Below, in pieces: positions 1-41,280 of a stretch of DNA of 41,280 bases. The notes below the pieces were generated by a model that had not been told where the DNA came from, made no database searches, and was given only the letters and a program-made list of their open reading frames with translations. The stretch spans positions 1 through 41,280 of IMG/VR virus record IMGVR_UViG_3300017744_000031; one strand, written 5' to 3'. Position numbers and translations under genes: made by a program. Numbering within the stretch: position 1 is the first letter of the stretch; each line of letters begins with the position of its first letter. Origin of the DNA: a virus.

Positions 1-107
1 ACGAACTTTATGTAGACATAGCAATTGAACCAATTAAATCAGTTGAATTCATCTACATACCGTTGAGAATCAAAAACACAGGAGAAATTGCAAAGTTAGG
101 GAACTAA
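1..107 (+). CDS. 18: Tail sheath protein gp18, C-terminal end (partial)
   Basis: This is the last 34 codons of a gene that begins before the window, read from base 3 to a TAA at 105-107. The visible peptide contains VDIAIEPIKSVEFIYIPLRI, which matches the usual C-terminal pattern of contractile tail sheath proteins, where a beta-strand segment with an EP...EFI signature closes the sheath subunit. The identification is strengthened by the next gene, which is a clear gp19 tail tube protein; gp18-gp19 is the standard order in T4-like phages. Most of the protein is outside the window, so nothing can be said about its length or N-terminus. Confidence 0.7.
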   Translation, partial: ELYVDIAIEPIKSVEFIYIPLRIKNTGEIAKLGN

Positions 108-112
108 TTTTG

Positions 113-120
113 AATAAATA
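113..120 (+). promoter_or_regulatory. T4-type late promoter box upstream of gp19
   Basis: The sequence AATAAATA matches the T4 late promoter -10 element (TATAAATA) in seven of eight positions. It lies 10 nt before the gp19 ATG and is followed directly by GGAG, which can serve as ribosome binding site. The same box recurs before many late genes in this window. Confidence 0.5.
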
Positions 121-130
121 GGAGAAACAG

Positions 131-751
131 ATGGCAATATCAACTTTATCAAAATTTACAGTACCACTAGCAAACGATCAGAGTTCAGCATCACAAGGTT
201 TATTGATGCCAAAACTACAATATCGTTTTAGATGTATCCTGGAAAATTTTGGAGTATCGACACCAAGATCAGAGTTAACAAAACAAGTAATTGACGTTAC
301 AAGACCAAACTTAACTTTTGACAACGTGACATTAGACGTTTACAACTCTAAAGTCTATGTTGCAGGTAAACACACTTGGGATCCAATAACAATTAATTTA
401 AGAGATGATGTTAACAACTCAGTTACTAAACTGGTTGGTGAACAGATCCAGAAACAATTTGACTTCTTTGAGCAGTCAAGTGCGGCTTCTGGTATTGATT
501 ACAAATTCACAGCAAGAATTGAAATGTTAGATGGTGGTAATGGAGCAAGTTCACCGAATGTATTAGAAACTTTCGAACTATATGGTGCATACGTTGAAAA
601 CGTAAACTACAACACCTTAGCATACGCAACTTCAGACCCAGCAACTATAACAATGTCAGTAAGATATGACAACGCAATCCAAACTCCGACAGGAACTGGA
701 ATAGGAACAGCAGTTGCAAGAACTATCGGTACATTAAGTACAGGTGGTTAA
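131..751 (+). CDS. 19: Tail tube protein gp19
   Basis: This 206-residue protein is the T4-like tail tube subunit that polymerises as hexameric rings on the baseplate inside the gp18 sheath and forms the DNA channel. Recognisable features are the N-terminal segment with LQYRFRCILENFG, the central TWDPITINLRDD strand, and the FELYGAYVENVNY segment near residue 150-162, all typical of the gp19/Hcp-like beta-barrel fold. Length is usual for marine T4-like gp19, somewhat longer than T4 gp19. The ATG at 131 is preceded by GGAGAAACAG, a convincing ribosome binding site. It follows gp18 closely and ends before a strong intrinsic terminator, so transcription of the sheath-tube unit probably stops here. 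Confidence 0.92.
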   Translation: MAISTLSKFTVPLANDQSSASQGLLMPKLQYRFRCILENFGVSTPRSELTKQVIDVTRPNLTFDNVTLDVYNSKVYVAGKHTWDPITINLRDDVNNSVTKLVGEQIQKQFDFFEQSSAASGIDYKFTARIEMLDGGNGASSPNVLETFELYGAYVENVNYNTLAYATSDPATITMSVRYDNAIQTPTGTGIGTAVARTIGTLSTGG

Positions 752-780
752 TAAAAATTAAGTTAGCAATTATAAACATC

Positions 781-808
781 AAAAGCGCCTTTATATGGCG
801 CTTTTTTT
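781..808 (+). terminator. Intrinsic terminator after gp19
   Basis: A G+C-rich hairpin (AAAAGCGCC, 7-nt loop, GGCGC) runs directly into seven T residues (802-808). The A-run 5' of the stem can pair with the T-tract. It lies 30 nt after the gp19 stop and just before the next gene's late promoter box. It is the clearest rho-independent terminator in the window. Confidence 0.9.
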
Positions 809-813
809 GTGGC

Positions 814-821
814 TATAAATA
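814..821 (+). promoter_or_regulatory. Consensus late promoter TATAAATA
   Basis: This is an exact match to the T4 late promoter -10 element. It lies immediately downstream of the gp19 terminator and only 5 nt upstream of the ATG at 827, so a transcript started at the usual distance would begin at or within a few bases of the start codon. Confidence 0.65.
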
Positions 822-826
822 ACAGT

Positions 827-2215
827 ATGCCAAAGATAAACAACTTCTTAAAAGGTTTCCAAGACGGTTTGCCGGGAATGAAAGATTTCCGACACGCATC
901 ACGATTGTACTTAGACGACAACTACAAGTTGATGCCGAAACAGAAGTTTCTTTTCCACGTGGTTTTTAACACAGACGAAACTTTATTTTATAACGGGTTC
1001 AACGCCAGCGAAAGATATCAACTTAACATGTTGGTAAAAAGTTGTGACCTGCCAAAATATAATATGAGTTATGAAGAAAAAATACAATACAATAAAAAAA
1101 TGTATGCGGCAACACGTATTGCTTATGATCCTGTGAATATTACTTTTCATGACGATCATGCCGACACAGTCAACGCATTCTGGAAAAAGTATTACGAATA
1201 CAACATAGCAGATTCGGTTGGAATGAACAACGATCTTACAATATCGAATACAAAGGATGACTACTACGATGGCATCAAACAAAGAAGAACAACAAAATTT
1301 GGAATGGACACGCCAAAAGAAAGGCAAAAACCTTACCTAAAAAGTGTTGAAATTTTTGTGCTACACAAACAGAGATTTACATCAATGACATTAGTAAATC
1401 CAGTGATAGGTTCATTTGCACATGATAATTTAGATCAAGCCGATGGTGCAGGTATTTTAGCAAATACAATGCAGATACTTTACGAAACAGTAATATATAA
1501 ATCAGGAATAATAAACAGAAATAGTGTGCCTGGTTTTGCCACAATTAACTACGATCAAGAACCAAGTCCTCTCACAGTCTTGGGTGGTGGTACAAACAGT
1601 ATATTTGGCCCTGGCGGAGTTGTAGACGGAGTTGGATCAGTTATTAGAAACGTACAGTCGGGAAATATTTTAGGTGCAATACTTGCCGCATCTAACACAT
1701 ACAACAATGCAAAAAAAATTAAAAAGAAAGATGCCAAGGAAGAATTAAAAGGCATTGTTAAAAAAGGAGTTTTAGAAGTTGGAAAACAAGCAGGCACAGT
1801 AACTAATCCAGTTCAAGGATTCAGTGTTGGATCAGTAATTGCCGCGGGCACTATTATAGCCACAGCAAAAGGTACAAGTGACAATAAAAATAAAAGCAAT
1901 ACCAAAGTAATAACCAACCCCGTTCAAGATTATACAAATATTTTGTCACCCGACGAATCATATAATTTGATCAGCAACAACGAAACACTAAAGGACGAAA
2001 TTGCATCTGGAATTTATTACAAAGATATTGGATCAAGGAAAGACCTAACTATTGCTGAATCAGATGTGGAATACACCAACAGTACCGCAACAACTAAAAC
2101 AGTGTACAGAAACAAAGCAATTACAGATATTAGAAAACTTGTCAGTGAAGGTTATATAAAAATAGAAAGAGCAACAAATGATGTTACAATAGTAACTGAG
2201 AAAGTAGGATTATAA
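827..2215 (+). CDS. Tail-tube-fold virion protein (gp19/gp54-like)
   Basis: The 462-residue product has an N-terminal half resembling tail-tube and baseplate-tube proteins: KQKFLFHVVFNTDE, then LVKSCDLPKYNMSYEEKI, ITFHDDHADTVNAFWKKYYEY and VEIFVLHKQRFTSMTLVNPV. These match the beta-strand order of the gp19-like fold. The C-terminal half is Gly/Ala-rich, then lysine-rich, and lacks obvious domains. By its position after gp18-gp19 and its fold, a baseplate-tail tube initiator (gp54-like) or another tube-capping role is plausible, but this is inference. A GTG at 809 is in frame but overlaps the terminator T-tract and late promoter; the ATG at 827 is the better start. The end overlaps the next ATG by one base (TAATG). 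Confidence 0.6.
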   Translation: MPKINNFLKGFQDGLPGMKDFRHASRLYLDDNYKLMPKQKFLFHVVFNTDETLFYNGFNASERYQLNMLVKSCDLPKYNMSYEEKIQYNKKMYAATRIAYDPVNITFHDDHADTVNAFWKKYYEYNIADSVGMNNDLTISNTKDDYYDGIKQRRTTKFGMDTPKERQKPYLKSVEIFVLHKQRFTSMTLVNPVIGSFAHDNLDQADGAGILANTMQILYETVIYKSGIINRNSVPGFATINYDQEPSPLTVLGGGTNSIFGPGGVVDGVGSVIRNVQSGNILGAILAASNTYNNAKKIKKKDAKEELKGIVKKGVLEVGKQAGTVTNPVQGFSVGSVIAAGTIIATAKGTSDNKNKSNTKVITNPVQDYTNILSPDESYNLISNNETLKDEIASGIYYKDIGSRKDLTIAESDVEYTNSTATTKTVYRNKAITDIRKLVSEGYIKIERATNDVTIVTEKVGL

Positions 2216-2592
2216 TGCCGGAGTTTTACACAAATCTACCACCAAAAGATAAAGACGATTTACAAAAAACTATCGATAAACTAACAACAACTGCATACGA
2301 GACAGAATATCAGTTCAACGCCGGCGAATACGATGCCACAATCGCATATTTTGTAAACAGAGGATTTAAAAGAGCATCAGCAGAATCCATTTCTTATATT
2401 ATAATGTCACAGGCTAAAATTGATGGCGTATCATCAAGAGAAATATTAGACAAATTAGCAAACGTAGATGATGCAAAATTATCGGAAATCATAACAATAA
2501 TTCTAAACGCCAACAGATACAAATCAAGTAGGTTAGGTGTTAGACAAACACTTACCACCACAGAAACTGTATCTCGGAACATCATAGATTAG
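2215..2592 (+). CDS. Small conserved-type virion-region protein, unknown
   Basis: I do not recognise this 125-residue protein. It appears mostly alpha-helical, with no signal peptide, membrane segment or cysteine motif. The segment from about residue 40 to 100 (ATIAYFVNRGFKRASAESISYI and following) reads like packed amphipathic helices. It starts one base into the stop codon of the tail-tube-fold gene, so the two are likely translationally coupled and co-expressed late. A small tail or neck structural component is the contextual guess, without direct support. Confidence 0.6.
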   Translation: MPEFYTNLPPKDKDDLQKTIDKLTTTAYETEYQFNAGEYDATIAYFVNRGFKRASAESISYIIMSQAKIDGVSSREILDKLANVDDAKLSEIITIILNANRYKSSRLGVRQTLTTTETVSRNIID

Positions 2593-2595
2593 TCT

Positions 2596-3030
2596 ATGCT
2601 AAACAAATATTATATTACGGGCACAAGGCGTGGTCTAGGAAAAGCACTACATGAAAAATATAATTCTGTAGATACTCTCGAAGACTGCGATATTTTTATT
2701 AATTGTAAGCACGATGGATTCGAACAAGTAAATTTGCTTTACAAAGCCGCAGAACTAAAAAAAAGAATTATCAATATTGGGTCTAATAGTCCGGATCAAG
2801 ACAAAGCAAAACCACACAGATATCAAATAGAAAAATCTGCTTTAGATAAAGCCAACGAGCAACTCTTTTATCAAGGTGTAAGCACAACGATAATTAGATT
2901 TGGTTACTTTGATTCACCAAGAGTTCAATCTGTGAAGGCGGATAAGATGAGTATAGAATATTGTGTTTCTGTAATTGACTGGGTACTTAAACAACCTCAT
3001 AGGATCAAAGATTTAACAATATGTCCTTAG
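2596..3030 (+). CDS. Short-chain dehydrogenase/reductase-like protein, shortened
   Basis: The 144-residue protein carries SDR hallmarks in order: an N-terminal nucleotide-binding loop TGTRRGLG (residues 8-15), an IFINC strand at about 33-37 in place of the usual NNAG, a serine in NIGSNSPD (60-67), and a YxxxK pair (Y76-QIE-K80). Classical SDRs are about 250 residues, so this is a compact form lacking several helices. The catalytic Ser-Tyr-Lys set appears present, so activity with NAD(P)H is possible. It overlaps the next gene, an Asp/Asn hydroxylase-like oxygenase, by 10 bp. This pair is embedded among head and tail genes, which is unusual for metabolic enzymes. The substrate cannot be inferred. 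Confidence 0.6.
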   Translation: MLNKYYITGTRRGLGKALHEKYNSVDTLEDCDIFINCKHDGFEQVNLLYKAAELKKRIINIGSNSPDQDKAKPHRYQIEKSALDKANEQLFYQGVSTTIIRFGYFDSPRVQSVKADKMSIEYCVSVIDWVLKQPHRIKDLTICP

Positions 3031-3479
3031 ATTTAGAAAAAATAAAAAAAGAATTACAGACTTTGCCTGACATGACTAATATTTCACAGATAGGTTTGCA
3101 AGGCACCAAAGATAATCTCGACCCATTCCTAAGCGTTGGTACTATAAACAAAATAGAAAAATATAAAGAAACAGATTTTGTGGTTCCGATATTTGATATA
3201 CCATATATCAATTCAATAATGGCAGAATTAAAAATGTTTAGAACAAGACTAATGATATTAAAACCTAGAGAATGCTATACATATCATTATGATTTTTCAA
3301 AAAGGATACACATACCGGTAATAACAAATGAAAGTTGCTTCATCGTAGAAAACAGACAACTTAGACATTTGCCTGCAGATGGTAATTATTATGTAGTCGA
3401 TACCACTAAGATGCACACAGCGTTAAATGGTTCAAGAGATAATGAAGATAGACTACACATTGTAGGAGGAATTGTATAA
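3021..3479 (+). CDS. Aspartyl/asparaginyl beta-hydroxylase-like 2OG-Fe(II) oxygenase
   Basis: This 152-residue protein has the core of the aspartyl/asparaginyl beta-hydroxylase family. It shows H89-Y-D91 in YTYHYDFSKRIHIPV as the iron-binding HxD, a second histidine H132 in KMHTALNGS, and R144 in DRLHIVGG as the likely 2-oxoglutarate anchor. The RIHIPV segment and the DRLH ending are characteristic of the family. It overlaps the upstream SDR-like gene by 10 bp and the gp4 gene by one base. Family enzymes hydroxylate protein side chains or small molecules; here a virion protein or host protein target is possible but unproven. The ATG at 3021 is the only start that keeps the family core and fits the overlap. 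Confidence 0.65.
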   Translation: MSLDLEKIKKELQTLPDMTNISQIGLQGTKDNLDPFLSVGTINKIEKYKETDFVVPIFDIPYINSIMAELKMFRTRLMILKPRECYTYHYDFSKRIHIPVITNESCFIVENRQLRHLPADGNYYVVDTTKMHTALNGSRDNEDRLHIVGGIV

Positions 3480-3919
3480 TGTTGCCGAGATTTGCAAGAG
3501 GTAAGTTCTCACCAAAAAACCAAGAAAAATATGTTGGCACAAAGACGCCGACTTATAGATCAAGTTGGGAACATTCGTTTATGAGATTATGTGACGAACA
3601 TCCAAATGTTTATCAATGGGCTAGTGAATCAATCAAAATACCTTACAGGCATCCTTTCACAGGAAAATATACTGTGTACGTCCCAGATTTTTTTATCATA
3701 TACATGGACAAAAATGGTCGTAAACATGCGGAGATGATAGAAGTAAAACCAATGGCACAAACCACTATGGAAAAAGCAGGCAAGAGCATGGGAAAAAAGA
3801 AACAAGTGGTAATTAACCATGCAAAATGGGAGGCCGCTGGTGCATACGCCAAACAAAGAAAAATTGGTTTCCGTGTGGTGTCAGAAGAACAGTTGTTCCA
3901 TAACGGAAAACGTAAGTAA
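3479..3919 (+). CDS. 4: Head completion nuclease-fold protein gp4
   Basis: This 146-residue protein matches T4 gp4 (150 residues), which acts late in head maturation and is needed to seal packaged heads. Diagnostic segments are YRSSWEHSFMRLCDEHPNVY (residues 26-45), the SE...IPYRHPFTGKY stretch, and a PD-(D/E)xK nuclease core with VPDFFI (D70) and EVKP (E88, K90). The family has a TnsA-like endonuclease fold, and the catalytic residues are all visible. The start ATG overlaps the stop of the hydroxylase-like gene (TAATG). The small terminase follows after 8 bp, consistent with a packaging and head-completion cluster. Confidence 0.88.
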   Translation: MLPRFARGKFSPKNQEKYVGTKTPTYRSSWEHSFMRLCDEHPNVYQWASESIKIPYRHPFTGKYTVYVPDFFIIYMDKNGRKHAEMIEVKPMAQTTMEKAGKSMGKKKQVVINHAKWEAAGAYAKQRKIGFRVVSEEQLFHNGKRK

Positions 3920-3927
3920 ACGTAGAC

Positions 3928-4449
3928 ATGACAAAAAAGTTAGAAGATATTCTTAATTTACCTAATGTAAAAGAAGCATTTAAAGAGGTAGATAAAAAAG
4001 AACAAGCCAAAGCCAACAAAGATCAAACAAAAGAAGTCATGAAAAATGTTGATCCGCAGACGCGAAAAAACTTAGAAAAAAGTTATGCAGAATTTGACAA
4101 GGTTGCGGCCGCATTACCACAAGTAAAAGGGTTGGGAGAACTGTCAGATTTAGAGTTGGACAAACTGGCCATAGAAGCAGAAGAAAGTTACAAGAATCTA
4201 ATGGATCTGGGTATGAATGTAGACTCACGTTACTCGGGCAGGATCTTTGAAGTTGCTGGCAATTTCCTTAGAAATGCCATAGATGCTAAAAGCGGCAAAA
4301 TAGACAAGAAGCTCAAAATGATAGAATTACAACTTAAAAAGCAAAAGATAGATCAGGGCAACAAAGACGGCCCAGCAGTGCAAGAATCTGAGGGTTTTGT
4401 AATATCTGATCGTAACGAATTGATGAAGAAACTACTTAAAAAAGACTAA
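3928..4449 (+). CDS. 16: Terminase small subunit gp16
   Basis: The 173-residue protein resembles T4-like gp16, the DNA-recognition oligomer that regulates the large terminase motor. The best-conserved part is residues about 70-140: LSDLELDKLAIEAEESYKNL, then LMDLGMNVDSRYSGRIFEVA, then DKKLKMIELQLKKQKID, an extended helical and coiled-coil pattern typical of the marine T4-like gp16 family. The N-terminus is highly charged and lysine-rich, and the C-terminus is short and basic. It follows gp4 by 8 bp and precedes gp17, with two other genes between. The following late promoter box overlaps its stop codon. Confidence 0.8.
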   Translation: MTKKLEDILNLPNVKEAFKEVDKKEQAKANKDQTKEVMKNVDPQTRKNLEKSYAEFDKVAAALPQVKGLGELSDLELDKLAIEAEESYKNLMDLGMNVDSRYSGRIFEVAGNFLRNAIDAKSGKIDKKLKMIELQLKKQKIDQGNKDGPAVQESEGFVISDRNELMKKLLKKD

Positions 4450-4452
4450 ATA
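4445..4452 (+). promoter_or_regulatory. Late promoter-like box overlapping the gp16 stop
   Basis: ACTAAATA matches the 3' six bases of the T4 late box (TAAATA). It overlaps the gp16 TAA and is separated by 6 nt from the ATG at 4459, the same spacing as several other boxes in this window. Confidence 0.4.
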
Positions 4453-4458
4453 TTGCAT

Positions 4459-5082
4459 ATGAGCACATTCTCACAGTACCTTACAGAATCAGCAAAGTCG
4501 TATGACTACAAAATAAAGGTTGCAGGACAAATTGCGGACGATTTCGCAAACAAAATGGAAACTGCTTTACAAAAGTTTGAAGTAGCCAAAATGTCAGCGG
4601 GAAAAAAGACACCTATTATGACATTGCCTTTAGATTTTCCACAGTTGAGCAATGAAGAAGTTACAATTTTTGACGTAACAACAAACTATCCAGTTTCAGT
4701 AAGAGAGTTGAGAGAATACTTAGGTACATATATGAACGTACCACAAACTCACATTGTTGTGAAAAAACCTGGAGAACCTACTGAAGAGTATCAAGACAAT
4801 ATGCAGGTTGCAAAAAATTCAGAATATGTAAACAAACTTATGGACATCGAATACAAAGACGCACCTAAAGTCAAAGGCGAAGATTTTCATTCAACACAGG
4901 CAAACATGAGTCTGCTTAAAGAGTTAATGAAAGACAAAGAAGATAGATACCAAGTTGAAAAAGGTACAGACAACAAAACTCAAGAAGCACAGAGTAAACA
5001 AGAAGAAGGCAAACCATCACCAGTGAAAGCGGCGCATGATGGTCCATTAAAAGGTAATCCGCACCCAGCAGGAGCAAAATAA
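4459..5082 (+). CDS. Structural-type protein between the terminase genes, unknown
   Basis: This 208-residue protein begins MSTFSQYLTES, an opening common in marine T4-like head-region proteins. The middle (residues about 50-115) has an ordered alpha/beta appearance: PIMTLPLDFPQLSNEEVTIF, then NYPVSVRELREYLGTYMNVP, then THIVVKKPGEPTEEYQ. The last 70 residues are lysine/glutamate-rich and probably disordered. I associate such proteins with the terminase neighbourhood of marine T4-like phages, but no function is known to me. An upstream in-frame TTG at 4453 is possible, but the ATG at 4459 follows the late box at the usual 6 nt. A scaffold or internal head role is a contextual guess. Confidence 0.65.
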   Translation: MSTFSQYLTESAKSYDYKIKVAGQIADDFANKMETALQKFEVAKMSAGKKTPIMTLPLDFPQLSNEEVTIFDVTTNYPVSVRELREYLGTYMNVPQTHIVVKKPGEPTEEYQDNMQVAKNSEYVNKLMDIEYKDAPKVKGEDFHSTQANMSLLKELMKDKEDRYQVEKGTDNKTQEAQSKQEEGKPSPVKAAHDGPLKGNPHPAGAK

Positions 5083-5084
5083 TT

Positions 5085-5918
5085 ATGGAAATGATCGACG
5101 TATTAAAAAAGTTACAGGAAATAGCAGAGACTAAACCAGAATTAGTTAAAGATGCTGTGGAAAATGTAGAAAGAACAAATCCTAAAGTTGACGAAGGAAA
5201 AATGAAAGACTACCTACATGACGAGGCAGAGAAACTTTCAAAAGAAGAATTTATTAAAAAACATGGCGAAAGTTTAGCAAGTTTTTGGCACTCAGTGAAC
5301 GGCTACGATGAAGCAACGGAAGGAAAAATGCCAGCAGGTCTAAAAGCATACCATGATAAAAAAGCAGGTAAAGAAGAAAAAAAAGAAACTGTAAAAGAAG
5401 ACATTCAAATTTCAGCAGACACTCCACAAGAAGCAGGTATGATGATGCAGATTTTAAAATTAGCAGGTGTACAACCGGTTGATGCAAAAATGATTGGTGC
5501 ACAAGAACCTGAACAAGACATGGACCACGGACATGACGATGCAATGGGTTCAATGGACATGGCAAAAATGAGAGATGTAGTTACTGCTCCTGATCAAGAA
5601 AAACAGGAAGAAACATTCTCTAACACACCTGATGAAAAAACATCAGACATAGATACTTTAGTCAATGTTCATTCAGGCGGTGCTAACAAACAAAAAGTTC
5701 AATATAAAAAAGAATATCCAGGTGACAATCCAATGGCAGTAGAAGATCAAGTGACTGAGGAAAGTCTTGCAAACAGCCTAAGAGAGCAATACGATAGTTT
5801 CAAAAAGGCTTACCAAGAAGCGGCAAAACCTGATTTTTTAGATATGGACAAAGACGGCAATAAAAAAGAACCAATGAAAAAAGCCGTTAAAGACAAAGAA
5901 GCCAAAGAGAAAAAATAA
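5085..5918 (+). CDS. Acidic, low-complexity head-region protein, unknown
   Basis: The 277-residue product is highly charged (E, K, D) with methionine- and histidine-rich patches (DMDHGHDDAMGSMDMAKM at about 145-162). It has no membrane segment. Near the C-terminus, DFLDMDKDGNKKEPMKKAV carries a DxDxDG calcium-binding-loop-like motif, seen in many phage structural proteins. Residues 120-129 (MMQILKLAGV) resemble a motif that recurs in the 9121 gene product. It begins two bases after the preceding stop, so the two genes are probably co-translated. A prohead core or scaffold role would fit its composition and location, but I cannot assign it to gp67, gp68 or gp22. Confidence 0.65.
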   Translation: MEMIDVLKKLQEIAETKPELVKDAVENVERTNPKVDEGKMKDYLHDEAEKLSKEEFIKKHGESLASFWHSVNGYDEATEGKMPAGLKAYHDKKAGKEEKKETVKEDIQISADTPQEAGMMMQILKLAGVQPVDAKMIGAQEPEQDMDHGHDDAMGSMDMAKMRDVVTAPDQEKQEETFSNTPDEKTSDIDTLVNVHSGGANKQKVQYKKEYPGDNPMAVEDQVTEESLANSLREQYDSFKKAYQEAAKPDFLDMDKDGNKKEPMKKAVKDKEAKEKK

Positions 5919-5944
5919 GTTAGTTTTCCTCCACACTTTCAAGC

Positions 5945-5952
5945 ATTAAATA
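5945..5952 (+). promoter_or_regulatory. Late promoter-like box upstream of gp17
   Basis: ATTAAATA lies 7 nt before the large terminase ATG at 5960 and matches six of eight late-box positions. No Shine-Dalgarno-like sequence separates it from the start codon. Confidence 0.45.
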
Positions 5953-5959
5953 CTACGTT

Positions 5960-7552
5960 ATGGCATACGTAAGTTTAGATTCAGACCAGGTAAAAAAAGC
6001 CAATAAAAAGCACAAATATTCTAAGGAACAAGTAGAACAATTAGAAAAGTGCATGGATCCTAAAACAGGTCCTTTATACTTCATGAAGAAATTTATGAAG
6101 ATACAACACCCCACAAAAGGTGAGATGGCTTTTCAACCTTTTCCCTACCAAGAAAGATTGATAGAAAGTTACAACAATCACAGATTTAGTATCGCTATGC
6201 TACCAAGGCAAACAGGTAAAACAACCTGTGCATCAGGCTTCCTCATTTGGTATGCTATGTTCAGGCCAGACTCACAAATTCTAATTGCCGCACACAAATA
6301 CGCAGGAGCATCAGACATCATGTCAAGGGTGCGTTATGCTTATGAGATGTTGCCAGCATGGATCAAAGCAGGTGTGAACCAATATAACAGGAATTCAATA
6401 GAGTTTGATAATGGTTCAAAGATTATGGCAACTACTACAACTGAGAACACAGGTAGGGGTATGTCACTTACATTAATATATTGTGATGAGTTTGCTTTCG
6501 TGCAACCGCCGGAAAAAGCGAAAGAATTTTGGACATCACTATCTCCAACATTGAGTACAGGTGGTAAGTGTATGATAACAAGTACACCCAATTCAGACGA
6601 AGACCAGTTTGCCATGATTTGGAAAGAAGCAAACAAAAGATTTGACGAATACGGCAATGACAAAGTGATTGGCACAAACGGTTTTTATGCCATGAAAGCA
6701 CACTGGTCAGAACACCCAGACAGAGACGAGGCTTGGGCCGATGCGGAACGTGCCAGAATAGGGGAGGAAAGATTTAGAAGGGAACACGAGTGTGAATTCT
6801 TGATATTTGATGAGACATTGATATCAAGTTTGACACTTGCCGACATGGAAGGTACAGCACCGGTAGAAACAACCGGACAAGTGCGTTGGTTCAAACGTCC
6901 AACACCAGGACACACATACATGGTATCATTAGATCCCAGCATGGGTACAGGAGGAGACTTTGCCGCGATACAGGTTTTTGAACTGCCTACTTTCGAACAG
7001 ATAGGCGAATGGCATCACAACATGACACCAATGAATCAACAGGTGAGGATACTGCAAGGTATTAACAAACACATACACGACACAATCATGGAAAGAGATT
7101 CTAGTGCCACACCACAAATATTCTACAGCATGGAAAACAACACAATAGGCGAAGCCGCTCTTATGCGTGTAATGGACATAGGTGAAGAAAATATAATGGG
7201 TATGTTTTTGAGCGAACCAATACGTAAAGGACACAGAAGGAAATTTAGAAGAGGTTTCAACACAACCGCAAAGCATAAAATTGATGCATGTACAAAATTC
7301 AAAGAACTTGTAGAAGGTGGCAAAATGAAAATTAATTCTCAACTACTGATATCAGAAATGAAAGACTTTGTGGCATCCGGATTGAGCTTCAAAGCCAAAC
7401 CAGGACAGCACGACGACCTTGTAAGTAGTTGTTTGCTTATGACTCGTATGATGAAAGTACTTGCTGACTTTGATCCTAAAATATTTGAGAAATGGACCGA
7501 TAGGACATCTGAAATTACTCCAATGCCAATTTTTGGCTCTTTCACCGGATAG
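5960..7552 (+). CDS. 17: Terminase large subunit gp17
   Basis: This 530-residue protein is the DNA-packaging motor ATPase and headful nuclease. The N-terminal ATPase domain shows a Walker A-type LPRQTGKTT (81-89), Walker B LIYCDE (172-177) and the coupling motif TSTPNS (207-212). The C-terminal RNase H-like nuclease begins around MVSLDPSMGTGGDFAAI (D325), continues with YSMENN, and ends with a PGQHDDLVSS segment. Length is slightly below T4 gp17 (610), typical of marine relatives, and the order of motifs is complete. It docks on the portal during packaging and works with gp16. It is preceded by a late promoter-like box and is followed after 17 bp by a radical SAM gene. Confidence 0.95.
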   Translation: MAYVSLDSDQVKKANKKHKYSKEQVEQLEKCMDPKTGPLYFMKKFMKIQHPTKGEMAFQPFPYQERLIESYNNHRFSIAMLPRQTGKTTCASGFLIWYAMFRPDSQILIAAHKYAGASDIMSRVRYAYEMLPAWIKAGVNQYNRNSIEFDNGSKIMATTTTENTGRGMSLTLIYCDEFAFVQPPEKAKEFWTSLSPTLSTGGKCMITSTPNSDEDQFAMIWKEANKRFDEYGNDKVIGTNGFYAMKAHWSEHPDRDEAWADAERARIGEERFRREHECEFLIFDETLISSLTLADMEGTAPVETTGQVRWFKRPTPGHTYMVSLDPSMGTGGDFAAIQVFELPTFEQIGEWHHNMTPMNQQVRILQGINKHIHDTIMERDSSATPQIFYSMENNTIGEAALMRVMDIGEENIMGMFLSEPIRKGHRRKFRRGFNTTAKHKIDACTKFKELVEGGKMKINSQLLISEMKDFVASGLSFKAKPGQHDDLVSSCLLMTRMMKVLADFDPKIFEKWTDRTSEITPMPIFGSFTG

Positions 7553-7569
7553 GCACAATAATTAACAGT

Positions 7570-9111
7570 ATGAACGTAATGTGCTTAGGAGATAACTCGT
7601 CTCGACATGCTTGGGGGCATCACCTTACAAGCGAACTTGCTAAACAACGGAATGCAACATTCAGAGGAATGGTTCCTTCCGACACATCTAAACTAGAAAA
7701 TGGATATTATCATACTGGACCATTATCAATGTCTACACAAGACATTATCAAACACAGCAAAAAATTTGATAGCGTAGTGCTTTTAGATCAAGATCAAGAT
7801 AAATTTTCTGACCACAGAATATTCCTAGCAATGTTTAAACTTGTGAACGACTTGAAAGACTCAGGAATTGACGTTGAAATCCTAAATGAAGAAAACATGA
7901 AATATCTTTATTACTGGACAGATATGTATGAGAAAAACAAAAGCATATGTGTTTACCCATGGTTATTGATGCACGACGGGTATGGTGAATACACTTCTCT
8001 TTGTGGAAGATCGCAAGAGCCTGTTGCAAAAATAAAAGACTTAAAAAATTGGGAAACAAACAAAGAATATAACAAGATAAGACATGCAATGCTCAAAGGC
8101 ACAAGAATACAAAATTGTCGTGAATGCCATGCATACGAGGATAGAGGCATACGAGATCAACGTTGGAATTACAGTTTTGATTGGATAGCAAGACTAAAAC
8201 TTAAAAACATAGATGATCTAAAAAAAATTAAAAAACCTGTGTATTATGAAATACGACCCAGTTCTAAATGTAATGCTATGTGTAGAATGTGTAATTCAAA
8301 TTACAGCCATTTAATTGAAAAAGAAAATGAAACAATAAATGATAAGGAATTTTTTTCGCTTATAGAAAAAACTCCGGCTTTCAAAATAAATTCAACATTT
8401 GATAGAGTAGATGTTGACTCGATAAAAAGAATTTACGTAGCAGGTGGTGATCCTTCCGTAATGACTTCTGTGTATAGATTCATGGAAAAGTGCATAAAAC
8501 AAAAGAAAACAGATTTCACATTCAATATGCAAACTAACAGTGTCAATATTAAACCAAAGTTCTACGATCTTTGTAGACAATTTACTAACATGTGTATATC
8601 AACAAGCGTAGACGGTGTAGGTAAAGTAAACGAGTATCAAAGATGGAAAACCATAGATAAAAAGCAGAAAGAAAACATACACAAATTTCACAAACAGGGA
8701 AACAAAGTTCATATAATATCAGTAGTAAGCATATACAATGTTGCCACCCTAGGAGATACCATGGAGATGTTTGATAAGGAGTTTCCGTACGCACCTATCC
8801 AGTTACAATGGGCGACATTCAAAAATAATCTTTTAGATCCATATAATCATCCAAATCGACGTTTGGTATTTGAGTCAATGAAAAAAGCCAAACAAACTAA
8901 ATGCTATTGGCACAACGAAAGTGGCACCACTAACATTGTGAATGATCTGTATAATTTTTATGGGGATCCAAAAAATCAAAACACATTTGACCGCGATAAA
9001 TTACGTAAATTTTTCAAATATAACGATGTGCTTGATAGAAGCAGGAGCTCAAACCTAGCAGATTACATACCTGATCTTGAGGATTGTAGAAAACACCTAA
9101 ACAAACAATAA
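7570..9111 (+). CDS. Twitch-domain radical SAM protein
   Basis: This 513-residue protein is a radical S-adenosylmethionine enzyme with the [4Fe-4S]-binding CNAMCRMC motif at residues 234-241. Before it lies a cysteine-containing segment (C127 in ICVYPWL, C145, and C183/C186 in NCREC) that resembles a twitch/SPASM auxiliary cluster-binding domain placed N-terminal to the radical SAM barrel. After it, YVAGGDPSV and an LQWATF strand follow the barrel pattern. The first 110 residues are an extra domain of unknown type. The substrate is unknown; related enzymes modify peptides or proteins. It sits between gp17 and a large structural-type gene, so late expression and a virion or host protein target are possible (inference). 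The late box for the next gene overlaps its stop. Confidence 0.8.
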   Translation: MNVMCLGDNSSRHAWGHHLTSELAKQRNATFRGMVPSDTSKLENGYYHTGPLSMSTQDIIKHSKKFDSVVLLDQDQDKFSDHRIFLAMFKLVNDLKDSGIDVEILNEENMKYLYYWTDMYEKNKSICVYPWLLMHDGYGEYTSLCGRSQEPVAKIKDLKNWETNKEYNKIRHAMLKGTRIQNCRECHAYEDRGIRDQRWNYSFDWIARLKLKNIDDLKKIKKPVYYEIRPSSKCNAMCRMCNSNYSHLIEKENETINDKEFFSLIEKTPAFKINSTFDRVDVDSIKRIYVAGGDPSVMTSVYRFMEKCIKQKKTDFTFNMQTNSVNIKPKFYDLCRQFTNMCISTSVDGVGKVNEYQRWKTIDKKQKENIHKFHKQGNKVHIISVVSIYNVATLGDTMEMFDKEFPYAPIQLQWATFKNNLLDPYNHPNRRLVFESMKKAKQTKCYWHNESGTTNIVNDLYNFYGDPKNQNTFDRDKLRKFFKYNDVLDRSRSSNLADYIPDLEDCRKHLNKQ

Positions 9112-9114
9112 ATA
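9107..9114 (+). promoter_or_regulatory. Late promoter-like box overlapping the radical SAM stop
   Basis: AATAAATA matches seven of eight positions of the T4 late box, overlaps the TAA at 9109-9111, and lies 6 nt upstream of the ATG at 9121. Confidence 0.5.
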
Positions 9115-9120
9115 CGCTAT

Positions 9121-11064
9121 ATGAATCCAAAAAACTCTGTAGACCTATTCAACAAGATTAGATCACAATTTTCCAACGTCCGTTTAGGCGATGAAAACGG
9201 AGCCGCAACGGCGGATCCTGCAGGTGCTGTTTTCTTTGAATTTGAATTTCAAGAGGATGCCGACACTTTTGGAAGTGTAAGCGTAAGTCTTGCAGATGGT
9301 GAAAATATGAAAGTATACTATAATAGAGATCTAGTGAACAAGATAGACGAAGACAGCAGAGACGAATGGTATGCATTCTTAAAAGAGCTTAAAGACTATG
9401 CAGTTGAGCATCAACTGGGGTTTGACGTGAGAGATATCACTAAAAACAACCTGTCAAAGCAGGATTATGAAAATCTTGCAGATACGAACAAAACGGTAAA
9501 TACTGATGAAATGTCGGAAGAACTTAACAGAATCACTAAATTAGCGGGTGTTGAAAAGGCACCAGTTGCAGAAGGACTTACAGGTACTTCTAAAAGTTCA
9601 TTTGAAAATTTAGATAAAACAAAATTAATAATCAGACACAAAGGCAAAGTTGATGAGACTGTGCCAGGTGCAAGATCAAGACAGATACAATCACTCTACA
9701 TCGAAAACGAAGACGGTGAGAGATTCAAATATCCACTAACACACCTAGCAGGTGCTAGAGCGATGCAAAGGCATGTTGCAAACGGTGGAAGACCACATGA
9801 TGAATTTGGACAACACATTGTATCAACATCAGAAGACATAGCAAAATTGAATTCATTCTCAAGATATGCATCAAACAAAGACCAATTGAACGACAATGCA
9901 GGTGATATCATAGAGCAAACAAAACTAAAATTAGAAAATTTAAGAGGATACATGAGAAATCTTGCAAAACAATCTCATTATGAATCGGCATCAAAAGATT
10001 TCAAAACTTCAGAAGAACAAATATTAGATGATGAAACAGTAAACAAATTAAGAGAAAAATTTACAATGAAAAATTTGGATAGCAGAGTTGAAGATGCCTT
10101 TCCTATTATCAATAAAATTATGAGTGAATTTGAAGCAAACAAAGAAGCAGAACAAGTAAACGAATTAGAGCCAGATGCAGAGCCAATTGACGCACCTGTA
10201 CAAGCACCAGTAGATCACGGCGCAGTTGTTCAATCATTTTTAACAGACCCAAAACAAAAATTAGTTTTAAGAAAAGACGACAGTGCAGATAAAATGTTGA
10301 AAGTAACAAAATTCACAAACAAGAACACAATGTTAAGTTCTATATTATCAGACATAGCATCTAGATTATTAACTAAATCAGGCGAGGAAGATAGGGTGGC
10401 GAACTTTGCTTCAAGAGTAGCAGATGAAATGGAACAAGAAAACTCTGCCGCATTCAAACCAAGTCCTGACTACATGAAGAACAAAAAAATAGCAATACAA
10501 TTAGCAAAAAGATATATTGACGATTACAAAAAAATGGAAAAAGATCCAGAATTCGAAAAACAAGTGCGAATGGATCCAGAAGATTTTAATCCTAAGAAAC
10601 ATCCTAAACTTGACAAAAGAGCAAGAGGCGAAGCAGTTGAGTTTGAAGAGTGGGCAGAATCAGTAGCAACCGAATATGCACAAGGACCAAAAGATCCTGA
10701 AATAGAAAAGAAGGACAAAGAGAACGCAACCAAATTAGATGTGACCAAAGCAGACAAAATGATGAACACAACTGCTTACAAAAGAATGAAAGCAGGTACA
10801 CCTGGATACTCAGACAAGACAAACGAAGGAAATCAGTTTGCACAGGCAGTTCAAAAAGCCAAAGCGGCAGGCATGAAAGCGGGAGATAAATTCAAAGTAG
10901 GCAACGACGAGTACACATTAAAAGATGCCATAGAGATGGCAGGATTACCACTTGAAGAATTCTTCTCAGAAGAAGAAATGGAAGTTCCAGAACAAGCACA
11001 GGCGGAAGCAGAAGCGATCAACACGGAACTAGACAGAATCAAGACTTTAGCAAATCTCTCATAA
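9121..11064 (+). CDS. Large structural-type protein, unknown function
   Basis: The 647-residue product is acidic and rich in helical segments, with no membrane segment. A central region (about 170-240) contains RSRQIQSLYIENEDGERFKY followed by HLAGARAMQRHVANGG, a pattern I associate with a conserved marine T4-like structural protein. Residues 134-144 (ELNRITKLAGV) and the extreme C-terminus (ELDRIKTLANLS, 636-647) carry the same short motif, related to one in the 5085 product. The region around 345-370 is proline/acid-rich and likely a linker. It follows a late promoter box. A scaffold, internal head or baseplate-associated role is possible; I cannot decide between these from sequence. Confidence 0.7.
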   Translation: MNPKNSVDLFNKIRSQFSNVRLGDENGAATADPAGAVFFEFEFQEDADTFGSVSVSLADGENMKVYYNRDLVNKIDEDSRDEWYAFLKELKDYAVEHQLGFDVRDITKNNLSKQDYENLADTNKTVNTDEMSEELNRITKLAGVEKAPVAEGLTGTSKSSFENLDKTKLIIRHKGKVDETVPGARSRQIQSLYIENEDGERFKYPLTHLAGARAMQRHVANGGRPHDEFGQHIVSTSEDIAKLNSFSRYASNKDQLNDNAGDIIEQTKLKLENLRGYMRNLAKQSHYESASKDFKTSEEQILDDETVNKLREKFTMKNLDSRVEDAFPIINKIMSEFEANKEAEQVNELEPDAEPIDAPVQAPVDHGAVVQSFLTDPKQKLVLRKDDSADKMLKVTKFTNKNTMLSSILSDIASRLLTKSGEEDRVANFASRVADEMEQENSAAFKPSPDYMKNKKIAIQLAKRYIDDYKKMEKDPEFEKQVRMDPEDFNPKKHPKLDKRARGEAVEFEEWAESVATEYAQGPKDPEIEKKDKENATKLDVTKADKMMNTTAYKRMKAGTPGYSDKTNEGNQFAQAVQKAKAAGMKAGDKFKVGNDEYTLKDAIEMAGLPLEEFFSEEEMEVPEQAQAEAEAINTELDRIKTLANLS

Positions 11065-11082
11065 TTTTACCAATAATAGTAC

Positions 11083-11178
11083 TAGACATTAGATAAATAT
11101 AGTTGTATATTATGTACTATATGTCTAATATACATTTAGGCAACAACAAACATAGGCACAATAAAGGAGGCTTACATT
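11083..11178 (+). promoter_or_regulatory. gp32 leader with inverted repeats and strong ribosome binding site
   Basis: The 114-bp gap before gp32 holds a T4-like late box, TAGACAT (11083-11089) facing ATGTCTA (11121-11127), and an alternative hairpin ATATAG (11097-11102)/CTATAT (11117-11122). After the repeats comes an A-rich stretch without evident structure, ending in AAAGGAGG (11163-11170), the strongest Shine-Dalgarno sequence in the window. T4 gp32 autoregulates translation by binding an unstructured leader next to a structured nucleation site, and this layout could serve the same purpose. That is inference. Confidence 0.4.
11092..11099 (+). promoter_or_regulatory. Late-type box GATAAATA upstream of gp32
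   Basis: GATAAATA matches seven of eight late-box positions and lies 79 nt before the gp32 ATG, inside the inverted repeat of the leader. This spacing is unlike the 5-8 nt seen elsewhere and leaves a true 5' leader. Confidence 0.4.
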
Positions 11179-12153
11179 ATGGCATCATTGGCTGAAATAA
11201 GAGCGAAGTTAAAATCTCAAGAAGTGAATCGCTCCACTTCATCAACAGGCGGAGACAACGCCATCTACCCACACTGGAACATATCAGAAGGCTCAGAAGC
11301 AGTTGTTAGGTTCTTACCAGATAAGGACACAAACAACACGTTTTTCTGGACTGAAAGAAACATGATCAAACTACCTTTCGCAGGTATCAAAGGTCAGACT
11401 GATTCAAGACCAGTACAGGTACAAGTACCATGCATGGAGATGTATGGCAAGACTTGTCCAGTTCTAACAGAAGTTAGACCATGGTTCAAAGACAAGAGCA
11501 TGGAAGACATGGGCAGGAAATATTGGAAAAAGAAAAGTTACATTTTCCAAGGTTTTGTCACAACAAACCCATTAGCAGAGGACACAACACCTGAGAATCC
11601 AATCAGAAGATTTATAATTGGACCTCAGATCTTTAACATCATTAGAAGTGCATTGATGGATCCAGAGATGGAAGAAATGCCAACTGATTATGTAAAAGGT
11701 GTTGATTTTAGAATTACTAAAACAACTAAAGGTGGATATGCTGACTACTCAACATCAAAATGGTCAAGAAGAGAAAGAGCTCTAGACGAAACAGAAAGAG
11801 CGGCTATCGAATCAAACGGATTACACAATCTGAATGACTTCAGACCAAAAGAACCAACTGAAGCAGAAGTAAAAATAATTAAAGAATTATTTGAGAAATC
11901 TGTTGAAGGTGAGGCTTATGATCTTGAACAATACGGACAGTACTTCAGACCAGCAGGCGTGGCTTATCAAGGTAAACCACAAACACCTGTTGCACAGGCA
12001 CCTGTAACAGAAGCGGCTCAAACAGCGGCTCCTGTGACTGAATCTGCTCCAGCACCACAACCAACAGCGGCGGCTCCGGCGGCTCCTGCAGGTGACAGTG
12101 CCAAAAGAGCAGAGGACATCTTGAAATTGATTAGATCAAGACAAGCAAAATAA
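11179..12153 (+). CDS. 32: Single-stranded DNA-binding protein gp32
   Basis: This 324-residue protein matches T4-like gp32, which coats single-stranded DNA during replication, recombination and repair and organises UvsX/UvsY and gp41 loading. The basic N-terminus (MASLAEIRAKLKSQEVNRST) corresponds to the cooperativity domain. The core contains FFWTERNMIKLPFAG, KYWKKKSYIFQGFV and RRFIIGPQIFNII, all family signatures. C85 and C93 occur where T4 has zinc ligands, but a full zinc set is not evident. The C-terminus is an Ala/Pro-rich linker (about 265-305) ending in a charged helix rather than the strongly acidic tail of T4. It stands alone with a strong ribosome binding site and an adjoining possible autoregulatory leader. 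Confidence 0.93.
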   Translation: MASLAEIRAKLKSQEVNRSTSSTGGDNAIYPHWNISEGSEAVVRFLPDKDTNNTFFWTERNMIKLPFAGIKGQTDSRPVQVQVPCMEMYGKTCPVLTEVRPWFKDKSMEDMGRKYWKKKSYIFQGFVTTNPLAEDTTPENPIRRFIIGPQIFNIIRSALMDPEMEEMPTDYVKGVDFRITKTTKGGYADYSTSKWSRRERALDETERAAIESNGLHNLNDFRPKEPTEAEVKIIKELFEKSVEGEAYDLEQYGQYFRPAGVAYQGKPQTPVAQAPVTEAAQTAAPVTESAPAPQPTAAAPAAPAGDSAKRAEDILKLIRSRQAK

Positions 12154-12166
12154 TCTGACATTTTAC

Positions 12167-12197
12167 CAAGGCCTTGATATTGACTATTGAGGCCTTG
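12167..12197 (+). other. Stem-loop after gp32
   Basis: CAAGGCCT (12167-12174) and AGGCCTTG (12190-12197) form a perfect 8-bp stem with a 15-nt loop, 14 bp after the gp32 stop. No T-run follows, so it is not a standard intrinsic terminator. It could stabilise the gp32 mRNA 3' end, act as a processing site, or be a weak terminator. Confidence 0.5.
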
Positions 12198-12214
12198 TGT
12201 AGTAATATATTAAT

Positions 12215-12313
12215 ATGAAAAAGAAAATACAAAAGGCTGTTGAATGGATATTGTACAAACAAATACCCGCATGGATGTTGATTGTGGCAATAATCATTTG
12301 GTTAGTATTATAA
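12215..12313 (+). CDS. Small single-span membrane peptide (32 residues)
   Basis: An ORF of 32 codons starts at ATG 12215 and ends at TAA 12311-12313, filling the gap between gp32 and uvsX. The peptide has a basic N-terminus (MKKKIQKAVEWILYKQ) followed by a hydrophobic C-terminal segment (WMLIVAIIIWLVL), the layout of a single-pass small membrane protein with positive-inside topology. There is no obvious Shine-Dalgarno sequence before the ATG. The next gene, uvsX, starts 11 bp after its stop with AAGGAAA in between. I do not recognise a family. It could alternatively be a chance ORF, but hydrophobic length, position and basic N-terminus argue for a real gene. Confidence 0.55.
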   Translation: MKKKIQKAVEWILYKQIPAWMLIVAIIIWLVL

Positions 12314-12323
12314 GGAAAACAAA

Positions 12324-13376
12324 ATGACAAAAGTGTTTGACGCAACAAAATTTAGAAAAAGTATCACAAAATCAATTCAAGGACTTGGTATAGGATTCAG
12401 TGATCCAACTGATTGGATATCAACAGGAAACTATGCATTAAACTATTTGATGACAAGCGATTTCAACAAAGGAATTCCCCTAGGTAAAGTAACAGTACTT
12501 GCCGGTGAGTCTGGTGCAGGTAAATCTTACATAGCATCAGGCAACATTATTAAAAATGCACAAGATCAAGGTATATTTGTAATACTAATTGATACTGAAA
12601 ACGCATTAGACGAGCAGTGGCTACAAGCATTGAAAGTGGACACATCAGAAGACAAACTTTTAAAATTAAGCATGTCAATGGTTGACGATGTGGCAAAAAC
12701 TGTTTCAGAGTTTATGAAAGGTTACAAAGAGCAACACGCAGACAACAAAGAGGGTGCACCTAAGGTGCTATTCGTTATTGACAGTCTGGGCATGATGCTT
12801 ACTCCAACTGATGTAAATCAGTTTGAAGCGGGAGACATGAAAGGCGACTTGGGTAGAAAACCTAAGGCATTAACGGCACTTGTAAGAAACTGTGTCAATA
12901 TGTTTGGTAGTTGGAATGTAGGACTTATAGCAACCAACCACACATACGCATCACAAGATATGTTTGATCCAGATGACAAGATATCAGGCGGACAAGGATT
13001 TATCTATGCGTCAAGTATTGTTGTCGCAATGAAAAAATTAAAATTAAAAGAAGATGAAAAAGGCAACAAAGTGAGTGATGTAAGAGGTATCAGAGCGGCT
13101 TGTAAAGTTATGAAAACAAGATATGCTAAACCTTTTGAAGGTGTGCAAGTCAAGATACCATATGATACCGGCATGGATCCATACAGTGGACTTGTGGACC
13201 TGTTTGAGAAAAAAGGCCTGCTTGTACAACAGGGTAACAGACTCAAATACATAGATTCTAAAGGCAAGGAACACATAGAGTTCAGAAAAGCATGGGTTGG
13301 TGATAAATTAGATATGATAATGGCGGAGTTCAAAGAAACTGCACCTGATGAATTAATAGAAGAAGAAAAAGAATAA
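12324..13376 (+). CDS. uvsX: RecA-like recombinase UvsX
   Basis: This 350-residue protein is the T4-like strand-exchange recombinase, which forms filaments on single-stranded DNA with UvsY help and gp32 displacement. The RecA core is complete: Walker A GESGAGKS (61-68), ILIDTENALD as the first core strand, Walker B VLFVIDSLG (148-156), and ATNHTYASQDMFDPDDKISG as the L2 region. The C-terminal region ends in an acidic helix. Length is close to T4 UvsX (391), slightly shorter. The ATG at 12324 has AAGGAAA 5-10 nt upstream. It is followed after 1 bp by a small conserved gene and then by UvsY, the normal partner. Confidence 0.95.
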   Translation: MTKVFDATKFRKSITKSIQGLGIGFSDPTDWISTGNYALNYLMTSDFNKGIPLGKVTVLAGESGAGKSYIASGNIIKNAQDQGIFVILIDTENALDEQWLQALKVDTSEDKLLKLSMSMVDDVAKTVSEFMKGYKEQHADNKEGAPKVLFVIDSLGMMLTPTDVNQFEAGDMKGDLGRKPKALTALVRNCVNMFGSWNVGLIATNHTYASQDMFDPDDKISGGQGFIYASSIVVAMKKLKLKEDEKGNKVSDVRGIRAACKVMKTRYAKPFEGVQVKIPYDTGMDPYSGLVDLFEKKGLLVQQGNRLKYIDSKGKEHIEFRKAWVGDKLDMIMAEFKETAPDELIEEEKE

Positions 13377-13377
13377 A

Positions 13378-13611
13378 ATGATAGATTTCACACACGAAGA
13401 TATAGAACGATTGTGGAATGCCATTATGCATTATGTTCCAGAAAGACAAAAGTTGGACTGTGCAATAGATTTTATTAAAAGTCTAGAAGACATCGGTGTT
13501 GAAGTTGATGAAATAAAAGCATCAGCAGAATACGATCCAAAACTTGAAGAAGCCATTAACACTGTGTTCGAGGATGAAGAAGAATCAGACGGATACGGCG
13601 ACGATGATTAA
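13378..13611 (+). CDS. Small acidic protein between uvsX and uvsY, unknown
   Basis: The 77-residue protein contains THEDIERLWNAIMHYVPERQ, then DCAIDFIKSLEDIG, then an acidic tail with EDEEESDGYGDDD. The helical N-terminal part looks like a conserved hypothetical that I associate with marine T4-like phages. It starts two bases after the uvsX stop, and the UvsY start codon lies inside its last codons (overlap 13604-13611), so all three are likely coupled. A role in recombination is suggested by the neighbours only. Confidence 0.65.
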   Translation: MIDFTHEDIERLWNAIMHYVPERQKLDCAIDFIKSLEDIGVEVDEIKASAEYDPKLEEAINTVFEDEEESDGYGDDD

Positions 13612-14065
13612 TTGGTACAACGAAGTAAGTAGAAATCTAGACAAAATTCCAGACTGTGTTGCATACTTTGACAAAGAACTTTTAGAAGCAAAAAAACAAT
13701 GCAAGATATATGGCAATTTGGAAAGAGCCAGTGCCGCACTACCCGGAATAGTAGAAGAAAGATTTAGCCAACTTCAACAGTTAGAAGCAATATTAGAATA
13801 TTTGAATATAGAATTAAGAAGATTACGATCAAAAACTTTTTGAAAATATCTTGAAAATTACAACCGAGCATTATCAAGCAGAGATGCAGAAAAGTATGTT
13901 GACGGAGAGGACGATGTTGTTGACATGGACAAAATTATAAACGACTTTGCATTGATAAGAAACCAATGGTTAGGCATCACTAAAGGTTTAGATCAAAAGC
14001 AATGGCAGATAACAAACATTGTTAAATTGAGAGTAGCAGGAATGGAAGATGCCGATATCAAATAA
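13604..14065 (+). CDS. uvsY: Recombination mediator UvsY, interrupted by in-frame TGA
   Basis: The reading frame from ATG 13604 (MINWYNEVSRNLDKIPDCVA) runs 79 codons to a TGA at 13841-13843 and continues in the same frame for 73 more codons (KYLENYNRALSSRDAEKYVDG ... IVKLRVAGMEDADIK) to a TAA at 14063-14065. Both halves read as one UvsY-like protein of about 152 residues, matching the family's length (T4 UvsY is 137). UvsY loads UvsX onto gp32-coated DNA. An Arg CGA to TGA transition would explain the stop in one step. Because both sides are in frame zero, no frameshift can explain it. Options are sequencing or assembly error, recent nonsense mutation, or stop readthrough. If the stop is real, the short product spans 13604-13843 and an internal ATG exists at 13925. 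Confidence 0.7.
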
Positions 14066-14678
14066 TAGAATAATACTTACAGACGTAGACGGTGTACTAC
14101 TAGAATGGGAACATCATTTCACCAAGTGGATGTTGCAACGGACACTTTTTGATGAGAGAGGTGCAAGATATCATCCTCACAAACTTTTAGCAGACAAACA
14201 AAACACATATGAGATGGCTGAACGATTTGGAATCACAGTTGCCGAAATCAGAAAAGAGATAAGAGAATTTAATAGAAGTGCGTGGATGGGCACACAGAGA
14301 CCAATGCCCGATTCACAAACATGGGTAAAACTTTTGGCCGCAGAGGGTTGGACATTTATTCCAATCACATCTCAAACATCAGACATACCAGCACAGTGTT
14401 TGCGTAAGAAAAGAATGGGAGAACTTTTTGGTGAACATATTTTTACAAACTACCACATACTAGGCACAGGAGCAGACAAAGATTCAGCATTAGCGGAGTT
14501 TCACAACACCGGGCTGTATTGGGTCGAGGACAAGCCTAAGAACGCACTAGCCGGGCTCAAATACGGTTTAAAGCCCATATTAATCGACCACGAATATAAC
14601 CGAGACTTTGATCATCCAGAAATTACCAGAGTAAATAATTGGGAAGACATTCACAAATTATTATCAGGAAGAAAATGA
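14049..14678 (+). CDS. HAD-superfamily phosphatase-like protein
   Basis: The 209-residue protein shows haloacid dehalogenase (HAD) motifs: motif I DVDGV (residues 12-16) with the nucleophile and acid aspartates in TDVDGVLLEW, motif II T/S in PITSQ, and motif IV VEDKPKN with acidic residues. A helical cap insert lies between motifs I and II. HAD enzymes of this size in phages often act on nucleotides or sugar phosphates. The start overlaps the end of the UvsY frame by 17 bp, and its own TGA overlaps the next start (ATGA). It opens the accessory island, so a sugar-phosphate phosphatase is plausible, but a nucleotidase is not excluded. Confidence 0.7.
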   Translation: MPISNNRIILTDVDGVLLEWEHHFTKWMLQRTLFDERGARYHPHKLLADKQNTYEMAERFGITVAEIRKEIREFNRSAWMGTQRPMPDSQTWVKLLAAEGWTFIPITSQTSDIPAQCLRKKRMGELFGEHIFTNYHILGTGADKDSALAEFHNTGLYWVEDKPKNALAGLKYGLKPILIDHEYNRDFDHPEITRVNNWEDIHKLLSGRK

Positions 14679-15352
14679 AAATATACGTAGGACATGACAG
14701 CAGAGAAGACATAGCCTATCAAGTATGTGAACACAGCGTTAAAAGAAGAGATCCGTCAGCAGAAGTACAACCATTGAAACAAAATGAAATGCGACAGCAA
14801 GGTATCTATACACGTGAACCTGATAAACTTGCTACAACAGAATTTACATTTACAAGATTTTTTGTACCACACCTAAACAATTATAAAGGATGGGCAGTGT
14901 TCTGTGATTGCGACTTTCTTTGGAAAATACCTGCTAAAGAACTAGAACAATACTGTGATGATACCAAAGCAGTGGTATGTGTACAACACGATTACACACC
15001 GGAAGAAGGATCAATTAAAATGGACGGACAAGTGCAAACAGCGTATCCAAGGAAGAACTGGTCCAGCATGGTGCTTTGGAATTGTGGACATGAAAAGAAT
15101 AAAATGTTGACACCCGAGTTTTTGAACAAACAGACTCCAAAATTCCTACATAGATTTAGTTGGTTAGAAGATTCGGAAATTGGATCACTGCCACACGAAT
15201 ACAACTGGCTAGTTGGATGGTATAAGGAACCAAAAGATGGTGTACCTAAAATATTACACTACACAGAGGGCGGACCTTGGTTTGATGGATACAGGGATTG
15301 CGAGTATTCCGATGACTGGAAAAAAGAACTTATTAACCTGTTCAGTGCATAA
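14675..15352 (+). CDS. GT-A type glycosyltransferase (GT8-like)
   Basis: This 225-residue protein begins MKIYVGHDSREDIAYQVCEH, a pattern of glycogenin/GT8-like enzymes, and has a metal-binding DxD motif in VFCDCDFLW (DCD at 78-80). FLHRFSWLEDSEIGSLPHEYN follows the usual acceptor-site region. An in-frame ATG at 14639 exists, but the start at 14675 gives an ATGA overlap with the HAD gene and the correct family N-terminus. It likely transfers a sugar from a nucleotide sugar onto a glycan or protein. The sugar and acceptor are unknown. It ends in a TAATGG overlap with the next gene. Confidence 0.7.
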   Translation: MKIYVGHDSREDIAYQVCEHSVKRRDPSAEVQPLKQNEMRQQGIYTREPDKLATTEFTFTRFFVPHLNNYKGWAVFCDCDFLWKIPAKELEQYCDDTKAVVCVQHDYTPEEGSIKMDGQVQTAYPRKNWSSMVLWNCGHEKNKMLTPEFLNKQTPKFLHRFSWLEDSEIGSLPHEYNWLVGWYKEPKDGVPKILHYTEGGPWFDGYRDCEYSDDWKKELINLFSA

Positions 15353-15789
15353 TGGACTGGCGAAAATTACAATCAAAACACATCCACTCAGACCCTGTCG
15401 AACACATCCATGCAATCAATCTAATTCCCGAACAAGAATACGATCGCCTTTACGAGAATCAAAACAATCTTAATCATAAACTTTGGCAAGATTTTGATGA
15501 AAAATACAAAATAGGATTTGAATTCAAAGACAACATAGAAGACATAGACGTAAAAAGAGACGTTATTGCTATTTGGTGTTTTAAGGAACGCAATGATAGA
15601 ACAAAACCACCTCACATTGTAATAGCAGGCAAAAAATTTGCATACTATCCAAATGCTGTAATAATAACACAAAGCAAGGATATATCTATCCAAGAAAGCA
15701 AGAAAAAATATATAAGAAGACCTTTTGTACAACTAGACATCACACAAGGAAAATTTAGGTCCTTGATAGAGAAATTTAAATCCAAATAA
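15352..15789 (+). CDS. Unknown protein in the glyco island
   Basis: I do not recognise this 145-residue protein. The part from residue 62 to 118 (KRDVIAIWCFKERNDR, then PHIVIAGKKFAYYPNAVIIT) has alternating hydrophobic strands and could be a small alpha/beta or all-beta domain; the N-terminus is helical and histidine-containing (KHIHSDPVEHIHAIN). No membrane segment or cysteine motif is visible. It is translationally coupled to the GT8-like gene by a one-base overlap. It might be a small oxygenase-like or accessory protein, but there is not enough evidence to say. Confidence 0.55.
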   Translation: MDWRKLQSKHIHSDPVEHIHAINLIPEQEYDRLYENQNNLNHKLWQDFDEKYKIGFEFKDNIEDIDVKRDVIAIWCFKERNDRTKPPHIVIAGKKFAYYPNAVIITQSKDISIQESKKKYIRRPFVQLDITQGKFRSLIEKFKSK

Positions 15790-15797
15790 GTACAGTT

Positions 15798-16061
15798 ATG
15801 GCAAGACATAAACAAAGAATGCTCGAGTGGATCGAGAAATTGGGTTTAATCGTAGTGCAATCTGAAATAAAACCATATGGGCCTGGCACAAGAAGATACA
15901 TGGTTGGTAGGCACATAGAAGAACCTAAACACAATGCATGGCAGATGCCAAGTGGCAAGTGGGCAACAACTCACGGTGTACAGGAATGGCTTACACCAGA
16001 ACCACTAGATGGTCCGGCTCTGGAGAAATGGCTTACAGAATATGCAAAAAAGAACAATTGA
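15798..16061 (+). CDS. Small basic protein, unknown
   Basis: The 87-residue protein (MARHKQRMLEWIEKLGLIVV...) has a basic N-terminal helix, a central region with PYGPGTRRYMVGRHIEEPKH, and a C-terminal helix with LEKWLTEYAKK. I do not recognise it. It starts 8 bp after the previous stop and overlaps the FkbM gene by 20 bp, so it belongs to the same transcription unit. The Trp/Gly/Pro content of the middle suggests a compact beta fold, but no function can be assigned. Confidence 0.5.
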   Translation: MARHKQRMLEWIEKLGLIVVQSEIKPYGPGTRRYMVGRHIEEPKHNAWQMPSGKWATTHGVQEWLTPEPLDGPALEKWLTEYAKKNN

Positions 16062-16629
16062 TATTTTAGGATCAGCAGAACAAATACCACAAAAAATTGA
16101 AGGATGGAGTCACACATTCCAATTGGCTAAACCTTACATAAAGCAAAACGGAATAGGTATAGATGTTGGTTGCCGAGAAGGAGGCTTCGCACGAGAAATG
16201 GAAAACTATTTCACACACATACATTGTTTTGATTTTAGAGATAAGAAAAAAATGTTTAAAAAAAATGTTATAGACATGAGCAAGTTCACTTATCATGTTT
16301 GCGGTATAGGTGCAGAAAAAGGCACAGCATTTACAACAAGTAATAAAGTAGGTAGGATTAAAGATAGTGGTAATGTTGCTGTCCCTATTCAAACCATAGA
16401 CTCATTTAATTTTACAAATGTTACATTTATCAAGTACGACATCGAAGGCTACGAATTAAAAGCACTAAAAGGGTCAGAAAAAACTATAAAAAAGTATGGT
16501 CCGGTTGTTGTGATAGAACAAAATAGAGGTAATAGATTCGCACAAGACCTTCTGGAGTCATGGGGTTATAAGTTTAAAGCCATAGACAAAGTTTTTAATC
16601 AAGATTATATAATGGTAAAAGATGCCTAA
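16042..16629 (+). CDS. FkbM-family SAM-dependent methyltransferase
   Basis: The 195-residue protein has a class I methyltransferase fold with the SAM-binding glycine motif GIDVGCREGG (39-48), a second acidic strand HCFDFRDK, and the FkbM hallmark FIKYDIEGYELKALKGSEKT. FkbM-family enzymes O-methylate sugars or polyketides; in glycan clusters they typically methylate sugar hydroxyls. An ORF start at 16009 is possible, but the ATG at 16042 gives a sensible overlap of 20 bp and a proper N-terminus. It precedes an Fe/2OG oxygenase and a radical SAM protein in a tightly overlapping run. Confidence 0.75.
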   Translation: MQKRTIDILGSAEQIPQKIEGWSHTFQLAKPYIKQNGIGIDVGCREGGFAREMENYFTHIHCFDFRDKKKMFKKNVIDMSKFTYHVCGIGAEKGTAFTTSNKVGRIKDSGNVAVPIQTIDSFNFTNVTFIKYDIEGYELKALKGSEKTIKKYGPVVVIEQNRGNRFAQDLLESWGYKFKAIDKVFNQDYIMVKDA

Positions 16630-17107
16630 TAATATTACACACTATGAACTTGAGGAGTTTTTGCCAGAGGAAACAAAACAAAAACTTTTACATATTGCAA
16701 CTAATTTAAAGGATGAGGATTGGACAGTGCATACATCTACTTTGACAGGTAAACCAAGCGTTTTGCATTACTTTGATTTAAAAATGAAATTTAATGGAAG
16801 AAGTTGCTATCTGCTAATGATCCGTCCCAATGCCATACAAGACTGGCACACCGATGGCGGTAAAAGGAAGACAGCATTGATATATCCATTGTCAGACAAT
16901 TACGCACCATGTAAGTTTGAGAAAGGAGAGACTACTGCACCTGTTCTTCTCAACACACAAACATATCACGCGGTATTCAACAACGACACAAAACGTATAA
17001 ACTTAAATATATCTTTCGAAGAAGACATAGACACAGTTTTCGATCAAATCAAAAAAGAAAAATATGAACTACACAGAGATTCCATTACCCACATCAATAG
17101 CATTTGA
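16622..17107 (+). CDS. 2OG-Fe(II) oxygenase-like protein (I)
   Basis: This 161-residue protein appears to be a double-stranded beta-helix dioxygenase. It shows HxD in QDWHTDGG (H76, D78), a second histidine in TYHAVFNND (H116) and R125 in KRINLNISF as the 2-oxoglutarate-binding residue. ALIYPLSDNYAPCKFEKG and PVLLNTQ fit the intervening strands. Small enzymes of this kind hydroxylate proteins, sugars or small molecules. It overlaps the FkbM gene by 8 bp and the radical SAM gene by 44 bp, so these genes are almost certainly co-expressed. The substrate is unknown; a sugar or lipid carrier in the island pathway is a guess. Confidence 0.65.
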   Translation: MPNNITHYELEEFLPEETKQKLLHIATNLKDEDWTVHTSTLTGKPSVLHYFDLKMKFNGRSCYLLMIRPNAIQDWHTDGGKRKTALIYPLSDNYAPCKFEKGETTAPVLLNTQTYHAVFNNDTKRINLNISFEEDIDTVFDQIKKEKYELHRDSITHINSI

Positions 17108-18068
17108 ACCAATAAATTTGTGTAACGCAAAATGCTATTGTTGTCCATACACAACATTGAGTCAAGATAAAACATATCACGGCAAACTTATGACCAAAGA
17201 ACAATTGGGTACGCTGTTGCACGATTATGGATCACTTATCAAAAAGTATAAGGTAAAGGATTACACCTGTGCTGTGAGCCCATGGAGATATAGTGACCCA
17301 TTGGTGCAACCTAATCTAGAATATATAATGGAACTGTGCGATCATTATAAAATTAAAGTTGGTCTTTGTACCAATGGTGTCTCGTTTACTCCAAAACAGT
17401 GCGAGATTTTAAACAAATATATACATCTAATAGGCAACGTTCATATGAGTGTGATCGGACACACCGCAGAAGAACTATGGGAGTTCATGAAGATCAAAAA
17501 AGACAAAACACTTAAAAGTTTACATTTTGTAAAAGAAAACTACCCTGAACTGTCTAAAAGAATTGCAATTGGTGTCAAACATAAAAATCAATCATCCGTT
17601 GCCAGCGTTTCGACTATTGGTGAATATCAAAATGCTATACTGGGTAGAGTTAAGTCAAAAAGAAATTGGGTTGAAAACAGAATGGGAGATGGTGACGGCG
17701 ACTGGACCAAACCCTATAACGCTGTAATTGACGCAAACAACTACATGCAAGGATGTGCAATGGGATCGGGGCGTATACTCAGAAAAATGGAAGTGTTGGT
17801 AAATGGACAAGCGGTTTTATGTTGTGACGATGCGGAAGGAAAGACAAACTACGGAAACATTTTTGAAATTGGAATCGAGGGAGCATGGAAAATTATGCAA
17901 AAAGAACATAAATTAATTTACGATAAAAAATATTCCGAAGCAAAGAAAAACTTGATATGTAACACGTGTTCAAGGGCCAAGTTCAATGGTAAATGGACAG
18001 GTGCCATGGAAGCAAGACTACAGGCAGAACAAAAAAATACAATTGATAGAATAGGAAGTTTACAATGA
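17064..18068 (+). CDS. Radical SAM/SPASM-type enzyme
   Basis: The 334-residue protein has the radical SAM motif CNAKCYCC (C20, C24, C27) near its N-terminus, right after EPINL. Toward the C-terminus, conserved cysteines in MQGCAMGSGR, AVLCCDDAEGKTNYGNIFE and ICNTCSRAK fit a SPASM-type auxiliary iron-sulfur cluster domain. SPASM proteins modify peptides, proteins or sugars; the order with FkbM and 2OG enzymes suggests sugar or aminosugar chemistry rather than peptide maturation, but this is inference. It overlaps the upstream gene by 44 bp and the downstream oxygenase by 4 bp (ATGA). Compared with the 7570 protein, its cluster domain is C-terminal, so the two are different architectures. Confidence 0.8.
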   Translation: MNYTEIPLPTSIAFEPINLCNAKCYCCPYTTLSQDKTYHGKLMTKEQLGTLLHDYGSLIKKYKVKDYTCAVSPWRYSDPLVQPNLEYIMELCDHYKIKVGLCTNGVSFTPKQCEILNKYIHLIGNVHMSVIGHTAEELWEFMKIKKDKTLKSLHFVKENYPELSKRIAIGVKHKNQSSVASVSTIGEYQNAILGRVKSKRNWVENRMGDGDGDWTKPYNAVIDANNYMQGCAMGSGRILRKMEVLVNGQAVLCCDDAEGKTNYGNIFEIGIEGAWKIMQKEHKLIYDKKYSEAKKNLICNTCSRAKFNGKWTGAMEARLQAEQKNTIDRIGSLQ

Positions 18069-18712
18069 TCGGTGAACACTTTGTAAACAAATGTTTATCA
18101 ACAGATACTGGTATGGAACCATGGCCGTATCAAGAGATAGAGGATTCTTTTCCAGAAGATTTTTTTGCAAAATTTAATGAAAGTTGTCATCATCTATTAG
18201 ATTTTGATGGCTTTCGCACAGGCGATAAAAAAAATACATCGTACGATGGCCCTGTTCCTTTTCATGTATATCCAAAAGACTTTGACAAATTTAACATAAA
18301 TCTTTACAACGAAGTAGAAGATATAGCAAAAACAATTTTACCTAAGGCCAAAGATTTATGCATGAAAATAAATCCTAGGCACAGATGGTTCAGTAAACTT
18401 GGAGTGAATGCACACATATCAATCACTCCTCCATTACCTTATAAATTTCATATCCATCAAGAAACGGGAGACAAAATTTGGAGTGCTGTAACTTATGTTA
18501 CACCAGAAAAAAATGTTGGTACCAAAATGTACACACGAGAAAAAGCAGAAAGTTTTGTGAAAGAAGCAAAATGGAAGCCAAACAGTACTTTCATATTTTG
18601 TGGTGAAAATGGTAAAACTTGGCACTCGTACGAGAGCGATCAAGCATCAAACAGAATTACTTTCAACTTGTTTATCATGAAGCCGAACAAGTACACATTC
18701 TATCACGGCTAA
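18065..18712 (+). CDS. 2OG-Fe(II) oxygenase-like protein (II)
   Basis: This 215-residue protein has a dioxygenase jelly-roll pattern. YKFHIHQETGDKIWSAVTYV contains H131-Q-E133 (or H129), an HxE/D-type metal motif; WHSYESDQASNRITFNLFI supplies H187 and R197, and NSTFIFCGENGKTW fits the strand before the distal histidine. The use of Glu instead of Asp in the metal triad is a noted variation that may weaken or alter activity. It resembles prolyl-hydroxylase-like phage oxygenases. It overlaps the radical SAM gene by 4 bp, and its TAA overlaps the TAG of the convergent glycosyltransferase gene. Its role is likely linked to the radical SAM protein. Confidence 0.6.
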   Translation: MIGEHFVNKCLSTDTGMEPWPYQEIEDSFPEDFFAKFNESCHHLLDFDGFRTGDKKNTSYDGPVPFHVYPKDFDKFNINLYNEVEDIAKTILPKAKDLCMKINPRHRWFSKLGVNAHISITPPLPYKFHIHQETGDKIWSAVTYVTPEKNVGTKMYTREKAESFVKEAKWKPNSTFIFCGENGKTWHSYESDQASNRITFNLFIMKPNKYTFYHG

Positions 18713-19413
18713 TTCATTTTTGATTTTAGAAGATTTACGTCTGAATTCAGATGTCTGTCTCGTACCTTTGTCCAAACAAAATTATCTCTGTAATTAATAT
18801 TAAAATTTTTTCGTATTTGTTTGCCAGCGTTGTCATTAATAATTTTTTTTGCTTTGAATGTTACTGTTGGCAAATAAAGGCATCGACCTAACTTCCGGGC
18901 AACTTTTTGTGTATAAGTGTCTACATGCCAATGCCAAAAAAAAGGAGGTGCTAGATATCCTAACGTATTGGTCCAATGTTTATGTACAGCAAAGTGTGCC
19001 GCTGGTAGTGGTTCGTCAGGCCAAAGTTTTGTTTTATCTCCTGAATTTTTATTTCCTTTCCTTCTACCATCACTTGGCACCACCATAAGAATTTTATCCT
19101 CGTATCTATCAAATTCATCTGCAATCAACTGATCCCAGTTCTGTGTTTGCACTTGCACATCATCGCCCATCAGCATGACAATATCATTGGTTGCTTTCTC
19201 GGACATAAGATTCCAACTGTAACAAGTTGATTGATTTGGTCCTATTGTATAATATTTTTCATTTAATAAATCTTTATATTCTTCTAGTCTTGCGTCATCG
19301 TCGTTGAGATAGAATAAAAATTCTGTATCACCTTTTTGGTTTGCAGTGGCAGTGTCGACTAATCTTTTTGCAAGTTCGGGTCTGCCTCTAGACGGGCAAC
19401 AAAAAGAAATCAT
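18709..19413 (-). CDS. GT-A glycosyltransferase (GT2-like)
   Basis: The 234-residue protein begins MISFCCPSRGRPELAKRLVD, a common N-terminus of GT2-like glycosyltransferases, and has a metal-binding GDD in IVMLMGDDVQVQ (residues 83-85). HFAVHKHWTNTLGYLAPPFF and the FFWHWHVDTYTQKVA segment could form the acceptor and catalytic region. It is soluble, with no transmembrane segment. It is on the minus strand, overlapping the preceding epimerase stop (ATGA) and convergent to the oxygenase gene by shared stop codons. The transferred sugar is unknown; by context it decorates the glycan of the island. Confidence 0.7.
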   Translation of the reverse strand: MISFCCPSRGRPELAKRLVDTATANQKGDTEFLFYLNDDDARLEEYKDLLNEKYYTIGPNQSTCYSWNLMSEKATNDIVMLMGDDVQVQTQNWDQLIADEFDRYEDKILMVVPSDGRRKGNKNSGDKTKLWPDEPLPAAHFAVHKHWTNTLGYLAPPFFWHWHVDTYTQKVARKLGRCLYLPTVTFKAKKIINDNAGKQIRKNFNINYRDNFVWTKVRDRHLNSDVNLLKSKMN

Positions 19414-20414
19414 ATCAATTTATTCTTCCAAGTTTCTGGCGTGTGTTCATTTACAATTTCTAAAGGCAAATGATATTGGAATTTTTTTGTGCCTCTAGTT
19501 CTAATATATTCAGCAGTTTTCTTGACAGATTGTCGCATATTTGTTGACGTTTTGTAATCCAACAACTCACGTGCTTTGTCCGATGAACACGTTGCGAGTT
19601 TTACTTCCTTGGGTCTGTCCTTATGATGTATTGGCTTAAGATTTACGCCGGTTTCATTTGCACAGGCTTCTGCCAATTCATTTATAGTTACTGGCTCTTC
19701 GTCCGGGCCAATATTAATTACTTCCCCGACAACGTTGTCGTTGAAAGCAAGTGCATTAAGACAATACAAACAATCATCTATATAACTAAAACATCTTTTT
19801 TGTTCTCCATCTCCGTATATAATAGGTTGCTTACCTTGTAACATTCTGTTTAGCATAATTGACATAACGTTTCTAAAAGGATCATCATACTTCTGTCTCG
19901 GGCCAACTATGTTGTGTGGCACAGCAATCACATACTCAACTCCGTGCGTTTCACATAAATTTCTAAGTACATCTTCTCCGGCCTTCTTTGCGATGCCATA
20001 TGGATCTTGAGGACGACATTCGTAAGTCTCCTTGTATGGTACTTCGTCATGATGGCCGTACCTTGCCATGCTTGAACAATACACAATACGCTTTACTTTG
20101 TTCCTTATTGCGGCTGTAATGGTTGTCACTGAGGCTTCAAATATATTTCTCGTTACTAGCACAGGAGAAAATACAGACAGTCCTTCATATGCCGTTGCGG
20201 CAGTATGGTACACAATATCACACCCTTGCATTGCTTTGGTTAAATTTTCTAAATCACAACAATCCACTTGATGGAACTCTACGTCCTGTGGCACGTTGTC
20301 GGTGTATCCGCCTATCATGTTATCATTACCAGCAACTGTGTGTCCTTGTGATATCATTAAATCTGCTAGATGTGATCCTAAGAATCCGGCCACGCCTGTA
20401 ATAAAGATTTTCAT
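19410..20414 (-). CDS. NAD-dependent sugar-nucleotide epimerase/dehydratase
   Basis: This 334-residue protein is an extended SDR. It has TGVAGFLG (6-13) for NAD binding, SSM at 114-116 and the catalytic YGIAK (Y139, K143), with IYGDGEQKRCFSYIDD and a GEVINIGPDEEPVTI C-terminal part typical of UDP-glucose 4-epimerase, dTDP-glucose dehydratase and related enzymes. It would make an activated sugar for the island's glycosyltransferases; exact specificity cannot be read from the sequence. It is preceded on the minus strand by a late-box ATTAAATA 6 nt before its ATG and is followed by the GT2-like gene with an ATGA overlap. Confidence 0.88.
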   Translation of the reverse strand: MKIFITGVAGFLGSHLADLMISQGHTVAGNDNMIGGYTDNVPQDVEFHQVDCCDLENLTKAMQGCDIVYHTAATAYEGLSVFSPVLVTRNIFEASVTTITAAIRNKVKRIVYCSSMARYGHHDEVPYKETYECRPQDPYGIAKKAGEDVLRNLCETHGVEYVIAVPHNIVGPRQKYDDPFRNVMSIMLNRMLQGKQPIIYGDGEQKRCFSYIDDCLYCLNALAFNDNVVGEVINIGPDEEPVTINELAEACANETGVNLKPIHHKDRPKEVKLATCSSDKARELLDYKTSTNMRQSVKKTAEYIRTRGTKKFQYHLPLEIVNEHTPETWKNKLI

Positions 20415-20420
20415 ATGAAA

Positions 20421-20428
20421 TATTTAAT
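20421..20428 (-). promoter_or_regulatory. Late promoter-like box before the epimerase (minus strand)
   Basis: On the minus strand this reads ATTAAATA and lies 6 nt upstream of the epimerase ATG, repeating the plus-strand geometry. The gap to the upstream gene's stop is only 19 bp. Confidence 0.4.
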
Positions 20429-20433
20429 GTGTT

Positions 20434-21060
20434 TTATGGACGGTAGAAAACTTTGTCAGGCCAATGATCTAAAAGCACTTTGTAGCCTTCCTGTCTCAAG
20501 TATTTTTCAATTTGTTTATTGCTACTGCCATATTTTTTAGTGTTATTGTTTAATTCTATCATGATGTACTGACACGTTTTTAAAGTTTCAACTGCTCCCT
20601 TGAGCACTTCCATTTCATATCCTTCAACATCTATTTTAATAAGATCTATGTCGTCTATTTCAAGACTATCAACTGTAACCATTGGTATAGACCCTTCACC
20701 TATCACACGTTTACTTTGAGTAAAATTGTCTTGAGATAACGAAATTGTTTTTTTCTCTTGTCCCACAGCCAACTGATGTGTTTCTATATTTTCCGGCACA
20801 TTTTTTACTAAACATTCATAGTGTAAGGCGTCTGGTTCAAATGCCACTACTCTACCACAATACTTGTTCATTGCCACGCTCCATGTGCCTACCCATGCGC
20901 CTATGTCTAAAACGTGATTAAATTTTTTATTTTTTTTCTCACAGTAGTCTATAAATTTAAGTAAACATTTGTTTTGTGTAAATGATTTTCCTGCTTTCCA
21001 TTCCTCAAAATGCAAATCATTTTTAGGCACCCAAAATTTATTGACTTTTTCTATTTTCAC
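20434..21060 (-). CDS. FkbM-family SAM-dependent methyltransferase (second)
   Basis: The 208-residue protein has a SAM-binding segment LDIGAWVGTWSVA (51-63), VVAFEPDALHYECL for the second strand, and the FkbM signature DLIKIDVEGYEMEVLKGAVE. It likely O-methylates a sugar or another island product. The start is a GTG at 21060, inside a GTGA overlap with the upstream stop (21057-21059), which makes the start convincing despite the non-ATG codon. It is only a distant relative of the FkbM protein at 16042, with different termini, so the two are separate acquisitions or old duplicates. Confidence 0.8.
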   Translation of the reverse strand: MKIEKVNKFWVPKNDLHFEEWKAGKSFTQNKCLLKFIDYCEKKNKKFNHVLDIGAWVGTWSVAMNKYCGRVVAFEPDALHYECLVKNVPENIETHQLAVGQEKKTISLSQDNFTQSKRVIGEGSIPMVTVDSLEIDDIDLIKIDVEGYEMEVLKGAVETLKTCQYIMIELNNNTKKYGSSNKQIEKYLRQEGYKVLLDHWPDKVFYRP

Positions 21061-21866
21061 AGTATTCCCTTATCCATTAATATTTCGACTGCTGTCCCAT
21101 TGCCAAGTTCATCGGGTGTAAATTGTTGGTATGCAAGGCTATACAACCATGGTTCCGGACCTGCGTAATAAGGATCTTCGATGTCCTCAATATGCAAATT
21201 GCCCATAGGTTCTGCAAAACTTTTCTTATCGCAAAAAACAGGAACTCCCATACAAACGGCCTCAACAGCACTTATACTACAACTAGTCACACAGGCCCAT
21301 GCGTCTTTTAGGTCTTCAGATAGGGGTACCTTTGCCTCGCTTGGTCCTGACGTACCCCTGCCCCTAGGTTTGTGTCGGAGTCTTATTGGTCTGTCTGTGA
21401 CCCTTTTCAATCTTTCTATGGTGTCTTCAGTCCATTTAGGGTTCTCGAGATAATTGTGAATCCCTGTTGAACTAGGACACACTAAAATGTGTGAGCCTTT
21501 TAACGTTGGTGCTTTTATTTGCATTCCAAATTTTTCAAATCTATCTGCTTTACAATCTTTTATAAATTTTGCGTGTATTTGATTCTTGCATAGACGCCAA
21601 TAATGATTATCTGGTTTTAGATTATTGTTATCAAATCTACCAAAATAAGGAGTGTCAGCAAACCAAAAGTTATGTTTTCTTGACTCTAATTTCTTAATCA
21701 TTTCTAAATTATTGTTTACAAATCCCCAAAACATTGCGTTAGGTTGCGGATTATTCTGACGCTGATTGTCTAGCACTTGTACTTGTTCTGGCCAAGATTT
21801 CTGCACACCAGTAAACACTTCCCATGCTTTGCTATTTTTATTCGCTGGTGCGTAAATTGTTAGCAT
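21057..21866 (-). CDS. Capsule-synthesis-like glycosyltransferase (paralogue A)
   Basis: This 269-residue protein has a GT-B-like C-terminal half similar to capsular polysaccharide synthesis proteins (KpsS/KpsC-like): ILVCPSSTG, then WACVTSCSISAVEAVCMGVP, then a conserved end SLAYQQFTPDELGNG. The same ending recurs in three other proteins of this island. The N-terminal part contains FWFADTPYFGR, resembling paralogue B's FYYIDRPYWGE. The ATG at 21866 is preferred over the TTG at 21869. It overlaps the SGNH gene by 29 bp and the FkbM gene by a GTGA. Kdo- or other sugar-transferring activity on a surface polysaccharide is possible, but the specific donor is unknown. Confidence 0.65.
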   Translation of the reverse strand: MLTIYAPANKNSKAWEVFTGVQKSWPEQVQVLDNQRQNNPQPNAMFWGFVNNNLEMIKKLESRKHNFWFADTPYFGRFDNNNLKPDNHYWRLCKNQIHAKFIKDCKADRFEKFGMQIKAPTLKGSHILVCPSSTGIHNYLENPKWTEDTIERLKRVTDRPIRLRHKPRGRGTSGPSEAKVPLSEDLKDAWACVTSCSISAVEAVCMGVPVFCDKKSFAEPMGNLHIEDIEDPYYAGPEPWLYSLAYQQFTPDELGNGTAVEILMDKGIL

Positions 21867-22512
21867 CAATAAACTCCTTTATCTTTTGTGCCCACTTAAC
21901 ATGCCCTTCGGTAGATGGATGAGGATCATTTGGACTTACAATTTCTTTTTTGTCCATTACGAATTCGTAATGACTTGATTCTAATTCAAAAAATCTACGT
22001 TTGTCAATGTATGAAGCCATTTCAATTAAATCTTTATTTTTGTTTGTTAACTTGTTAGGCAGGCTGTTGTACATCACGTAAGGTATTCTGTGCAACTTAA
22101 AAAAATTTTGCAAGTCAATGACATGATCTATGTAACGCATCTCACCTTGCTGATCAATGTCCCAACCAAGTTGCCTGTCTATAAATTTTAAGTTGTCAGC
22201 AGTCTTCCAAGATCTCCATGTTGACTCTAGTCCGGTAAAACGTCCTTTCTTCCAACCATCATTGGTAAGATAATCATGCCTATGTGTGCTTGACCATCCT
22301 ATGACAGCAAAAGTATCTTTGCTATTTTTACCATACCAAAGTTTTGTAGTAAAACTTATCCTGTCGTTTCCTCTTCCTCCCATGGCAATACTGCTGGTAA
22401 CTTTGGTCTCTAAAAGTTTGGCAAGTTCAATACCTGTATGGGTATCAACACCATCTTTAGGTCTTGGTGTGAGAAAGGAACAACCGTTTATAAACACTCC
22501 GGAAATAGTCAT
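21838..22512 (-). CDS. SGNH-fold hydrolase or acyltransferase-like protein
   Basis: The 224-residue protein shows SGNH hydrolase blocks: block I GCSF with the likely nucleophile S12 (INGCSFLT), a GRGND glycine/asparagine block (N49), and the C-terminal D-x-H in NDPHPSTEGHVKWA (D196, H198). This family includes sugar O-acetyl-esterases and acyltransferases, which fit a glycan-modifying island. No signal peptide is present, so it acts in the cytoplasm unless exported otherwise. Its start codon faces the GT61 gene across a 28-bp gap. Its 3' end overlaps paralogue A by 29 bp. Confidence 0.7.
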   Translation of the reverse strand: MTISGVFINGCSFLTPRPKDGVDTHTGIELAKLLETKVTSSIAMGGRGNDRISFTTKLWYGKNSKDTFAVIGWSSTHRHDYLTNDGWKKGRFTGLESTWRSWKTADNLKFIDRQLGWDIDQQGEMRYIDHVIDLQNFFKLHRIPYVMYNSLPNKLTNKNKDLIEMASYIDKRRFFELESSHYEFVMDKKEIVSPNDPHPSTEGHVKWAQKIKEFIDANNLRTSE

Positions 22513-22540
22513 GCGATAATTATATACTAATTATACCCTT
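22513..22540. promoter_or_regulatory. Divergent promoter region between SGNH and GT61 genes
   Basis: The 28-bp gap between the diverging start codons is almost pure A+T. On the minus strand TATAAT occurs twice (22530-22535 and 22519-22524). On the plus strand TATACT lies at 22523-22528. No clear -35 hexamers are visible, and any would lie inside the genes. Strand switching makes a promoter in this gap necessary, though the exact elements are uncertain. Confidence 0.4.
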
Positions 22541-23626
22541 ATGCCAACAGTCAAAAACATAGACGAGTTACAGTATTTTACAAACAGATTTACTACAATT
22601 GATTCCGGATTTGATTATCATGTAAATTACCATCCAAGTGCCAAGTCCGAATACAAGTCATTGCCAACATTTATGGCAGAGTTTTTCGACTGCAAGGTGC
22701 ATTCATGTCCTCTGTTGGTTACGAATGAAAATCATCTTATCACACACAACATATGGAATCTAACACATAAAAGTAAACATAAACCAAACAAGACACACAA
22801 TCTATGGGATAAGTGGGGCGACAAGATTGACGTAAGATTGCCGGAGGTTACGAAGAGGTTCAATGAAACATACACCTATGTATGGCTACCCATTGACAAA
22901 GAGAGTGCAAACAACCCATGGCACATATGGATAGATGTTGTGTCAAAATTTAGATTGGTTGAGAAAAGATGGTCAACTCTGTTCACGAAATACTGTTTTA
23001 TACTTTCTAATCCAAGTCCTTACTTTGACAAAATAGCAAAGGAGTTTTTTCCTGATCTGAAATACATGGTTGTACCGAATAATGAAACATGGCAGTTCCA
23101 ACACCTAATAGTGCCAAGTCTAAGCAATCATGATGACGGCGTTATCACTCCTGCACTCGGACCATGGCTACGTGTATTGAAAAATGTTTTAGGCATAGGA
23201 CCTTGCAAAAATAGAAAAATATATGTATCAAGAAAAAAAGCAACGACTAGAAGATTATTGAATGCAGAAAAAATGTTGATGGCATTGAAAGGTTGGGAAA
23301 CAGTTGTATTAGAAGATATGTCGATAAGAGAACAGGTAAAATGTTTTGCAGAAGCAAGTCATGTGGTTGCACCTCATGGTGCTGGACTAACAAATTTATT
23401 ATGGTGTGAAGCAGATACTAAGGTGATAGAAATACAGGATCCTAATATGCTACATAAAAAAGTTTATCCTTTGCTATCAAATACGTTGGCTCTAAATCAT
23501 GAACTGTATCTTGCAAAGACTGTACCTATCGCACACATCGGCAACAAACCAAAAAATGTCAAACGACTAAATGATCTCATAGATTTTGAGGTTGACGTAG
23601 CAGATTTAGTTCGACATTTGGAATAA
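22541..23626 (+). CDS. Glycosyltransferase family 61 (GT61) protein
   Basis: The 361-residue protein has the C-terminal GT61 (DUF563) signature: KIYVSRKKATTRRLLNAEKM, then WETVVLEDMSIREQVKCFAE, then VVAPHGAGLTNLLWCEADTK and VIEIQD. The APHGAGLTN segment is the family hallmark. The N-terminal half is variable, as in other GT61 proteins. GT61 enzymes transfer xylose, GlcNAc or other sugars to glycans or proteins. No transmembrane segment is visible, unlike eukaryotic members. It is the first gene of the second plus-strand run and starts 28 bp from the divergent SGNH gene. Confidence 0.82.
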   Translation: MPTVKNIDELQYFTNRFTTIDSGFDYHVNYHPSAKSEYKSLPTFMAEFFDCKVHSCPLLVTNENHLITHNIWNLTHKSKHKPNKTHNLWDKWGDKIDVRLPEVTKRFNETYTYVWLPIDKESANNPWHIWIDVVSKFRLVEKRWSTLFTKYCFILSNPSPYFDKIAKEFFPDLKYMVVPNNETWQFQHLIVPSLSNHDDGVITPALGPWLRVLKNVLGIGPCKNRKIYVSRKKATTRRLLNAEKMLMALKGWETVVLEDMSIREQVKCFAEASHVVAPHGAGLTNLLWCEADTKVIEIQDPNMLHKKVYPLLSNTLALNHELYLAKTVPIAHIGNKPKNVKRLNDLIDFEVDVADLVRHLE

Positions 23627-23644
23627 GTTATAGTAAAATTAAGT

Positions 23645-24460
23645 ATGTTTTATTGCATTACCACAGGCAGACTCAGGACTGAAAAATATATAGATGCTTT
23701 TGCCAGAGGGGCAAATGCAAAAATTTCCGATCATCAAACAGTTATTAATTCAAATGACTGTAACAAAGTTTGTTTTATGGGAGTACTGCGAGGTACAAAT
23801 CTTGTTTATAAATGGGCTCAGCAAAATAATAAAGATTTTTATTACATAGATAGACCTTACTGGGGAGAAAGCAGAGGAACTCCATACTGGATGAGATGTG
23901 TTAAAAACGAACACGTAAAAACTACACACGAGTACAGACCAGATGACCGGTATAAGAAATACTACAAAGGTGATGCACTCAAACCTTATCATAAAAACGG
24001 CAAATACATTTTAGTTGTTCCGCCTAGCCACAGTATGTCTTTACATTTTAATGCACTTGATTGGTTGGACAACACACTAAAAATACTCAAAGAAAACACA
24101 GACAGAGAAATAATTGTGCGAGAAAAGCCTTACAATCCTAAAAGTTTTTTTGATGCTGAAGGAAAAATGATGCCGGGACCAAGTGAAAACAAGCAACCAC
24201 AAAAACCATTTGAATGGGATCGGGTTCATGCAGTTGTTACTTTCAACAGCAGTATAACCATTAAGGCGTTGCACAATGGCGTGCCCTGTTTCAGTAATTT
24301 TGAAAATCCATGTGCACCAATTTGTGAAAAAGATTTTAGTAAAATTGAAAACCCAATGTATGGAGATAGAGAACCTATCTTTAACAGCCTAGCATATGGA
24401 CAATTCACTCAGGAAGAGTACCGAAACGGATATGCATTAAGTATACTAGATGGACGTTGA
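23645..24460 (+). CDS. Capsule-synthesis-like glycosyltransferase (paralogue B)
   Basis: This 271-residue protein resembles the product at 21057. Shared features are an N-terminal FYYIDRPYWGE stretch, the ILVVPPS segment, HAVVTFNSSITIKALHNGVP and the closing SLAYGQFTQEEYRNGYA. The closing motif and the NSS..IKAL..GVP segment are typical of the capsule polysaccharide synthesis (KpsS/C-like) fold, in which the latter contributes to nucleotide-sugar binding. It starts 18 bp after the GT61 stop and overlaps paralogue C by 11 bp. Donor and acceptor are not evident. Confidence 0.65.
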   Translation: MFYCITTGRLRTEKYIDAFARGANAKISDHQTVINSNDCNKVCFMGVLRGTNLVYKWAQQNNKDFYYIDRPYWGESRGTPYWMRCVKNEHVKTTHEYRPDDRYKKYYKGDALKPYHKNGKYILVVPPSHSMSLHFNALDWLDNTLKILKENTDREIIVREKPYNPKSFFDAEGKMMPGPSENKQPQKPFEWDRVHAVVTFNSSITIKALHNGVPCFSNFENPCAPICEKDFSKIENPMYGDREPIFNSLAYGQFTQEEYRNGYALSILDGR

Positions 24461-25433
24461 AATATTCAGAAGAACAGTAAAAGATCGTAGACGAGGTGCC
24501 AGTTGGGATCTGCTTCAACACATGGCCGAAGGGATACGTGCATGTGGTGACAACCCAATTATTGTAAATGAAACCATGACCGGACAATGGCAAAAAAACG
24601 AAATGGAGCCAACAGCAAAAATTGGTTGTATGTTTGGCTATGGTGGGTCAAATCAAATGCATCACACAAAAGGGCGTAGGCGAGATCTAGTCGAACGTGC
24701 AAAGAAAAAAGGAATATACATTATAACATTTGACGGCGGCATATTATCTAGTTTTGGAAACACAATTACAGATTCTAACCATCACTGGCGTGTATCACTT
24801 TATTCTCCAATGAATAACGGAAATTTTTTAAGTGACAACAGTCCTCCAGACAGATGGGAACACATGAAAAAAATATGGAATATAAAATATGAGCCATGGA
24901 GAAAATCTAATCAAGATGACCCAATTTTATTTGTATTGCAACCTAAAGACAACTGGAGTATGAACGAATTAGATCCTATAAAATGGTTCAACGATGTGTA
25001 TGAGAAAATTAGGCCAATAACTGATAGGAAGTTTGTTGTGCGGCCACATCCTAATCACATTGCACACATAGAAGAAAGATTAAATGAATTTCCGGAAGAT
25101 GTAGATGTTAAAATAGGAAAAAAGTTTTTTGCAGGAGATGAGAAAAAGTACTACAGATTCAATTTTCAAGATGCATTAAATAATTGTCATGCTGTTATTA
25201 CTCACAATTCTACTGCCAGTATCGACTCTTGCGTTCGTGGAATCCCTACCTTTGTTACCTCAGATCTTGCACTTTGTTGGCCAGTAGCAAATAAAGATTT
25301 AAACAATATAGAAACACCCGAACGTCCAGATAGGACACAATGGGTTCATGACATAGGTTACAAACAATGGACTGAAAAAGAAATACGTGATGGTGTAGTA
25401 TTCAAGCGTTTCAAAAACAAGTTGGGATTATAA
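24450..25433 (+). CDS. Capsule-synthesis-like glycosyltransferase (paralogue C)
   Basis: The 327-residue protein is the longest of the four related proteins. It has a polar N-terminus with basic residues (FRRTVKDRRRGASWDLL), a glycine-rich strand IGCMFGYGGSNQ, VVRPHPNHIAHIEERL, HAVITHNSTASIDSCVRGIP and the closing HDIGYKQWTEKEIRDGVVF. The RPHPN and THNSTASID segments are the strongest links to capsule polysaccharide synthesis glycosyltransferases. It overlaps paralogue B by 11 bp and ends in TAATG with the asparagine-synthase gene. It could add a sugar to a surface glycan; no transmembrane segments are present. Confidence 0.65.
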   Translation: MDVEIFRRTVKDRRRGASWDLLQHMAEGIRACGDNPIIVNETMTGQWQKNEMEPTAKIGCMFGYGGSNQMHHTKGRRRDLVERAKKKGIYIITFDGGILSSFGNTITDSNHHWRVSLYSPMNNGNFLSDNSPPDRWEHMKKIWNIKYEPWRKSNQDDPILFVLQPKDNWSMNELDPIKWFNDVYEKIRPITDRKFVVRPHPNHIAHIEERLNEFPEDVDVKIGKKFFAGDEKKYYRFNFQDALNNCHAVITHNSTASIDSCVRGIPTFVTSDLALCWPVANKDLNNIETPERPDRTQWVHDIGYKQWTEKEIRDGVVFKRFKNKLGL

Positions 25434-27193
25434 TGTGTGGCATTTACGGTATAACCGAACACGATCCAGAATTTGTGCAACAGTATATCAAGACATGTGA
25501 ACACAGAGGGCCCGACGGCAATAAGGTTTGGTGGGATCCAGATCATAAATTAACTCTGGGACACAATCTTTTGAGCATTATGGCAAATCCACAACTGTCT
25601 ATACAGCCATGGAAGACACCCAAAGGCAACACACTTGTTTACAACGGTGAGATATTCAACTACTACGAACTTAAACAAAAATACAACGGTAAAGGATTTG
25701 CAGGCATCACTGGCTGTGATACAGAATTGCTAGCCTGGGGACTAGACGAATTTGGACTAGACTTTATAGATGAGATAGACTCCATGCATGGCTTTGCCTA
25801 CTACCGCAAGGACGAACAACAACTTTGGCTATCTCGCGATCATGCTGGTATTAAACCATTATTCTATGCAGAGATTAATGAAGGATTGGTATTTGGTTCT
25901 GAACTTAAAGGCATGCTGGACAAAGTGCCGGGGAGTAGAAAAATGGATAACCTGGCAGTCAGTTTCATGGCAAGGACAGGCATCAATGCTTTGCGTAATA
26001 CTTTTTTCACAGGCATAAAAAAATTGTTAGCAGGTGAGACAATAGTGTATGACATGGCCAACAAGAAAATAATAAACACACATAGAGTGTATATTGCACC
26101 AACAAGCACCAAAAACTTTGACCAGAAAGAATTTAGAACAATGGCACACAAGACAGTAGAAATGTGTTCGATAGGGCGAAGAAAGATTGGCGTATTCTTG
26201 AGTGGTGGATTGGATTCTAGTCTAGTTGCATACGAACTAAAGCAGATAAAAGGTGAAGCAAATACATTCACAAATAGAATGAATCCAAATGTTCAAGCAG
26301 ACGAGGACTATAACAGCGACGCCAATTGTGCAAAAATATTAGCCGAACAAAATAATTTCAACCATGCAGAAGTTGTAATAACACCAGAGGAATTTATAGA
26401 CTGTTGGGATGACAGCATATACTACATGGAGCAACCTGTGTACAATCCAAGCATGTCTATGTACTGTTACACAAACAAGTTCCTATCAAATAATGGAATA
26501 ATTGTTACACTCGCTGGAGACATGGGCGATGAAATCCTAGCAGGATATCCAAAATACTGGAAAATGAAAAATCCCGAATGGTTGGAAAAACAGATAGGAA
26601 AAACAAAAATAGAAAGTTGGGACGACGTGCTTAAACTTTGGTTACGCAGGATCAAACGTCCATTGATGCTTACAGATAATCCTGTGAGCGATGACATCCT
26701 ATTGAAAGAATTTAAAAAATGTTACACAGGACAATTATGGAACCCAAACGATCCAATTGGCTCGTACATGGCTCTTGACTGTGTTGCTCAGGTACCAGAA
26801 GAAATGTTTAATAGAAATGACAAATACGGGATGGCTTATAGTATGGAAGGACGTTTTCCGTTAGCAACTAAAACTTTTATGAGATACTGTATGAGTATAC
26901 ACACAGATAAAAAAATGGGTGCAGATAAAAATGATACAAAAATTCTAATTAAACAGGCGTATGCAGGAATTTTGCCTAAAGAAATTTTAACCAAAGTTAA
27001 AACAGGATGGACAGTGCCGGTTGGACATTGGCTTACAAAAAGCACCAGTTCAAAACTAAACAATTTTTATAAAGAACGCACAGGCACAGCATCTAAACTT
27101 AATGTTTACAAAGCCAGTCAGAAAGCAGGCAAGGCACTGATACCTGCATGGATTGTTAGTGACTGGATTAAAAAATACAACATGACAAGGTAA
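25433..27193 (+). CDS. Asparagine-synthase-like amidotransferase (AsnB type)
   Basis: This 586-residue protein has both domains of glutamine-dependent asparagine synthetases. The N-terminal class II glutaminase has the catalytic Cys2 (MCGIYGI), HRGPDG (24-29), NGEIFN (71-76) and RDHAGIKPLFY (135-145). The C-terminal ATP-pyrophosphatase domain has the PP-loop SGGLDSS (257-263) and the GDMGDEILAGYPKY segment. Paralogues in O-antigen and capsule clusters amidate uronic-acid sugars instead of aspartate; the location between glycosyltransferases favours such a role here. All key residues are present, so the enzyme should be active. It starts one base into the previous stop codon. Confidence 0.9.
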   Translation: MCGIYGITEHDPEFVQQYIKTCEHRGPDGNKVWWDPDHKLTLGHNLLSIMANPQLSIQPWKTPKGNTLVYNGEIFNYYELKQKYNGKGFAGITGCDTELLAWGLDEFGLDFIDEIDSMHGFAYYRKDEQQLWLSRDHAGIKPLFYAEINEGLVFGSELKGMLDKVPGSRKMDNLAVSFMARTGINALRNTFFTGIKKLLAGETIVYDMANKKIINTHRVYIAPTSTKNFDQKEFRTMAHKTVEMCSIGRRKIGVFLSGGLDSSLVAYELKQIKGEANTFTNRMNPNVQADEDYNSDANCAKILAEQNNFNHAEVVITPEEFIDCWDDSIYYMEQPVYNPSMSMYCYTNKFLSNNGIIVTLAGDMGDEILAGYPKYWKMKNPEWLEKQIGKTKIESWDDVLKLWLRRIKRPLMLTDNPVSDDILLKEFKKCYTGQLWNPNDPIGSYMALDCVAQVPEEMFNRNDKYGMAYSMEGRFPLATKTFMRYCMSIHTDKKMGADKNDTKILIKQAYAGILPKEILTKVKTGWTVPVGHWLTKSTSSKLNNFYKERTGTASKLNVYKASQKAGKALIPAWIVSDWIKKYNMTR

Positions 27194-27201
27194 AGTAAAT
27201 A
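27194..27201 (+). promoter_or_regulatory. Late promoter-like box after the asparagine-synthase gene
   Basis: AGTAAATA follows the amidotransferase stop directly and lies 7 nt before the ATG at 27209, with the same geometry as the late boxes in the virion gene region. Confidence 0.35.
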
Positions 27202-27208
27202 TTTGACC

Positions 27209-28114
27209 ATGAAGATAAAAGTTATCACATCATATAAACCTGGCACTTGGGAACAGTACGGCAAAAAAGGGATAGAATCGATGGCAGAGCAATTCCCAAA
27301 AGAAGTCGATATAGTGGTATATGCAGAGGAACCAAAACCTGAATGCAAATATGACAGGATACAATGGATAGATCTTAATACTGCTGAACCTGAATTATTC
27401 AAATTCAAAAATAAACATAAAAACGATCCTGTTGCAAACGGCGAACTTAACGAGATAGAAGGGGGTGTGAGACGTCCAGCGGCACTCAAAACAAAAGGCG
27501 GCAAAGATGCAACTAAAGGATCATACCTTTGGGCGGCAGTACGATTTGCAAACAAAGTATTTTGTGTTGTTAATGGCGTTCGTAATTCAAAAGAATATGA
27601 CTACGTTGTTTGGATAGACGGAGACACATTTTCATTTAGACCAATACCGTTAAGTTTTTTTGAAGGGCTACTTCCAGAAGATACCATGTTGACATACCTC
27701 GGAAGGGAAAATCCCAACCTAAATGATGGAGGAAAATATCCTGAGTGTGGATTCGTAGGATACAACATGAAACATCCTGAAATACAAAACTTTATAAATG
27801 ATTGGGAACAACTTTATGTCACTGATAACGTATTCAAGTTACTTGAATGGCATGACAGTTTTGTGTTTTGGCACCTGTCAAAAATATACAGAAAAGAAAA
27901 AAGTGTAACAGTAAATGACATAGGATACTGGAAAGGGGTTAGGGGACATCACGTTTTTGTGAACAGTGAATTGGGCCTATACATGGATCACATGAAAGGC
28001 AAAAGAAAAAAAATAGGCACATCTGCTAAAAACGATCTTAAAGCCAATCCAAATGCTCCTGCAGATATTTTTGCAGTTGACTATTGGAAGAAAGTGCCAC
28101 CCTCGTTAAAATGA
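27209..28114 (+). CDS. GT-A-like glycosyltransferase
   Basis: The 301-residue protein begins MKIKVITSYKPGTWEQYGKK and carries a DxD-type motif in YVVWIDGDTFSF (DGD at 137-139), flanked by a hydrophobic strand, as in GT-A glycosyltransferases. A later segment, ECGFVGYNMKHPEIQNFIND, resembles the region after the DxD in nucleotide-diphospho-sugar transferases. A TTG at 27203 is in frame, but the ATG at 27209 is the better start. It overlaps paralogue D by an ATGA. The family cannot be named with certainty; GT2-, GT8- and GT34-like enzymes all share this core. Confidence 0.65.
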   Translation: MKIKVITSYKPGTWEQYGKKGIESMAEQFPKEVDIVVYAEEPKPECKYDRIQWIDLNTAEPELFKFKNKHKNDPVANGELNEIEGGVRRPAALKTKGGKDATKGSYLWAAVRFANKVFCVVNGVRNSKEYDYVVWIDGDTFSFRPIPLSFFEGLLPEDTMLTYLGRENPNLNDGGKYPECGFVGYNMKHPEIQNFINDWEQLYVTDNVFKLLEWHDSFVFWHLSKIYRKEKSVTVNDIGYWKGVRGHHVFVNSELGLYMDHMKGKRKKIGTSAKNDLKANPNAPADIFAVDYWKKVPPSLK

Positions 28115-28977
28115 AGGTAGAAGTTTGGACACAGCACGGACCGTTGAATTCAAAGGCAATATTTAAAGCATTCATCACAAGTCTACAAGATGCAGGTGAC
28201 GACGTCATACTTAATGCATCAAGTGATGCTGATGTGGCAGTGATATGGAGTGTGCTCTGGCAAGGCAGAATGCGAAACTACAAAAAGATTTGGGAAAGAT
28301 ACAGACAAGCAAATAAGCCAGTGATAGTACTAGAAGTGGGCGGACTGAGAAGAAACAAAAGTTTTAAGATTGCAATTAACGGAGTAAACAGGAAAGCGGA
28401 TTTTGCCAATCAAGATGTGGACAACGTAAGATGGCCGCTGTTCAATTATACTCTGCAACCATGGAAACAGACAGGCGACAACATAATCATATTAGGACAA
28501 CACGATGCCTCTGAACAATGGAACGGTATGCCTAGCATGAACGTTTGGTTTGAACAGCAAATAAATGAAATTAGAAAACACACAACAAGACCAATACAGG
28601 TTAGACCTCATCCTAGAAATCCTGTTGGTTTTGATCTGACAAAGTATAAAAATGTAAGTATGGCTCGTCCTATAATGGATAGGAATACAATAGACGATAC
28701 AAACTTTAAAGATACACTGAAAAACGCTTGGGCAGTAGTAAATCATAGTTCTAATCCTGCAATGGAGGCTGTGATAAACGGCATACCTGTGTTTGTATCC
28801 GAAGACAGCCTATGCTATGATGTTGGTAATCATTCTCTTACGCAGATCAATAATCCTAAAATGCCAGATAGACAAGAGTGGGCAAACAAGTTATCATACA
28901 CTGAATGGTTCCAAGATGAGATAGAAAAAGGATTACCATGGAGTAGAATTAGAAACAGATTAAAAAAATATCTATGA
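28111..28977 (+). CDS. Capsule-synthesis-like glycosyltransferase (paralogue D)
   Basis: This 288-residue protein is the fourth member of the related set. Shared blocks are VAVIWSVLWQGRM, IQVRPHPRNPVG, WAVVNHSSNPAMEAVINGIP and the ending KLSYTEWFQDEIEKG. RPHPR and NHSSNPAMEAV correspond to RPHPN and THNSTASID in paralogue C, so the two are the closest pair by eye. The ATG at 28111 gives an ATGA overlap with the GT-A gene; the upstream ATG at 28084 would create a longer overlap without support. It ends in an ATGA with the next gene. Confidence 0.65.
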   Translation: MKVEVWTQHGPLNSKAIFKAFITSLQDAGDDVILNASSDADVAVIWSVLWQGRMRNYKKIWERYRQANKPVIVLEVGGLRRNKSFKIAINGVNRKADFANQDVDNVRWPLFNYTLQPWKQTGDNIIILGQHDASEQWNGMPSMNVWFEQQINEIRKHTTRPIQVRPHPRNPVGFDLTKYKNVSMARPIMDRNTIDDTNFKDTLKNAWAVVNHSSNPAMEAVINGIPVFVSEDSLCYDVGNHSLTQINNPKMPDRQEWANKLSYTEWFQDEIEKGLPWSRIRNRLKKYL

Positions 28978-29702
28978 ATACAATAACAGAAATTGAATGG
29001 AAACCGTACGAAGGGGAAACTGTCAACACTAACCTAATAATACGTAAAGGTGAAAAGATACAGGAAACTGCTTTCTATGAGGATAGAGTAAAAGCGGTGC
29101 CAGAAGGTAATGCCTATTGCATAGGAAACGGACCATCTAGAAAAGACTTTGACCTAAACAAACTTAAAAGCACTGGACAAACTTACGGATGTAACGCCTT
29201 GTATCGTGACTTCATTCCAGATTTTATTTTCAGTGTTGACGGAAGAATGACACACAAAATGGTCTCCGACAAAGTTTATGACATGTGCATACACTACGCA
29301 CCGTCGCTAGAAGTAAACAGACATCCTAGGGGAGGCCCACCCTTGTTACATTTAATTCCAAACAATCCGCATTGGATATCAGGAAACGTCGCATTTTGGA
29401 CTGCTGGGGTGCATGGACACAAAAATATATATTTGCTTGGCTTTGATTTTAGAGATTATGGCAAAGGAAAATTAAACAACATTTATCAAGACACAACAAA
29501 TTATGGTCCACGAAATGCCGACACAATATACGATGGTTGGTTAAAACAGTTTAGAGACATGCTGAAGATGAGACCTTATGTAAACTATACAGTGGTGCAT
29601 GACAATCCACCAGAATACATGAATTATTTCCAAACAGGAACTGACCTTGGCAATAGTAAAGTTATAACTTATGCGGAGTTTGAAAAAATAATTAGCACCT
29701 AG
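28974..29702 (+). CDS. DUF115/CgtA-like glycosyltransferase-type protein
   Basis: The 242-residue protein contains AYCIGNGPSRKDFDL, a glycine-rich motif close to the N-terminus of DUF115/MAF-type and CgtA-like sialyltransferase-fold proteins, followed by GCNALYRDFIPDFIFSVDGRM and, later, IYLLGFDFRDYG. These motifs suggest a nucleotide-sugar binding fold. It overlaps paralogue D by 4 bp, and its TAG lies inside the end of the opposing SprT-like gene. The exact reaction is not evident; it is the last gene of the island on the plus strand. Confidence 0.55.
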   Translation: MNTITEIEWKPYEGETVNTNLIIRKGEKIQETAFYEDRVKAVPEGNAYCIGNGPSRKDFDLNKLKSTGQTYGCNALYRDFIPDFIFSVDGRMTHKMVSDKVYDMCIHYAPSLEVNRHPRGGPPLLHLIPNNPHWISGNVAFWTAGVHGHKNIYLLGFDFRDYGKGKLNNIYQDTTNYGPRNADTIYDGWLKQFRDMLKMRPYVNYTVVHDNPPEYMNYFQTGTDLGNSKVITYAEFEKIIST

Positions 29703-30171
29703 ATAGGTTCAAACCTGCAAGTTTGAATTTGCCTTTCCAGGCAAAAAAGTTAGCATTGTGATTTGAATATGGATCTCTCAACCAAGACATCTGATACAGA
29801 TGCACCATTTCGTGTGCAAGTGTTTCAATAAAATCCTTCCATGTAGGAAATTTACAATGTAACTCTATGTAATGATAGACATCAGTTTTATTGTATGGAA
29901 TAATCCTTTGGTCGAATGTGCCTTTTCTACACTTTCTGTTGTCCCAATCAGCAACACATCTTCCCCAATCCTTGTGTAGTTTTCGAATAAAAATCTCCAC
30001 TCTTGGTAATCTACTATTAAACAATGTCTTGTTAAGATACCTAAACCAATTGTAAGCCTGTTGCTCCGTAGGTCTAAAGCCAACTATATTTTTATGTCTA
30101 GTCAGAGTGTTCTCCAACTTAACCTTAAGTTGTTTTCTCACATTAACGCTTTTGTTTTTAAACTTTTTCAT
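29692..30171 (-). CDS. SprT-like zinc metalloprotease
   Basis: This 159-residue protein has the HExxH zinc-protease motif in ETLAHEMVHLYQ (H120, E121, H124), a typical SprT/Spartan N-terminal arrangement with YNWFRYLNKTLFNSRLPRVE, and an N-terminal basic region. SprT-family proteins cleave DNA-crosslinked proteins; phages of this group often carry them. It overlaps the preceding plus-strand gene by 11 bp at the 3' end. Its start is only 3 bp from the -35 box of the divergent promoter at 30174. It might act on DNA-protein crosslinks during replication (inference). The residues NHNANFFAWKGK near the C-terminus may carry the third zinc ligand. Confidence 0.8.
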   Translation of the reverse strand: MKKFKNKSVNVRKQLKVKLENTLTRHKNIVGFRPTEQQAYNWFRYLNKTLFNSRLPRVEIFIRKLHKDWGRCVADWDNRKCRKGTFDQRIIPYNKTDVYHYIELHCKFPTWKDFIETLAHEMVHLYQMSWLRDPYSNHNANFFAWKGKFKLAGLNLSRC

Positions 30172-30173
30172 GG

Positions 30174-30201
30174 TTGACTATATTACCAAATATGCTATAA
30201 T
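30174..30201 (+). promoter_or_regulatory. Sigma70-type promoter for the UvsW block
   Basis: TTGACT (30174-30179) and TATAAT (30196-30201) are separated by 16 bp. This is one mismatch from the -35 consensus and an exact -10. The likely start is near 30208, some 18 nt before the ATG at 30226. It drives the plus-strand run starting there, and is the only near-consensus host-type promoter seen in this window, suggesting early expression. Confidence 0.75.
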
Positions 30202-30225
30202 ATACTAATAATTATCTAAAAAACT

Positions 30226-31569
30226 ATGGAAAAAATGCACACAGATTTGCCCAAAACCATTAACGAAGCACTCAAAATACTAGCATATAACGACTTTTTT
30301 TGGGGTGATCCCAATGTGCCTAGGATAAATCCACATCCAAAGGACAGATCAACAGTAATATCCCTTGCGGAATCTCAATACGCATGGACTGAAAAACAGG
30401 CACGACTTGCATTGGTGGTATTGAAAAGATACCTTACAAAATTCCAAAAACACGGGCTCGATATCAGTGACCTGTTGAATAATCCAAAGTATGACGACGA
30501 CTTTAGGATAATAAATTTTGAAAAAGCGATCGATACCTGGACGAACGATTCGGGTGTAAAGCACATCATAATGAAGTTTCCATACAATAAAAAAATAATT
30601 CAACTAATACGTACTCTGAAAGATAAGAAACAAATGCCAAATGGATATGCAATGTATGACGGAGATAGCAAAAAATGGACATTGATACATTCTGATGTGA
30701 CTGCATATTATTGCACACTGATAGCCGCAAGATATGATTTTGAATTTTTAGACAAAAGTATTCTACAAGACTATGACAAGGTTTATAAAGAGATTAAACA
30801 TCACAAAAAACCTAGTGCAAGATTATTGTTAGGCAACATTGTAATTGATAATGCACCGGAAAGTCTTAAAGAGTATTGGGAGAGTAATATTAGAAAATTG
30901 CCTGTATTACAACAGGTTGATCATTTAAAAAACTTTGGAATCAGTGCTAAAAATTTATCAGTAAATGCAGACAACGATGTGGCCAAAAAAATAGCACACA
31001 ACAATTATCATAAACTATGGATTGACTCAAAGTCTTACAAAAAAGAAACTGTGCTACAAGCACTAATAGAGCTAGATGCCTTTCCATTATTGATGCCATG
31101 CCATAGCGAAATGCAAGAAGAAAAAGAAGTTGAGGAGTTTTGGGATTGGCTTAATGTTTTCAAAAGAAATGGAATAGACATACTCAACCAATGTTCGTGG
31201 GGATTTGATTTAAAAGAACCAATTTACCGAAAGGATGTAGACAGGCACAATGAAAGGACTTACCTGATTGACAGTCAAAAGTCAAGACAGTACTTTGAAA
31301 ACATGTTTGAACTACATCAAATGAGCAAACAATTTAAATTTATAGATAAAAATACCAAAATACTTTTTGTGAGAAACAGAATACCACGAGCATTAATCAA
31401 AAGTAATATCAAACCTAAAGCGGCATTGATAGCATTGGGCGGTGGTTATTATGCCACAGGTACAGACAACCTAAAAAGACTTCTTGAAAATCTTCCAAAA
31501 AAGTTGTATTATAGTGATCATCAGCCGAGCAGTTATGATTGGCATGATCAAGTGATAGTACAAATATAA
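30226..31569 (+). CDS. UvsW-linked protein with HARP-like segment, unknown
   Basis: I do not know a named function for this 447-residue protein. Residues about 112-170 (KHIIMKFPYNKKIIQLIRTL, then AMYDGDSKKWTLIHSD) resemble the HARP-like substrate-binding domain of SNF2-type annealing helicases, where FPYD..L...R..P....D...KxW occurs. The rest, including a C-terminal part with KILFVRNRIPRALIK and LIALGGGYYATG, is unmatched. No helicase motifs are present here; the helicase is the next gene, UvsW, which starts within its stop codon (TAATG). A plausible reading is that it works together with UvsW at forks or recombination intermediates. The second ATG at 30235 is an alternative start. Confidence 0.6.
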   Translation: MEKMHTDLPKTINEALKILAYNDFFWGDPNVPRINPHPKDRSTVISLAESQYAWTEKQARLALVVLKRYLTKFQKHGLDISDLLNNPKYDDDFRIINFEKAIDTWTNDSGVKHIIMKFPYNKKIIQLIRTLKDKKQMPNGYAMYDGDSKKWTLIHSDVTAYYCTLIAARYDFEFLDKSILQDYDKVYKEIKHHKKPSARLLLGNIVIDNAPESLKEYWESNIRKLPVLQQVDHLKNFGISAKNLSVNADNDVAKKIAHNNYHKLWIDSKSYKKETVLQALIELDAFPLLMPCHSEMQEEKEVEEFWDWLNVFKRNGIDILNQCSWGFDLKEPIYRKDVDRHNERTYLIDSQKSRQYFENMFELHQMSKQFKFIDKNTKILFVRNRIPRALIKSNIKPKAALIALGGGYYATGTDNLKRLLENLPKKLYYSDHQPSSYDWHDQVIVQI

Positions 31570-33038
31570 TGAGCAGTTGTAAACTAGTAATCAAGGACGA
31601 AGTAAATGTGAAGTTTGAGAACTTATCTCTCGAATGGCGTAAAAGATTATCAAACAAATTCAAATACGAAATACCATATGCAAGACATTTGCCTGCTGTG
31701 AAGTTAGGCAGATGGGACGGCAAAGTATCTTTCTTTGGATTAGGAGGCACAACATATCTTAATTTGGTGGACCAAATTATTCCAATACTAGATGAGGGTG
31801 GTGTCTATATAGACGTAGTAGACCAAAGAGAGAAACACGAGTATGAATTCAAAGCAGTGGACAAAAACTATCTGTCACACATAACATGGCCAGATAATCA
31901 TCCCGCGGCAGGACAGCCAATACAATTACGAGATTATCAAGTGGAAACAATAAACAAATTTATTGAACATCCACAAAGCATACAAGAGATCGCCACTGGC
32001 GCAGGTAAGACCATTATTACAGCGGCACTGTGCCAACTGGTCGAACCATATGGTCGTACACTTACAATAGTTCCAAACAAAAGTCTTGTTACACAAACTG
32101 AAGAAGACTTCCTTGCTTGTAATCTTGATGTTGGTGTGTACTACGGTGACAGGAAAGAATTGGGTAGGTTCAACACAATAGCAACATGGCAATCACTTAA
32201 TGTTCTAGAAAAGAAAAGTAAAGACGAACACACAACTGAATTCTTGGAAGCAATACAAGGAATCAACACAGTAATAATAGACGAGGTACACATGGCAAAA
32301 GCAGATGTGTTGAAAAGATTATTGACAGGGCCTTTTGCACATTGTGGGATACGTTGGGGACTGACTGGCACAGTACCAAAGGCTGACTACGAATTTATGG
32401 GTTTGAAATGCAGTATAGGAGAAGTGTCAAATAGGATACAGGCAAGCGAACTACAAGATAAGGGTGTATTGGCAAACTGTCATGTCAACGTTCTGCAGAC
32501 ACAAGACCATCCACAGTTTAAAACATATGCAGAAGAATTAAAATGGTTGACAACAGACGACACAAGAATGTCTTGGGTGGCAAACACAATTACAGATATT
32601 GCAACATCTGGTAACACATTGATACTTGTGGACCGAATATCCGCAGGTGAGATGCTTGAAAAGAAAATTAAAGATTCTGTGTTTGTATCAGGATCAACTA
32701 AAAATATGGATAGAAAGGAACAATACGATGAAATATCTACTGCAACAAATAAAGTTATTATTGCCACATATGGAGTTGCCGCTGTTGGCATTAACATTCC
32801 TAGGATTTTTAATCTTGTTCTCATAGAACCAGGCAAATCATTTGTGCGAGTAATACAGAGCATAGGACGAGGTATAAGAAAGGCTGAGGACAAGGACAGT
32901 GTACAAATATGGGATATTACCAGTTCTTGTAAATTTGCAAAAAGACACCTGGGGGCAAGGAAAAAGTTTTACAAAGAGGCCAATTACCCGTATAATATAG
33001 AAAAGATAAATTATGCAAATCCTTACATTAGAAGATAG
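31569..33038 (+). CDS. uvsW: RNA-DNA and DNA-DNA helicase UvsW
   Basis: This 489-residue SF2 helicase has QLRDYQ (119-124), Walker A ATGAGKT (142-148), DEVH (238-241), LTGT (265-268) and a QSIGRGIR motif VI near 440. T4 UvsW unwinds R-loops and branched DNA, turns off origin-dependent replication and promotes recombination-dependent replication. The N-terminal region (VKFENLSLEWRKRLSNKF, LGRWDGKVSF) matches the UvsW-specific N-terminal domain. Length is close to T4 UvsW. It is coupled to the upstream HARP-like gene through a one-base overlap and to the next gene by a 26-bp overlap. Confidence 0.93.
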   Translation: MSSCKLVIKDEVNVKFENLSLEWRKRLSNKFKYEIPYARHLPAVKLGRWDGKVSFFGLGGTTYLNLVDQIIPILDEGGVYIDVVDQREKHEYEFKAVDKNYLSHITWPDNHPAAGQPIQLRDYQVETINKFIEHPQSIQEIATGAGKTIITAALCQLVEPYGRTLTIVPNKSLVTQTEEDFLACNLDVGVYYGDRKELGRFNTIATWQSLNVLEKKSKDEHTTEFLEAIQGINTVIIDEVHMAKADVLKRLLTGPFAHCGIRWGLTGTVPKADYEFMGLKCSIGEVSNRIQASELQDKGVLANCHVNVLQTQDHPQFKTYAEELKWLTTDDTRMSWVANTITDIATSGNTLILVDRISAGEMLEKKIKDSVFVSGSTKNMDRKEQYDEISTATNKVIIATYGVAAVGINIPRIFNLVLIEPGKSFVRVIQSIGRGIRKAEDKDSVQIWDITSSCKFAKRHLGARKKFYKEANYPYNIEKINYANPYIRR

Positions 33039-33516
33039 AACATATAGATTAGAAAAAATTCCGGAATGGGTTGATGAAAAAATGCGATTCGCAGTTTTAG
33101 ATAACTCAGATCCTGAGAATCCAGATTTCTTTTATATACCGCTTATATTTCTAGAAAGTTTCAATGCACCTGCGGCAGTTTTACAGATAGGCGAAAAGAG
33201 AATTAAAATGCCCTTAGATTGGAAAATGTTAATTGGAGAGGCAGGCCAATCTGAAATGCATGTGCTACCTATAACTAGTCTAAACGACAGAGGGTTCGAT
33301 GCATTTACTTTCAATCCGTTATCAAGTGCTAAACCAGATTTTTTGCCTATTGACGTTGTAGATATCTACACCGAAGTAAAATGGTACTTTCCAAAAACCA
33401 AATCTGGTCAGTTGTTGGCGGTGCCTTTGACTAATGGCCCAAAACCAATATGTGCATATTTTGTTAAGGATATTTCAAGACAGTGCGAACAGGTGGACTA
33501 TGGCTCGGTCTGGTAG
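33013..33516 (+). CDS. Conserved-type phage protein, unknown
   Basis: The 167-residue protein has a distinct composition with many Pro, Phe and Tyr residues: DRGFDAFTFNPLSSAKPDFL, then DVVDIYTEVKWYFPKTKSGQLLAVP, then KPICAYFVKDISRQCEQVDYG. I associate this pattern with a conserved protein of marine T4-like phages, located near UvsW and the clamp loader genes, but no function is known to me. It overlaps UvsW by 26 bp and the next gene by 17 bp. It is probably all-beta. Confidence 0.65.
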   Translation: MQILTLEDRTYRLEKIPEWVDEKMRFAVLDNSDPENPDFFYIPLIFLESFNAPAAVLQIGEKRIKMPLDWKMLIGEAGQSEMHVLPITSLNDRGFDAFTFNPLSSAKPDFLPIDVVDIYTEVKWYFPKTKSGQLLAVPLTNGPKPICAYFVKDISRQCEQVDYGSVW

Positions 33517-33742
33517 AAGAACAATTAAAATAGATGCGCCATTAATGGTTACCAAGGATAAGATAGCCGTCTGGATGGATGATGGCAAATGGGCAATGAA
33601 TTTTTTTGATTGGCTATCTAAAGCAAAACTTAATGATAAACTTTCGGGTTTACAACACATGAATAGTAAAATAAAATTAACATTTGTTACAGCAAAAGAC
33701 TGCACAATGTTTGGATTAAAATATGCCGGCAGAAAAAAATAG
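33500..33742 (+). CDS. Small basic protein, unknown
   Basis: The 80-residue protein starts at ATG 33500 (MARSGRRTIKIDAPLMVTKD). A longer frame opens upstream at 33434, but that would overlap the previous gene far too much. Its sequence, with DKIAVWMDDGKWAMNFFDWLSKA and a KYAGRKK ending, has no motif I recognise. It overlaps the upstream gene by 17 bp and the following gp62-like gene by 20 bp, so it is part of the same translationally coupled run. Confidence 0.55.
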   Translation: MARSGRRTIKIDAPLMVTKDKIAVWMDDGKWAMNFFDWLSKAKLNDKLSGLQHMNSKIKLTFVTAKDCTMFGLKYAGRKK

Positions 33743-34178
33743 AAAATTTTTTGATTTAAGGAATGGACTGAAAGCCGTTGACTTCAGAAACAAAGACTAC
33801 TTTGACCGTATAGATGATAAGGAAAAATCATTATATTCTCCATACATGCTGATGAGATATGTGGCAAGTTGTTCATCAAAGGACCCTTTCTTTGTAGAAC
33901 ACTATGTGGAAATGGTCAATGAATGTGTAAACAAACACTGCTTCTCGCTAGGTTCAAAACATAAAAAATTATTATGGATACTGACGGCAATGTGTGGCAC
34001 ATTACAACAACAGTTTCATCCATGGATCAAACCCATGAAAAGGGTACCTAACAAAACTTTAAAAAAATTGCAACAGATTTATCCTACATGGAAAGAATCT
34101 GATCTAGAAACATTGGATAAAGTTATTACAGACAAAGAACTAGAGGAGTTATTCGAAGCACATGGCATCGACAAATAA
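33723..34178 (+). CDS. 62: Sliding clamp loader small subunit gp62-like
   Basis: This 151-residue protein is a plausible gp62, which with gp44 loads the gp45 clamp. The pattern follows marine T4-like gp62: an N-terminal DLRNGLKAVDFRNKDYF with SPYMLMRYVASCSSKDPFF, then YVEMVNECVNKHCF, SKHKKLLWILTAMCG, FHPWIKPMKR, and a C-terminal DLETLDKVITDKELEEL helix. The order of conserved residues (YxP..x.R.LS...P, NEMN, then a basic KR.xKW-like stretch) agrees, although T4 gp62 itself is much more divergent. Gp44 and gp45 are not in this window, so context supports it only partly. The gene overlaps its neighbours on both sides by 17-20 bp. Confidence 0.55.
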   Translation: MPAEKNRKFFDLRNGLKAVDFRNKDYFDRIDDKEKSLYSPYMLMRYVASCSSKDPFFVEHYVEMVNECVNKHCFSLGSKHKKLLWILTAMCGTLQQQFHPWIKPMKRVPNKTLKKLQQIYPTWKESDLETLDKVITDKELEELFEAHGIDK

Positions 34179-34845
34179 ATGTACATACTGTGGCAAAACT
34201 TTTGCAAAAGAGAGAACGTTGCAAGTACACCTCTGTGAACCTAAACGTAGATATCTGCAAAGAGATGAGAAATGGGTAGTAAATGCTTTTATGGTGTTCC
34301 AACGGTTCTATCAGATACATCAACACAATTCAAAACCAAAGACTTATGACGAATTTGTAAAAAGTGCATACTACAATGCTTTTGTCAAGTTTGGAAGATA
34401 CATCATGCATATCAATCCTTTGTACCCAGAAAAATATATTGAATTTGTTCTACGGTCAAAAATAAAACTGGATCATTGGGCAAGAGATGATCTGTATGAA
34501 ACCTATCTTATAGAGGCAGTCAAGACTGAACCTGTTGAGGCGGCACTGCAAAGAAGCATAGCCACAATGATGGATTGGGCAACAGAACAAAATGCACAAT
34601 GGTCAGATTACTTCAGACTTGTTAACACCAACAGGGCAGTTCAACACATACAGCAGGGAAAGATAAGTCCGTGGTTGTTGCTAGGTTGCAACGCAGGCAA
34701 AAGGATGTTAAAATCATTTAACGACGAACAATTACAAATGATAGAAAGATTTATAAACCCAAGTTTTTGGCCAAGCAAAATTAAAAGTTATCCTGCTGAT
34801 CACATGCTTGTACAGGACACAGCAAAAGAGGCCAAGATTGTCTAA
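34162..34845 (+). CDS. Zinc-finger (C2HC) protein, conserved-type
   Basis: The 227-residue protein begins with a small zinc-finger pattern, C7-x2-C10-x12-H23-x-C25 (NKCTYCGKTFAKERTLQVHLC), followed by KRRYLQRDEKWVVNAFMVFQ. The rest is helical, with DEFVKSAYYNAFVKFGRYIM, then SPWLLLGCNAGKRML and INPSFWPSKIKSYPAD. The N-terminus looks like a nucleic-acid-binding finger. I associate such proteins with marine T4-like phages in the replication region, but no function is established to my knowledge. It overlaps the gp62-like gene by 17 bp. Confidence 0.65.
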   Translation: MASTNKCTYCGKTFAKERTLQVHLCEPKRRYLQRDEKWVVNAFMVFQRFYQIHQHNSKPKTYDEFVKSAYYNAFVKFGRYIMHINPLYPEKYIEFVLRSKIKLDHWARDDLYETYLIEAVKTEPVEAALQRSIATMMDWATEQNAQWSDYFRLVNTNRAVQHIQQGKISPWLLLGCNAGKRMLKSFNDEQLQMIERFINPSFWPSKIKSYPADHMLVQDTAKEAKIV

Positions 34846-35071
34846 GATAGATTTAGAAATAAGTGATGACATTAAATTTGAAGAAGGCGATTGTGCTGTG
34901 GTGATCAAAGAAGATGGATCGATAGGGAGAGTGATAGTGCCTGACATGAATAAAGATTACCTAAACACAGAAGGTTACAGAAAACTATTGGATGTGATTG
35001 ATGTATTGGATCCAGGAAGCAAAGAAAAATTTATAAAATATAATGAAAAGAACAAAGGGAGTGTACACTAA
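34838..35071 (+). CDS. Small acidic protein with TTG start, unknown
   Basis: The 77-residue protein begins at TTG 34838 (MSKIDLEISDDIKFEEGDCA), preceded by AAAGAGGCC as a ribosome binding site. The longer frame opens at another TTG at 34808, but this start is better placed. The central part (VVIKEDGSIGRVIVPDMNKDYLNTEGY) could be a small beta domain, and the end is basic. No family is recognised. It overlaps the zinc-finger gene by 8 bp and the following DnaE-like gene by one base (TAATG). Confidence 0.5.
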   Translation: MSKIDLEISDDIKFEEGDCAVVIKEDGSIGRVIVPDMNKDYLNTEGYRKLLDVIDVLDPGSKEKFIKYNEKNKGSVH

Positions 35072-35661
35072 TGCCTGATGTAGACATAGACTTCTATGAC
35101 AGAGACGGTGTTTTAAAACTTTTTAAACACACGCCAGCCACAATAGTAAGAGAAGACAAAAATGAAAAACACAAGACTGGAGTATACTTTCATGCTGTTC
35201 CAGAACATCCAGTGACGGGTCATAGTTCACTGGACTACAAGAAAGCAGAAGACAGAGGTTACTTCAAGATAGACATGCTGAATGTCAACATATACAAAGA
35301 AGTGAAATCGGAACAAGAACTAGTTGAACTAATGATACAGGAACCGGACTGGGATATGTTAAAGGATCCAAAAATAGTCGAAAAACTATTTCATCTGAAT
35401 GGCCATTTTAGAATTGTATCTACTTTAGAACCTAAAACTATTGAACAACTTGCGGCTGTATTGGCAATAATTAGACCTGCTAAAAGACATCTAATGCACA
35501 AGGACTGGAAAGATATAATGGCAGAGGTGTGGGTACGTCCAACTGATGGATCATACTTTTTCAAAAAATCACACGCAGTTGCATACGCACAGGCCATTGT
35601 CGTACAGATGAATTTAATGATGCGTGATAAATATAGTTTTGATGCACTATCAAAAGACTAA
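35071..35661 (+). CDS. Short DnaE-like (family C DNA polymerase-related) protein
   Basis: The 196-residue protein carries, in order, several motifs of DNA polymerase III alpha subunit: PDVDIDF (2-8, palm catalytic aspartates), GVYFHAVPEHPV (like the HAAGVVIS segment), GYFKIDML (63-70, third palm aspartate), TIEQLAAVLAIIRPAKR (123-139, like IEDLIALxALYRP) and FFKKSHAVAYAQ (163-174, like FNKSHAAAYA). The full enzyme is five or more times longer, so this is an extremely compacted relative with no PHP domain or C-terminal regions. It retains the three palm aspartates, so catalysis is not excluded, but a role as regulator or scaffold is equally possible. It follows replication genes. The longer relative lies at 39521. 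Confidence 0.55.
   Translation: MPDVDIDFYDRDGVLKLFKHTPATIVREDKNEKHKTGVYFHAVPEHPVTGHSSLDYKKAEDRGYFKIDMLNVNIYKEVKSEQELVELMIQEPDWDMLKDPKIVEKLFHLNGHFRIVSTLEPKTIEQLAAVLAIIRPAKRHLMHKDWKDIMAEVWVRPTDGSYFFKKSHAVAYAQAIVVQMNLMMRDKYSFDALSKD
35626..35633 (+). promoter_or_regulatory. Late box GATAAATA inside the DnaE-like gene
   Basis: GATAAATA lies within the end of the DnaE-like gene, 8 nt upstream of the ATG of the small ORF at 35642. This matches the late-box spacing elsewhere, but the match falls in coding sequence and may be chance. Confidence 0.3.
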
Positions 35662-35797
35662 GAAAAAAATCACAAAAAGACGCACTAAAAAATCTACCTC
35701 TTCTAAAAAGGATCCATATGGTTATCAGCCAGATAGTCCCTTAACACAACACTATCTTACAACTGGTGCTATACTTCCTGAAAAGAAAAAAGATTAG
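35642..35797 (+). CDS. Small basic protein (51 residues)
   Basis: An ORF of 51 codons starts at ATG 35642, overlapping the preceding gene by 20 bp, and ends at TAG 35795-35797. The N-terminal half is highly basic (MHYQKTKKKITKRRTKKSTS), and the second half contains DPYGYQPDSPLTQHYLTTGA. Its stop overlaps the stop of the convergent minus-strand gene. The sequence has no known motif; it may bind nucleic acid through its basic stretch (inference). The region would otherwise be an unexplained 130-bp gap. Confidence 0.5.
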   Translation: MHYQKTKKKITKRRTKKSTSSKKDPYGYQPDSPLTQHYLTTGAILPEKKKD

Positions 35798-36168
35798 ACC
35801 GGACGTCTAACTAACTGTATTGTTCGCCTTTTCACCCTCTTTTTAGAAATTTCAGAGAGTTTCACAGTAGGCCCATGTACTATTTCAATATTTTTAGAGT
35901 TTAAAGTTACTAGAGTGTGTCGAAAATATTTGAACTCACCTTTTAAGAAAATGTTGATTGGCAATTTTCTGTTGGACTCGTGCCACCATGTTTCACCACA
36001 TTTTAAATATCGCATCTTATCCTGAGGCATCATTAGTCTGCCATAATCATAGAAACTGATCACATCTGCGTCCTCGTTTTGCACAATACCCACAAACTCA
36101 AGATCACCCTTTCTTATAAGGCTCAAAAATGGGAACTTGTCCCTCAAAGTGTTAAAAATCTCGTTCAT
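35794..36168 (-). CDS. Conserved-type phage protein, unknown
   Basis: This 124-residue protein (MNEIFNTLRDKFPFLSLIRK) has a pattern I associate with marine T4-like phages: FVGIVQNEDADVISFYDYGRL, then GETWWHESNRKLPINIFLKGEF, then KNIEIVHGPTVKLSEISKKR with a basic end. It is probably a mixed alpha/beta protein without catalytic motifs. It stands alone on the minus strand between two plus-strand genes, and its start is about 8 bp from the late box of the next plus-strand gene. Its stop overlaps that of the small basic ORF. Confidence 0.65.
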   Translation of the reverse strand: MNEIFNTLRDKFPFLSLIRKGDLEFVGIVQNEDADVISFYDYGRLMMPQDKMRYLKCGETWWHESNRKLPINIFLKGEFKYFRHTLVTLNSKNIEIVHGPTVKLSEISKKRVKRRTIQLVRRPV

Positions 36169-36176
36169 GCTCTATC

Positions 36177-36194
36177 TATAAATACTGTTAAATA
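36177..36194 (+). promoter_or_regulatory. Tandem late promoter boxes before the 36201 gene
   Basis: TATAAATA (36177-36184) is an exact T4 late box, and GTTAAATA (36187-36194) is a second near match. They lie 16 and 6 nt before the ATG at 36201. The second has the common short spacing. Confidence 0.6.
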
Positions 36195-36200
36195 TGTATT

Positions 36201-36983
36201 ATGCAAACAGTATCAAGGTATTTACTATCACAGTTGGTAATTGCCTACGTAAATGGTTATCATGGAAGGAACTCAGAAGTGTACGATAGACGATTGACCA
36301 TACACAGAGGGGTGAATAACCCCCTTACATTCACGTTTAAAAACGAGGATCAAAAGGCCCAAGATATCACATCTAAAACATATGAATTTAATATGATCGA
36401 TACGGAGTCCAAAAAAGCCGTAATCACCAAAACACTCACTGTTTTAGATGATGGATCTACTGTGAGCACAAAGGGTGATGCTAGTTGCACGATCACAGAA
36501 GGCGACTTATTACCACTACATGCAAAATTTTACAACTTTGCAGTGCGTGAAGTAAAATCAGATGGTAGCAGAGAAGTCACTTATGCAGATACAGGTTACG
36601 CATCTGCAGGTACCATAGAGATTTTAGACGGAGCATATCCTGAGTTTGTTGCAAGTACAGAAATATCAAGTTTCACAGGTATTGGAGGTCCTTTATCAAA
36701 AACTTCAAGTGCAATAGATGGTAGACCAGGAATCAACAATAACGATGCCTTACACACCATTGCTATCTATCCACAGAGTTTTTCTGGTAAATTGATTGTG
36801 CAAGGAACAATGGCATCAAGTCCGCAGGATGCAGACTTCTTTAAAATTACCGAAACAACCCTATCAAGTGCCTCTACACCAAGCACATTAAATTTCACAG
36901 GTGTTTACCATTCTGTAAGATTCAGTTGGGACAATGATCCAGACAACACTGGAAAGATTGACAAAATCCTTTATAGACAGTAA
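36201..36983 (+). CDS. Virion structural-type protein
   Basis: The 260-residue protein is rich in Ser, Thr and Gly and probably largely beta. Its start MQTVSRYLLSQLVIAYVNGY and YDRRLTIHRGVNNPLTFTFKNEDQ resemble structural proteins of marine T4-like phages that carry baseplate or tail decoration roles. Later segments include GTIEILDGAYPEFVAST, ISSFTGIGGPLSK and FTGVYHSVRFSWDNDPDN. No membrane segments or enzyme motifs are visible. An exact late promoter box precedes it, which fits late expression. It is the only late structural-type gene in the replication region. Confidence 0.6.
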   Translation: MQTVSRYLLSQLVIAYVNGYHGRNSEVYDRRLTIHRGVNNPLTFTFKNEDQKAQDITSKTYEFNMIDTESKKAVITKTLTVLDDGSTVSTKGDASCTITEGDLLPLHAKFYNFAVREVKSDGSREVTYADTGYASAGTIEILDGAYPEFVASTEISSFTGIGGPLSKTSSAIDGRPGINNNDALHTIAIYPQSFSGKLIVQGTMASSPQDADFFKITETTLSSASTPSTLNFTGVYHSVRFSWDNDPDNTGKIDKILYRQ

Positions 36984-36994
36984 AATAGTAGGAT

Positions 36995-38008
36995 ATGAAC
37001 CTGATACAGAATACAATTCTGACTAGTCTGCCTGCGGGTAGGAAAAAAACTCCAAGTGGTTGGATAAGTTTCAACGCACCGTGTTGTGTACACAACGGTG
37101 AAACAGCAGACAAAAAGAAACGTGGTGGCCTAATGACAAGTGCTGATGGCACAGTAAGTTATCACTGTTTCAACTGCGGATTCAAAGCAAGTTATGTGAT
37201 TGGACGTAAACTGACCTACAAGATGAGACAGTTCATGGGATATATTGGAATACCCGATGACACAATACGTAAATTAGCAATAGAGGCAATGCGTGAAGAA
37301 GAAGGTGATGTCAAATACCAAAAGAAAAAATTTGTAACATTCAAGAAAAAAGAATTGCCGAGACACACAAGGTCACTTGGCGAATGGTTGGAAGAGTACA
37401 CAGTAGGAACAATGACAACAGAACAACAGAATAAAATTGATAATCTACTAAACTATCTAGCAGGAAGAGGTATAGGTGCAGACTGGTATGACTTCATGTA
37501 CTCATCTAACAAGCACTGGGACGTTGATAAAAGACTATTGATTCCATTTTATTGGCGTGGTGACGTTGTTGGCTTTACAGGTAGAATGTTTGAGCAATCC
37601 GACAAAGTGAAATACTACACAGACGTACAACCAGGATATGTATTCAACATGGACGCACAAGATTGGACAAGGAAGTTTGTCATAGTCACAGAAGGTCCAT
37701 TTGATGCGATAACCGTTTCTGGTGTAAGCATACTAGGATCAGAGATAAATGAAACACAAAGAGAGTTGATAGATGCGTTGGGTAGACAAGTAATTGTTGT
37801 GCCAGATAGAGATGCTCCAGGAGAGAAACTGATTAACCAAGCAATAGAATTTGGATGGAGCGTTGCTTTTCCAGAATGGGACAAAACGGTTGGCGATGTG
37901 GCGGATGCTGTGTTAAAATATGGTAGGCTGTTTACTATACAATCAATATTGAAGACAACAGAAAGAAGCAAACTGAAAATAGATTTAAAGAGAAAGATGT
38001 ATGGCTGA
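36995..38008 (+). CDS. 61: DNA primase gp61
   Basis: This 337-residue protein is the T4-like primase that makes RNA primers at the fork with helicase gp41. It has an N-terminal zinc-binding region with C30/C31, H33, C58 and C61 (NAPCCVH and HCFNCGF), and a Toprim catalytic domain with VTEGPFDAI (231-239) and VVPDRDAPG (268-276). The linker from about 100 to 180 is variable. Length matches T4 gp61 (342). Its TGA overlaps the gp41 start by 8 bp, consistent with coupled synthesis of the primosome. Confidence 0.93.
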   Translation: MNLIQNTILTSLPAGRKKTPSGWISFNAPCCVHNGETADKKKRGGLMTSADGTVSYHCFNCGFKASYVIGRKLTYKMRQFMGYIGIPDDTIRKLAIEAMREEEGDVKYQKKKFVTFKKKELPRHTRSLGEWLEEYTVGTMTTEQQNKIDNLLNYLAGRGIGADWYDFMYSSNKHWDVDKRLLIPFYWRGDVVGFTGRMFEQSDKVKYYTDVQPGYVFNMDAQDWTRKFVIVTEGPFDAITVSGVSILGSEINETQRELIDALGRQVIVVPDRDAPGEKLINQAIEFGWSVAFPEWDKTVGDVADAVLKYGRLFTIQSILKTTERSKLKIDLKRKMYG

Positions 38009-39440
38009 ATACACATTTGATGTACAGAAACTTTATATAGAAATGCTATTAGCAGACGCAGAGTCGTTTGCAAGAGCACAGAATATATTCAAACCTGAAT
38101 CGTTTGATCGTAAACTACAACCTATTGCAAAGTTTGTAAAAGACTACATGGACGAGTACAAAGTCATGCCGGATGTAGAACAGGTAAATGCAAAACACGA
38201 TATCAAATTAAAATCAGCAAAAGACTTAGATCCGAGCCACTTCAATTGGCTGTTAGATGAATTTGAAACTTTTTCGAGACACAAGGCACTAGAACATGCG
38301 ATACTTCAATCAGCGGACTTGCTGGAGAAGGGCGACTATGCTCCTGTTGAGGACATGGTCAAAGACGCAGTCAACGTGGGACTGACACGTGATCTTGGTA
38401 CAGACTACTTTGAGGATCCAAAGGGAAGACTAGAGGCACTCAAGGCAAACAACGGACAGATCAGCACTGGCTGGGCTAACTTAGACAAGAAACTATTTGG
38501 TGGATTTAACCGAGGAGAACTTAACATCTTTGCAGGCGGATCAGGCGCAGGTAAGAGTTTGTTCTTGCAGAATCTTGCAGTGAACTGGGCACAGGCTGGT
38601 TTGAACGTTTGCTACATATCTTTCGAATTGAGTGAACAACTTACTGCTATGAGGTTGGATGCAATGATGACAAACATTCCAACAAAAAAAGTATTTCCAG
38701 AAATAGACAATGTAGAAATGAAAGTGAAGATGTTGGCTAAGAAGTCGGGTACACTACAAATCAAATACTTGCCTAGTGGTAGCAACGTGTTAGACGTAAG
38801 AACATATTTGAAAGAACTAGAACTTAAAAACAAAAAGAAAATAGACTGTATACTGATCGACTACTTAGATCTCATGATGCCTAAAAGCAAAAGGATATCA
38901 CCAGCAGACTTGTTTATTAAGGACAAATATGTTTCTGAGGAATTAAGAAACTTGGTTGTTGAGAAACAGTGTGTGTTAGCAACTGCATCACAGTTGAACA
39001 GAGCCAGTGTTGAAGAGATAGAATTTGATCACTCTCACATCTCAGGTGGACTATCCAAGATACAGACAGCAGACAATGTGATAGGTATATTCACAAGCAG
39101 AGCAATGAAAGAACGTGGCAGATATCAGATACAGTTCATGAAGACTAGATCAAGTTCTGGTGTAGGACAAAAAGTGGATTTAGAATTTGATGTGGATAGT
39201 TTGCGTATCAGAGACTTGGCGGACGATCCGGAATACAAACAGTTTGACAAACAAAGAAGTACAATTTACGATAATCTTAAAAAAACATCTAAAGTCACAG
39301 GTAATGACACTCCAAAAGATGCAAGACCAGATGTGCCGGATCCAACAAAAGGTGACACAATTGGCAAGGTCAAAGCCACTGTGGAAGGCGGCAAACTGAG
39401 ACAACTGTTAAACGAATTACACTCAGACGAAGAACAATAA
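38001..39440 (+). CDS. 41: Replicative DNA helicase gp41
   Basis: The 479-residue protein is the hexameric DnaB-type 5'-3' helicase of the T4 replisome. The C-terminal RecA-like domain begins at ISTGWANLDKKLFGGFNRGE, with Walker A GGSGAGKS (179-186), YISFELSEQ, Walker B CILIDYLD (283-290) and later ASQLNRASVEE with HISGGLSKIQTADNVI. The N-terminal 130 residues correspond to the primase-interacting domain. Length is near T4 gp41 (475). It overlaps gp61 by 8 bp. An 80-bp gap with promoter-like elements separates it from the polymerase-like gene. Confidence 0.94.
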   Translation: MAEYTFDVQKLYIEMLLADAESFARAQNIFKPESFDRKLQPIAKFVKDYMDEYKVMPDVEQVNAKHDIKLKSAKDLDPSHFNWLLDEFETFSRHKALEHAILQSADLLEKGDYAPVEDMVKDAVNVGLTRDLGTDYFEDPKGRLEALKANNGQISTGWANLDKKLFGGFNRGELNIFAGGSGAGKSLFLQNLAVNWAQAGLNVCYISFELSEQLTAMRLDAMMTNIPTKKVFPEIDNVEMKVKMLAKKSGTLQIKYLPSGSNVLDVRTYLKELELKNKKKIDCILIDYLDLMMPKSKRISPADLFIKDKYVSEELRNLVVEKQCVLATASQLNRASVEEIEFDHSHISGGLSKIQTADNVIGIFTSRAMKERGRYQIQFMKTRSSSGVGQKVDLEFDVDSLRIRDLADDPEYKQFDKQRSTIYDNLKKTSKVTGNDTPKDARPDVPDPTKGDTIGKVKATVEGGKLRQLLNELHSDEEQ

Positions 39441-39456
39441 CCAAAAAAACATTTCC

Positions 39457-39477
39457 TATAATATACACAGATAAATA
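39457..39477 (+). promoter_or_regulatory. Promoter-like elements before the DnaE-like polymerase
   Basis: The 80-bp gap 39441-39520 contains TATAAT (39457-39462) and, 7 nt later, the late box GATAAATA (39470-39477), 43 nt upstream of the ATG at 39521. No -35 matching the TATAAT is evident. This may be an early/late composite promoter; the assignment is tentative. Confidence 0.4.
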
Positions 39478-39520
39478 TATTTGCTCAAGGCAACACAGGC
39501 AAATATAAAAGCATAGGCAA

Positions 39521-41212
39521 ATGAAAGACAAAGAACTGAACGACATAACAAGGCTGTACGATAGATTCATTAGGCAATGTCCAGGCACAGAAGAATACAC
39601 GCAAAGGCTCGCCGAGGAAACTCAAATCATCCTTCGACTACGTTTCGTAGACTACTTCATCCAAATATGTGACATTATAGCAATGACCCGAGACATACCA
39701 CACATGACACGTGGTTCGGCTGGTTCGTCATTGGTCTGTTACCTATTGGGCATAACAGATGTGGATCCAGTGGAGTGGGATATACCCGTGGCACGATTCC
39801 TCAACCCTAACAGGGACGACCTACCTGATGTGGACATAGACTTTCCCCATCACAGACAGGCAGAGGTTATGCAGAGGATATTCAAGAAGTGGCCCGGACG
39901 CAGTGCTAGAATTTCCAATTACGTGCTCTATAAGGACAAGTCAGCAAGGCGAGAAGCGGCCAAACGTTTGGGTGCCAAGGGTAACCTACCCCGCAGGTTC
40001 ACATATGATTCACTAGGCATCGATACCAAAGAAGCCAAAAGGATTGAGAATAAATTGAAAGGCAAAAAGAGATGCATATCAAAACACTGCGGAGGAATAA
40101 TAATGTTTCAAAGACAACTACCAAAAAGCCTGTTCACGGCGGAAAATCAAATACTACTAGACAAAAACGAAGTGGAGGATCTGGAACACCTAAAGGTGGA
40201 TATTTTAGCCAATCGTGGTTTGTCACAACTCATAGAAATAGATCCTACAATGAAACTGACAGACTATCCGGAAGAGGACTCCGCTACTTCGGAACTTTTG
40301 TGCAGAGGAGATGTGTTGGGAGTGACACAGGCAGAGAGTCCGGCGATGCGGAGACTGTTCAGAGCAATAAAACCAAAAAGCGTTAAGGACTGTGTGTTTG
40401 GCACAGCATTGATAAGACCGGTCGCAGTATCCGGACGTAAGAAGGCAACCATGTTTCATGACTGGAGCAAGGAACGTATGAGTGACACGATAGTGTACGA
40501 GGACGATGCCATAGACAGAATATCAGAAGTGCTGGGCATAGACAAATATGAGGCAGATATGTATCGCAGAGCGTTTGCAAAAAAAAATGAAGAAAAGATA
40601 ATGCAGTTCATGACTAGGCTGGGCGACCACCCACGTAAGGACGAAATTATTACAATGCTACAATCCTTGTCTGGCTTTGGATTATGCAGAGCTCATGCTG
40701 TTAACCTAGGCAGACTGATATGGGCGTTGGCATATCAAAAGGCACACAACCCAGAGAAGTTTTGGAAGTCCTGCTTGAAGCACTGCCAAGGTTCTTACAA
40801 GCGTTGGGTGTACAGAACCGAAGCAAAACGTGTTGGTATAGAAGTTGTGACACCAAGCAAGTCTGACAAGTGGGACACACCAGAATTCCAATACAGGAAG
40901 TATGGTTGGTGGAGTCAGAATGAATTCATGCCTGGCATGTACGTGAAAGAACTGTACCTGGACAAAGTAGAGTTTGCAGGCATGATAGCAAACGGTAGGG
41001 TGTTTCGTGGCGACAAAGGACGATATGTAACTTTTCTCACGCTAGGGGTTGGTAATGGACAATATATAGACGTAACAATTAAGAAAGCATTTGCATACAG
41101 CGATCATGATGTGGTATGGGGACAGGGAACTATACGACATTCAAACAATTCTGATTATGTAGAAAGTTTTGATTCTAAAGGATTTAGGCTAGAAAAATTC
41201 ATCAATAATTAG
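39521..41212 (+). CDS. DnaE-like (family C) DNA polymerase without PHP domain
   Basis: This 563-residue protein carries the polymerase core of bacterial DNA polymerase III alpha. RGSAGSSLV (64-72), LPDVDIDF (101-108; D103 and D105 match E. coli catalytic D401 and D403), KHCGGIIMF (188-196), LKVDIL (224-229; third aspartate D227), YEDDAIDRISEVLGIDKYEADMYRRAF (fingers) and RAHAVNLG (390-397) follow in the canonical order. A C-terminal OB-like part has FAGMIANGRVFRGDKGRYVTF. The PHP exonuclease domain and the clamp-binding C-terminus of the roughly 1100-residue enzyme are absent. All three catalytic aspartates are present. T4-like phages normally replicate with family B gp43, which is not in this window, so the role (extra polymerase, replacement or repair) is open. 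Confidence 0.8.
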   Translation: MKDKELNDITRLYDRFIRQCPGTEEYTQRLAEETQIILRLRFVDYFIQICDIIAMTRDIPHMTRGSAGSSLVCYLLGITDVDPVEWDIPVARFLNPNRDDLPDVDIDFPHHRQAEVMQRIFKKWPGRSARISNYVLYKDKSARREAAKRLGAKGNLPRRFTYDSLGIDTKEAKRIENKLKGKKRCISKHCGGIIMFQRQLPKSLFTAENQILLDKNEVEDLEHLKVDILANRGLSQLIEIDPTMKLTDYPEEDSATSELLCRGDVLGVTQAESPAMRRLFRAIKPKSVKDCVFGTALIRPVAVSGRKKATMFHDWSKERMSDTIVYEDDAIDRISEVLGIDKYEADMYRRAFAKKNEEKIMQFMTRLGDHPRKDEIITMLQSLSGFGLCRAHAVNLGRLIWALAYQKAHNPEKFWKSCLKHCQGSYKRWVYRTEAKRVGIEVVTPSKSDKWDTPEFQYRKYGWWSQNEFMPGMYVKELYLDKVEFAGMIANGRVFRGDKGRYVTFLTLGVGNGQYIDVTIKKAFAYSDHDVVWGQGTIRHSNNSDYVESFDSKGFRLEKFINN

Positions 41213-41223
41213 TATAATACTAA
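41209..41223 (+). promoter_or_regulatory. Palindromic TATAAT element before the last gene
   Basis: TTAGTATAATACTAA is a perfect palindrome with 7-bp arms around one central base. It contains TATAAT (41213-41218), overlaps the TAG region of the polymerase gene, and ends 1 bp before the next ATG. It could be a promoter with an operator, or a promoter giving an almost leaderless transcript. Confidence 0.35.
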
Positions 41224-41224
41224 C

Positions 41225-41280
41225 ATGAAATATCCACTAGCATTTTCTACATGGGGCAATGAAGAAGTAGAAGCGATCAA
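41225..41280 (+). CDS. DegT/DnrJ/EryC1-type aminotransferase, start only
   Basis: The window ends 18 codons into this gene. The visible N-terminus MKYPLAFSTWGNEEVEAI matches the typical opening of DegT/DnrJ/EryC1/StrS sugar aminotransferases, where PLA..TW.xEE..AI precedes the cofactor-binding domain. Such PLP enzymes aminate keto-sugars and would fit the glycan island, although it is separated from it by the replication block. With so few residues the call is tentative; nothing can be said about the active-site lysine. Confidence 0.5.
   Translation, partial: MKYPLAFSTWGNEEVEAI

Follow-up and report, generated by a model that had tools for sequence, protein, structure and literature searches.

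A gene for a recombination mediator that is split by a single in-frame stop codon may encode a truncated protein, may be translated through the stop, or may contain a wrong base. We asked which of these applies to uvsY in the window, that is, the whole stretch of 41,280 nucleotides analysed from viral record IMGVR_UViG_3300017744_000031. The uvsY reading frame lies on the plus strand at 13604..14065 and comprises 153 codons followed by TAA, with one in-frame TGA at codon 80. Translation from the ATG at 13604 yielded 79 open codons, the TGA at 13841-13843, and a further 73 codons in the same frame up to the TAA at 14063-14065. This bears out the first-pass annotation, which had described an in-frame TGA interrupting UvsY and had argued that a frameshift could not restore the protein, both halves being read in one frame (frame zero) around the TGA. 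The same annotation had taken the downstream 73 codons for the C-terminal half of UvsY and had considered the total length suitable for the family; both points held, since this half alone matched the PHROG 231 profile (‘UvsY-like recombination mediator’) at E 8.8e-8 and the 153 residues compare with 142 profile positions. When the TGA was read as W, the bridged frame matched PHROG 231 at E 9.8e-16 over residues 28-147 of 153, and the intact homologue in a near-identical contig (L083, described below) matched it at E 1.3e-16, again over residues 28-147. Because 80 relatives (the best 80 of 597) align across the stop, nearly all of them along the whole frame, the interrupted frame is evidently not a chance product; judged by its alignments and profile matches, the bridged frame is a UvsY-like recombination mediator encoded by an ordinary, conserved T4-type uvsY. 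A search of solved structures with the UvsY alignment returned weak, irrelevant matches only.

In T4, UvsY loads UvsX onto gp32-coated single-stranded DNA, and the co-occurrence of a UvsX recombinase and a gp32 single-strand DNA binding protein, which is characteristic of the UvsY family, was found in the window as well. All on the plus strand, a gp32-like single-strand DNA binding protein gene (11179..12153; PHROG 1192, E 4e-63; Pfam gp32, E 1.7e-8) is followed by a uvsX-like recombinase gene (12324..13376; PHROG 97, E 1e-63), then by uvsY, and then by an NT5C/HAD-like gene that overlaps the uvsY end and has a true TGA stop (14049..14678; PHROG 420, E 2.1e-26, with a match to PF06941 NT5C at E 2.4e-4, below the curated cut-off). 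Elsewhere the phage contig carries two radical SAM domain genes (PF04055), one at 7570-9111 adjoining the large terminase gene (5960-7552) and one at 17064-18068 that also has a weak SPASM match, as well as a glutamine-dependent asparagine synthase-like gene at 25433-27193 (PF00733, PF13537).

We compared codon 80 across the best 80 of 597 confirmed UvsY relatives from a scan of viral contigs, which are 72-99% identical and most of which span the whole protein. A stop at this codon was found in none of these 80. The codons in its place were AGA (25), AGG (20), AAA (18), CGC (6), AAG (4) and CGT (2), with CGG, CGA, ATT, ATA and GTA in one relative each, such that residue 80 is Arg or Lys in 77 of the 80 and otherwise Ile or Val; this is the alignment with close relatives that the first-pass annotation had proposed as a check. 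Exact-flank scans further identified two uncultivated viral contigs, L082 and L083, in which the 462 bases of uvsY are identical to those of the window except for an A at 13841, giving AGA. In 4,055 bp, L082 and the window disagree at 2 positions, the one other than 13841 being silent and located 14 bases from the L082 end. Between L083 and the window there are 41 differences in 14,658 bp, with 13841 the only one within 12876-19253; since further differing sites occur farther along, the window and L083 are not the same clone throughout. Across these contigs and relatives, the TGA at 13841-13843 is thus private to the window’s contig. As both near-identical contigs read AGA, the change is best described as AGA to TGA, an A-to-T transversion at 13841, and not as the C-to-T change from CGA that had been suggested initially. 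Two matches from a narrow TGA scan at the codon 80 site (L084 and L085) were discarded, their translations not being UvsY in any frame.

The comparison with L083 also brought out two local patterns outside uvsY. Inside uvsX, 21 silent differences fall within about 124 bases (12752-12875), in a tract that adjoins the L083 contig end and is followed by no further difference until 13841; this cluster may have arisen by recombination, or the contig end may be chimeric. At 18709-22512, a region of five minus-strand ORFs, 6 of 8 differences from L083 replace an amino acid, whereas those outside this region are mostly silent.

Selection on the frame was assessed from codon differences between the window and its 20 closest relatives, counted pairwise among related sequences and hence not independent events. 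We found 712 silent and 30 replacement differences 5’ of the stop, and 482 silent differences against a single replacement 3’ of it. The latter ratio shows strong constraint on the downstream half in the lineage, and purifying selection is strong on both sides of the stop, with the C-terminal half undecayed in the window’s contig. A long-standing stop without readthrough would have let this half decay. In one relative with 84% DNA identity in this region (L086), the UvsY protein is identical to the window’s except at residue 80, the 19 other base differences being silent, one of them within the terminal stop codon. The C-terminal part encoded 3’ of the stop is therefore conserved, and its translation in frame needs either a wrong base or readthrough of the stop.

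Readthrough of a genuine stop, in which low-level decoding of UGA (for example as Trp) would provide less full-length UvsY as a regulated feature, is very unlikely. UGA is a leaky stop (PMC7918605), and relatives have Arg, Lys, Ile or Val at residue 80, so that a substitution there could be tolerated; the downstream frame is also intact, but this is equally expected from an error or a new mutation. The conserved stop that would mark programmed readthrough is present in 0 of 80 relatives (best 80 of 597) and 0 of 2 near-identical contigs, which argues against readthrough as a feature, and the 100 nt 3’ of the stop contain no readthrough-promoting RNA structure, being not unusually folded (z 0.37). 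A two-piece UvsY, with the second half separately translated, would be in keeping with the preserved sequence of both halves, but there is no start codon close to the stop, ATG 13925 as the first one in frame would leave 46 residues only, and none of the best 80 of 597 relatives has a split uvsY, making this arrangement scarcely credible. Just as hard to credit is a global reassignment in the phage or its host, with TGA decoded as an amino acid in all genes. One in-frame TGA within a conserved gene speaks for such a code, but TGA terminates 10 of the 48 listed ORFs, including the NT5C/HAD-like gene (14049-14678) and the gp61-like primase gene (36995-38008), the two genes that the first-pass annotation had cited in calling global reassignment unlikely. 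Moreover, no comparable gene-internal stop on the coding strand was identified in the region covered by 82 relative alignments, leaving 13841 as the sole such stop identified as contradicted by relatives; the many other in-frame stops were assigned to antisense frames, to intergenic sequence or to stop-to-stop extensions past gene ends, and those worked through by frame (15313, 15334, 19422 and 21072) lie upstream of gene starts. No tRNA gene was found within the window, which is a fragment, and one may lie outside it. The window hence shows neither in-frame TGAs across conserved genes, nor avoidance of TGA as terminator, nor a suppressor tRNA, the features of TGA-recoded phages, and global reassignment was rejected on terminator use, on the lack of comparable internal stops and on the lack of tRNAs in the window.

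That the A-to-T change is a real nonsense mutation, of very recent origin and dominant in the sampled population, is a lesser but substantial possibility. Such a mutation would leave a fragment of 79 residues that lacks the C-terminal half and is expected to be inactive, and recombination would be impaired. T does stand in the consensus, phage populations carry deleterious variants, and T4 uvsY knock-outs still grow, forming small plaques (PMC3016280); a published analysis found that most in-frame stops in bacterial genes persist only briefly, being roughly as old as SNPs (PMC7918605), which fits a mutation if the base is real. Nevertheless, the stop occurs in one contig only, uvsY is under strong purifying selection, and the C-terminal domain of T4 UvsY is essential for hexamerisation, its deletion lowering ssDNA affinity by about 10,000-fold (PMC3016280). 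A local phage population in which a uvsY nonsense allele is frequent, and which lives with truncated UvsY or low-level UGA readthrough, is improbable; if true, the recombination mediator would be dispensable or dosage-tuned in nature. The T at 13841 instead probably reflects a consensus error made in sequencing or assembly, or else a minor variant that the assembler took into the consensus. We infer such a technical cause, rather than a real dominant allele, because the change is isolated, would damage a gene under strong conservation, and lengthens a TTTT run by one T, substitution errors being frequent in T runs (a weak argument). In a comparison of contigs, a real mutation would give the same pattern as an error. 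With about 5.3% of random single-base substitutions in the window’s coding sequence creating a stop, an occasional private stop is expected when many contigs are screened for oddities. Of the initial options of truncation, readthrough and base error, the comparison thus favours a wrong base or a nonsense variant of very recent origin, and it speaks against readthrough as a feature.

The window’s uvsY is ordinary apart from one base seen in this contig only, the T in place of A at 13841. If the consensus is in error, the phage population would carry an intact 153-residue UvsY, expected to load UvsX onto single-stranded DNA coated by gp32. If the base is real, the contig would represent a phage variant that lacks a functional recombination mediator. 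The locus is an ordinary uvsY with a one-base stop private to this contig, and no new mechanism is needed to explain it. As a caution, a nonsense base confined to one metagenomic contig may mimic recoding or gene loss, whereas comparison with near-identical contigs reveals that it does not characterise the lineage.

Set against known systems, the window’s uvsY shares with the UvsY family (PHROG 231, with T4 UvsY as prototype) the profile match over residues 28-147, the uvsX and gp32-like neighbours and about the same length, and differs in the TGA at codon 80, found only in the window’s contig. Named phage records are all distant, the best place in each being less than 60% identical to the window’s UvsY; the UvsY-like proteins of large phages such as Vibrio phage 2.275.O, Erwinia phage Hallingskeid and Agrobacterium phage Atu_ph07 are 48-51% identical over about 99% of the protein. 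The closest counterparts are the uvsY genes of L082 and L083, which are the same letter for letter except for one base and which, unlike the window’s uvsY, keep an intact reading frame.
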